Source of the DNA: Sipunculus nudus
Taxonomy: Eukaryota > Annelida > Sipuncula > Golfingiida > Sipunculidae
DNA: 64,000 nt
Reading direction: 5' to 3'
Assembly (NCBI GenBank): GCA_026874595.1
Contig: CM049309.1
Location: 8,767,076 to 8,831,075, forward strand
A model generated the notes under the pieces. That model ran no database searches, was not told the origin of the DNA, and worked only from the letters and a program-made list of their open reading frames with translations. The translations under genes were made by a program, and so were the position numbers. Within the stretch, counting starts at the first letter, position 1. Each line of letters opens with the position of its first letter. Positions 1 to 64,000 of this stretch are shown here, piece after piece.

Positions 1-387
1 GCAACTGTTGGATCAGAACAGCAACAACCCATACTTGAAAGCTGGTACAGAAAAGTAAATGTGGCTATTACTTCTTTCTCTGCACTATCTGATATGAACA
101 AAATTTGGAGCAACAAAGCTGTTAAACAGTAAAATAATTTATATAAAGACTTAACAGACCATACAACAGATTTAATATGCATTTCAAAACATAGGTTTTA
201 AAGATAGGACCACAGCTTGATGAAAATATTGGATAATAGACATATGCAAGCACATTTTACCAAAATTGTTCAAAATTAAGGAAGACTGAACTTTCTAGGG
301 TGGCCAAACAGATAAGTCAATGGTCACTCATGGCTGACTTTCTCACAAAATACAAGATTATCTTCTAGTGTATGATGTCACACTAAC

Positions 388-504
388 CTTGCGCTTGTCC
401 TTCATGGAGCCCCTGCCCATTACAGACATCTTAACCCCAGTCTCCTGCTGCAAGCGCTGTAGTGTCACTCCCTTCGGCCCCAGCAGCCTCCCAACAAAGT
501 TGAA
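388..504 (-). CDS. KHDRBS: KHDRBS-like exon 3 (KH domain, first part)
   Basis: 117 bases, exactly 39 codons, between acceptor TTGATTTTCTAG and donor AAG|GTTAGT. It encodes [12 protein letters not shown] with the KH GXXG loop as GPKG, then [20 protein letters not shown]. This is the most conserved stretch of the STAR KH domain, and the identification rests mainly on it. Confidence 0.9.
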
Positions 505-3500
505 CTAGAAAATCAAGAAAGGTCTCACGACTAGGCACATCACACTACTGCAAGCTCAACACCAGTACTACAATATATTTAATAGTTTAACACTGAATCA
601 CTGCAATGACAAATTAAACATGTTCTGACAAGGATAAGTGTCTTTATACAAATTCTTCAACATATCCATTAGAGGTGACATTTCGACAACCAGAACCCCC
701 CCCCCCCCCAAGTTTTACCATAAATGTTATAATAGGTTATACATATACATGAAAATAACCAAATTTGCTCTTTGTAAAATGATCCAGTAAAACCTTTACC
801 ATAAACATCCCAGATTACATTGAAAAACAAGAGACCCATGGGTCACTGTGCTCAGCTGAAGCTGACCTTGAAGGAAAAAATCTAAAATAATATCAGAGGA
901 AGAGGTAATATAGGCCATGGTTGATTGATATGATTTTTTAGTAATACAAAATTTGTATTGATGAGTAAAAAATTGTTGCAAGTAATATTTTGTGACCTAG
1001 CCATGCGTTTCCTAATGTTGAAACTAAAGCATGTGAGCAGTTTGTGAACATAAGATCTATACTGTTACCATGATCATTGGTTGGCTTTTTAATAAACTGT
1101 TGACAGCTCAGGAGTTTACCAATTTGTTCAATTATATTTTTGTTATAATATATTATTAAATATATATTTTTTATTTTATAAAATTAATACAGTTGCAATA
1201 TTACTAACATGCCCAGTCCAAAGGTGCAAGGACTTTGTGGTGGTGTGTGTTGGGGGTGGAATGTTAGGAGTTACAACATCTGTTTATAATTTCAGGAAAT
1301 TCATTTAATTCAACGGTGCTTATAGGATGAGAAAAGTTTATTTCCAATTTCTGAATATTAAAAAATGGATAGACAGACTGGTAGACAAACAAAGCTGATC
1401 ACTTTATCTCCCATTCTGCTGAGGTAGGTTTGGGCCAGGTACTTGAACTCTACCAAGGTACACAATTCAGAGAACCTGTCAGGACCCTGATGGGTAGGAA
1501 GTACCTTGTACCTGGAACTGAAGTACCTGTACCTGGTATAAGGAAGGTACTCAAGGTACATGTGTGATACTGGAAATGGACACCAGGCTACTAGTACAAA
1601 GCTGTATACCCTGTCAAGGCAGTTACCCATTTCAGGCAGGGGTAATTATCAAGCATTAATGATTAATCCCTTCTGCCTTTGAAGCTGAATTGGCTAGGAC
1701 AAGTCACTGGTCATCTTCCAGCCTCCATCCTTTGTGGCATAATTAACACAAGTAAGAAGCAACTAGCAATTGATATGAACAGGGTTGCTCACATACCCCA
1801 TGTAGATAGTGGTCTAGTATACACAGAACACTAGTGAAGGAAATATGTATTATATCCCTGAACTTTCAGCTAAACTTCATCCATTTATCACTTTTATTTA
1901 AGGCAGTCAAGTATATTTGCAAAGAGTATTTTTCCTAAAGACATAGGAAGTGATCAGTAAATACTATTTAATATTATTTAAAGCCTTTCTTCTATATCTT
2001 TCAATCACATATCAAGACGAAAAATATATGCATTTAATTTATGTTTGGATGGTTTTGAAAAGTACCTGTACTAAGGTGCTTTCTAGTACCTGTACCTGGG
2101 TACTGTCTCGTGTACCTGGTCCCAACCCTGTTCAGAGGCAGAAAAATATGAGCAAATGTTTACATTAGAGGTTTTTCCTCAATACCTCGAAAGAACAAAG
2201 ATGCAGTGACCCAGTTTTCGGTTTGGTTGGAGATCTTCAGGACATCTAACAGTAAACCATATTTTGGATTCATAGGTCCAACAGTTTTTAAAACATGGCA
2301 GTCAAATGGACAGACAGCCGGACGACTGACCATAACTATAGCTCGGATGACTAATAGTCAGCCAAGCTAAAAATAGCTGTATACAAAGTTTGCCAAAAAT
2401 GATCATAAGGGATATCCATCCCAATTCTTAACACATTAACATCATAAGCATACAATGAATAAAATAAAATTTGTCCTACCTGCAACTCCTTCTTAAGAAG
2501 TAGGCATACACTAAAGCAAGTTGGTTAAAAAGCTTCCCTAAGATCACACTCTTATTAAACTTTGTATAGATTTATTAATTCATCCGTCTTAGTATTGTAA
2601 TTTTAAAATAGCATGATGACAACATGTGCCATCAGTCCCAGAAGGCACAAATGGAAGCTTGGTCAGAGATAAAATACAAACCTAGAGCTTTACTATTATC
2701 ATTTTTATTTCTTTTTTAACCAAATAATATTATATTAATAATATTATAATGGTTTTACTTTCTGAAAACAAAACGTGTCATAAATGACTGACAACCTGAA
2801 CATAACAAACCAGGGTCTATTAATGCAAGATTTATTCTAATTTAAAGCCAAGAAACATCACATTCCAGTCATCTGAACATTTATAGATCAAATTTAATGA
2901 GGAATATTAGATAATAAAGAATACGGATTGTTAACTCAGGTTAAACAATTATAAAAATTTGTTCAAAAATTAAAATGTTACGCTTGTATTAAAGAACTTG
3001 GAACAAATGAATAAACATGTAACAAACAGATTGATGGCATGCAACATCACGGTTATTTCTATACAATATACAGCTACTTGCGCTATTCCTCAACTACATA
3101 CCTTGGGAAATTCTTTGGCTGGGATGCGAACCTTCTCAGCAAGTTTTATATTTTTATCTTTCAACACTTCAACCCATGCTTGACCCCCTTTAGCTCCGCC
3201 GCTCTGAATTCTGTCAATTTCTGTGGAGAACAATTAAGTAGGCATGGTATGCGCAGGGTCAGGTTTCAGCAACACTTCTGTTGCGCGGGTTTTTTTGCAT
3301 TTGGTGTTGGTTTTTATATGCTGACTGCTGGAAGACACTGGATGAAATTTTTGCACATTTGGTATTAAAAGGCATCAACTGATGGATAAGATTTGATAAA
3401 TTTGCCAATGGGTGTTGAATAGTTAAAATACATAGTTGAAATTTCAGGGCCTCTTTTGCCCGAAGTTTTATTAATATTACTTTACAGGTTATTGACTTGG

Positions 3501-6500
3501 TTCTTGGAAAAGTGTTTTCTTTTTATTTGGTAAAAACAAACTTTATAGATTACTCATTATCATCTTAATGGTCACAAAAAACATGCTTCAAAAGCCATGT
3601 CAACACAGGCTAAATTTAATTTATAGGCATGTCACATCCATGTATTTAAAGATGAAGGGGAAAACACTGTTACAGCCAACAGTATCTTTTACTTTTAGTG
3701 ACAGTTCTGCATTAACTATATGGAGGAAACAGCTGGTTTGAGACAATTATCTCATAGGATATCAAATCGTGAGTTTGATCGCATGATTCAAGGACCCAAA
3801 CTTGTATATTCAGATGAATGTAAATGACACAGTACACTGATAAAGTCATCAGCTGAATCATTCTTGTATTGACAATCCTTTGGAAAGGCATTTTATGTAA
3901 AAAAGCCATTTCTTTGTAAAACTCGCAAGTCGACAGACCTGATACAATAATGCAAGGTAATAACAACTAGATGTGGTCGGACAATGGTCCTCAGAGGGCC
4001 CCGTGTTTCTGCTAGTGCTGGACTAGTTTACATATGAGTGAAAAATTAAGTTAAATTTAAAAAATATCACAAACAGAAACAGGTTTTTATCAATATGCTT
4101 GAGGGAAAAAATCATACTGGATTAAAGAAGATATGTCTGAAATAAGGTGTGCAACAGGCATGGGTCAAGTACAGGGGGTCATTACTTGAGTACAAATACA
4201 AGTACTGCAGAATTTGTCAAGTACAAGTACAAATACACAATTTTTCAATGTACTTGAGTACAAGTACAGGGGTCTGTACTTGAGTACAAGTACAAGTACT
4301 TTTAAATAAAAAAGCAATTTTTCTGAATATTTATTGATAAAACAATTACTTATATTATACACACTGTTACACAGTCAGATATCAGTACTGGTACACAAAA
4401 AAGTGGGTTGATGCTCCAATTGCTGAAAGTTTTTTTTTTGTTATTCTAGGTAATCCAGGGTGACAGTCTTGATTGCCTTTCAGTATTTATATACACTATT
4501 ACACAGTCTTGTTTATTATAAATAATTAAAATGAAACTTTGAAAAGCATATCTCACTGATAATAGGAAAATATAAATAAGGCAAAACTTCTTTTTCTTTA
4601 GGTAGAATTACTTAAGACATGCTGGCTGGGTTAAGAAAGTACAGTGTCACAGATATTTGCATATTTCTTTATATTTGCCTGAACCGATTACTAATCAAGC
4701 ATCGATCAGTTTGCTTAAACCGATGATCGATTATGAAAAAGGAACCGACTCCCACCATTAATACCAACCTGACCTTCTCAGTTACCATGGCTAATTAACT
4801 TACTCAGCAGAACTATTAAGTGGATAGTGTTTCCACATGCTGTTCATATAATCAGGTCTGAGGACAGACTATTACAGCTTTTTCCATGTAATAGTAATAG
4901 TAATAGACTCAAAAATTTGAGCTGTTATAGTAATAGAAAAAGAAGGCAAAGTAATAGAGTATTACATATTACTTTCTATTACTTCCTGTGAGCCCCTTGA
5001 TCATGAAGCATATCAGCAAATAATGCTGAACAGACTCAGTTCCTGTCCAGTAATTGCCCAGGATGTGCCTATTGTGGAGGCAAGCATGGGCCAGCTGCCA
5101 CATTCCTGGTGACCACTGGTGCTAATTACATAATAGTACTGGACAGAGTAGGTCACAGCCAAATAAGTTACCTGGCACAATCAAACCGTTGATTAGTAAA
5201 CCATGGTTAAACAGAGGCTTGTTTGATGTTAAATAGTGTAGGCTATTATTATTGTGACATGTACATCTTGTCTCACATCCATCAATCAATATGCTCTGTA
5301 TTCAAAATAATTTTACAAAAATACATGTACTTGACTAGTACATGAAATGTACTTGTTTTTCAAGTACATTTTTAGCAAGTACAAGGACAGTACAAGTACT
5401 GTACTTGGTAAAAAGTTCCAAGTACAAGTACAGGCTAAGTACTGAAAATTTTGTACTTGAGTACAAGTACCGAGTACAAGTACTTGACCCAAGCCTGGTG
5501 TGCAATAAAAAATCACCAAATGTAGTCTGTTAACCAGGGCTGGTAAAAAATCCACTTTTATATGATTTTTGACTTTTTTTATTTAAATTGACTTTTAATG
5601 ATTTAATCATCTAATGATGAATTAATCACTTCCACTATTTTATCAACTAAATTAACAGGTTTTATAAAGAAGGTTATTATGACGATATTTCAAAGTCTTT
5701 TAGAAAGTAATATGTACCAGTAGAATAAAAGGAACTTAATAGAAAGTTTTTTGTTATTAAATTTTAACCATTGGCCAACCTGATTTCAACATGTCATCTC
5801 AGGCTGATAATGTACTATAACCGCATAATATGTCTGCATACTTACATTTAATGGCCAATTACCAAAAAATATCAAATTGAAACTAGAATACGGGTAGTCG
5901 ACAAGCGACTACTTGTATCCGCCTAAATCAGAGTGGAACGGGTGAAGTGTTGCATATTAGCATGGATATTTTATCCCATGGCAGACAAACAGATGGGAGC
6001 TGTGCAAACATGGCTGCAGGTGGCGCCACCAGTTTTGCGTATGATAAAGAGCTATGTGAGATTTATACACATGCAAAATTTTGGCCGAATCGGTCAAACG
6101 GTTCCCTAGATATGAGCTTGGATGTCGCAGCGTAAACTTGATTGTAGGTGGCGCCACCTGTCATAAAATCAGAAAAGCTATCCAGGATGTATGTGCATGC
6201 CAAATTTCAGGTGAATTAGTCAAACCACTGCAGAAATATGAGTGATTTTAACCCAAGGCAGACGAACAGATGGACACTGTGCAAACATGGTTGCAGGTGG
6301 TGCCACCATTTTCGGTGTATGTTATAAAGCTCTCCAAGGGCTACATTTGTGCAAAAAAATTTTCCTGATCGGTCAAACGGTTCCTGAGATATGAGCTTGG
6401 ATGTCTGCAGCGTAAACGTGAATGTAGGTGGCGCCACCTGTCATAAAATCAGAAAAGCTATCCAGGATGTATACGCATGCTAAATTTCAGGTGAATTAGT

Positions 6501-9500
6501 CAAGTCACTGCAGAGATATGAGTGATTTTAACCCAAGGCAGACAAACAGATGGACACTGTGCAAACATGGTTGCAGGTAGCGCCACCATTTTTTGTGTAT
6601 GTTATAAAGCTCTCCAAGGGCTACATTTGTGCAAAAGAATTTTCCTGATCGGTCAAACGGTTCCTGAGATATGACTTTTGATGTCTGCAGCGTAAACGTG
6701 AATGTAGGTGGCGCCACCTGTCATAAAATCAGAAAAGCTATCCAGGATGTATACGCATGCCCAATTTCAGGTGAATTAGTAAAGTCACTGCAGAGATATG
6801 AGTGATTTCAACCCAAGGCAGACGAACAGATGGACACTGTGCAAACATGGTTGCAGGTGGCGCCACCATTTTTGGTGTATGTTATAAAGCTGTCCAAGGG
6901 CTACATTTGTGCAAAAGAATTTTCCTGATCGGTCAAACGGTTCCCGAGATATGAGCTTGGATGTCTGCAGCGTAAACGTGAATGTAGGTGGCGCCACCTG
7001 TCATAAAATCAGAAAAGCTATCCAGGATGTTTACGCATGCCCCATTTCAGGTGAATTAGTCAAGTCACTGCAGAGATATGAGTGATTTTAACCCAAGGCA
7101 GACGAACAGATGGACACTGTGCAAACATGGTTGCAGGTGGCGCCACAATTTTTGGTGTATGTAATAAAGCTCTCCGAGGGCTACATTTGTGCAAAAAAAT
7201 TTTCCTGATCAGTCAAACGGTTCCCGAGATATGTGGGTTTATGTGTGGAAACAGACGCACAAACGGACGCAGAGGGCAAAGGAAAGGTCAGAGGTCAAAA
7301 CAAAATCGGGGCGCAGCAGTTCACATGTGACCCGAACATAATCCCGGGTTTCGGAAAATTCCGCCCAGCGGTTACGGAGGAGTTCTCCGGACACCTACGC
7401 GGCGGGGGCGGCGGCGGCGACCAGCTGAAAACATAGTATCCGCAAAACTCTGTTTTGGCGGATACAATAATAAAATTATGTAAAATACAGTGTTTGAATG
7501 ATCTGTCAGTCTTCTCTACTTAGTTTAGTTTATGAGAATAGAATGTTTGGCATGTTAATTCCATGCAACATTGCTGGTTTTGTTCACCACTACTGGGTCT
7601 TTATCCATTAGAATCTAAGTAAATAATTCTGCATATCTTCCTTTCATTTTATCAGTTTATTTAAAAATAATGCAGCATTGGAAGACAATCTTCTTAATAA
7701 AACAGCTGGATAGTTTATCATGTCCTGTATAGGAAACAGGTTGCCAAATTAACTTGAATGATAGAGTAAATACTGAAGTATGTATCATGGTCAGTGTAAA
7801 TACAAAGCTTACAACAAATAATTTCAGACTATTTTGAATATTTGTACCAGAGGATCTGCAGTGGTTGACTTTTATGTTATGTAATTCATAATGTAGTAAT
7901 ATCTATCACATTTGATCAATTAACTTTAAAAAATTCAATTTTGATGATTTTATGACTTTTTACAGAGATTTAAATCATGATTTAAATCAAGTGATATCAA
8001 TCATACCAGCCCTGCTGTTAGCCATATTTGATTTTGAGCAAGTCTGTAATTCAATAGGTCTGGAGCCCTAATAGGGACCAATGATCCCTGTAAATTTGGT
8101 TAAGCTGAAGTATGTCGTTTTTTAGTTATCACCCACGAAATATAATTAGCAATTTGACAGTGGTGGCCATATTGAAATTCCAACAGGTCTGTAATTCAGG
8201 TACCATCATCCCTGTGAATTTAGGAAAGCTGCAGTGTGTTGTTTTTGAGTTATTGCGTGCAAAAGAAAATCAGCGATTGGGCTGTGGCGGCCATATCTGA
8301 ATTCCGACAAGCCTGTAATTCGATAGGCCTGGAACCATCATAGGTACCAATCATCCCTGTGAATTTGGGAAAACTGCAGTATGTTGTTGTTGAGTTATCG
8401 CGTGCAAAAGAAAGTGTCACTGGCCGAAGGACAGACTGACACGGTGATCACTATAGGGCACCACTTGTCAAGCAGAGCCCTAATTAAATGGGGATTGCAA
8501 CATCCTGAATATAAAGCCTCAAATTCCTGTGTGTGCACTGGAAGACCACTATGACCATGCCATGTATGAACCACTGAGCACTCAGGTGCTGAAAACAGCA
8601 GAACAAAACTGCCTCAGAGATCAAGTAAAGCATGTTTTATATGACCATCAAAACGATAATCTTTCACAGTCACTTAACCAAATAATACAGAATGGTAAAG
8701 TTTAAAAAGCAAAATGACAATTAATATAAAACTACTTTTGAACTTTTAATACCATTCTGCAAGAAAACAACCATGACACTGGTAATTCAGTAAAGTTAAT
8801 CATTTTGCGTCCAATATGTTTACCAGTTTCTAATGGATGCATGCTGCACAGATTTATTAATAACATATCAGCTGTTACAAGATACCTGATCAATATAAAA
8901 GAATTTATCAACTGTTAATTAAAAATTTACATTTGCTAGAATATGTCTCCACAGATATAATGATTAAAAATTTGCAAACTAATTATTATCAACATTAAAA
9001 TATTGGAAAAATTAAAGATCTTTTCAGCATGAACAAATTTAGATGCATCAAGAAAAACTTATCACAAATGTATTAACCAAGGAACAAAAATTTGTTAAAG
9101 ACTCATAATCATGACAATTATGCATTTCAGTAAAGTATCATTTGGCAGATAAAATATTACCAAGTCTAAATAAATATGACAATTGACTTTACACATACAT
9201 GTACATGTTATGAATCATTTTAAAACAACAAATAGTTTGTGTAAATAAAATTCTTTTTCTTTCACAAAGACATGGATTAAAAGAGATATAAAAATCCCTG
9301 ATTAAAATATAACAGCAAAATCCTGCATTTCTCTAATTTCCTCTCTCATGCTTAAAATTAGAAATTTCAGCTCCAACAGACATTTTTGAAAATAACCTCT
9401 CACCCATTTCGCCCCGGCAGAACCATATTATCTTTTGCAGAGATGGAAGTAGGCACTATGTTATTCATGGGAGGAAGCCCTCCAGACTGGATTTCTGATA

Positions 9501-11515
9501 CAAGCTCCACCAAGGGGTGTTCCACCTTTTGGCATTTATAAATGCCTGTGCCATAACAGGGTGCAGAGATTCCTACATTTTAAGTGTTCCCTAGAAGTGA
9601 GACTATTCATGCACATGTCTAGTGCTTTGGACAGCATTATTTATCTGAATCAAACTTGGCCCATAACTCAATCCTAACCAAAGTACTTCGTTATTCCCAG
9701 GTTTTTTGTCATTGAAATCATCTATGTTAGGTAAGGTGGGAAAAAAAATGTTTAAGCACCTAATTGAAACAAAACAATAATGAAGTGCTGATTCTTTAGT
9801 TATTGCTTTAATAGCAAATTACAGGCTTACTTTTCTTATAAAAGCCCATACCTTGCCACAGAAGACGTTAGTTGACCTTAGCAAAGTACAGGAACAAACT
9901 GAAAGTAGCTTGCCTTTTGTTCATTGGCACTATTATAGTCACTGTGCGAATGGCTAATCGCAAGTATTGGCGAGTGTTGAAACTAGACCTTGAGCACACA
10001 GAATGAACTGTCTCAACCTTGCAGCATGCTTCTGCAAAACTGATAGCTACAGAAGATTTCTGAACAGCACAGGCAAAAAAAAAAAAAAAAGAATTGGTTT
10101 AGAGGTTATGATTTAATCAAGTGTATCTGGACCCCCCACCCTTTTTCATCAAATGTAACCTTTTTAAAGGGTTTCAGACGAAATTTTCATGTCCTGTATC
10201 CCCCTGTTTAATGGCTATTCATCAGCCCTTCTGGGTTTGACCCCCACCCTTTTCCTAAATCCTGGATCCACCCCTGTGAATGCAATTAAATGCATCAAAT
10301 ATACGATGCATTGTTACTCCTCTTGATAATCAAGGTAACAATATTTTCATTTAAAACGTCTCACTTAGAGTTCATAGTCTGGGCAAAAAAAATACTCAAT
10401 GAACTTTTCCAGTAAATTTCTCAGTTATTCAAGGACTTCTGTAAAAACTGCTACATATGCGACACTTCACTAAATTATAGATTATAACACTAAAGGGAAT
10501 CTTTCTTTAAAACCTTAAGCTTATCATGATTAAGCCCTTAAGTTTAACAAGAACATGGTGTGCAAAATGCAAGGAAGCAAATTGGCATGCACCAGCCAGA
10601 AAGTTGCACATTTTACAGAATAAAGATTATCATCCAGTAATGTTTTCATCCACTGTCTTAAAAATGAAGGTAAGATAAACCGAATAAAAACACAAATTAT
10701 TTTACATTTTAATCCCAAAAGGAAGAAGATTTCAACCTGCCAACCTTCCATATAAGGACAAAAACAAGTGACACTGAACACCCCTTGGTGGAACTCAGGA
10801 AATCTGTCGTTCTTAACAAAACAGAACATTCCTACCACATCCACTGGTCTTTACGTAGCCTCGGTTATATTTAATTTGACTCAAGCACAATTTGATTACT
10901 GATACACGCGTGCGTGCATCACACTGCACAGATTGATTTAACCAACAATTGTGTTTTAAGGTCTTTGGCTTTCGCTTAAAAGTAATTTCAAGGTCGGTCA
11001 TACTTCTGCGAGGCTCCGGCTCGCTCAGAACTATTCAAAATCAAATGGCAAACAAAGGATGTTTACTGAATAATTTAAAGTCAGTCACTGCAAGAAGCAG
11101 CCTTTCCTTAGCTTTTTAAAAGTAAACGGGGGACCACTTTATAACATATATTAATGTGCAATATTCTCCATTGCATTTCAAGCGTTTTGAGTGAATTTTT
11201 TATTATTATACGTTTTAGATCGTGCCCCCGACCCCCGCCATGTGCGTGTCCTATGCAGCCATCTTGGCTTATCTTCTCAGGCGTGCGTCAAGGCGGGAAT
11301 TAATCTATGCGTGCGGGCAAAAAAAAAAGCTCACCTTCAGAAACCAATCGTCCTGCATTCGGACAGTTCAAATCTAACAATTTCTTTTTCTCCTCTTGCA
11401 ACTGAGACAAATATTGTTCATTGTTTTGCTGGACATTAGCCATTCTCTGTCCGTTCCCGCCGAATGCCATCTTTCTCCAAGACGTATTCTCCTCTAATGA
11501 ATGAAAGGGATCCAT
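388..11515 (-). CDS. KHDRBS: KHDRBS/Sam68-like STAR RNA-binding protein, 5' part of gene
   Basis: Gene span on the minus strand; the rest lies beyond the left edge. Coding exons are 11515-11335, 3220-3102 and 504-388, with introns of about 8.1 and 2.6 kb. All junctions are GT-AG and keep frame: exon 1 leaves one base, which joins AA to give Glu, and the exon 2/3 junction falls between codons. Order: a QUA1-like helix ([19 protein letters not shown]), an [10 protein letters not shown] linker, [10 protein letters not shown], then the KH start [19 protein letters not shown] with the GPKG loop and the METHYL-site-free [17 protein letters not shown] segment. Known for the family: dimeric STAR proteins bind U/A-rich RNA and control splicing in the nucleus. 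The rest of KH, QUA2 and the Arg/Gly tail are not in the window. The sequence does not separate KHDRBS1, 2 and 3; Quaking is less likely because the linker and KH start match Sam68-type proteins better. Confidence 0.85.
505..3101 (-). other. KHDRBS-like intron 2
   Basis: AT-rich intron with no credible exon. It contains a GTAC-rich hAT-like element (1425-2130) and a short fragment of a dispersed repeat at about 2190-2375, ending in ...ACAGCCGGACGACTGACC and a GCTCGG/AGCCAAGCTAAAAA tail. That tail recurs at 15755-15845 and 59540-59625. Confidence 0.6.
1425..2130. mobile_element. Degenerate hAT-like non-autonomous element with GTAC-rich ends
   Basis: The ends are inverted copies (left AGGTTTGGGCCAGGTAC; right, reverse-complemented, CAGGGTTGGGACCAGGTAC), followed inward by arrays of ACCTGTACC. 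The flanking octamers TGCTGAGG and TTCAGAGG match at 6 of 8 positions. The architecture resembles the element at 4155-5497 but is older. No transposase. Confidence 0.5.
3102..3220 (-). CDS. KHDRBS: KHDRBS-like exon 2 (QUA1-KH linker)
   Basis: 119 bases between acceptor TTCTCCACAG and donor AAG|GTATGT. It encodes [16 protein letters not shown], then [15 protein letters not shown] and RIPAKEFPK, matching the segment just before the KH domain in Sam68-like proteins. It begins with the last two bases of a Glu codon and ends on a complete Lys codon. Confidence 0.88.
4155..5497. mobile_element. Non-autonomous hAT-like element with perfect 8-bp target-site duplication
   Basis: The terminal inverted repeats are CAGGCATGGGTCAAGTAC (left) and, reverse-complemented, CAGGCTTGGGTCAAGTAC (right), one mismatch in 18. 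The direct octamer GTGTGCAA flanks both sides (4147-4154 and 5498-5505). CAGG termini plus an 8-bp duplication are hallmarks of the hAT superfamily. Just inside each end are arrays of the palindromic unit AGTACAAGTAC/GTACTTGAGTAC. The 1.3-kb interior is AT-rich and encodes no transposase. Confidence 0.8.
5883..7462 (-). mobile_element. Helentron-like non-autonomous element (HINE type), nested copy
   Basis: Read on the minus strand it begins TCCGCCAAAACAGAG after a host A. It ends with a hairpin GTCG-CTTGT-CGAC, then CCGTATTCTAG followed by T, the CTRR|T 3' end of Helitrons. A subterminal inverted repeat TTGTATCCGCC[T/A]AAA.CAGAGT sits at both ends, which is typical of Helentron/HINE elements. 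The interior holds 280-bp tandem units. No Rep/helicase is encoded. The opposite-strand copy at 13036-14195 shares the boundaries. Confidence 0.65.
6200..7230 (+). repeat. 280-bp tandem repeat inside the Helentron-like element
   Basis: The landmark TGCAAACATGGTTGCAGG recurs at about 6280, 6560, 6840 and 7120, a strict 280-bp period with few differences. Each unit carries the 12-bp palindrome GGTGGCGCCACC or a close variant, twice. Open frames here are by-products of the unit. Confidence 0.85.
8030..8480 (+). repeat. Short degenerate tandem repeat
   Basis: Three imperfect copies of about 125-150 bp share GTCTGTAATTCAATAGG..CTGG, ATCCCTGTGAATTTGGG and AGTTATCGCGTGCAAAAGAAA. The block ends GGACAGACTGACACGGTGATC, similar to tails of other dispersed repeats in this window. 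Confidence 0.6.
8481..11334 (-). other. Remainder of KHDRBS-like intron 1
   Basis: AT-rich intron. Apart from the candidate exon at 9404-9494 I see no coding signal. A diverged fragment at about 10125-10277, ending ATCCTGGATCCACCCCTG, resembles the CAGGGGCGGAT element ends found elsewhere. Confidence 0.5.
9404..9494 (-). CDS. Candidate alternative or poison exon of the KHDRBS-like gene
   Basis: Inside intron 1, between an acceptor-like TTGTATCAG and a donor-like ATGG|GTGAGA. Spliced after exon 1 it reads in frame [19 protein letters not shown] and onward, resembling the start of exon 2 (EIDRIQSGG). It leaves two bases, so joining to exon 2 would give GGA AAT TGA, an immediate stop. It could be an NMD-triggering exon, or chance: the neighbouring CCACCAAGGGGTGTTC recurs inverted near 10780, so the area may be repeat-derived. 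Confidence 0.25.
11335..11515 (-). CDS. KHDRBS: KHDRBS-like exon 1 (QUA1 region)
   Basis: First coding exon. Two in-frame ATGs are possible, at 11515 and 11470. The second (start MAFGGNGQ) has the stronger Kozak context, AAGATGG, and is my preferred start. The exon carries the QUA1-like [14 protein letters not shown] stretch and ends ...RLVSE plus one base at donor AAG|GTGAGC. Any further 5' UTR upstream of 11515 is not delimited. Confidence 0.8.
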
Positions 11516-11729
11516 ATGAAAATGCCGGCAAGCTTGGAACTACATTCACTCTCAAATTACTCCGCTCGAAAATATTTCCTCGGATTACAACGTTTATTTG
11601 TTTGAATTTCACAGTTTTATAATATACAGAGATATTTTCTTGGATAACCACAGCATAACATCTCACAATGTATATTTTGAATATGATTTACTGTTTGACA
11701 GCTTACCTTGGCTTATTTTGTTATGATAA

Positions 11730-11795
11730 ATAGATCAAAGATTAGCCAATAGAGGGCGCTTTTACGTGTAAGCTTTTCGTCATGCAAATCACATG
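11730..11795 (-). promoter_or_regulatory. Putative promoter-proximal motif cluster of the KHDRBS-like gene
   Basis: About 215-325 bp upstream of the likely start codons. On the minus strand it contains an exact POU octamer ATTTGCAT (11782-11789) and an inverted CCAAT box, ATTGG (11746-11750). The plus-strand string CCAATAGAGGGCGC (11746-11759) differs at one position from the common vertebrate CTCF core. Motif matches only. Confidence 0.35.
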
Positions 11796-11964
11796 GTGCA
11801 GCACGCAGGTGCTGGGCTTTAATTATGCGGAGATAGTTCATGTAATAATTTATGCCTCAAGCTATTTCTCTGTAATCTCACACAATAAATAAACAATTTT
11901 AAATACAATGAACTTTTTGTTTTGCTGTAATACAAAGTTAATATTGAAAACATTTTTTTTAAAT

Positions 11965-12960
11965 TAAACAAGTGACCATGGGTCACGACGCTCAGCTGAC
12001 TATCATAGCATTTTAACTAATGTAGCCCAAGGGTGGGATTTGAATGCGATTGCTGTCATTTGACAGTCTAAAAAATAATACTAAAAACATAATTTAAACA
12101 GAAAATAACATAGGTAAGGACCCCCAGTCTTCTCTCATCATTCTTCTCTCAGTCATTGCTCTAATGTGGCAGTCTCAAAAATAGAGGGACAATATACGAA
12201 ATATAGGAGAAAATAAGACCAGATAACGCCACCAATCTTCAAAAACTTAAAAATTTAATCATTACCCAGTAACATTAGAGGTTTCAGGTCACCAGATAAA
12301 ACCACAATTGAAAAAGCCATACTATTGTGGTCATTTTATGGTATCAAATGTGGAGGAATGTTTGAAAACAGAAAAAAAAATTAATAGAGGTGGCACCACC
12401 AGCTTTCAGCAACTAATGAAACTTGACATGATCAATGATCAGACGAGATTTAGGACACTAGATGAAACAACGCCATTGATGTAATTTGGTAGTAATAAAA
12501 TTAAAGGGGTGGGGGGGGGGGGGTTGTGATGTATGAAAATATTTTTAAAAAATCAGGTTGCGCCACCAGTCTTAAGGAACAGATAGAATAAGTCATAATC
12601 ATAAAACACAATGCAGGTTCCAGGACGCTATAGTTGGACCCTCAGTTGAGAAAATGATATGCGATTGCTATCATCTGGCAGTTTCAAATTACATTTGAAA
12701 GAGCGCCAAAAAAATTTAAAAATATAAAGGTGTGCCATAATTTTTTTTTCCAAATGATGAAGCTGTCTATGCATGGTCAATTAACAAAGCAAAATTCATG
12801 GCGATCTATGCAATTATTATTGGGGGGGGGGGGGGGCTCCCAACCAAATATTAATTTTCTGGCGACCTCTGAATTAGGCAACTAAGAATCGCTCAAAATA
12901 ACCTGAAATACACTGTATGATATTATTTTATATTAGGTATTTTAAATGCTAACATAGCTG
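11965..12960 (+). repeat. Copy of the GTGACC..GGGTCA..CGCTCAGCTGAC dispersed repeat
   Basis: It begins AGTGACCATGGGTCACGACG then CTCAGCTGAC. The same start is seen at 34555 and 57590, and partly at 828. Inside are GGTGGCACCACC and TTGCGCCACCAGTCTTAAGG, as in the 57.6-59.6 kb block, plus two poly-G tracts near 12508 and 12822. The right boundary is uncertain. Confidence 0.45.
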
Positions 12961-13035
12961 ATCCCCGGTCTGAACTTTTAAGTGGCTCATTACATTGCGT
13001 GCCCATGATTCGCTGATCTACCTGTCATTATTGTA

Positions 13036-14195
13036 TCCGCCAAGCAGAGTTTTGCGGATTCTATGTTTTCAGTCGGACGCCGCCGCCGCCGCCGCTTAGG
13101 TTTCCGGAGAACTCCTCCGTAACCACTGGGCTAATATTTTTGAAATTCGGAATTATGATCGGGTCACATATGAACTGCTGCGCCCTCATTTTTGGTTGAC
13201 CTCTGACCTTTCCTGTCTTCCCTGCGTCCATTGTGCGTCTGTTCTCACACATAAACCCACATATCTCGGGAACCGTTGAACCGATCAGGCTAAAAAGTTT
13301 GCACAAATGTAGCCCTAGGAAAGCTTTATAACATACACTAAAAATGGTGGCGCCACCTGCAAACCATTCTTGCACAGCGTCCAGCTGTCCATCTGTTTTT
13401 TGATAAAACCACTCATATCTCTGCATTGGTTAGACTTATCCACCTGAAATTTTGGCATGTGTATACATCCTGGATAGCTTTCTTGATTTTATGACAGGTG
13501 GCGCCAACTACATTCACGTTAACGCTGCAGACATCCAAGCTCATATCTCGGGAACCGTTTGACCGAAATTTTGCATGTGTATAGATCTCACATAGCTCTT
13601 TATCACACGCAAAATTAGCGGCGCTACCTGCAACCATTTTTGCACAGCTTCCGTCTGTTTGTCAGGCGTGGGATAAAATAACTCATATCTCGGCAGTAGT
13701 TTGACATATCTGACTAAAATTTTGAATGTAATAAATCTTGGATAGCTTTCTCGAGTGTGTGGCAGGTGGCGCCACCTACATTTATGTTTACGCTGCAAAC
13801 ATTCAGGCTTATATCTCAGGATTGGTTTGATATATCCCCCTGAAATTTTGAACGTGTATAGATCTCACATAGCTCTTAATCATACACAAAATTGGTGGCG
13901 CCACCTGCCACCATTTTGGCACAGTGTCCCTCTGTTTGTCTGCTGTGGGATAAAATCCCTCAAATACAAGTAGTGGTTTGACTAAAATTTTGCATAGTTA
14001 TACAACTTGGACAGCTTTCTGGATTTTGTGGTAGGTGGCGCAACTTACATACACATTTCGGCTGCAGACATCCATGCTAAAATGCAACACACCTCACTCT
14101 ATTTCCCCTTGCCACTTAATCCATGCCTCTTTTCATTCGTCCCACTCATATTTCGGCGTATACACGCAGTCGCTTGTCGACTACCCGTATTCTAA
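13036..14195 (+). mobile_element. Helentron-like element, second copy
   Basis: Opposite orientation to the 5883-7462 copy. It begins TCCGCCAAGCAGAGTTTTGC after host A and ends with the GTCGCTTGTCGAC hairpin, CCCGTATTCTAA and then host T. It carries several diverged units with GGTGGCGCCACC and a (GCC)n-rich stretch near 13080. Open frames in it are not genes. Confidence 0.65.
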
Positions 14196-15599
14196 TTGTC
14201 AAGAAATCCTTTATTTGTCATATTTAAGGTCTTTTAAGAGATCATCTATTTAATATATTAAGGTGTTATAGAAGAAAATCATTAACTTGTTATTACTTTA
14301 AGAAACATGGTACTTCTTGTATAGTTGACCTTGGGTCAAGATCAGTATGCAGTACTCAGGGTTCTTTAATGTGACAAATGTGTATAACAGCCAGCAAGCT
14401 TTGTTTACGTGTACAGCGGAGACACAGAGTCAGGGGTTAAACTTGCCCTGGGACAGTGCTGTCTGTCCAAGAAAAGCCAGGTCAGACAATGGACAAGTGG
14501 GTGTAGCCTTGAAGTGTCGGGGACAGCATGAGTTTCTTCAGTACTTGCCAGATTGTAACAGAGAGAAGGTGGTTCCAGACAAGCATAAGAAATAAAATAA
14601 TACCGGTGACCGCAAGTTACTCAGGACATCAAAATGGAATACCGGACTTTGTAAAATACCTGGGAATAAGAAGAAGTATGATGATATAGTGGAACCTTGT
14701 GCTATTTTTATATGAAACATTGATCAGCCCAGGTTAATAGACCTAATATAAGAATTATGCATAACAGCGTGGCTAGCCATGAAGATTCAGTGTACACAAA
14801 AACTCTACTTTGATAATAAGGGAAGTGACAATTTAGTGGAGAAAAAGTGAACTTGAACGATATTCGTGACGTGTGCATTAAAGGAACTTATTTAAGAAGA
14901 TCAACCAAGAGGAAAGACTTTATTTGTTTGAATGGACTTTGTATTGTTTTATTTGGACGATTACAAATCGTAAGTAGAAACTCATTGATACTGTTTGATT
15001 GATTATTGGTATAATGATTTGTTCTGTGTGTCTCATGTGATGCTGGAGTTGGCATAATTATAGAATGTATTATTGTTATATTTTTATATAAATAGTTAGA
15101 TTTGTACATTGGATTTGTTTGTTATTTATCATCCTTAATCGCTGCGAAAGACATAGTCACTTAAATAAACAATGAACTTAAAATTATCTTATATACACAC
15201 ATATTTGTGACACTAATCAAATGTGCAGTTTATCTATTCATACTATACTACTAGCTGAAAAGATAATGACCGGGTGTCACTAAAAATCGGAAATAAAAAA
15301 TGTTATTGCTTGATCAAAGCATGTAGAATAAAAAAGAAAGCCTGTACATTTCATTTGTTATTATGTATATAATCCTATTCAAATCGTAAATATTGAGTAA
15401 CATATTTTTTAACCTTGGCCCAAAAGTCGCCACCGATAAAGACTTTCAGTGTGAGGCTGCACGGGAGCTGGGATTTACTGCCTTAGGTTCAAAAAAAGCT
15501 GTTGGAGGGCCCGGGCCTGGCTTAGACCTCTTCTGACGGGGGAGAAAGATCCCGGATCTTTTGTATGTACTTTTACTTACAGGAGAATTATTTCTGGGA
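14196..15599. other. Unassigned intergenic DNA
   Basis: No recognisable gene. An 82-codon open frame at 14347-14595 lies in slightly GC-richer DNA but has no recognised motif. A GC-rich patch at 15430-15560 gives only low-complexity translations. Confidence 0.4.
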
Positions 15600-15845
15600 A
15601 CCACAAATACGCCCCTTAACTCTGAGAATATATGTAGCAGTGACCTGATTTCAGGTTTCAATGGCATGTGAGATATGTCAAGGACTTTCTTGGATATGAG
15701 TAAGAAGTTTTAAGGTCAAATGGTTACGATTAGTGCCCTGTTAACGGACAGCCGGACTGGAAGGCCGGGCGACTAGAAAACAGGACGGATGACGGATAAA
15801 GCATTACCGCTGTAGCTCAGCTGATCATAGTCAGCTGAGATAAAA
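15600..15845 (+). repeat. Fragment of the GACCTAATTTCAGGTTTC repeat family
   Basis: It contains GTGACCTGATTTCAGGTTTC, then ACGGACAGCCGGAC, and a TAGCTCAGCTGATCATAGTC AGCTGAGATAAAA tail. The same order of motifs is seen at 2195-2375 and, repeatedly, at 57.8-59.6 kb. Confidence 0.55.
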
Positions 15846-16322
15846 GTGATGGGGTCCCAGATTTATGGATGGACGCTAATCGAAAATGATTGTAGCTGGC
15901 GCCACTAACCTTGTATATGAGATATCAAAGCTCTAGTGACATGCAAACTTTCAGGCGGATTCGTCAAAACATTACTGAGATAAATGCAGGGATGTATTCT
16001 ACGAATATATGTGGCGCCACCTGTCATGTATGCAAGACAGCTATCCAAAATGGATGGACATGGCAATATCTTCTGAGAGATATATATAAATAAACACACC
16101 TGCGACATGGGCAATTATTACTGAAAAAGACGTACACATGCATGGACCGTTCACGACAAGGGCCACGGATCTTTATAGACACCATTTCACAAGGTATCCG
16201 TTAAAAATGCCGTGTTTCAGAAAGATCGGTCAAGAGAAGTTTCAGAGAAGTTTCTCGGAAACGAACGCGGCGGCGAAACTCGGTTGAAAACATAATATTC
16301 GCAAGCTCTGTTTCGGCGAATT
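15846..16322 (-). mobile_element. Helentron-like element, truncated copy
   Basis: It keeps the GGCGCCAC-containing units and the 5' terminus (on the minus strand ATTCGCCGAAACAGAGCTTGC). The hairpin end is missing, so it is a truncated and diverged member of the family. Confidence 0.5.
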
Positions 16323-16406
16323 CAATGATAAGTTTTATAATTAACCGAGACATATATAGCATGCATGCCATTAGTCTTTGGCCTCAGTATCAGTGTGTGT
16401 GTGTTT

Positions 16407-16692
16407 GGGGGGGGGGGGGGGGGGGTGGAGGTTTCTCCCGAGAATAAAAAAATCCTATTAATGGAGGATCTTGGCGTGGTCCCCAAAAGGCGATATTCCG
16501 TATAAACGTTGCCGTACACGTCTCTCCACAGATATCGATTCTCGCTTGGGTTCGGCCCTTCGAGTAGGCCTACCATCGTTTCACATCCTAACGCCTTTAT
16601 CGAACCCAATAGCGTACCTAAGAGGAGGGGGGGGGGGGGGGGTGGCAGAGGCGGTACGCCGAGGGCAGTACATTTTTTTTGGGGGGGGGGGG
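16407..16692 (+). repeat. Cluster of long poly-G tracts
   Basis: Three G runs of roughly 12-18 bases near 16407, 16628 and 16680 within 290 bp. They can form G-quadruplexes and are prone to length error in sequencing. The overlapping open frames are low complexity (poly-Gly/poly-Pro). Confidence 0.7.
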
Positions 16693-17513
16693 CGGCATTT
16701 CGGGGAATTAGTATAATGAAGTAGCATGAGGAGTTCCTCAAAATGTACAAATTTGTTTTTTTTTAAGATTGGTGAGAAAATTTAAATATTTGGTGTTTTT
16801 GGCTGTGTGTCCAGTTTCAAGTATTATCATTATAGCTCGGCAGTGGAACCAACAAATTTGGCAAATGATTTGCGAACAGTCTCTTTTGAGGCAAGCTTTG
16901 CAAGAAGATACATACAGATCTGTTGTTATTCTTTATTAGATCAGCGGTCTTGCAATATCAGAACGATATCGATAATCAAAACAGTCATGCAAAGGCGTGC
17001 ATTTCAGGGTCATCTACGTTACAGAAATCCCCAGGGGACACTAACGAGGGGAGAACCCTATAGCTACCATGCATGCGGAGGAGCAATGGCCCCTGGTGGT
17101 GGGGTGTCTGTCTCTCACATTGTGCGAAAAATATTATGACGAATAATGTTATCTTTCCTGAGAATGTATTAAGAGTTCCCACTCTTGAACTCTCGAATTT
17201 CCCCAAAATTTTATGATATTTAAGCAACCAGAAATGCCCTTTTTATGATTCCCAAAACTCTAACAACAGTCTCGTTAAAACACAAACGTTTACACCATAT
17301 CGTGAATATATGAATCCCCTTAGCAGCTATATGCCACACGTTCAGTATTAAGTATCAGGGTTACTTTTTAAAATTCAAAACTTAAATAAAGATATATATT
17401 TGCCTGTATACTTAACCGTTTAATGATCCACTTTATATTCCTACGGACAATTTATACCTACAGACAATTTATGTATATTTTGTTACAAATCAATTTTAAG
17501 TTAATATATAAAA

Positions 17514-17517
<4 letters not shown>

Positions 17518-17581
<64 letters not shown>
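17518..17581. repeat. (TA)n microsatellite
   Basis: About 64 bp of uninterrupted TA dinucleotide. Confidence 0.95.
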
Positions 17582-17582
<1 letters not shown>

Positions 17583-18602
17583 CGTGAAGACGAAAGTATA
17601 AGTGCCTTGCTTGCTGCAGTAGCACGTATATCACTGCATGCAGTTCTTTTAGGTGTAGCGTCTGTCAGGTGCGAAAACAAGAGGTGGAATTATAGAAGTG
17701 ACAGGGTATTTATATCCTACAGTGTAATTTCATTCTAGTTACAACTTATTGTTTTCTTTACACTTCATAATCAAATATACTTGTTTGAAGTAAAAGCGAT
17801 CTTTTTTTTACATTAGCAAAGATATGACTGCTCTTTAATGTGTGGCGAAGGAATTCCCTGCTATTGAATTCATCCATATACTTGATTTCAACTAAATGCC
17901 TATATAACAAGGAAATTTGACATGATATGTTTCCATATGTTGTCCAGTTTTGTAATGTTTTGTTAGAAGGGTGGCAATTTCTAAGACCAATCCGGGCGGC
18001 AACAAGGCTATAGGTATACGCCGCTGATCGAACCCTAACAGGTTTAATTCTCCTATTTTCTCAAAACCACTCAAGAGGGCTGCCATTTTGCGTATATAGA
18101 CACTATACACACCCGAATGTACATTTTAGCTATACATATATAGTCTGTTAAATACAGCCTTCCGAGCTATAGGACTCATATTCCGTGAGGCCTTCACTTG
18201 CTTTTTTCGGCACTGTTCGGGCGCCTTAACTATCACCGATTCGAATCACGTATATAGTGCTCGGCTAATAGGCATAAATATGCATGCAAGTATATATTTT
18301 TACAGTATACTGCACGAATGAAAAGCCCATTAAACATATAAATGTCCCTTGAAACAAATTATTCGACATACCGTTAATAAGACCTTTGTCTCTTTAACAA
18401 AACGGCTGCTTCTTTTTTTATTTCCTTTGTCGACTATCACATCAAGCGTGGTTATATCTCGTTTACGATATACATTTACCTGTGTATATAAGGATAGCTC
18501 ATTAGTATAATGAATGTTGAATACGAGGTCCATTTATAATCGAAAAGAACTCAGCCTGCCGTTAGATATCTGTGTTTAAACTTTATATTAATAGAGAATT
18601 TT

Positions 18603-18604
<2 letters not shown>

Positions 18605-18639
<35 letters not shown>
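18605..18639. repeat. (TA)n microsatellite
   Basis: About 35 bp of TA dinucleotide. Confidence 0.9.
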
Positions 18640-18642
<3 letters not shown>

Positions 18643-19026
18643 ACTACGATGAATACATATTTTGTGATGGACCAAGCATTATATGGTGTAGTCAAGAACG
18701 TGTAATTCGATACCAAAACCTTGAGACCATGCATATATTTAACCATTCAATGCATGTCATCTATACTTCCTTATACCAGTGCAATAAATTCCTGGCATAC
18801 AAATGAAAAATTCAACAAGCACATATATACAATATCTTTGTATAGGGGTTAAACAAAGAGCAAACAACACATTTATATCTTGTAAAGTGCTTTTATGTAA
18901 CAAAACCGCAGCGCATATAGAAATGTAAAAACAAGATAATCGGTGCTGCAACCAAATAAAATGACGAAATGAAGATCTGATATTTGGTTATATGCGTTTA
19001 CTGGCTGGGCAGTTTATATGCCTTAT

Positions 19027-19029
<3 letters not shown>

Positions 19030-19067
<38 letters not shown>
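19030..19067. repeat. (TA)n microsatellite
   Basis: About 38 bp of TA dinucleotide. Reads as Tyr-Ile repeats in open frames, which are not genes. Confidence 0.9.
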
Positions 19068-19069
<2 letters not shown>

Positions 19070-19147
19070 GCTGAGAGACCATTTTGTGTTTGTTATAATG
19101 GATTGTGGTGTTTAGTTTTTCGTGTGTCCGCAAGGCGGCGCTTGTGT

Positions 19148-19405
19148 TTAATTCCTAGAATTACCGGGAATCCATGTTTGGCTCATGGCAGCTGGCATGG
19201 CAACGGGAAGACCCTGAGTGCGCAGACGCCAGGCATTATGAAAATCGATGGCGATGTGTAGCTGAGGGTTCTGGCCACGTTCAGCGCTCATATCATTAAC
19301 CCAGAGCCCATGCAGCCTGCCGGGAAACATCATCGGGCTGAAATATCCGAGCACCAGGAAACGAACGAACAGCAATCCTAGAACCGGTAGGTAAGACAAA
19401 TCCAT
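19148..19405 (-). CDS. Weak candidate small secreted peptide
   Basis: An 85-codon open frame in a GC-richer island. The start has a good Kozak context (AACATGG) and a signal-peptide-like beginning (MDLSYLPVLGLLFVRFLVLG). The rest has no recognised motif, no Cys pairs and no clear dibasic sites. It could equally be chance, or part of an unspliced non-coding RNA. Confidence 0.15.
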   Translation of the reverse strand: MDLSYLPVLGLLFVRFLVLGYFSPMMFPGRLHGLWVNDMSAERGQNPQLHIAIDFHNAWRLRTQGLPVAMPAAMSQTWIPGNSRN

Positions 19406-20458
19406 GTTTTCCTATAACTACTGTCATATAAATGTTAAATGCGTCATTTGTTGAACACACATGGTCAAGAAAATAGTCGGATTGGTTAATCGTATACCAT
19501 GTTTTGGTTAACGCCCATGCGAAGCCACCCATAAGTTGATGATACAACATTACGATGCACGCGTGCAAACTGACGTATCCCTAAATCCGTACAGGAATTG
19601 AGAAAGATTTATGATTTTACTATCTGCGAAAATTTATCATCTTCTCCATAGAACCTCGGAGATACTCATAAAAAGCCAATCAGCTGTTTCTATTATTATA
19701 TCTTGCGCCGATCAATATGTTTATCTCGGAATAGTAAAGACTCCCTGTGGGTGCCAGGCTGCAAGCTACGTTGTATGTCTCTTGGCTTGATGTTTTATAA
19801 CGCCATATCCCAAAGCTCATCTTTGACGTTTGACTCTACAAGTGCACCTGCTCACTGGAAATGGCCCGTTTAAAATAATGTAACTCCTTTACTAATTATC
19901 CTGATTGGCTAGCTCCAAACTACATTGTAGCGGTATTTGACCCTTCGAAACGCATATTTGAGGGCTTATGCGTTTCTTATATTACGTTCTATTTATAATT
20001 ATTTTTTTTTTGCCATCGGAATGGTAATTATATATCAATTATAGAGATCGGATTAATCTCATCTGTTATTTTAAAAATACGATCGTAAATATAGTCATAT
20101 TTGTTTATATTAAGTTTTAGTGATCTAATTTGAAATCTTTGAAATCATCACACATGCTTAGTTCACTTATGAATATTTCGAATTTCAAAACGTTTAACTG
20201 TACAACAATCCATACAAGGATATTGTATAAAACACGGGAAACCTACAGTTTTGAAGAATACATGAGAATATGAAAATACGTTAATAAATATAAATACATA
20301 AAAATATATTTATATATAGAACGATGCAGTTGCCGTTTAAGACCCGTTTGTACTAATCACACCGTGCCGGATACCCTCATTGCAAAGTAAGACAGTAAAT
20401 AGCGGTAAATTTTATGTAAATCGTGACAGGTGACGGGCTTTCCATGGCAACAGTTCTG

Positions 20459-20487
20459 TATATATAAGACTTAAGGTAGGAACCTCA
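20459..20487 (+). promoter_or_regulatory. Core promoter of gene A (TATA + Inr)
   Basis: TATATATAAG at 20459-20468 is followed by TCACATC, a full match to the YYANWYY initiator, with A+1 at 20487. The TATA start is 26-28 bp upstream of +1, the standard spacing. A strong donor follows 50 bp downstream. Confidence 0.55.
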
Positions 20488-20536
20488 CATCTGCCGGCCC
20501 TGTCTTACTTCGAGATTAACCTCGAACAAGGCCAAG
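20487..20536 (+). other. Gene A exon 1 (5' UTR)
   Basis: Predicted non-coding exon from the Inr to donor GCCAAG|GTAAGG. It contains no ATG. Its 3' end (GATTAACCT ... CCAAG|GTAAGG) resembles the predicted gene B leader exon (GATTTAACCT ... CCAAG|GTAAGG at 38546-38575). Splicing to 27195 or 27231 is inferred. Confidence 0.5.
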
Positions 20537-22499
20537 GTAAGGTCAATGAATGATCTCAGCTGACCTGACCACGGCACGTGCCCCCATAGAAACAGATGGT
20601 TCTCGTCTGCTGCGGAGAGCAATCATTGAAGAGGTGTTCACTACCGTTCGGAACAATTCCAATTTCTCGTTTAATTACACCGTGCAAACGGGGCACCTGC
20701 AAACAGTATTTGTGTTGATAACGATAAGAAAACAGTCCAGTAAGCACCCTTTGATCACCCACACTTGTATGTTAACATGCGGAAGTATACGTACCAAATG
20801 GGGAAATATAAACATTACCATGTGTGCAAGCTCAGTGAGGCGGAGTGATTTAGAAAAGTCCACGTCTTTTTATCAATCAAGTCAACGCTTTCCAAATCTC
20901 ATAATATTTTTGTATAGCACACTTGCCTATAAAAGTTTACTAATATAGATTTTAACCTGAATCCATTTACTAGCAGTAAAAAATCTATTTATTTTTTTCT
21001 CAACAAAAAAAAAATGAGGTTGTGTGATTTGTTAAAAGCTTTCAGCACATCTATGAGCATTGTCAAACAGCGGTGACGTCAGCCAAAGGAAACCCGTGAC
21101 TAAAATATTTAATTCTCAACAAAGACTTTGGATTCTGATACTGTCTGCACCAAATTACCAGGGAAGAATAAAAGCAATTAACATGTATTGTAATTATTAA
21201 GTCGTTTCTAAATTTTGTTCGTGCCGTCACACTTCGCTTTAGCAAATTACATCAGGGCCAAGTCTCGATCTGTTCTTGATGCAATGCTCGCATAACATAA
21301 CAAACCCACATGCATTACCTGTTGCATTCAGTGTAACTACCAAAAAATGAAATAATGAGAGAAATCCTTTACCCTTAGATTAATTTCCCTCCTCTCTATA
21401 AGGACTGACTTTTATTTAGGACTGATAAAAATTATTGAAATTAAATTTAAAGCTCCTGTTAACATTAAAATATACAAATTCATACATCAAAAGTATACAT
21501 GAGAGCCCACATGTTTTTATCGCATGCACTTATTTTATATTCGGTCCTATCTACCCCTTTGACGAAAAAGTCTCCCTTAAATAATCACCACCCCCCCCCC
21601 CCCCCCCATGTCGTAAAATATAGTTGAAATTTATTAAAATGAATCATTTTTTTTCCTCATTCCAACTTCATCTTCATTTAAGCCTGGTGATTGAAACAAT
21701 AATGCCAAAAATATCTATGAGGTCGTTACTAGCTGCTGAACTTACTTTCTTTCAGTCAAATGAAAACATAGCGCTAACATTGTGTCAGAAGCCTTTAGGG
21801 ATTTCATAAATGTTATAATTGTCGTTTATGTTGAAATCGAGGGGCCATTGACTCCATCGACTACATGCATGTGCACATGCATGTAGATATATATTTTAAT
21901 TAGAGTCAATTCCATCACCCATTGTTTCAACGTCAGGGGTATACAGGGGGACATGCCAACCCCCGCTTTATCTTTTAGGGGAAAAAACACATTATTTTCC
22001 GAATTTGGAGATAAATTTATCAATCAGTATATTTTTCAAATATTTCATTCTGCATCTCATATTGAGAAAGTTAAGAATAATGCATTTCATTCTGCATCTC
22101 ATATTGAGAAAGTTAAGAATAATGCACATAAGTACTTCATTGAATTAGCATAATAGTATAATAGCATGATAGCCATGTTCTTGAATGTTCAAATCTAATG
22201 TAAATTATTTATAATATTGTCCTGAAAATTGAATTTTTTGTTTAATAATGAAGTTTTATGTATTTCACAATAAAAAAAGTAGTGATCGAAGAAAATTATC
22301 ATATTTTCAGTGATTTTGTCTGGGAAGTCGGGGGGGGGGGGGTGTCCGGAGAATTTCAGCGGCTGTCCTTATTGGGGGGGGGGGGGGAGGGCTGCCGGTA
22401 TTCCTTTATTTGGTTTATCTACCTCACATTGTTGATCAATTAGAATAGGCCAGTAACTTCGGCGACATGAAAGCCCGAATATAAGGCGCTTCAATCCAT

Positions 22500-25400
22500 G
22501 CTGTTTGTTACGTATATTCACAGCTAGACAGTGCTGTATGACGTACTCGCTCGTGATACTGGACAGTGCAAGTCTGACACCCTGAGTGCATGTGGTGTCA
22601 GATTCCTGAAGGGACATTTTATATACATACAAGAGAACTGTGTTTTTTACCATATATATCAGTTCCTGTACAGCAGTAATACCCTACAGTCAGTAGTGTA
22701 TAGCATCGGGACTATTGTTATATATTCTCCATATAGACTTTCAAGTACTATGAGGATTTCTGTAAATATACAAATAAATATTCTGTTGTGAGTACAACGA
22801 CTTCTAGTCGTAAATAAAAACACAACAGAAATTGGCGCAGTCGGACTGAAAAGTACAGATGTGGTGCGCCAAACCACAAAGCCGGCGCTTGCCGATTTAA
22901 GGATGCCATTTGTCGCTCATGCCAAAAGAAGGGGCACCTACAAAACGTTTTGTCGCAGCAAGAAACCGACAGGCAATGCCCTACGCTTCAGACGGATTAC
23001 GCCAGTCCAGACAGTCTACGGTGTTCTCTCTGAAGATAATGTTTTCCGGCAACCGCTTGAACTGAATGACTGCTCATTCGTGTTCGATATCGACACAGGT
23101 TCGCAGCTACAGTTTCTGTTCAAAGGAAGTCTGGGAGAGCTTAGGCAAGCCGAAACTCAAATCTGCCACCTGCGACTACGTTTCGCTGACCCAACGCAAC
23201 GTGCCAGTCCTGGGTACATTCACAGCAACAGCTGTAATCGCCGATCCAGGCTGAGGGGCCGGTATCAGCATTAACGTCTGTGAAATTACCTGCAACATTC
23301 TTGGGTGACGCGCAGTTCAGAAGCTACAGATCGACATTACGAGCCTCATGACAGACTCCGTCTTCAGCAGCATTCACCCTGTGACGCAGGACATGTCTCC
23401 TGACTTATATAGTACTTCAACAGTCATGCCACGCTCTCTGTGACGAATTTCCGGAATCGGGATGTTTACGGGATTTTGAGTTGGAGGTTGCTTTCAAACC
23501 GGATACGGAACCGATTTTCTGCAAACCGCGCACAGTGCCTTTCGCTGTCCTGGAGGACCTCAACCATACATACGATAAGGGCATACAGCAAGGAGTCTGG
23601 GAGAAAACTACCTTTTGCGAGTACGGTACTCCAGTGGTGCCGATCCGCAAAGCCCTTCTGCCGGGACAGTCTAAACCCAAATTACGTGTCTGTGGGGACT
23701 ACAAAGCTACGGTTTACCCACAACCGGACACCGCCACCCGATGCCGCTACGAGATGTGTTGATGCAAAAACTAAGTGGTGGATACTGCTTCACGAAGATT
23801 GATCTGGCCGATGCCTAAAACAAGATCAAACTTGCACCTGCAACGCAAAAGAAACTCATTCTGAGTACTCATCGCGGAGTACTTCTACAGAAACGCCTTC
23901 CGTTCGGAATTAGCTCTGCTCCAGGTTCCAAGAAATTATTGAGAAATTACCTGCGCTCTCCGTGGAGTTGCTATTTACCTGGATTATATACTTGTCAGTG
24001 GTTTTACGGCGGAGGAACACTTACAAAACCTCCGTGCATTTTTCAAACGTCTCCAAGAGAAGGGGCTCCGATGCAAGATGGAGAAATGTGTCTTTGCTCA
24101 ACCTTAGTGGAATAGCTTGGGCATATACTTTCGCGTCAGGGCATCGCTTAAGGAAAGAGAGTTAACTCCATCTTTCACATGCCGCCACCTACGAATGTGT
24201 CCACATTACGTTCATTTCTGGGATCTGTTCAGTTCTACGGCAAACGGATTCCCAACCAGTCTACCGTGTCTGAGCCACTCACCCGTCTTACCCGGAAGGA
24301 CACACCCTGGAGCGCCTGGAGGACATCCTGTCCAGTGATACAATCCTAGCGCACTTTAATCCGTCCTTGGATATTGGTATTTCATGTGATGCTTCAAATG
24401 TTGGCCTTGGTGCCGTCCTGTTTCATCGCTTCCCGGACGGAAAAGAGCGCCCTATCGCCAATGTGTCTAAAACGCTCACAGACACGTAACGTCGGTACAG
24501 GCAGGTCCAGAAAGAGGCACTCGCAGTTATCTTTGCCTTAAAGAAGTTCCACCAATTCCTGTATGGTCGAACATTCATCGTGGTCACGGGCCATAAGCCA
24601 TTAGTCGCCATGTTTGGACCAAAGAAAGGTTCTCCAGCACTAGCGGCCAACAGACTGGCTCGTTGGGCCCTAATATTGAGTCAGTACAACTACAAGATTG
24701 AGTACTGGAAAACATTTGATCATGGCAACGCTGATGCCCTGAGTCGACTTCCGGTTGGAGCCAATGTCGATTTCGACGGGGAGGAAGCTGAGGCGGATGT
24801 AAACGTGGTTTGTGTGGTAAAGATAATCAGTCAACAGCTGAATCCGACGGATCCAGGACTGATGGCAAAGTAGTCCAGTAAGGATCCAGTGATATCCGCT
24901 GTAATGCGTTATGTGTCAGAAAGATGGCCAAGGGTTGATGTGGTCGATATTAAATGTTATTAGAAGATTGCGGATTCACTTATGGTCGAGAATGGATGCT
25001 CATTCGTTGAAGCAAGGATCGCCGTTCCAACAATCCTGAGAGGGGGAGTTTTACAGCTGATCCATGTGGGACATTTTGGGATGCAGCAGATGAAACATTT
25101 CGCTCGTTCGGTGGTTTACTGGCCACACATCAATGATGACATTGAACGGATTTGTCGTTCGTGCGCGGCATGTGGTCAGCACCAAAACTAGCCGCCAAAG
25201 CCTCCTAATCATCCATGGATGTTGCCGGGAGAGCCATGGAGTCGGCTACATGTTGATCATGCGATCAATTTTATGGATAAAAATTGGCTTGTCTTAGTGG
25301 ATACTTATTCTAAGTATCCATGTGTCCACGCAACATCCTCAGCTTCAACCAAGTCGACGATATCGCTGCTGGAGCAAGTCTTCGCTCATTTAGGATATCC

Positions 25401-25720
25401 TCAAGCATTGGTGATGGACAACTCTACTACATTTACATCGGACGAATTCCAAGCCTGGTGTCGCGAGCGAGGAATAACTCACCTCACGGGAGCACCATAT
25501 CATCCTTCTACGAATGGTGCAATCATTTAAACAGTCCGTGCGAACATCCTCCCGTCCACCAGAAGCCGCTCTGCAGGATTTTTTAATGCAGTATCGTCAG
25601 ACTCCATCAGAAGGTGGGCTGTCGCCGAGCCAACTGCTGAACGGACGCCAGCTTCAGTGTCATCTAGATGATTGACGTCAGGGACTGTGACCTGCAGTTG
25701 CAAGGCTTTTCAGCTGGAGG
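22500..25720 (+). mobile_element. Decayed Gypsy/Ty3-type LTR retrotransposon, truncated at 3' end
   Basis: A likely 5' LTR (start uncertain, 22500-22540; end about 22827) is followed by a primer-binding site TTGGCGCAGTCGG (22832-22844). Then come a Gag zinc-knuckle remnant (CRFKDAICRSCQKKGH, from about 22873), a protease motif FDIDTGS (about 23087), reverse transcriptase (23484-24120), RNase H (24370-24750) and integrase with its HHCC zinc-binding region (about 25049-25180) and core (25219-25530). Most of gag is deleted. Stops and frameshifts occur throughout. The polymerase box reads YLDY, losing one catalytic Asp, and the third integrase acidic residue is lost just before a stop. No 3' LTR was found. 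The copy cannot be active. Confidence 0.85.
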
Positions 25721-25918
25721 CTGATAATCTTCATCGCTGGATGCTACTTTTTTACACCAGTTAGTGCACGTCAGGGTAGCCTGGTGACCTATTTACCAGT
25801 GGACAATCCCTGAGTTTCAAACTTACACACTCGACATTTGACATTAAAATTACTTTTTACAAGATAAATGATTAAGGCTATATATAATGCAGCTATAGGT
25901 CCAAATCAGAGCATATAT

Positions 25919-26046
25919 CAGGCGCGGATCCAGTTTTTTTTACAGGGAGGGGTCAACGGGTGTCATGCATAAGAATTGTCTAAAAAAAGTCGTTGGTTAC
26001 GAGCAGGGGGGGGGGGGTCTCAACCCCAAACCCCCTCGATCCCCGC

Positions 26047-26049
<3 letters not shown>
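25919..26049. mobile_element. Short CAGG..CGGAT inverted-repeat element
   Basis: It begins CAGGCGCGGATCCAG and ends CTCGATCCCCGCCTG, an imperfect terminal inverted repeat, with a poly-G run inside. The flanks are AT-dinucleotide-rich, so a target-site duplication cannot be judged. Similar ends occur at 39399-39615 and 42618-42837. Confidence 0.45.

Positions 26050-26104
<55 letters not shown>
26050..26104. repeat. (TA)n microsatellite
   Basis: About 55 bp, one interruption near 26088. Confidence 0.9.
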
Positions 26105-27242
26105 CTGAATTCTCCGGGTGCTGGCTTAAGACAGTCAATGAACACAAAAAGAAGAGAGACATCAACGCCAACATTTCAAACAATCATATTATTTGGATAA
26201 CATGTACAGATTGTTGCTAAATTTTCAGCTACCCCTGTAGCCTTCGTCAGAGCGAGTGACTAACTGTAAACAAAGCGGATAGTGTGACCCTTCGCTAGGT
26301 CAACGGGGCTGGCTTGCAAGCTATACCCATTAATCAATCTGATGTCTTGTCAGGACTGGCCTGTGTATGTCCACATGAAAACAGGGCTGCTGGGGTGTCA
26401 AAGACAGGGAGGGGTTAGTCTCGAGGGGAAAAGTATGTGCTGCTGAGTGCCGGGTATTTACAGAGAAAAGCCAAGTCTTTGTTTAATCCTTTTATGTGCG
26501 TACGTAGTGTATGAATATACATATAGTGTATATATATACATATATATATTAGATCCGGCGGAGCCGTGTCTGCCAAACAAATGCGGCTGGCTTGGACAAA
26601 AAGACGACTGCATGACTTTATGTAAATAAGTTACGTGGCTCGATTCGGCTTGCAAAATTTTGGCTGGCTTTAACTGACCTGAAAGCCTATTCATTTGACG
26701 ATTTTACAAAGTACACGTTTTATTTAAACAAGTTATCTATATTAAGTTTGACATATTGCATTCATTTTACATTTAACTTTAAACAAACTTACAATCACAT
26801 CGTTTCCTTTCAGCGACAAGACAAAAATAAAATAAAACTCGAAAAGTTAATTCAGCCAACATTAAATTAAATAACTCTTCTGGCATTTTGGCCATTTTTC
26901 AAAGTATTTTAGCTGATTACACATTACACTTTCAAAATTTTGCACATATGTTTGATACCCGTAATCTAAATACAAATACAAATATAAAATTTATTTACCG
27001 TCCGTTTTTTGTTTACATTACAACATTAGCCATGAGCTATTCTCACAGACGATTAGGTCATAAATTAACAAAAACATCAAATTAAAATATATCAAATAAA
27101 AATTTAAAAATGAACACGGATATTTGCTCTTTCATTTTTTGATTGAAATAGATAAAAACGTAATATATAATATGTAATATATGTGTTATTTCAGGTGAGG
27201 TTGACAGTCACACATGGGGTGAGATTTCAGTGTGACCTAAAC

Positions 27243-27288
27243 ATGTCAGAACATAGCAGCCCTGATGCCGCTAGCAGACCACTACCAG
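27243..27288 (+). CDS. Gene A coding exon 1
   Basis: ATG in context AAACATGT. Encodes MSEHSSPDAASRPLP plus one base at donor CCAG|GTTAGA. An upstream ATG at 27214, present only if the 27195 acceptor is used, ends after two codons. Confidence 0.65.
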
Positions 27289-29109
27289 GTTAGAAAGACA
27301 AGTCTTCTGTTTATCATTATTGATAAGGAAGAAATATTTTTTTTCACCCCATGAACATGATATATAGTTGTACCATTTCACTGTCCATTTTCACCTGTTT
27401 ATTTTATTGTTGTAAATATTTTTCAATTTTTAGTTATACAATTTGTTAAACCTGCTGATGTTTCTCAGAAACGTCCATAATAAAAGTACTTCCCTTCTTT
27501 TCTGGTAAATTATAATGAAAATGAGACACAGGTTTATTACACTTTCAATATTTTGTCACCTTGACCTTCACTTCGACCTTGACCTGGAACAGATTTGCTC
27601 ACCTTAACCTTGGTGTGTGCAGATTTATTGTCTGGCCTGCCTCCCATCTCCAAAGAAGATTCCACGGGGAGTATAGCAGACGATCAACAAAGGAAGGGGC
27701 CAGAGGTTGACGTCAGGGGCCTACAGAATCCACACCATGACGTCATATTTAACAGTCCGACAGACCCTCCCCAACCTGGGCACAGACGGAAGAGAAACAG
27801 AATGTCCTCTGACAGGAAACCCGAGAGACAGCAGTGGAAGCGAGGTAATGGGCACGCACACGAACACGCATGCGCAGGTTAGCTTGTAAACTTGTCAGTA
27901 ACTTTATTTGCGAGCTTTGTAAATATCTATACCGTTTGAGATTATAGAATTTTGACACCAACATAAGCTTTGAATCCAGTGATATAGAGGGCGCTGAGGA
28001 GTATTTATCTCCATGTAGCTTTGATAAATAAGAGGTTGTTGAAGTTGAGCACAAACCTACACCAGGATTATCATGAACCTGTGCTGTGTACACAGCAACC
28101 GAGGTCCATAAACCCCATCCCAGGTCACCTCCACAACAAAGTCGCCCCAATACCGAAGAATAGTTCTGTTATAAAGAAGTAACGGTATAAGTATCAACAA
28201 CTTTACACCAAAGGTATGAATGAATGTGGAAGAAATTTTGTGGAGAGTTAAGGTAACGTTCAATTAACAATCCATTAAATTTTGAAAAAAGTCTTGATCC
28301 CAATAATCAGTTTTAGTTTAAGGATTCTATCAAATTGTGGCACATATGGTTCCTTTGTCCCCGGTTAGACGCCGCTCCATTCATAGGTATTAGGGTAGGC
28401 ATTTAGTCAGCATCTGAACAAGCGAATGTGAGTTAATAAAACATGATACTGTGTATGACACATGAAAGCTTTGTTAGGGGAACCCGGCGGTGGTATACAA
28501 GTAGTCAAACCATATTGTAGGATTTTTCCCATTGATAATATAAAACAACACAGGCATTAAAGTTTAACATCACCACATGACCAAAAGGTCTGTCCAAATA
28601 TAGAATGATTATCAATTATATGCTAAAACAGTATATTGCCAGTCAATGCATGGGGTGTACGCTTTACTCAAGATATGGAGGGTTGCTGGCTACTCAACTT
28701 CGCCGATGCTTCACTACCTCCGTTTCTTATACGGAGACCCTAGCTACCCACTCAATGACTTATTTACGAGCCATAGGGTGAGGTCTACACCCTAGGCCCG
28801 CCAGCTAGGTAAGTGATGATGCTCCTCTCTGACCCACTGGCTATGATTTATCATACGGGTATTAATTGTTCAGTCCACTTATAGTGTAGGGGGTGTAGGT
28901 CTATCTATTAAGAGTATATTGAGTATCCTACATCATTACAAACTACACTTCACTGTACACTACATAAGGTTTCAATTTGTTTTGCAGCACTGTGGTGCCT
29001 AGGTTGGATTTTGTTGTGCCCGGTGTTTGGATGCCTGTACTTGCTGAGGGAGTCGCCGGCGGATGAAGACGATCTGCACGAGGATGAATGTTTACCGTGT
29101 TACAGCTGA
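27243..29109 (+). CDS. Gene A: uncharacterised 129-aa C-terminally anchored membrane protein
   Basis: Three coding exons (27243-27288, 27623-27844, 28988-29109), all junctions phase 1 and GT-AG, giving 129 residues. No signal peptide. Residues 1-90 are hydrophilic and Pro/charge-rich and end in a basic stretch (GHRRKRNR ... RQQWKR). One hydrophobic segment follows (LWCLGWILLCPVFGCLYLL, about residues 91-109), then an acidic tail RESPADEDDLHEDECLPCYS. Basic residues before and acidic residues after the segment suggest an N-terminus in the cytosol and a short exoplasmic tail, as in a tail-anchored protein; the Cys residues beside the membrane could be acylated. The family is not recognised. Gene B, in tandem downstream, is a clear paralogue, and shared exon phases and C-terminus are the best evidence that both are real. 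Confidence 0.75.
27623..27844 (+). CDS. Gene A coding exon 2
   Basis: Acceptor GGTGTGTGCAG and donor CGAG|GTAATG. It starts with the Asp codon completed across the junction (DLLSGLPPISKED), as gene B does (DLVCHV). It ends in the basic stretch before the membrane segment. It corresponds to two separate exons in gene B. Confidence 0.75.
27845..28987 (+). other. Gene A intron between coding exons 2 and 3
   Basis: About 1.1 kb, AT-rich, with no repeat or exon that I can support. Confidence 0.5.
28988..29109 (+). CDS. Gene A coding exon 3 (membrane segment and tail)
   Basis: Acceptor TTTGTTTTGCAG. Encodes Ala, LWCLGWILLCPVFGCLYLL, then the acidic CxPCY tail and a TGA. Over 38 aligned residues 21 are identical to the gene B last exon, with no gap. 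Confidence 0.85.
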
Positions 29110-30755
29110 CGCCAGCCGTCACAGAGCTCTGTCTAAACCTGACCTTGTTAGAAGACAAAACTTACAGCTCTGTCTAATCCAAATGACAATACCCAGAGCT
29201 CTGTATTAAGTATAATTAATAAGACAGCACCCAGAGCTCTGTCTATGAACTGCAATTATTATAGGAAACAGGACCTAGAGCTCTGTGTAAACCTGATCTA
29301 ATCAGAAGGCAAAAACAGAGCTCTTTCTAATATAAAACTGATTAGAAGACAATACCCAGAGCTCTGTCAATGAATTTTCATGAAAATGAGAAAGCTTCTA
29401 TAGCGCAGTAGATGTACAGTATATTAGACAACAAATAGAGCTGTATCTAACTGCACTTGGTAGATCATACCAAATACATATCCATGGTCATAATCTATTC
29501 AAAAGATGTACACAGGCTTGGCATATAAACAGAGCCCCATGCAAACCGCACTGAATGATTGGAAAACAATATCCAGAGCTCTGTCTAATGACGATCTAGT
29601 CAACTGATGTACATTACAGGAAGCAGAGCTCTGTACTCCGTACAAACCTTACTAGTGAGGCAACACTGCCCCTGGAGAAATCTGTCTTATGGTGATCTAA
29701 TCAAAGGATGTACATATACATGAAGCAAATACAGAGCGCCATGACAAACGAATTGTACCCAGAGCTCTGTCAAATGATAATCTATTGAAACGATGTACAT
29801 AAAAAATGAGACAAGTACAGAGCTCTATATTAAACGGACTGGCGAGGGAACAATCCTCAGACTTTTGTCAACCGTTATCTAAAGATCTGGTCAAGTGATG
29901 CGTACACATTAACATAAAAGGACGGCTCTCTCTAAACACGTACTGGATACAGAACCCAACGGGGTCCATATCAAACGAATAGTGAGGAAATGATACCCAA
30001 TGCTCTGTTTAATGATGAACTAGTCAACTAATGTACGTAAACATCAGGCTTACAGAGCTCCATATTAAAAGAATAGTGAGGAAGTGATACCCGAGCTCTG
30101 TCTAATGATGAACTAGTCAACTAATGTACGTAAACATCAGGCTTACACAGAGCTCCATATTAAAGGAATAGTGAGGAAATTATACCCAGAGCTCTTTCTA
30201 ATGATGAACTAGTCCACGGATGTACATAAACATGATACTTACACAGAGCTCCATATTTAACGAATGGTGAGGAAATGATACCCAAAGCTCTGTCTGATGA
30301 TGATCTGGTCAACTGAAGTACATATACATGAAGCAAATTCAGAGCTCAATGACAAACGAACTGTACTCAGTCAACTGATGTACATATACATGAAGCATAT
30401 ACAGAGCTCCATGACAAACGGACTATACTCAAAGTCTGTCTAAAGATGATCTAGTCAAACGATGCACATATACATGTAGCATATACAGAGCTCCATGACA
30501 AACGAACTGTAGTCAGAGTTCTGTCTAATGATGATCTAGTCAACTGAAGTACATATACATGAAGCATGTACAGAGCTACAGAGCTCCATGACAAACGAAT
30601 TGTACTAAGAGTTCTGTCAAATGGCAATCTAAAACTTGAGACGTATACAGAGCTCCATATAAAACGGACTGGCGAGGAAACAGGCTCAAGCCTTTGTCTA
30701 ATCATTATCTGCAAATCTGGCTAGGTGATGCTTACACTTTCATTAAAGGATTGCG

Positions 30756-30798
<43 letters not shown>

Positions 30799-31870
30799 CG
30801 TACTGGATACAGAACTGAACGTGGTCTTGGCATGCGTGTGTTATGATATAGCATGATGTGACTAAAATGTATTGACCAGGTTAAAGAGCCAACATGTATG
30901 TCTACACTTATGATGATCGAAGAGCCAATACCCGAGACCCGTGTGAACCTGCTGGAGGGTACTACTGACCAACAGTGGTAATAAGAGTCCCCCAAAAGCT
31001 CTGACTTACCCGATACACTTTATGAGGACAACACTTTGAGATCTGACTTAACCGTCCTGATAAGCAGAAGACGACAACAGCTCTGACTAAGGAACGCCGT
31101 TGACAAGACAAAAAAAACCAGAGCTGTGAACAAGAATTGAGAAGAAGACTGTGGAAAGATCGGACAATATTCCGATAACACCAGGCGGGTCTGACTTACC
31201 TGAGCTCATTAGAAGACAAAACATGGAAATCGGATTAAACAGCACTCGTTTTGAGATAATACATACAGATTAGCCTAAGGGATGCATGCCGTTGCCAAGG
31301 CGAATTCAGAGCTATGATTAACCGAATCGGCAGTACTGAGTACTGAATGTACATCAGCGGTCGGAATATTTACACAAGGCTGATAGGCACTGTTTCGCAG
31401 ACAGCTCTAATGACTCTCTGATTCACACGGACTGATTAGAAGACAAACACCAAGAGCTAAGACTTATTAAGACTGCCTAGGATAGCTCTGAGACTGTCAT
31501 GAACTGATTAGGAGACAATAGTACTTTAGGGCTCTGACCTGTCCTGTGCAAGCTTTGAGATTACCCAGAACTGATTAGAAGAAAATACAAATAATGGAAT
31601 CAGACCGCTCCTGTTTAAGCTTTTAGACTTCCCAGAACTAATTAGGAGACAATAGTAATTAGAGACTATGAACCGTCCTTTTTTAAGCTATAAGACAACC
31701 AAGAACTGATTAAGAAACAATAATAATTAAGGACTCTGACCCGTCCTGTCTAATCTTTTAGACTACCAAGAACTGATTAGGCGACAGTAGTAATTAACAG
31801 CTCTGCCCCATCCTGTTTAACGGACATCATTGGCTCTGATTAACCCGAGATGATTATAGAAGCCTGTACA
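29110..31870 (+). repeat. Degenerate CAGAGCTCTG minisatellite downstream of gene A
   Basis: It begins within about 15 bp of the gene A stop codon. Up to about 30700 the core CAGAGCTCTGTCTAATGATG, followed by TAGTCAACTGATGTACATA and AGAGCTCCATGACAAACGAA, recurs irregularly at about 60-110 bp. From about 31000 the unit shifts to GAACTGATTAGAAGACAATA with GCTCTGACC. The central AGAGCTCT is self-complementary, so a transcript would have many pairing options. It may form the gene A 3' UTR. Confidence 0.75.
30756..30796. repeat. (CT)n microsatellite
   Basis: About 40 bp of CT inside the minisatellite. Confidence 0.9.
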
Positions 31871-33188
31871 AACAGATGGCAGCACTTGCTAACGTGAGCA
31901 TGCGGCCATGGGTGGATTCTGTCCCAGAGGTGTGACCAACAACCAGTAGTGAAAACCTGAAAGGCTATAAACTATAGTTACTTCCAATTTATACATAGCT
32001 TTCGGTCAAAGCTGTATAATTTTAGGTGATTTAGTCATAATGTGTACATATGTACATATGATATATACACAGAGGGACCTGTGTATGTCTAGTGCTATGC
32101 GACCAGTTACTTAAGATTCAGAAAATGCGACATTGCTGTCGGCAAATGCAAAAACAATATATCGATCTCATTTGCATTTGCAGAAAATAGTAAGAACATT
32201 TAAACAGAGATAGAAACTCGTCGTGTATACCGAGATCTTTCTTCCAAGGTTTCATTTCTGCTTGAGAAGTTTGTACTTTATTTAGTTCGAGGAACACACA
32301 CCAGCATCACCTTGAACTGTTTATTGGAATTATTTTAAGAGGCTGAACATGATACTGCAAATCAAAAGCTTGAAGGTGCTATTTCGATGAAGAACACTTA
32401 GTCAGATATATTCCGTTAGATGGCGCTAAATGCTATATGTAGCAGGTTTTTGTATAGACCGTAAGACTAGAAAAAAATCAAAATTCAGTGTCTCTGTTTT
32501 TCATTTAATTATGAAAACTAAATAAGCTGTACTTGAAGACCAAGTAATCGAAATTCAAGATTGATAAACTGCACATTCATTAATTTGTATTTTAAGATAT
32601 TAGCCCTGTGAAGTAGTTCATGTGCACATATTATTATTTATGTATTCATATAAGTATAAAATAATTATTTGCGGGTGTGCAGGCGCATCCAAGTTATAAA
32701 TAAATTATACAAAATGTAATCTGTTAAAAAATGTATGTTGTTTATTTGATTGGACTGGACCTGGACTCCGTTCGGTTTATATTTCTTTTTATGATATTTT
32801 TTTTATATGATCATATTTGTTCATATTGTGGATCAGCCCTCCATTAATATTGTAACCTGTTTATTTTGTGATTCGCACATGAACAGCTGGAACGTTATTG
32901 CGAAAATCCTGTTTAAAATGTGCTGTATTGATTTGTTGTTACTGACATGAATGAGTTGCTTTCAGTTATAATATTATGCTATTTGTTTCCCTTTGTTTCA
33001 AGTTATGTTGCTATGTGATACTATAGAGTGTGATTTTCCTTTGTGTGATATAGTAATTATATATAATGAGTGTATATTAGTGTTAATTTGTTAACCCTCG
33101 TGTTATTGTGATGTTTGCAAACAAAATATAGAGTCTATAAGTATCATGATATAGTTAATTGTCTTATACTGACCTATAGGACTACATT

Positions 33189-33190
<2 letters not shown>

Positions 33191-33254
<64 letters not shown>
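33191..33254. repeat. (TA)n microsatellite
   Basis: About 64 bp of TA. Confidence 0.95.
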
Positions 33255-33257
<3 letters not shown>

Positions 33258-33952
33258 AGAATGAAAATATAGCATATAAAGAAGAAATGGCCATTTTGCA
33301 TGTACTGCGTGTATATTATCCATGCATATATGTATAGTGTATATCAGTATACTTGTATGATAATATTTGTACACGTTATCCACTTATATATAACTCGGTC
33401 ATATCCGTTGGTAATTCATCTTAACCGTCACGTGATTTTACTGTTATTACCTCTCAATATTATATCGAAAAAAAGTTCAGGCTCCTTGTTCACAATGTTA
33501 AATCAAACACATGCAGGGTAGGGGGGCCCTTTATATATCCTGCATGGTCACCCCATGGTCCTCCGAAATTATTCACATGACATATATCGGCAGATATCCG
33601 ATTGAGCATGGGTGTAAGTTTTTTTTTAATTATAAATACTTACAGAAAAAACTCAGTCATAAGGTTCATTTATATGTTGTTTATAAAATGTTTTCCTTTT
33701 TCTATTGATCAAAATGCAAATGGCTGTTAGTTTGTTAGGATTTATTCGGGTTTTTTAGATTGAATAGTATCATAATTCAGATGGCACTATATGTATACAG
33801 TATAGCGTTTTACATACCATATATATAAATTGTATAAAACATATCACATGAATGCATTTGTACAAATTACTTGCAGTTTGCTAAAGTCGTTTTAATGGCT
33901 TACTGCTTCACGTTTTTCTTTGTCAAAATTTTGTTTGTAGAATGGAGCCAAT

Positions 33953-33953
33953 A

Positions 33954-34008
<55 letters not shown>
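33953..34008. repeat. (TA)n microsatellite
   Basis: About 55 bp of TA. Confidence 0.95.
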
Positions 34009-34012
<4 letters not shown>

Positions 34013-35514
34013 TGAAAGGAGAAATAACAAAATATTGAGTCGAAATATATGATCTAGATTAAATAAAATATAAGAAGCCGAGTTCCCTATCACACCCACC
34101 TTACCCTTATATATAACCCGGGCTCGCATAGAAAAAATTTTTTTGTTACTATTGCGGGACACCATATATACTCGTATATACAAATAGGGCATAATACATA
34201 AATTTGTTGGGAAATCTGCAGCCTACATATATGTTAATGTTTCTGTACTTGTTATATGCATGTATACCTATATCAATACCTGTTCTCACATTAAGTGCAT
34301 ATTCTAATTTTTATTAAATAAAGTATTTGAAATTTACTTATCCGCAGTTTGTGTTATGTTATATGGCAGCGATTATACGAGTAATTATATAATAAAACAT
34401 AAAGCTTGTATCATAAATTAAAATAGTTAATTCTTAAGTTTTAATAAAAAAAAACAACTTGGAGAGGAATTTTTAAAAAGCATTGATTCATTATGCTATT
34501 TTGGTATTATTCACAGTACTCAATATCTAAACATGCAAACGTACAGACAAACGAGTGACCTAAGGGTCATGACGCTCAGTTTCAACATATACATATGTAT
34601 ATAGGTATGGTGATATATCACATGCATCGTTAATGATGGTAGGCGAAAATGAAATAGAACAGTGAAAATAATAAACAGTGATTGTAAAAATCAGCTAAAT
34701 AAAACCGAAATTCCCAGTTCTTAAGAAGTTCAATATAGATGGCGCCATCTATAGTTGACATCTATCTCTATACATCTATAGCTTACATAGCTTACATTTG
34801 ATGAATTTATTTTACCTAAAGCGGGTATCCTAGAATTAAAGGCATGTCCGAATCTATATATTTATCTGAAAATAGAGAATATGTCGCTGGATGTATTTAA
34901 AGTGACTTTGATGACACCATCATGATTTAATTTCATCCAGTGATAAAACTCGCTGATTGCCTCCGCCGGGAGGATATATATATGCGTTCATTCCGGCGTT
35001 CGTGTATGTGTTTGATTGTGTTTATTCACAACATAACTCAAACAATCAAGACAAAAGCAAAAATTAATTTAGGGCACCTCGGGAATGGGCCAATGAAAAA
35101 CGATTATCGATTTTGCTGTGGGTCCTGCTCATGATCCGGATCCAAGAACCAAGGAATCACTTATATCAATATTCAAAACTGTGCAGTTACATATACACAA
35201 TTGAACATGGGAATATGGGCCGAATAAGTGAATGCAAACAATTGTTTGGGAACTTATAATCAAAAGAACCTGGGAATATGGCCAAATAAGTGAATGAAAA
35301 CAATAATAGCTGAGTATCCCACATTAAGGCCGCTACATGGCGGAGGACTGCATTCTTGAGAATGTATGCATGTTTAAAGTATTTTAAAATTAGAAAATGC
35401 ATATATTTGCGTCAAAATACACATTTGTAAGTTATTTCCACTGGTATTTCCAAACATAACCTGACAGGCCATATATTTTGCGTCTTAATTGGGTGTCTTA
35501 AGCCTGCATCACCA

Positions 35515-36262
35515 CTTGCGATTTTGCTGCGACGCGAAGGATGCGACTAAAATCGCAAAGGGACTGCGACTGGTCGCCCATATTAAACTCATGTGAATTG
35601 CATGTGAGCAGGCTGCCTGTCGACGCGACCGCAAGGTTTCTGCATGGCATGCATGTCAGAGAATTAACTTGCGATTCACTGTCGATTCCTTGCGACTGTT
35701 GCGATCATCTGCGATTACTTGCGATGCGTTTTGCGACTGAACTCTGTCCAATTGTTTGCGGAAGTTTTGGTCAGGTGAAGGAGTCTGCGACCAAGCGGCG
35801 ACTAGTCGCAGACTAAGCTTGTAGGTATATGAAATTTGGCGTCGCCCCAAGACATTTTTTTTTGGTCACCTGAAAAGAAAGATGAAATGATGCCAATGTG
35901 GAAACAAACACAAACACTCCGTACAACCAGACTTCGCCCGAATACCGCAACCGAAACCAAATTAAAAATAAGGGCATGTGAAAAGACAGAGGTATAGTAC
36001 TGGGCTGCATTTGTGCTTATATTTTGACAGCTTTTTTTAATTATATTTGTAGTTATACTCAAGTTTACTCCAAATTTTATAAACAACGCGGGAAACCTCG
36101 TGATCCCGATTCTGCACCTGATCGCTGAACGTTATAGTCGCAAGCAGTCACAGACGATGGCAGACTCTCTGCGACTGGTCGGCAGTGGTCGCCGACTGTC
36201 AGTCGCAAGCAGTCGCAGACGATCGCCGACTGTCTGCGACTGGTAGCAGATAAAAATCGCAG
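35515..36262. repeat. GCGAC-rich foldback element
   Basis: Two flanks (35515-35815 and 36105-36262) are packed with GCGAC, GTCGC and TGCGATTTT on both strands, for example GCGACTAGTCGCAGAC and GCAGTCGCAGACGATCGCC. The spacer has ordinary composition. The density of self-complementary pentamers suggests a foldback or MITE-like element. No transposase and no clear target duplication were found. Confidence 0.5.
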
Positions 36263-36462
36263 AAAATCGATTGATTGTTCTTTATTTTCTCCGATTTCGA
36301 AGAGTAAAACAATCAGTAAAATATTATACACTGAAAAAAAAGCGAGAGAAAACAACATCAGACAACATATGATTTGTTATATTAACTGTGCAAAACTTGC
36401 TTCCCATCTAACTTCAGTAACTCTAAACAAACAATGAACAAGAAATAAGAGCTAGTAAGAAA

Positions 36463-37245
36463 CTATAATACGGTGGTCGACACGCGACTATACGTGTGTC
36501 CGCCGAAATCAGAGTAGGGCGGGTGAAGTGATATATGGATTGAGTTGCAAGGGGAAATAGAGTGAGAAAAACTATCCAAGATGTATACATATGCAAAATT
36601 TCAGGTGGATAAGTCAAACCACTACTAAGATATGAAGGATTTTATCCCACGGAAGACAAACAGATGGACGCTGTGCAAAAATGGTTCCAGGTTGCGGCAC
36701 CAGTTTTGTGTATGATAGAGCTATGTGAGATCTAAACACATGCAAATTTTCAGGAAGATACGTCATACCAGTCCTGAGATATTAGCATGGATGTGTGCAG
36801 CGTGAACGTGAATGTAGGTGGCGCTACTTGTTATAAAAGTAAGAAAGCTATCTAGGATGTATAGGCATGCGAAATTTCAGGTGAATAAGTCCTACCACAC
36901 ATGAGATATGAGTGATTATATAACCCAAGGCAGAGAGATCAGATGGACGCTTTGCAAAAATGGTTGCAGGTGGCGCCACCATTTTATTGTATGATATAAA
37001 GCTACCAAAAAGCTACACTGCATGGTGCAAAATTTTAGCCTGTTTGGTTAAACGAGTCCGAATATATGTGTGTAATGGACGCACTGCAGGAAGGAAAGGT
37101 CGGAGGTCAACGCCAAATGGTTATAGGTACCAGTTCACATGTGACCCGATAACTTGCTGGGTCAAGTTTCGGAAAAATCGGTCCAGTGGTCTCAGAGGAG
37201 TTCTCCGGAAACGAACGCGGCGGCGGAACCCGGTCAAAAACAGAG
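36463..37245 (-). mobile_element. Helentron-like element, fourth copy
   Basis: It keeps the hairpin end (minus strand GTCGCGTGTCGAC then CCGTATTATAG|T) and the subterminal TGTCCGCCGAAATCAGAGT. It has several GGTGGCGCCACC-type units. The far (5') end near 37245 is eroded. Confidence 0.55.
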
Positions 37246-37450
37246 TACATGTTTAGTATAGTAAATTATAGTTTAATAATAGTAATAGCAAGAATAATTA
37301 GTTGTGTTACACTTTTTGAAAACTTAGTCCTTGATGCCATGAGGTTTCAAGGCTTGAGCGAATATCTTCATGAATAGGCCTATTGCACAGTGACTTTGAA
37401 AGATTTCATATAATCAAGTTCGTCGATTAATTCAGTTGGCTGACGTTAAA

Positions 37451-37519
<69 letters not shown>
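37451..37519. repeat. (TA)n microsatellite
   Basis: About 69 bp of TA. Confidence 0.95.
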
Positions 37520-37522
<3 letters not shown>

Positions 37523-38478
37523 AGTTTATATCTTCAAGACAATTAAGTGCTGCTTAAGTTCTAATGTCTCATTAATGTAACACCATAGCTTTTTGCGGCC
37601 ACAACTGGACACATCACAGTGAAGGACGGCATGGTAATTTGCATCTGGTAAAAGTTGCCACAAAAATGACAAAGATCATTTATGGATATATAGCTGCTCT
37701 GTCCTTTCATAATATGCAACAAGCTTGACGGCAAGAGAACACGCGCGCAGACAACAAGGCATACGGTATCCACATTGGTGAGCCGTTTAGGTCAACGAGT
37801 CTCTATAGTTATTAGTGTATGATATATGTTTTCAAAAACTTATTTTAGACAATTATTTAGACATCGAACGATCGACTACGGGTTGACATTGATCAGGGAG
37901 TTAATTATATTTATAAAACGGGTGTAACCGACGTGTGCATACGCAATATATATACAACAGTATATGTATACATGACCGACTTGGAGTGAGTTGTTCATAA
38001 CGTTAAAATGCCGTGGCGGTTCTGATTACTTTAAGGAGAACGAACACAAAACAGCCCCGACATGGCACAATATGTCCTCAAGCAGAGCTTGCTTACTGTA
38101 CGAGTTTCGCATGCATTCCTATGTCATGGGTACACACAAATGAGCCTGTATTAGCCCCTTATTGTATTGCGCACAATAACCACCGGCCCAACGTGTCCAC
38201 GCTTGCAGTCTCCCTGCCACTCGTTAAATACCAAATAAATGTATTTCACGCCGCCGAATTACAGACTGGCTGCTAATTAGTTATGATTTGCTGAAAATAC
38301 TCGGTTGCCAGCCGACACATGCTACGGCCCGCCAAAACAAATGCCCATTGGATGTTAATTACCGTAAAGAAACTAAAAGGAACTCGCACACTGAGAAGCA
38401 AAAATAAATCCTTTAGATCGATCTGTACTGCGTTGTCAATGTAAACAAACATATCCTGGAAACTGCTTATATGTGACG
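37520..38478. other. Upstream region of gene B
   Basis: Slightly GC-richer than the surroundings (about 37990-38480). Short open frames on both strands match nothing I recognise. Probably regulatory DNA for gene B. Confidence 0.3.
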
Positions 38479-38511
38479 GCATAAAGGCAGAATGGAGGAC
38501 ATTGCAGGCTG

Positions 38512-38575
38512 AGAAATATATGGATATACAACAAATACTATATGTGATTTAACCTATTACTGACCAAAGACCAAG
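38512..38575 (+). other. Gene B leader exon (5' UTR), predicted
   Basis: Ends at donor GACCAAG|GTAAGG, resembling gene A exon 1 over its last 30 bases (GATTTAACCT ... CCAAG). A weak TATA-like GCATAAAGG at 38479-38487 places the start near 38510; the exact 5' end is a guess. It would splice to the acceptor TATATTTTAG ending at 39975. Confidence 0.4.
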
Positions 38576-38736
38576 GTAAGGGTTTAAACGAATATACATT
38601 ATGTTGCCGTTTTTAATATTTTTTGTATCTCTGTGTTTATAGATTTTATTCAGACAGTAAGGTCAAAGGTTTAGGTTCAAATTTCATGAGTTAGACTTGA
38701 CATATGTTTCTGATTGTCATAAACGTTTAAAATTTT

Positions 38737-38810
38737 TTTTTAATATATGGATGTGTATATGGATATATATATATATATATATATCCATATACACATCCAT
38801 ATATTAAAAA
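38737..38810. repeat. Near-perfect 74-bp palindrome
   Basis: The arms TTTTTAATATATGGATGTG and CACATCCATATATTAAAAA flank a TATGGATATAT...ATATCCATA centre. It lies in gene B intron 1 and can form a cruciform or a long RNA hairpin. Confidence 0.85.
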
Positions 38811-39398
38811 TATATATATATATAGTGTTAACATCCTTGTTGAGCTTAATGATATATATAATATATATGTGTGTGTGTGTGTGTGTGAGCATATGGCGAG
38901 GCGTTGCTTCATGTACATGTAACTAATTATATAAACTGTGTCAATTGAGAATATTGAAGAAACTTCTCTATATATAGGTTGTTGGTGGGAAAAAAAGAGG
39001 TTTGCTAATCTTCTGCGCATGTGAAAATCTATTCATATGAAAATGTTACTTGTATATACCCGGAAGGTTTAAATCTTCAATTTACATTACCCAAATTACA
39101 TTTTTGTAAATTGTTAGAAACTAATCTGTTTTGTCACAACACAACGTTTCCCTTCTTCATGCATGCATTGTCAAATAATACAAATGAAAGCCTTATTTGG
39201 ACACTGGTATAAAGGGTATGGTTTTATATACAGAAGCAGAACACATTAACATACTATATATAGTATATAGACATTCATGTTGTTCTAAAAAAGGAAACGA
39301 AGAAGTGTTAAAGAGGAAATATCGCGTGCACCTTGACATCCCTATCAATAGCTATATATTACATAGATTGTGAGAATAGGTTTTACATATATACAAAA

Positions 39399-39615
39399 CA
39401 GGGGCGGATTTAAGGGGGCGCCCCTCCCCCTCTTTTTTTCGACCTTACCAAAAAAAATTAGGGAAAACTCATAGCAGACGGTCACGCTTCCAGTAAAAAA
39501 ATTAAAGACCAAGTGTATAGAACAGTTAAAATGTATGGAGGATCACCCGTTCCGCGGCCTCGCAATGTGAGCCCTCTCCCCCCCCCCCTATTCTAAATTC
39601 CTATATCCGCCCCTG
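39399..39615. mobile_element. CAGGGGCGGAT inverted-repeat element
   Basis: It begins CAGGGGCGGATTTAAGGGGG and ends TATATCCGCCCCTG, an inverted repeat of about 11 bp. Poly-C lies near the right end. No convincing target-site duplication. It resembles non-autonomous DNA transposon ends at 25919-26049 and 42618-42837. Confidence 0.55.
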
Positions 39616-39979
39616 CAAACTTACAACCTAAGCCAGCGTTACCTTAGCATATTTATATAAATATATATCAATATCACTATATAGAAGTCAGACATTGCGG
39701 TATATGCTTGTTTAATATGCGAAAGCACCGTGTACAACGACAGATGTATACGGGATCCTTTGTTATCATTTCAAAAGACAGGCCTCAAAAATAAACCTTC
39801 GATATCTATAATTTAGAAGACCGGAACGCCAATGTATGCTATATATCATTAACTATCCCCCCCCCCCCCCCCGCATGAAATTTACTTCCTGTGACCACGT
39901 TGTAAACGGCAGATGTGTAACAACTATATATGTTCAATACATTAACTTCCATTTAAGTTATAAGATATATTTTAGAGTC

Positions 39980-40085
39980 ATGGATAAGCAGACATGCGAG
40001 TGTCAGTGCCACTGCTCTCCTCGAGTGACGTATGAGCGACCAGACACCGGGGACAGGCTCACGCCCACCGCCCCGCCCATGCCAG
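39980..40085 (+). CDS. Gene B coding exon 1
   Basis: Acceptor ATATTTTAG, then AGTC and ATGGATAAG (A at -3 position lacking, G at +4). Encodes the CECQCHC motif and a Thr/Pro-rich end, leaving one base at donor CCAG|GTAAGA, the same phase and same CCAG| as gene A. Confidence 0.7.
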
Positions 40086-41239
40086 GTAAGAATATTTAAT
40101 TATTACAGCTGTTTATAATGATGTTTAGGTGTATGTATAATATATGCACATGATAAGCATTATAACACATTTCACGTGAACAGCAAGGATTACAATAAAT
40201 TTGTTATCGTTATATTTGGATTGTGAGTTTTTACAGCTGGACTTAGGTCCTAACTGAACATTTAATCTAATCATACAGTTACTGACTACTATATCATATT
40301 CCTCGTTCTTGCATACGGACGCTATTTCAGCGGGGTACGTCCGGGTCGGAATTTCCATGGGCCGTGTTCACACACACACACACCTACATATAGTTCTTAC
40401 TTTGTAATTTTCATTTTATGCATTGAAGACCTATTTATATAAAAGCACATTTCCTTACATGTTATGTGATGGTGCTAACATATATACTTTATTTATAATT
40501 TAAAGTGGGATACACCCATATGTAGGCCTAGGTGATGATGCCCACATTAATTATCCCGGGCCAATAAGATTTACATACCGATCCTCTATTGCAAGTTGTC
40601 AATACTTGTCATGCATAAATAAAAAATATACTTTGTAAAAGCAGCGTGTACAGTCAAATGAAATTTGCATTACCGGTACTTTTACCGTTAAAGGTGGGCA
40701 CCAGAGGGCTCTTCACGTCCAACCAAATACAAATAAGAATCTGATAAACATAGTGTATCACGCTATACGGTGGAGTGATAATCATGAAACATGGAGTATA
40801 TTTAGCCCATTGTTGATGGAGAATCGCTTGGACAACATTTATATATCTTGTCATCATTATAGTGGATTTCCCACACCGCATGTTCCTTAATGACAGACGC
40901 ATCTGCCCTTCCTATTTACACGTGTATGTAATTACAAAGTCCATCGAAAGCCAATCCACTGACCATGAACCTGCATGTTTCATGTCCTGAACCCACGTGA
41001 CCTTAACGAATGGTCAGCTGGTCCTAAGCAAGCTTGAAAGAACGCGTTTTAAAACATTTTGTGGGTGATAAATGTCTCTTTATCTTTCTGTCTTTATCTC
41101 TTTATCTGTTATCTTCAGTGTTTGGTTGTTTATCAGTTTTGTAAGAGTAATTATGGCTTCACCCGCATTACACTGTCAAATCGGAGTTTGGAAATTTTGT
41201 GAATAATTGAATAATCCAGTCACAATACCCTCCTACCCT

Positions 41240-41291
<52 letters not shown>

Positions 41292-44200
41292 CTCTCTCTC
41301 AGTACGCCTGAGTGAGGTCAGGTCACAAAGCATTGTTCAGGTGTACACAAGATTCAAGGGGCGAGATCACGTGCACAATGCGCAGTCAGGGTAAGGAAAG
41401 GTAACGAGCTGATAAGGAATCTGAAATGGAGGGGGTACACGTGTTCTGATGTGGGTGAGAGCAACTTGAGAGAGAGAGTAGTATTTTGGCCTATATAGAT
41501 ATCAACCAGTAAATTGCCAACATATCTTGTTTTCTTCAAATTTCTATTTCATTTTCCCTTTGTAAAATACAATTAATTTACCTTGATTTTTTTTTCTTGT
41601 GAATTTTGGTGCTGCGCATAGCTCAATATTGTGATGTGGTACAAAAGATTTAAAATTAGCATTAACTTTTATTTATTTTTTAATCCGCCTCCATTACAGG
41701 AACGAGTTCATAGTACTAATAAAGTCCATGAAAAAATACATGGGAAAATAAGACGTACGTGACATGGTGAAAAAATTGTATAAGATATACCATAACCATA
41801 AATCGTCCATAAAAATTTTACCCGTGAAGTATAGAGAAAAGGATTGATAATATGAACCTTCTTGTAGGCCTATGAAAAGCTTTCACCCGTATCTTATTCT
41901 TATAATCCGCCCCGGTAAGTCAACAAAGTAAAGCGTCTCTGTCCGGCCCGCCGTCTGTTGAACCGATTTGTCATTCTGCGGCCAGGTACTTCCTGTCGTC
42001 TGCTCTGGTAGGAGGTCAACGTTTTTGACTCGTCAAGGAGATGCACGAGGCGATATGGCAACCACATCCATGCACACCCACCTCTATCTAGTTTGTATAA
42101 TGTCAGGGGTGTCACTAAAACATTGCATTTGCCTTGTAGAATGTATTATTAGTTTCTATCTTGTATATACCTATAGCCTTGAAGGCTATATATTTAGTGG
42201 ATTGTGGAGTAATGACTAAATCACAATGCAAAATATAAATTTAGTTATCTAATGTTTCTATGACAAAAATGGAGTTATTAATGTGAAACAATAGCAAAAC
42301 CATCCCACAGTGGTCTAAAAACACGCACACAAGATTTTCACCCAGTATATATTATAAGAATAACACCTCCAACCTCACTCTTTAATATATTCCAAAATGT
42401 TCCAAATTACAATCAGAATGTTTCAATTACCAGTTTGAAAATAGTGATGACAAGAAAGGAAAGGTGTAACAGTCCAATCAACAACAAATTAAATATACAA
42501 CTTCTACTAGTTTTAATGTGACTTTGGACTCAGATTTTCAAATAATCATGATAGAATTACAGTTACGTCATAACTGAAACGGTTAATCGATTGTGTAATG
42601 ATCGTAAGGGCCTGCATCAGGGGTGCACATGGTTTTAGGGGGGTGCAGCTACCTATCATCGACCTAAAACATTTGGTAAATAGAATATAAGCACTCAGTA
42701 CCGAAAGCCCCCGGATTTTGCACCGTGATGCATTTAATACTATCTTCCCAGATAACAGCCTAAGTTTTAAACGTAGGCTATCTATAAATTAACCCTCCTT
42801 TCTCAGTGGCCCCTGTCAAATCCTGTATCCGCCCCTGGAGATCAAAGCGGGCTCTAAATTGAACTCCACGTAGTTGAAGCAGGCCTGCATATACCTGCGT
42901 CCCATTTTGTTTATGTGCAACCTTAATTGCTTCCATGTGGGTTCATGCACTGAACCATGAAACAATGTGACTGGGATATAATTAATGCCTAGAGAGGTTA
43001 ATTATGAGGAAGTGCTGTTGCATGCAGTAACTCGCCCTTTCATCAGTCAAACACACCACTCTATACATAAAGTTCATGACAAATGAGCACTGAAGAAAAA
43101 AAAGGAGCCTATAGCGTACTAATAAACGCCTCTCGGATTTGCTTTACAAGATGTAGTACGTGAAGTATGGGAAATATGACATATGACATGTTTGGTTCTT
43201 AACAGTCTTCGAGGCCAGAGATTGCTATCATAATCGATTCAGCAGTGACATGGAGGTGCTATACAACTAGGTTGTTGATTGCGGAACTATCTTACAGTCT
43301 GATAACGCGGTATTATATCTACAAGTATTTACGCTGTGTTAGCCCTACAAGTCGTAACAAGAACTATTGCACAAAGAGGGTTCGTATCCCAAGTGAGACC
43401 CCTTCCAAATCTGAGTTGCCGGGGGAACAGCCCGGTTTCCACCGTTACAGCTAACGGCCGGAGCTGATCAGCGTGCAACTACTCATTTTGTGCACATCGT
43501 AGTGTGTTTCTGGACGGGGGCAGGTGTGTCAGGAGACAAAGAATTCAAATTCACAACGGCTGTCACACAAGTACCCACAAGGGTCTGCAGTACAGCGTAT
43601 CGTTAGATACAGCGGCCACGGGGAGTTTATCTGTCAGTTGCACGCTTCATATGGGGAATTCCACGCTTGCTTAGAGAGCCATAACGGTTTCATCAACCGA
43701 AGTTTGTCTTGAGCGGTTGCGTATAAAGACCACCAGCGACCCAGTTTGATAATTCTAATCCGTGGTATCTTACTGAATGATGGAGGCCAAGGACTTCATA
43801 AGTTTGGGGATGGATGTATTTCTAGTTTTTACCACTTGGAGCTTGAACAATCAGACCCAGGGTTGACGTCTCATTTATGGCAGCTATTGTGCACAAAAAA
43901 CGTATACATAAGCTATCAGCCGTGCATGGCCGACAACTTGACTCGTTTGTTTATATAAATATTCTTTGTGCTGTGGTCTAAGACATCTTTACACCATGGT
44001 TGCAGACTTAGTTTGCCATGTCCGGCCCTACAGTCACCGGGAAGCTCAAGACGCCCATCTTTTCCACCATGCGGAGCTGGTGCAGCAAATAAAGACGGGA
44101 CCGGTCAAGGACGGAGAGGAAAAACTACTCAGTGGTAACCATGGCGACCAACAAGTTAGTTATCCGAGGTAGATATATTTTCTTTAAATAGATGTACTTC

Positions 44201-47200
44201 TGAAACACTGTCATATATTTTTAGCTGCGTAATGTTCTATGACTGTATTGTACTTAGGCCTATATTTAGGCCTACATGTACTTGTATTGGATGTTTGAAG
44301 AGCACACACACTCAATGTGTGTGCGTTTCAACAAGGTGCCTCGCTGCATATTATATATAAAAAGTCAACACTGAACATGACCGTAATTCACTTTTATGCC
44401 ATAGACTTTCACACATGCGCACACACACGCAATACATTAATAATTTATTAAAGTAAAGTTTTCCTATAGATACATTTATTAGGCCATTTGAATATTAATT
44501 TATAATCAAACTTGTACGTCTTTATGGTTTCAGGCGTGTGTATCTGGTTGCGATCTGGTTTGGATGTTTGACATCATTTCAGTATTATGTGCCAATTAAT
44601 CAATCTGTCGGTTTATTGATTATTGAGAAATTATTTCATATTATTCCATGTCATATATTATATTAACACGTAAATTAAGTGAAAAACTGTAAAGTTGAGT
44701 GAATGATGGTGTCCCCTCACCCTGTTGTTCATGCATATTGCACATGCACCGACCCTGAGATTGAAAGACACCGGATGTGTCTTGCATGTATTGCTTATCT
44801 TGTCCACTCCTACACACACGGTGATGATACAACGATATACCCGTCTGAGGCCGAAAGGTGTGAAACGTTAATAAGCTTATATACAATCAATTATAAAACC
44901 TAGCTTTTATAATTAAAACTTTGATTTAGATATGACCATTTAATATTCTGCATAATGCTGATTATAATGTTTAATATATTAATTTATTTGAAAGATAACA
45001 TCCACATGCATGCACGGGTCCGAGTCTGCACCGGTTTCGGTGAAGATGTGTCCTTGATGCAGGTCATAGCTGTTCTGTCCAAAACAGGTCTTCATTATAT
45101 CTAAAGGAAGTCCCCAGAGGTGATGAAACTGCAGCTTAGGCCTGTATAACCCTGCACAGGTATACAGCACGGAATTTATAAGGACTTTGCAGGCTATTCC
45201 TACCTGTCCTGGTTCGCTGATAATGTTGTTCCGTATAAAGGGACAGGTTTCTTGACAGATATGTGAGGAACTGAATATTGCTTGCTCCAAAATATTTACT
45301 CTATGTCCTGCTCGGTATGGCTTGTATTTACAAATGTAGGTACACAAATGTATATTTAAACACACGTGGCAATAACTGAAGGCCGGCCACACGCACCAGG
45401 GCCTGACCATAAAGACATACACACACGGGCAGTAATGTTGTATAAATGCATATGTTGTTGGTGCACATATATTAAGCCTAGGTAGCATATGGTGTGAACG
45501 GAGGAAAATCAAGGTCAGACACGATGTGTGATAAAAACACTAGCGACTTGCAAGAAGCATTTCCTATACAGGAGTAATCCCCCATACCGTGTTTCCGATT
45601 TGTGACCTCCATCATGAAAATGATACAACAGAGTTTGTATTTGCTTGGATGTCATGCAAACTGTATGCTGAGTTTAGCAGGGGCTGAGAGGAACAAGTTT
45701 CAATAAGCAAGTCGGTTTCCTTGTTCGTACAGTATAGCACACGATTACAAAAAAAAATATATTATAAATCTAGTTGAGACAGCCGTTACCTCTGCTATAG
45801 CTTTTCTTTATTCCGACTGAAACCCAAATTTTATAAATTTCTTGCCTCAGATATACCCATCCGTATCGATAATACAATATTCGGTCACTAAATTTCACCG
45901 TCAGTGTTGTGCCATTATATGTCGGGTGCTAGTTGTGCAGCCCAAACACCCTTGCAAGGTCACGTTAAACAAACTTTTCCATGCCTTTCCGCCCTTCCGC
46001 CTTCAGAAACCAATTAAATTAAGAGACAATTTTAGATATCATTAACATTTAAGAAACAGAAGAACAAACCGACAGACAGTGGTCAAAGTAGGGAGTTTAT
46101 ATATAGACATTATAAGCTTACTGGTATGAGAACGATCTTTCAAATCATGTGTTGTAAAACGTACTGATGCGAGTAGCTATAACAATACAATATAAGAAAT
46201 CCATAAATGATTATGAGTTCTCGGTAAGCACTTCGGTAATAACAAATCACCATCTGAAATAAGTGACCGAGATGCACATCGTGCACGGACGATAACCGAG
46301 CAGACATATGCATGGGATCGCTTGTCGACAATTTCCCGTTAAGTTCTTTAATCTGTCTGAAAAAAAATTCAACTGACAATATATCACAAACCAAATATGG
46401 CACCAAGAGCACCATGGCTCTACATACCTTAATTTGCCTGTTTAATATAGACTTAACACGCACGGCGCGATTCAACTATTATAAAAGAATGGCTGCAGTA
46501 GAAATTTACGCCTTCTTCCTAAGATCATCTTTCGAGCGGTCCATGCAGCTACGTAGAGCCGAGACTGCGCTCTAAGGAAGATGGGCCAACCTGTAACCGG
46601 TGTTGTTGAGACTGTCTGTGCATGTCCACAGTGCGCGTGTATAATTTCTTAATTTTACAACAAAATGTGGCATTGGAAGATGTATTTCATGCCATACTTT
46701 GTATATGCTTATTAATGACCGAGACTCAATGTTGTGTTTGTTGTTACAGTAGGAGGAGACAATGTCACAGACGCCGGGCAGACCGTCCAAGATGGAGAAA
46801 ACGTAAGAATTTAAAACTTTGAACAAATAAGATTATATTTTAGTTTAGCCTGGTACATCAGAATGCAAGGCTGAATCTCTTAAAGTGTTTAGACCTATAA
46901 TTGTATATAAATATATATAAATATGTCCTAAGAAGGATTCGGAAATTATTTGAAGGATTTGCTGGACCTGGCATGATAAACAATCGATTTCAACGGTCAA
47001 ACTTGACTGAAATAAATGATCTTTTTTAACTACACATTTTATTTTACTTGGTACAGGCATTTTTAACTGGCACTAAATCATGAGTTCCCAGATTAATTTA
47101 AACTGAAATTTCTGTTTATAATACTGTCGAATGATATTTGCTTTTTAATATTTTTAACTTGGTACCTTTGCTTTGGTTATCTGAAGAAAATTTATCTAGA

Positions 47201-47368
47201 CAGAGGAATCTCTGGTACATCTACTGAATAACCATACATTTATTTACAGGGCTGTGCTGTCTGGGCTGGGTGGTATGTTTGCCTCTGTTCCTGTTATGCT
47301 GCTGTCTCAGAGAGAAACCTGCCGATGATGAAGACCTTAAGGAGGATGACTGCTACCCGTGTTACTGA
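39980..47368 (+). CDS. Gene B: uncharacterised 146-aa membrane protein, tandem paralogue of gene A
   Basis: Four coding exons: 39980-40085, 44006-44168, 46750-46802 and 47250-47368, with phases 1, 2, 1 and GT-AG junctions. The N-terminus is Cys-rich (MDKQTCECQCHCSPR) and absent from gene A. The middle is His/Glu/Lys-rich, followed by a strongly basic stretch (RRRQCHRRRADRPRWRKR), one hydrophobic segment (LCCLGWVVCLPLFLLCCCL) and an acidic tail ending CYPCY. The basic-hydrophobic-acidic order equals gene A. The many Cys residues in and beside the membrane segment suggest acylation or metal/disulfide use, but no function can be assigned. It has a superficial likeness to cysteine-rich membrane modules; no known family signature is complete. 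Confidence 0.75.
41249..41300. repeat. (CT)n microsatellite
   Basis: About 50 bp of CT with one interruption, preceded by poly-C. Confidence 0.9.
42618..42837. mobile_element. Degenerate CAGGGGTGCA inverted-repeat element
   Basis: It starts CAGGGGTGCACATGG and ends TCCTGTATCCGCCCCTG. A diverged relative of 39399-39615, without a visible target duplication. Confidence 0.35.
44006..44168 (+). CDS. Gene B coding exon 2
   Basis: Acceptor CATGGTTGCAG and donor CCGAG|GTAGAT. It starts with an Asp codon completed across the junction (DLVCHVRPYSHREAQD), like gene A. It ends with two spare bases, which fit only the next exon's phase. The donor is weaker than the others. Confidence 0.65.
44169..46749 (+). 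other. Gene B intron (2.6 kb)
   Basis: No repeat identified. It includes a 177-codon minus-strand open frame (44979-45512) and a 66-codon plus-strand frame (44703-44903). Neither has a recognised domain or supporting splice sites, so I call no gene. Confidence 0.4.
46750..46802 (+). CDS. Gene B coding exon 3 (basic juxtamembrane stretch)
   Basis: A 53-base exon coding RRRQCHRRRADRPRWRK. The acceptor is TTACAGTAG, a NAGNAG tandem: use of the first AG gives Ser before RRR, and use of the second gives Arg and removes one residue. Donor AAAC|GTAAGA. Confidence 0.75.
47250..47368 (+). CDS. Gene B last coding exon (membrane segment and CYPCY tail)
   Basis: Acceptor TTTATTTACAG. Encodes LCCLGWVVCLPLFLLCCCL, then REKPADDEDLKEDDCYPCY and a TGA. 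It aligns without gaps to gene A's last exon. Confidence 0.85.
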
Positions 47369-50300
47369 TATGATAGACCATTACCATGGCAACACATCTT
47401 TAGCCAAAATCAAAGTGTAAACCCTCTCATACACAAACTTAGGGTGATCTCAATGTGCATAAAGGTAGCTAAGGTGCTTCACTGTGGTGTACCAGTGGTC
47501 TAATACCTTGTCACCGTCCACTGACAATGTGGACCATGATGCTGCAGTTTGTGTTATGTAAGACACAATCACCACAGCATATCTATCACTCTCATCCAGA
47601 GCTTCTGGTGTTGTCGCATCACCACCATCACCGTCACATCATATTTAAGGCTCAGATCCCATTAGATCTATAAAACACAAGCAGCATTTATGCTCCGGAC
47701 CTGCCATAAGTCTTGTTATCCAATAAATACTTAAAAGGAGCCACGGATGGATCTGGAGGGGGATGGACGTTTGGTGGTTAATTCCAGCCTTGCTGGGAGA
47801 AATTAACCATTGTTTGCACTATTAAAAATTTTTTAATTAAAACTAACAAATCATCTCTTTCCTAGAGTTTTGGACTCTTTTTAGGGGTACTCCAGAAGTC
47901 TCGGATCTGCCCCTGGTGCTATGTTACAACAAGTCTATTGCACCACAAGTGAATCATGTTTATTTTCTAAATTTACCACCTTTCTGGACAATCAAAATGC
48001 CAGTGTAGATAATGGTAAAACAAAGATTCATCATGCCTTGCAACAATCTTATGATTTGATAAGAGCTGTCACTGAATTAAGTCTTCCTGGCCCTTTTACA
48101 AAATTTTTCCTGCATCTTATTAAATGAAAGTATATGATGGCACAAAAAGTATAGAGGCACATACCATGACACTGCAAAATAAAGGGTTCATGAAAGGGTG
48201 GCGGTACTCAAAACATTACCAATACAGCCCAAGTGTTCTGGTTAGGAGATGTTTCCAAATACCACTAGAGGTCTCCCTTACAGGCTCTGCTTCCTTGCCT
48301 TCACAATCTGTAGGCCTGTCTGCAAAAATCTTGCAAGTTCAGGAAAAAAAAAGCTGGACTATTTCAAGACTTGACTTGCATACACAACTTAATAATTACA
48401 TTTGATGGCGAACTTACAACTTAAGGCATGTCATTATTGATTGAGTCAATCTGTATCTGGCTATTTAAAATATGGGTATGGTTATCTTGAGTCCTATTAC
48501 ATATATTTATATAATTTATTATTTATATAAAAATTCAACATAACGGTAACCATTATCCTGTTAAATAACAACAGAAATCCAACCTCTGGATAAATTTACA
48601 ACTAAGTCCAAAGGTTCATGACGTGTTAAGAGCACTATATACGAAAGGATGAACTAATACATATGATAAGAATGAGCTGTTGTTAATAATAAGCCCTTTG
48701 AATTGCTGTAATATCCCTGTAATCATGCCTTTGAGGAGACCGTGGCAGGGTTGTCAACTCCTACTCTTTACCATGATACCAGCTACCAAGTCTTGAAGCC
48801 CATAGTTTAATGCCTGTTCAAGCCAAAGTCCTGACTTGGGTGGAGAAAAATTATTAATGAGACTGTGACAAAGGGGAAACAGAGTCGGACCTCTGGTGGG
48901 AATCGGAGATGTTTCAAGAATGTGAATCTCATTAGTCTTTTATATATAAGATACTTCAACAAGGCCCTGTGTTCCGCACCTACAGGTCCAACACACAAGG
49001 TAGGCTTGTAATCTAAATGAGTGTCTGTAGTAGGTTTAATCCATCACAGAGCTCACTCATGCTTACTTTAATAACAGGCTTTGTGTTGCAATGATATATT
49101 ATGAAGTAATGTTGTAAATGAAAAGTATTATTAGATTAGGAGGCATTAACAGCTTGTGGCATTTGATCATTTGCATTCTTTAAATTATAAACTAATTATC
49201 TTGTATCCAAGTTATCCAAAGATTACTTAAGTTTAATACACCAAGGGAATGATATAGTGTCATGTTGATTACTGTTTATGTATTGTCTGTCTGTGATTTT
49301 TACTGTGATTCTATTTACTTTGCACGGAAGGTTCAAGAAAAAATACTTAGTAAAAATTTGTTTGTTTAAACGCATGGAACTTTTCATCTGAAAGCCATTT
49401 TATGGGGTGTTAGAACAACAGAAATTTATACCATTAAATATTTGATATCCATTACAAATAAAATAGCAATTTACAGAAGTGTACAAAAAGAAATATGGAA
49501 CTTTTAAAGGATAAGAGCAGGTGTTATTATGTATAATACAAATGTGATGTTTGTGTGAGCCCCATGAGCACAGTTGGCTTTTAAAGCTTTGTTACCATGT
49601 GCACATATATGTGTATATGTGCATGAATTGGCACATGTAAATAGTGGACAAGTGATCTTTCCAAAACAAGACACTTGACTTGGAATCCCCAAGTGAGCGA
49701 AGACTGTGTGAACCTTACTCCTTCGGTGATTTTCATGCATATATGCACATACACTCACAGACACATGGAAACCCCACAGTGTCAAAATTATAAAAGTGCT
49801 TCTTATGTCTTTTTATGCATGTACATGCACATGGAAACACAGTTTTAACAGTGAATGGTTTCATTAAACACACGTGCCTTTAGTGTGTGCCTTTATTAGA
49901 GGACACAATACATAAGGAAATTATTTTTCTAGCTTTCTTGATTGTATGCATGTCAACAAATGTGATAAAGAATGTTTATTGTTACCGTAATTGTGTTTCA
50001 TGAGACTAGATTTGTTATGTTTTATCAAAGGAGCTATTTTGAATCTGTTACAGTCGTTCATTTGTTCAGTATCTGTAAGACTTTGCTTGTATTTGAAAAT
50101 ATCTTTAATTTATTGTTAGTGTATGCATTCATGTAGTGTTTCAAAAACTCTGTGATACAAAAATGTGAATAAACCTTTCAAACTGTCACACGATTGATAT
50201 TTTATGTTTTACATCATTATAATAATGTTGAACTCACAACTTAACAGCAGTCACAATCATATCACACAAAAGGTAAATAAATTTTAACTTAGAAATACAG

Positions 50301-50769
50301 CACAATTTAATAATAAATCAAGAATCGTGTTTAAAATGTTTGTCTGGCAAAGCATTCAGAATCATAAACATTAAGAAATGGAGCTCCATATCATGTATGA
50401 AAACTGTTTGGACACTGGAACTTCAGTTTATTTGACCTTTGTTTACGCCAATGAGTGGCCACTGTTAGCAAGATGAGAATATTGTCTGCCCTTTACAGTT
50501 CAGGATGGAGATAACATTAAATCTTTTTATCCTTTTCAACACATTACTGATTTGACTATAATTCTCACAATTATTTGAAATTTGTTTAAAATTTAAACTA
50601 ATGACAAGCATTTTCTGAAATAAATGTTATTTTCTAATGTTCTTTTGTATATACACATTTGGTCCATCTTTGAACATGAAATTAAAGTAGTACTCTTGAT
50701 GAAGGGAGACATCTTATTGGTCAGTTTAAGAAGACACATCTACACACAGACAGTTTGTCAAATTAGGAA
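47369..50769. other. Convergent 3' region between gene B and SPO11
   Basis: Candidate poly(A) signals for gene B are AATAAA at 47722-47727 and near 50169. A degenerate GGATCTGCCCCTG element end lies near 47905-47915. No coding exon recognised. Confidence 0.5.
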
Positions 50770-50889
50770 TCACAGCCAACCAGCATACTTGAGCTTGTTC
50801 GGCAGGTATACATCGGTCATGTAGCGGTCACCTCGCTCTGTTAAACTCTGTATCTCAGCTTTGTGACCACTGGTCAGCAGACTGGACAG
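50770..50889 (-). CDS. SPO11: SPO11 last exon
   Basis: 39 codons and a TGA stop: LSSLLTSGHKAEIQSLTERG, then DRYMTDVYLPNKLKYAGWL. Acceptor TTCAATTCCAG. The VYLPNKL..GWL end is characteristic of animal SPO11. Confidence 0.92.
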   Translation of the reverse strand: MSSLLTSGHKAEIQSLTERGDRYMTDVYLPNKLKYAGWL

Positions 50890-53800
50890 CTGGAATTGAA
50901 AGGATACACATGTCAAAGTGTGCACCAAAGTAATGTCCTTTTGGAACAAAACTGACATAATTCATAAATCCTTTTATAATTATATGTAAAGGATTTGGGC
51001 CTGGTCCAAAAGAAGCGTTATTCCATCCTAAATTATGTCTATATTCTTCCCCTTGGTTACTTGCCACAGAACCGTCCCTACATGCAGGTTCTCATCTGGA
51101 TGCTGTCTTTGAAGTATGTTCATGTTGTATCCCACCTGCCCTTATCAAACGATGACAGGCTAAATTCCCCCAGCTTCTTGAAATCAGTCGTGTCAAAATC
51201 ACGGTATACTGCTAGTACAGCTTAATGACATATTACTAAACTCAATTCCAGTGGCCTGTCCAATCTTCCTTTCTCATGATAATCTGTAAAAAATGCACAA
51301 AACCTTACCTTTGTTTGCCCCAGGGGCAAAACAGAAAAACAGCAAATTAATAACCTGTATGTAATGAAGAAGTTAATATAAAATTTTACAAAAATCAGAT
51401 AAATACAGTTAATTTGTCCTCTCATGGGCTGACAAGACACATAGATGACATCACAATGGGAATTAATATCCAACAAACAGGTGTGAAAAAAATAAAAACA
51501 TATACGGAGCGTAACAGCCCAGGGAATATAAAACTAATGATTCTATAATTGGGGTATGTCCAACGACAGGTGTTACATGATTACCAAATCATCACCATCA
51601 TAAAGTAATTACATCACAAACATGCACTCATACTGCTGGTATACAGCCAAATTATTTAGTGCTCTCTTGCATGTGAGGACCATAATCAAATAGGGGACAG
51701 AACCTTTATTACAATAAGGGTGGAGCCAGATCTCATAAAGGGGGACAGTGTGTGGGGGAGGGGCTAATGAGTATAGTAAAAAGGTACTTGTGCATGCATG
51801 TGTTAATAATTAAGCAACATAGATAAAAATTTAAAGATTTTTTTTTTAAAAGGTTATATAAAAGTTTTGGTCCCCCTTCAAGTGGATCTGCCAATGTTTG
51901 ACCTGGGGTATGTTGTTCAATTTCAAACAAATCTTGCATTTGTGAGCGTGTTTCACTTGTGATACTGTTGTTGTGACAATTACAGACCCTTTAATCTTGT
52001 TGACAACTCCACACATGTACTTGCATTACCATACACTGCTGTTCTATATGAGGGTATTTTGTGGAAAATGAATAACAAAAGGGATCTGTTAGGTGTACAT
52101 TAGGTGTAATACATCATGTTACCATTTAGGGCCAGGCAACCAAATAAAGACTCCAATAGCCCAACAAACACACACGGAACATTCTTGCACATTAAAACAA
52201 AGGCTGATATATCAGAAGGTAAATTTTTTTTTTATGTTTTATTCTATTTGTGAAATAAAATCAACAATGTTGCTTTTATTTTAAAACAAGCTGATAATAC
52301 AGAAGACACATAGACAAATCTCCCAGTAGTTTTTCAGGCTTTGCAGGAATAAAATCCTATTTTTGCCAGAATTTTGACATGAGCATCAAGGCCCATGGGC
52401 CACTTGTTTTCAGAGGTTGGGGATTCAGTCGAGTTTTCTGGTTGGTAATTAGCAAGGCCACACACGCTTCACAAATGAAAGTCAAATTCATGTGCACTGC
52501 TGAGCAAGTGGAAACTAAAATGTTCAGCTTGATTTTAATCAGCTGGGAAGTCCAGAAGTAAAACTTAGTCTACAAGTATGCCAATCCCTAAACACCTGAA
52601 ATGTCAATTAAAGTTGATAATATGTTCAGGTGAAAGTCCACAGAAGTTTACCTAATACAAGGCCTACAAGCCTAGTGCAAACCAGTGCATTGGGAAATAC
52701 ACCAGGTATAATGCTTCAATGCTGGACCATTACTTCTCATGTATATGAACAATGCAAATACTAAACATTTTGAATAAGAAACAATTACACAAACATCACT
52801 GCTGAAATTCTGGCATGGATGCACACAACACAAAAATGATTGTAGCTGGCAACACCAGTCTTGTATACAACAAAGCTATCAGAGATATATACATATGCCC
52901 AATTTCAGGCTGATATATCAAATTCCTCTGTAATAACAAGCAGGCACATACACTGGGCAAAAGTCATTGTAGGTGGCAACACCTGTCTTGTGAACGAGAA
53001 AGCCATCAAAGACATATAGACAGGTCAAAATATCAGGCCAATACATCAAACTTACCTTAAGTCTGATGCATGGGGCTGACCAGGCTTAGGTGAGAAAGGC
53101 AGTTACCCCGAGTGAACTGTGACAAATTTGCTAGCTGGCTCAGGCTACTGCCCTAAGTGAACTCATGACCTGCACCTGGCTAGACTGAGTGAACTTTTGA
53201 CCTGTACCTGGCTGCACTGAGTGAACTCTTGACCTGTTGCATAATCTGACACAGTTGATAGTCCACATGCAGCCCTGAGGGGCATGACACCCATGAGGTG
53301 ATCACATGCTGGCCATGAGGTGTTCACATGTCACCCATGAGGTGATCACATGCCTTGTGCTTGGCTGCACTGACTGAACTCTTGACCTATATCTGGCTGC
53401 ACTGAATGAACTCTTGATCTGTTGCCAAATCTGAAACAGTTGGCAGTTTCTCAACCTATTTAAAGATACAGACACAATCTTGGCCTGTTGGTAAATCTGT
53501 TTACACATACTGAAAGATTTTGGCTAAAATGCTTTTTTTTCAAGCTGACATATTAATAAACTTTTTATCAAAATATCTAAAATAACAAAAGATGCAGTTC
53601 TTTCATTGTTAAAGGTCCAATAATTCTGCCAAAAATTATTCAAGTAAACTTGAACAAAGGCCACCTAAGAATAATTTTTGTGCAATGTTACAGAAGTTAT
53701 AACTGAAACAATAATTTTCTAGAAGAACAGTTTTGCAGTCCTCAGTTTGAAATAGACATAATAATGGCCATAAAACCAACTTAAACTTTTCTCATATGAT

Positions 53801-56800
53801 TGAAAGAACCATGTCCTAGGATAATTCTTTAAAAAAATTGAACGATTCAACTTGACAGTTTCATCATAAACATTTTAAGCTGAAAAAGGCTAAAATTCTG
53901 AGGTTTTTGCCCATAAAAAACAGGTCAATGTAGGTGGCACCACAACATCTGCAACTTCAAATATGAGTCATGTGACCAATATTTGCACAATACTTTGTAA
54001 TGCTAGCTTCTGTCATTTCTGAGATTATTATGTCAGTATGCTTAATTGGCGAAATGACTGTTCAAACTCGTGTAACACCTCTAAAATTCATCAAATGCAA
54101 ACCATTTGAACAAACTTGAGAGGGCTTGCCTCTGGGATTATTTTTGTAAAATATTGAACAATTTGGCTGGACCGTTTACAAGAAGAAGACTTTTAAACGT
54201 TTTTCAGCTTTTTCTCTATAAAATCTAAGAAAATGCAGTTTTTCAGATGGCTAATTTTTTGCATTAAATTTCATGATACTAGCTCCAGTTGTTTTGGAAA
54301 TAGTATGGGTTAACAACGACGACAGACGATGCCATACCATCGCATTAGCTCCCAGGTTCGCTAAAAATTACTACAGATGCATATTGAATGCAAAATTATA
54401 ATACTGATACATCTCACTGATGGCAAAATCTTAAAATAAAGTTGAGTATGGATACCAATTATTTATAATCCATGTACAGCCGTCTTTATATACCCACAGA
54501 GCTGTATACCTGTAATTGTAAACATTGCCTGGCATGAGGAATATCTAAAATCATAAATCTACATTTTTTAAAAGCTTTAAAAAACATTCTTGTCAATATT
54601 AACCATAGATAATCTGAAATCTAAATGTCTAGAGGCATGATGTAACGGATGCTGATAAACTGGTGCCAGGTTAGATGTATCTGCTTCACACAGCTAACAT
54701 ATATGGTAAAATGACTCAATTCAATCTTTATAATTAAGCCAAAATTCATTCTTTGGAACCATAAAAGACAATTATTATAAGAATTATTCAGGGGATTATT
54801 CCTGTAAAATATTAAACAAATTGGCCTCAGTGGCATCAGTCAAAAAACGTTTTGCAGGTTTATAACTCATATGGGAAAATACAGCAAAATGGCTAAGTTA
54901 AGCTTCCCATAACTCAGCCAAAAATTACTGAACCAAAACCATTTTGAATTATCATCATCTAAGGATAATTTATGTGTGAGATTTAAGAATTTGGCCCAGT
55001 GGTTTTGGAGAAGAAGATCTTTGTAGCCACTGACCTAAAATGGGCTGTTATGGCATATGACTAAATTCAGCTTCCCAAAACTCAGCCAAAAGTCACTGAA
55101 CTTAGACCATTTGAACAAACTTCAGAAAGCACTACCCTAGGATCATTTCTGTGCGATATTAAACAATTTGGCCATATGGTTTCAGAGAAGAAGTTTTTTT
55201 GTAGCAGTCAGTATGATACGGGCACTGATGACCCCTGTACAAAAAAGGCCGATGCAGGTGGCGCCACCAATACCTCAATTTCAGATATGACTCATGTGAC
55301 CAACATTGGCATAAAATTTGGTGATGATAGCTCCAGCCATTTCTGAGATTGTAATTTTAGTATGCTTTTTTGGACAGATGACCAAGTTCAACTTCCTGTA
55401 ACTTGGCCAAAAATTACTGAACTTAAACCATTTGAACAAACTTGAGAGAGATTGTTCCAGGAATCATTTCTGTGAAATATTGGACAATTTGGCTGAACAG
55501 TTTCGGAGAAGAAGATTTTTAAAGCTTTTTTAGCTTTTTCCCAATAAAATCTAAGAAAATGCAGTTAGCCAAAAAATAAGCAAAATTTGATAGAGTTTTT
55601 TAGATGACTAATTTTTTGCATAAAATTTCATTATGCTAACTATTGCCGTTTTCAAGTTAGTGCAGGTTAACATACAGACGCCGGACGCCGGACGACGCCA
55701 CACCATCGCATAAGCTCACAGGTTTGCTAAAAAAATCTAAATCAGGGGCACTGCAAAGCAGAGCATCCCCTTGAACACCAGCATCATTAGACTGGATGTG
55801 AAAATCAGGAGGGCAGTTTTGTGACCTTGACCTTTGACCATGTGACCTCAAAAAGTGATCCATTTGTGAAAGGATTGTGATAAAAACTTTGGCTTTTAAT
55901 GCATCAACAAGCTTTTTTAAGAAGTGGGTGCTGTGGCCTTAACAATTAACCTCAAAATTGATAGGGTTCTTTTTCTTTGGTTTGTGAGACATATGATGAA
56001 GATGAAAGGTTTGGGATGAAAACTTGGATTAAAATGTGTGAAAATCCTTTTCTTAAGAAGTGGGTCCTTTGGCCCTGACCTGACAGTTAATACTTTTATT
56101 CAGTGACCCAAAATCCATAGGGTTCTTCCTCAGTGGGTGGGTGAGCTTAATGTGATGAAAGGTTTTGGTTAAATGGTTCGACTTTAAATGCAACCATAAG
56201 ACAATTTCCAATGGAAAGACAGACAGACAGAAGCACAAACAGAAGTGTTACTATATCCCTTCCTGCAACTTTGTTGCGAACAGATAATTTAGAAAAGCAG
56301 AATTTTTGTTATTGTATCCACTGATGGTATCCAACAGAAAAAGTTAATGGGCAATTTTAACATACTGTACTTAGAAAATGAATTAAAATGACTATCTTAC
56401 CTCATTTTTCCAAGCAGACTGGTTAAAAAAGTATGGTCTTTTCATCAAATCCTCTATTTTACTGACATCTCCAGCAGACAGTGGGAGCCTCCTGTGTTCT
56501 ATATTTAGCCTGCAGGTCAATAAGGCAGTAAGTTAATTTAATCAACTAAAATGAAATGATATCCATGACAATACTCTGCTAAATTCATTATATTTACAGT
56601 TAATAATGTTATTAATCTATACTTGGCCTGTAGTTCAGTAAAGTCAGCAAATTAATACTTATTATCAATAGCAACATAGTTGGATATCTTTGGAAATCTA
56701 CTTAATCTATTATATACTAGTAGGCAGTAAATAATGTTACAATGGCACTGATCTGTTGTTACATTACATTATATTTGACTCAGAGAGCAGGACAGGTGCT

Positions 56801-59800
56801 TACAGTTATAAAATTGATAACTTAAACAACTATACAAATAAAATTTATCATTAAAAGACAAGTTTTGAACGATTAACATATCACTAACCTTGTGGTGAAG
56901 TTAAGGAAAATCATGTTTTGCAGCATACATGATTAAAAGATAATTGGAATAAAATGATATTAGTTAAAACTCTGCTAACAGGTGGCACTTAAGGGAAAAA
57001 TATTAGTTTAAAATTTGTTCCATAGATGACACAACAGGTACTCTTTACATGGGTGTCTTAAATGTCAGGATAAGTAGAGTACGGGTTGTAACACTATGAA
57101 GGCTGGAAGCCAGTACCTTTCAATGTCAGAGGGCAAGAGTCCAAGCCACTTTAGACTAGGCACTGCCAGACTGCTTGTTTCAAACGAGAGAGACTGCAGA
57201 AAAATAACAGGATAACTGTTAGTGCATCATTGCATTAATGTTGTTTTATATATGAATTAATTTTTTTTTTCATTTGATTATATTTTCCAACACAGAATGA
57301 TATATATTACCAAAATATCTAGCAATGTATACTGAATCCACAGTGTTAAACTCAAAGATTAATGCTTTCACTAAAATAAAATTAAATTGATGTACAGCAA
57401 CCAAGTTTATATTTTCAAGAAATAAGCAAGAACTATAAGCAAGAAATTAATTTTATTTTAATCTGGTCTTGAGAACCCTATTTTGAACAAATATTTGATG
57501 TAGATTTATAAATGCAGGTAAAATTCTACAGCAGTTAACATTTTTACAGTAAATAAATATATATTATTTGAAGTTATTGTAGCACACTGAAGTGACCCAA
57601 GGGTCATGACGCTCAGCCGACTGACATGTTGACAATATGTCCTTGCACAGACAACTAATTAAGGTAATGTAGGTGGCAAATTAGCTTAAGTTCATCAAGA
57701 CCCATAAGCAAAACAAATCTGACAAACCAACCGGCCTTTTATGAGGAATCTGGCAATTTGTGTGTATTTTGCATTATTTCTAGGGTGCTCAAACATACCC
57801 CAAAACTAAGAATATAGTTCACTGTGACCCAATTTCAGGTTTCTGGGGAGAATTTTTTAGGAACTCTCAGGATGTCAAGTTGGCCCAAAGGTTATGATTT
57901 GTGCCCTACTTTGGTATCAAATTTAAATTATTCTGAGGTGTGCTTATATTTATAAGCCCCAAAGCTCAGAAAATATGGGTAACAGAGACCTAAATACACG
58001 TTTCCAAGGAGATTTTCATAGACCTCCCTGGATTTTAGGTGAGAAGATTCCAGGTCCAATGTTTATGATTTGTGCCCTGCTTTGGTATCAAATTTTTAAT
58101 TATGATGGGGGTTGCTTATAAGCCCAATAGCTCAGAGAATATGGGTAACAGAGACCTAATTTCAGGTTTCCATGGAGACTTTTCATGTACCTCTCTGGAT
58201 GTAAAGTGAGAAGATTCTATGTCTAGTTGTTACAATTTAAGCCCTGTTAACAGATCACCATATCTTTTAAGGTCTCAAAAATAAGTAAAAAAAAAAAAAA
58301 AGTTTGCAGAAACTGATGAAACACTCCATGATCAATATCCATGCAAAGAATCATGGTGATCAATGCATTAGTTGTTCAGATACTTGAGCTTTCGTATCAA
58401 ATTTTTCATTTTTCTGTGGGGTACTTCGGAGCCCCATAGCCTGAAGAATATGGCTACCAGAGACCTAATTCCAGGTTTCCAAGGAGACCTTTCATGGACC
58501 TCTCTGGATGTTAAGTGTTAACCATTTGTGCCCTGTTAACAGATGACAGCATCTTTTAAGGTCTCAAAATAGAGAATAAAAATCGTTAAAAAATAAAAAA
58601 AATACAGATGGGGCCACCAGTCTGCAGAATTTGATAAAACACTCCATGATTAATTTCCATGCAAAGAATCATGGTGATCAATGCATTTGTTGTTCAGATA
58701 CTTGAGCTTTTGTATCAAATTTTTCATTATTCTGGGGGGTACTTCAAAGCCCAATAGCTTGAAGAATATGGGTAACAGAGACCTAATTCCAGGTTCCAAA
58801 GAAGACTTTTCATGGACCTCTCTGGATGTAAAGTGAGAAGATTCCTGGTCCAGTGGTAACAATCTGTGCCCAGTTAACAGATGACAGCATCTTTTAAGGT
58901 CTCAAAATAGAGAATAAAAATCATTAAAAAATCGAAAAAATAAAGGTGGCGCCACCAGTCTGCAGAAACTGATGAAACACTCCATGGTCAATATCCATGC
59001 AAAGAATCATGGTGATCAATGCATTAGTTGTTCAGATACTTGAGCTTTTGTATCAAATTTTTCATTATTCTAAGGGGTACTTCGGAGCCCCATAGCTTAA
59101 AGAATATGGGTAACAGAGACCTAATTCCAGGTTTCAAAGAAAACTTTTCATGGACCTCTCTGGATGTAAAGTGAGAAGATTCCTGGTCCAGCGGAAACAA
59201 TTTGTGCCCTGTTAACAGATGACAGCATCTTTTGAGGTCTCAAAAATAGAGAAAAAAAATTGTTAAAAATCGAAAATATACAGTTGGCGCCACCAGTCTG
59301 CAGAAACTGATGAAACACTCCATGATCAATATCCATGCTAAGAATCATGGTGATCAATGCATTAGTTGTTCAGATACTTGAGCTTTCGTGTCAAATTTTT
59401 CATTATTCTTGGGGGTACTTTGGAGCCCCATAGCCTGTAGAATATGGGTAACAGACCTAATTCCAGGTTTCAAAGGAGATTTTTCATGGACCTCTCTGTA
59501 TGTAAAGTAAGAAGATTCCAGGTCCAGTGGTTACGATTTTTGCCCTGTTATCGGACAGACAGCCGGACGACGGACAAAGAGTGATCGCTATAGCTCAGAT
59601 GACTTACAGTCAGCTGAGCTAAAAAAAACTGGATCTACAAATTCCTGCTGGTCTTCAGAAACCTTTCTAAATGTACTTTCATTTGACCTGTAAAATATTT
59701 TAATTATTTCAAACCCTGCAATTATTATAAGACAACCTGAAAACAAAGGTAAATTTGGATTGCACTATACAAATTTGATGGTGGGGTAACTGTGTGAACA

Positions 59801-62800
59801 ACATAACCAACAACAGAAATAGTAAAATGTTAAGGTGGTTTATTTTATTTCAGTACCCGAGATCCAAATTTATAGATGCTCATGATTTCAATGCCTGAAG
59901 AAGAGAAATTTGTTTTTCACTGGCAGGCACAATCACGGTGTAAACTGAAGCACACAAGTAATCAGTAATTTAATACATGAACAACCCAATATACCAGAGG
60001 GTGACTGCAAAGAATATACAATGAATATATACAATCATCAAATTCAGAGATACTCATACTTGTTTAAAATAAAGAAAAGAAGAAAGAATATAATAAAATA
60101 GATAGTATAATATCACTGAGGCATAAGCTGCATTCATTTGTTATATGGTCATAGCATCACTCTGAAAAGTAAAAATAATGACACTGAAATTTAATAATAA
60201 TTCAAAACTTTATCCCTAAAAAGGATTTCATACAAGATGGTCAAGGCAAAGATTTAAACAAAGCCTTACAGGCCTAATGTGAACCTGTGCAATGGGATAT
60301 ACACCAGGTTTATGCTTCAATTCTGGACCATTACTTTTCAAGTAGGCCTACATGTATAACAATAATATGAACGATGCATTACTACACATTTTGTACAAGA
60401 ACCAATTACAAAAACATCACTGCTGAAATACTGGCATGGGTGCACACAACACAAAAATGACTGTAGGTGGCACTATCAGTCTTGTATATGATGTAGCTAT
60501 CCAAGATGTATACATAAATATGCCAAATTTAAGGCTGACATATCAAACCCCTCCTGAGAAATAAGCAGGGACATACATTGTGCAGAAATTATTGTAGGTG
60601 GCATCACCAGTCTTGTATACAACAAAGCTAACAAATATGTATAAATATGCGCAATTTCAGGCTGATATATAAAATCCCAGCTGAGAAATAAGCTTGCACA
60701 TACTCTGTGCAAAAGTCATTGTAGTTGGCACCAACAGTCTTATGAACAAGAAAGCCATAAAAAATGCATGGACAGGTCAAAATATCAGACTTCTCTTGAG
60801 TTAGGTTCACTGGGCTGACCAGGCTAATGTGAGGAAGGCAGTTGCCCCAAGTGAACCAGAACAAATTATTTTCTGCAGCTACTGCACTGAGTAAACTTCG
60901 TACTTGCACCTGGCTGGATTGAGTGAACTCTTAACCTGTACCTGGCCACACTTAATGAACTTTTACCCAGCTGCACAATCTAACACAGTTGTCAGTCTGC
61001 TAAAGCTTTAAATAGATCCAGTTTGGCCTGTTGCCAAATCTGAAATAGCTGACAGTCTGCCAAGCTATTTATAGATACGGACACGATCTTGGCCTGTTGA
61101 TAAATCTGTTTACACATACTGAAAGATTTTGGCTAAAATGCTTTTTTTTTCAAGCTGACATACCCATAAGATTGTTTTATCAAAATGTTTAGAATTATTA
61201 ATGATGTAGTCCTTTCATTGTTAAAGGTCCTACAATTCTGCCCAACAATCAAAGGCCTCCTGAGAATCATTTTTGTGCAATGTTACAGAAGTTGAAACAA
61301 CAGTTTTGCAAAAGAAGACTATTGCAACGTTCAGTTTAAAATAGGCTTACTAATGGTCACAAGACCAATTTCATGCAGCTTTCTATGACTCTACCAAAAA
61401 AATTAACCAAATCTATTCTTATACAATTGAAAAAACCCTACCCTAAAATAATTCTTGTGAAAACCTAAACCATTCAGCTTGACAGTTTCATCATAATCCA
61501 TTTTTAAACTGAAAGAGGCTTAAATTATAAGTTTTTTGTCCTTAAAAAACAGATTGATGTAGGTGGTGCCACAAAAACAGCAATTTCAATATGTGTCATG
61601 TGACCAACATTTGAGCAGAACTTGTTTAATGCTAGCTCTGAGATCGTTATGTCAGTATGCTCAATTGCCCAAATAACCAAGTTCAAATTCCTGTAACTCC
61701 GCTAAAATTCATCAAACTCAAACCATTTGAACAACTTTAGTGAGCTGGTCTCTAGGATCATTTCTGTAAAATATTGAAACATTTGGCTGAATGATTTCAG
61801 AGAAGAAGATTTTAAAGGTTTTTTAGCTTTTTCTCTCTGTGAAATTTAAGTTAATGCATGTGGCATCACAAAATCCCCAATCCCACAGAATTTGATATGT
61901 AACAATTTTTTGCATAAATTTGGGGGATGCTAGCTCCTGCTATTCCTGAGAATTTATAGGTTAATGTACTAATGACCGATTACCCTAGTAAAAAAAAAGT
62001 TGACGAAGGTGGCACCATGAATATCTGAAATTCATATATAAGTCATGTGAGCAACATTTGCTTAAAATTTGGTGAGGATAGCTCCAGCCATTTCTGATAT
62101 TGTAATTCTAGTATCCTTATGACTACGTTCAGCTTTCTGTAACTCAGACAAACTTCACCAAACTGGACCATTTGAACAAACTTGAGATTGTTTCAGGGAT
62201 TTTTCCTGTGAAATATTGAGCAATTTGGCTGGACATTTTTGGAGAAGAAGTTTTTTTTTTGTTGCTTTTTCCCTTAATCTATGTAAATGCAGATAGCAAA
62301 AAAAAATAAGCAAAATCCGAGAGCTTTTTAGATGACTAATTTTTTGCTTAAATTTGGTGATGATAGCTCTTGCCAATTTTGAGGTAGTATGGGTAAACAT
62401 ACAAATGACAGACAATGCCACACCATCGCATAAGCTCACAGGTTTGCTAGAAAGTCTTAGAGACATCTGGAGAGGGACAATGACAACAATTAATTATTAA
62501 TTGATTAATTTTCATAATTTGACCATAAAGATTCAGATCATACCTACTTACCATGAGGATCAGCATCAACAAACACAAACGTTGGCAGATGAAATGTGTC
62601 CCATAATTTTCTGACCATCAACCGAGTATTAAGGTCAGGGAAGCCTTTACCCTGAAATATAACACACTTAAATAAACATACACAAATAATGACACATCTT
62701 TATAAAATAAGCCTTATATTTTCCCTAAATCATGGGGAATGCATTCTCCATTTATCTCATATCTTAGTACACCAAGCAAATAATATTTTTGTCCATTATT

Positions 62801-63778
62801 ATGTCATCTTGAATGTGCTTTTATAATCATAGAGCCTTCTAGGCTCTGCTGAAATATGAGAATTGTTACATAAAAATCTTGTGCCTCAATATAAACTGCC
62901 TGTAAATTTCACCAATCATGGTGGGGAATTGCATATTGATAGTTGACTTAATAATGGTATAAAAACAAGCAAACGTAACTAATTTTGATTGTTAACCTGC
63001 GCAAAGCACATGTTATTGTTTTCACTTGTGTGTGTGTGTGTGTTTGTGTCCGCAAGATATCTGAAGAACAGTTTCAAGGATGTGATAGAAATTTATCATA
63101 CAGGTTGGTAAATTGAAAATCTCCAACATATTCAATTTTGGTGTATATATCCAAGCCTTTGTAACCCCTGATGTTTCATGGATTTTTTATAGCACGTTTA
63201 CTCTTTTACATAGCATGTTATGATATGGCCACCGTTGGAATGCAAGTCATGACAATGACGACACTCCACCTACCGTTTCCCTGAAAGGTGTCAGTAAACC
63301 AACGTGCATCATAGGGGCGGGCAGCATGGTTGTTAATGGTTCATTGTGTTTATAGTCAAGGATTGCAATCCTACAATATCCAGGGTGTCATTAAAAATAT
63401 TTTCAAATAAAAAGGTTTTATTACATTCCAAGTAAAGGCACCAACTTTGAACACTATCTTCCACGCAGGGTTTGTGTCCCCATGTAAGAAGCTTTTTTAA
63501 CTGGTCTTTTTTTTTATCTCATATTCTTAATTTGCAAATACAGCAAATACAATATATTCCCTTTGAAAATACAAAACATTTCACTCTAACTATTAACTGC
63601 ACCAATGACCATGCTCTACAGTAACACATTGTATAACACAGCATTAATGTACAATGAGATGAACTTACAGTAATTAAGATGCATGGGTGCATCTTATGGC
63701 AGAATCCATCATCCAAGAGCTTTTGAAATGTGGCATCTTTTTCCACCACCAGCACAAAACGAGCATCACTCCTCATAT
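50770..63778 (-). CDS. SPO11: SPO11 meiotic DNA double-strand-break transesterase, C-terminal exons
   Basis: Minus-strand gene continuing beyond the right edge. Exons found: 63778-63669, 62651-62552, 57193-57117, 56509-56401 and 50889-50770. Order: VVEKDATFQKLLDDGFC with the Toprim Glu; GKGFPDLNTRLMVRKLWDTF and VDADPHG with the Toprim DxD metal site; LAVPSLKWLGLLPSDIERLN; RPYFFNQSAWKNE; and KAEIQSLTERGDRYMTDVYL, ending PNKLKYAGWL and a stop. These match animal SPO11 from the Toprim domain to the C-terminus. The protein, related to topoisomerase VI subunit A, forms meiotic breaks in the nucleus with its partner TOPOVIBL. The catalytic Tyr lies in upstream exons outside the window. A micro-exon of about 35 bp is expected between 62552 and 57193 (the ADPHG to SLSFE gap leaves a phase mismatch) and was not found. 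The introns are large and repeat-filled. Confidence 0.92.
50890..52624 (-). other. SPO11 last intron, proximal part
   Basis: AT-rich, no exon seen. The remainder of this intron is repeat DNA (listed separately). Confidence 0.5.
52625..54370 (+). repeat. Dispersed repeat block in SPO11 intron, copy 1
   Basis: It contains GGGAAATACACCAGG, GGTGGCAACACC units, a TTGACCTGT..CTGGCTGCACTGA-GTGAACTC array, and ACACATACTGAAAGATTTTG. It ends CATCGCATTAGCTCCCAGG then TTCGCTAAAAA. The same order recurs at 60250-62455. Confidence 0.65.
54830..55735 (+). repeat. Dispersed repeat block in SPO11 intron, partial copy 2
   Basis: Repeats of CCAAAACTCAGCCAAAA, AAACCATTTGAACAAACTT and TTTGGAGAAGAAGATTTTT, plus GGTGGCGCCACC at 55258. 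The end ACACCATCGCATAAGCTCAC then AGGTTTGCTAAAA matches the other two copies. Confidence 0.6.
55736..56290 (+). repeat. Probable dispersed repeat
   Basis: Contains TGACCTTGACCTTTGACC, ATGTGACCTCAAAA, and two related units with AAGAAGTGGGTCCTTTGGCC. Repeat-like composition, without clear ends. Confidence 0.35.
56401..56509 (-). CDS. SPO11: SPO11 exon (C-terminal subdomain)
   Basis: 109 bases: LNIEHRRLPLSAGDVSKIED, then LMKRPYFFNQSAWKNE. Acceptor TTGACCTGCAG, donor AATGAG|GTAAGA. Frame agrees with both neighbours. Confidence 0.9.
57117..57193 (-). CDS. SPO11: SPO11 exon (WLGLLPSDIER)
   Basis: 77 bases. SLSFETSSLAVPSLKWLGLL, then PSDIE plus two bases. Acceptor TTTTTCTGCAG, donor AAAG|GTACTG. 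It begins in phase 0, so it cannot follow 62552 directly (which leaves one base). That indicates a missing upstream exon. Confidence 0.88.
57590..59630 (+). repeat. Composite dispersed repeat with 330-bp tandem units in SPO11 intron
   Basis: It begins GTGACCCAAGGGTCATGACG CTCAGCCGACTGAC and ends GACAGCCGGACGACGGACAA then AGCTCAGATGAC and AGTCAGCTGAGCTAAAA, giving partial inverted ends around GCTCAG[CT]. From about 58290 the interior is tandem. Confidence 0.65.
58290..59500 (+). repeat. ~320-337-bp tandem repeat, about four units
   Basis: The landmark GATGAAACACTCCATG (or GATAAAACACTCCATG) recurs near 58314, 58632, 58970 and 59307. The units share ATCATGGTGATCAATGCATT and GGTAACAGAGACCTAATTCC. 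Confidence 0.85.
59631..60249 (-). other. Unique-looking part of SPO11 intron
   Basis: AT-rich DNA between repeat blocks. I looked here for the missing SPO11 micro-exon and did not find it. Confidence 0.4.
60250..62455 (+). repeat. Dispersed repeat block in SPO11 intron, copy 3
   Basis: Same motif order as 52625-54370 followed by 54830-55735: GGGATATACACCAGG, TTGGCCTGTTG, ACACATACTGAAAGATTTTG, CTCCAGCCATTTCTGA, and the CATCGCATAAGCTCACAGG then TTTGCTAGA end. Same orientation as copies 1 and 2. Confidence 0.65.
62552..62651 (-). CDS. SPO11: SPO11 exon (Toprim DxD)
   Basis: 100 bases, 33 codons plus one base. GKGFPDLNTRLMVRKLW, then TFVFVDADPHG with the metal-binding DxD. Acceptor ATATTTCAG, donor CATG|GTAAGT. 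Confidence 0.92.
62652..63668 (-). other. SPO11 intron between the two Toprim exons
   Basis: About 1 kb, AT-rich with a short (GT)n near 63030. No exon or recognisable repeat. Confidence 0.5.
63669..63778 (-). CDS. SPO11: SPO11 exon (Toprim start)
   Basis: 110 bases: two bases completing a split codon, then 36 codons (MRSDARFVLVVEKDATFQ ... CILIT). Acceptor TATATTTTCAG, donor ATTACT|GTAAGT, ending in phase 0 as the next exon needs. Confidence 0.9.
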
Positions 63779-64000
63779 CTGAAAATATACATATATATAA
63801 AAATACATATATTAAATATTATATATTCATATTACTAAAAATTACAGGATTTCACTTTGTACACTTTCATGCATTTAAACTTTCATAATTTCACTAAATA
63901 GTAAATTGCAGATTATATCCATTATTGCATAACATATAGTTACTGAGTATTTGATATGGTGCCAGATCTAAAGGTAGCATTGTTGAATAAAAATCAGCAA

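Follow-up and report, generated by a model that had tools for sequence, protein, structure and literature searches.

A tandem gene pair in Sipunculus nudus predicted to encode small tail-anchored-like membrane proteins with a shared Cys-X-Pro-Cys tail

Two genes, A and B, lie 10.9 kb apart on the plus strand of a 64,000-nucleotide stretch of the Sipunculus nudus genome (assembly GCA_026874595.1, contig CM049309.1, positions 8,767,076 to 8,831,075; hereafter the window), and the small proteins predicted from them end alike. This raises the question of whether A and B descend from one duplicated gene, and what kind of membrane protein their common end would define. Gene A has three coding exons (span 27243-29109; 129 aa) and gene B four (span 39980-47368; 146 aa), both closed by a TGA stop codon. 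The initial annotation had described two same-strand genes built from GT-AG exons in consistent phase, and all five junctions that it named proved to be GT-AG and in frame:

27243..27288, plus strand: first coding exon found of gene A, MSEHSSPDAASRPLP; open frame, phase-1 end, donor CAG/gttaga; presumed start codon
27623..27844, plus strand: exon 2 of gene A (222 nt), hydrophilic with a basic end; acceptor tgtgtgcag, donor GAG/gtaatg, frame kept
28988..29109, plus strand: last exon of gene A with hydrophobic segment, acidic tail, CLPCYS and TGA; 21 of 38 residues common with B, ungapped
39980..40085, plus strand: first coding exon found of gene B, with CECQCHC; open frame, phase-1 end, donor CAG/gtaaga; presumed start codon
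44006..44168, plus strand: exon 2 of gene B (163 nt); acceptor ggttgcag, donor GAG/gtagat, frame kept
46750..46802, plus strand: exon 3 of gene B (53 nt), basic stretch; acceptor ttgttacag, donor AAC/gtaaga; required for the frame
47250..47368, plus strand: last exon of gene B with hydrophobic segment, acidic tail, CYPCY and TGA; 21 of 38 residues common with A, ungapped

Exon 3 of gene B is needed because joining exon 2 directly to exon 4 produces a frameshift. Base composition is no guide to the exons; the window has 38 listed GC peaks, and four of the seven exons fall within one of them.

The surroundings of the pair are rich in repeats. Just upstream of gene A, at about 22800-25700 on the plus strand, lies a broken Ty3/gypsy-like retroelement whose domain matches fall in separate open stretches:

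24490-24870, plus strand: RNase H
24964-25188, plus strand: integrase zinc-binding domain
25192-25527, plus strand: integrase core

The 3' flank of gene A (29100-30577) is made up of imperfect tandem repeats in which a CAGAGCTCTGTCTAA-like word recurs, and one blastn row of 36 bases (29339-29373 vs 29556-29591) falls within it. Tandem repeats of long period occur at 5968-7233 (about 280 bases), 13332-13982 (277), 58301-59550 (338) and 60514-60755 (127). Their units carry TGGCGCCACC or a near form of it, with TGGCACCA in 60514-60755, and the four arrays are perhaps one dispersed family. A minus-strand stretch (361-504) close to the left end of the window matches the Pfam KHDC4/BBP-like KH type I family at E 8.6e-11; it is probably an exon encoding part of an RNA-binding protein with a KH domain, reminiscent of the STAR family (Sam68/QKI).

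The likeness of A and B is concentrated in the last exon. A tblastn search of the window with the A protein matched the last exon of B (E 5.8e-12), and the reported 38-residue alignment with 21 identities and no gaps was reproduced. The real alignment scored 128, whereas none of 5000 full shuffles scored above 58 and none of 5000 shuffles that kept the hydrophobic and acidic halves apart scored above 74; the second control is the fairer one, given the mixed hydrophobic and acidic make-up of the tail. The likeness is not due to chance. At the nucleotide level, the 114 coding bases of the last exon are 62% identical without gaps, and ungapped identity falls to 38% over the last 60 bases of the preceding intron and to 22% over the first 60 bases past the stop codon. 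The acidic half is better conserved (13/19 residues identical) than the hydrophobic half (8/19). The shared CxPCY end claimed at the outset holds for B, which ends in CYPCY, but not strictly for A, where one extra residue follows (C-L-P-C-Y-S). A two-row profile, built from both tails themselves, was run against the six-frame window and the reversed window and found only these two tails at E<0.5 and no third copy in the window; the next match, at E 0.57, lay in the reversed control.

The pattern of substitution points to constraint on this block. The 43 nucleotide differences between the last exons are distributed 7/9/27 over codon positions 1/2/3, and the binomial chance of at least 27 differences at position 3 is 7e-5. 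The NG86 method gave dN 0.38, dS 1.84 and a ratio of 0.20 for A vs B, the same from Biopython and from a separate implementation of our own; this ratio describes a single pair over 38 codons with dS near saturation and is silent on which copy is constrained today. Bootstrap percentiles of dN/dS were 0 (2.5) and 0.58 (97.5), zero standing for resamples with saturated dS, and pS was not above pN in a fraction of 0.0005 of 2000 resamples. Because the differences pile up at codon position 3 and dN/dS is about 0.20, the tail has been kept by purifying selection, in agreement with the C-terminal constraint originally suggested.

Since both genes stop at TGA, selenocysteine at the shared codon was considered and rejected; the post-stop readings of A and B bear no likeness to each other. 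A SECIS search of the two 3' regions (28980-32000 and 47250-50500), with hits allowed up to E 1, found no such element and returned one weak row, for the snoRNA sR5 (E 0.33, below its gathering score); Rfam at gathering scores gave 0 matches over the whole window.

Gene structure suggests that the duplication extended beyond the tail. The first intron follows CCAG in both genes and lies in phase 1, with a split codon for Asp following Pro, so that PLPDL in A and PMPDL in B straddle the same intron; the last intron is likewise in phase 1 in both. The 222-nt middle exon of A corresponds to exons 2 and 3 of B (163+53 = 216 nt). The B intron between 44168 and 46750 has no counterpart in this matching exon and therefore reflects either a gain in B or a loss in A. 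The N-termini, described initially as different, have indeed diverged, with CECQCHC in B only, but not wholly, as PLPDL/PMPDL is common to them. Their local alignment score of 46 (shuffle mean 29.4) was equalled by 16 of 2000 shuffles, which is weak evidence taken alone. Judging from the intron positions and phases together with the shared tail, A and B are probably old tandem paralogues over the whole gene, and the proposed local duplication is thereby supported.

Charge and hydropathy recovered the reported order of a basic stretch, one hydrophobic segment and an acidic stretch in both proteins. The single segment spans residues 91-109 in A and 109-127 in B, with a mean Kyte-Doolittle value of 2.11 and 2.63, respectively; the next non-overlapping window reaches 0.05 in A and -0.03 in B, and because there is no second hydrophobic window the present models lack a signal peptide. 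The 20 residues before the segment carry a net charge of +7 in A and +10 in B, and the acidic tail one of -7 and -5. The segment of A is marginal, with Pro and Gly inside it and an insertion sum of -0.48 vs -2.3 in B, these sums being simple additions of per-residue insertion values. In and beside the segment there are three cysteines in A and six in B. The cysteines of A are confined to positions 93, 100, 105, 124 and 127, none of them before the segment, and the B protein has four closely spaced N-terminal cysteines and cysteines on both sides of the segment.

These features can be set against the known rules for tail-anchored proteins. According to the review PMC8644595, such proteins have no more than about 30 residues beyond the segment; ER targeting goes with nonpolar, negative or absent tail residues and a long hydrophobic segment, segments of moderate-to-low hydrophobicity are directed to the EMC, and mitochondrial targeting goes with less hydrophobic segments and basic tails. 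With 20 residues after the segment in A and 19 in B, both proteins lie within the limit of about 30, and they resemble the class in having one segment with positive charge before and negative charge after it; the comparison is with a topological class, not a family, and uses sequence models with presumed start codons. The earlier label of tail-anchored-like thus fits the sequence (one segment, 19-20 residues after it, none other hydrophobic in the models), and the topology itself is a prediction.

Searches for relatives in Pfam, the PDB and one set each of viral and prokaryote contigs returned no recognisable family. All four Pfam queries (both full proteins and both tails) came back without a family at E up to 10, in a search whose filters remove most matches above about E 0.1. 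The PDB gave no match to the B protein and four weak rows to an A+B profile; the best of them (E 0.068) was Splicing factor 4, which aligned over the middle region and not the tail and was taken as chance. One scan of viral contigs with B produced 2 pattern stretches, and one scan of prokaryote contigs with the A+B alignment produced 276, of which tblastn confirmed 0 in each case; neither set is a likely place for an animal gene. In the literature, CxPCY led, among the matches listed, only to subjects that are unrelated by title, and a search for a CXPC motif with a transmembrane segment and C-terminal tail found nothing. The thioredoxin-type redox motif, CGPC, has the same Cys-X-Pro-Cys spacing as A and B; here, however, the four residues sit close to the terminus of a short acidic tail, and no thioredoxin-family Pfam match was obtained.

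Our leading reading, held with moderate confidence, is that A and B arose by an old tandem duplication and encode small single-pass tail-anchored-like proteins with a cytosolic N-terminus and a luminal CxPC tail that contains a disulfide. The hydrophilic, basic N-terminal part would stay in the cytosol, and because only 19-20 residues follow the segment, the latter would be inserted post-translationally by the GET or EMC route. Under the rules in PMC8644595, both proteins would fit the ER/secretory pathway, perhaps through the EMC, since the segment of A is only moderately hydrophobic; neither has the basic tail of the mitochondrial class. The acidic tail would then come to lie in the lumen of the ER or in the extracellular space, and since this is an oxidising compartment, a disulfide is the simplest role for the invariant Cys-X-Pro-Cys pair, formed within the tail or between two chains. 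Cysteines in or beside the segment may be palmitoylated or aid such pairing, and each paralogue may have its own cytosolic partner by virtue of its divergent N-terminus, CECQCHC being confined to B. The GT-AG joints, the frame, the tail score, the codon bias, the drop in likeness at the exon edges and the charges flanking the segment all favour this account. Against it stand the marginal segment of A, where PMC8644595 gives a long hydrophobic segment for the ER, the lower conservation of the hydrophobic half than of the tail half, the near-saturated dS, and the possible upstream acceptors described below.

Those acceptors bear on an alternative that we consider unlikely, namely that the models capture no more than the C-terminal part of longer proteins. 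Upstream exons would then supply a signal peptide, further membrane segments or an extracellular domain, and the conserved block would be the cytoplasmic or luminal end of a receptor-like protein. Acceptor-like sites lie just upstream of both first coding exons (the nearest in B was located by eye), and the frame is open through them, with 24 open codons preceding the ATG in A and 56 in B; the true N-termini may therefore lie farther upstream. Both ATGs, however, have a purine at -3, and a comparison of plus-strand frames (20000-29400 vs 29401-47600; A-side frames of at least 15 residues), which would miss lone exons without likeness, revealed no clear upstream exon common to both genes: apart from the last exon, recovered at E 1.3e-9, it gave 17 rows at E 0.006-0.09, none of them clearly a shared exon.

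The cysteines also allow a monotopic arrangement, in which the hydrophobic stretch would dip into the membrane with both ends cytosolic and the C-terminal cysteine pair would bind zinc, in B perhaps together with CECQCHC. LITAF-type (SIMPLE) domains have a cysteine pair on each side of a hydrophobic stretch, and A and B resemble them in that a short hydrophobic stretch precedes a C-terminal pair of cysteines close to a proline, B also having its four close N-terminal cysteines; A, however, has no cysteine before the segment and hence no second pair, and a LITAF-type domain is among the families that the four Pfam queries failed to match at E up to 10. We regard this arrangement as very improbable. 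It is also quite doubtful that one or both copies are unexpressed or decaying and that the selection signal is a relic: the pairwise ratio is blunt where dS nears saturation and the neighbourhood is rich in repeats and holds a broken retroelement, but frames that are open across all seven exons and intact GT-AG boundaries would hardly have been kept by chance at such an age.

Animal genomes commonly contain tandemly duplicated genes for small membrane proteins, so the finding is a modest one. If expressed, the pair would point to a gene family not yet characterised, in which the C-terminal block is strongly conserved. As a distinctly speculative extension, A and B could belong to an undescribed kind of animal tail-anchored family, in which conservation centres on a membrane segment with an acidic luminal Cys-X-Pro-Cys tail, the tail linking or exchanging disulfides while the cytosolic parts diverge freely. 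The CxPC pair offers a simple target for testing and is the one point of A and B that merits work at the bench.
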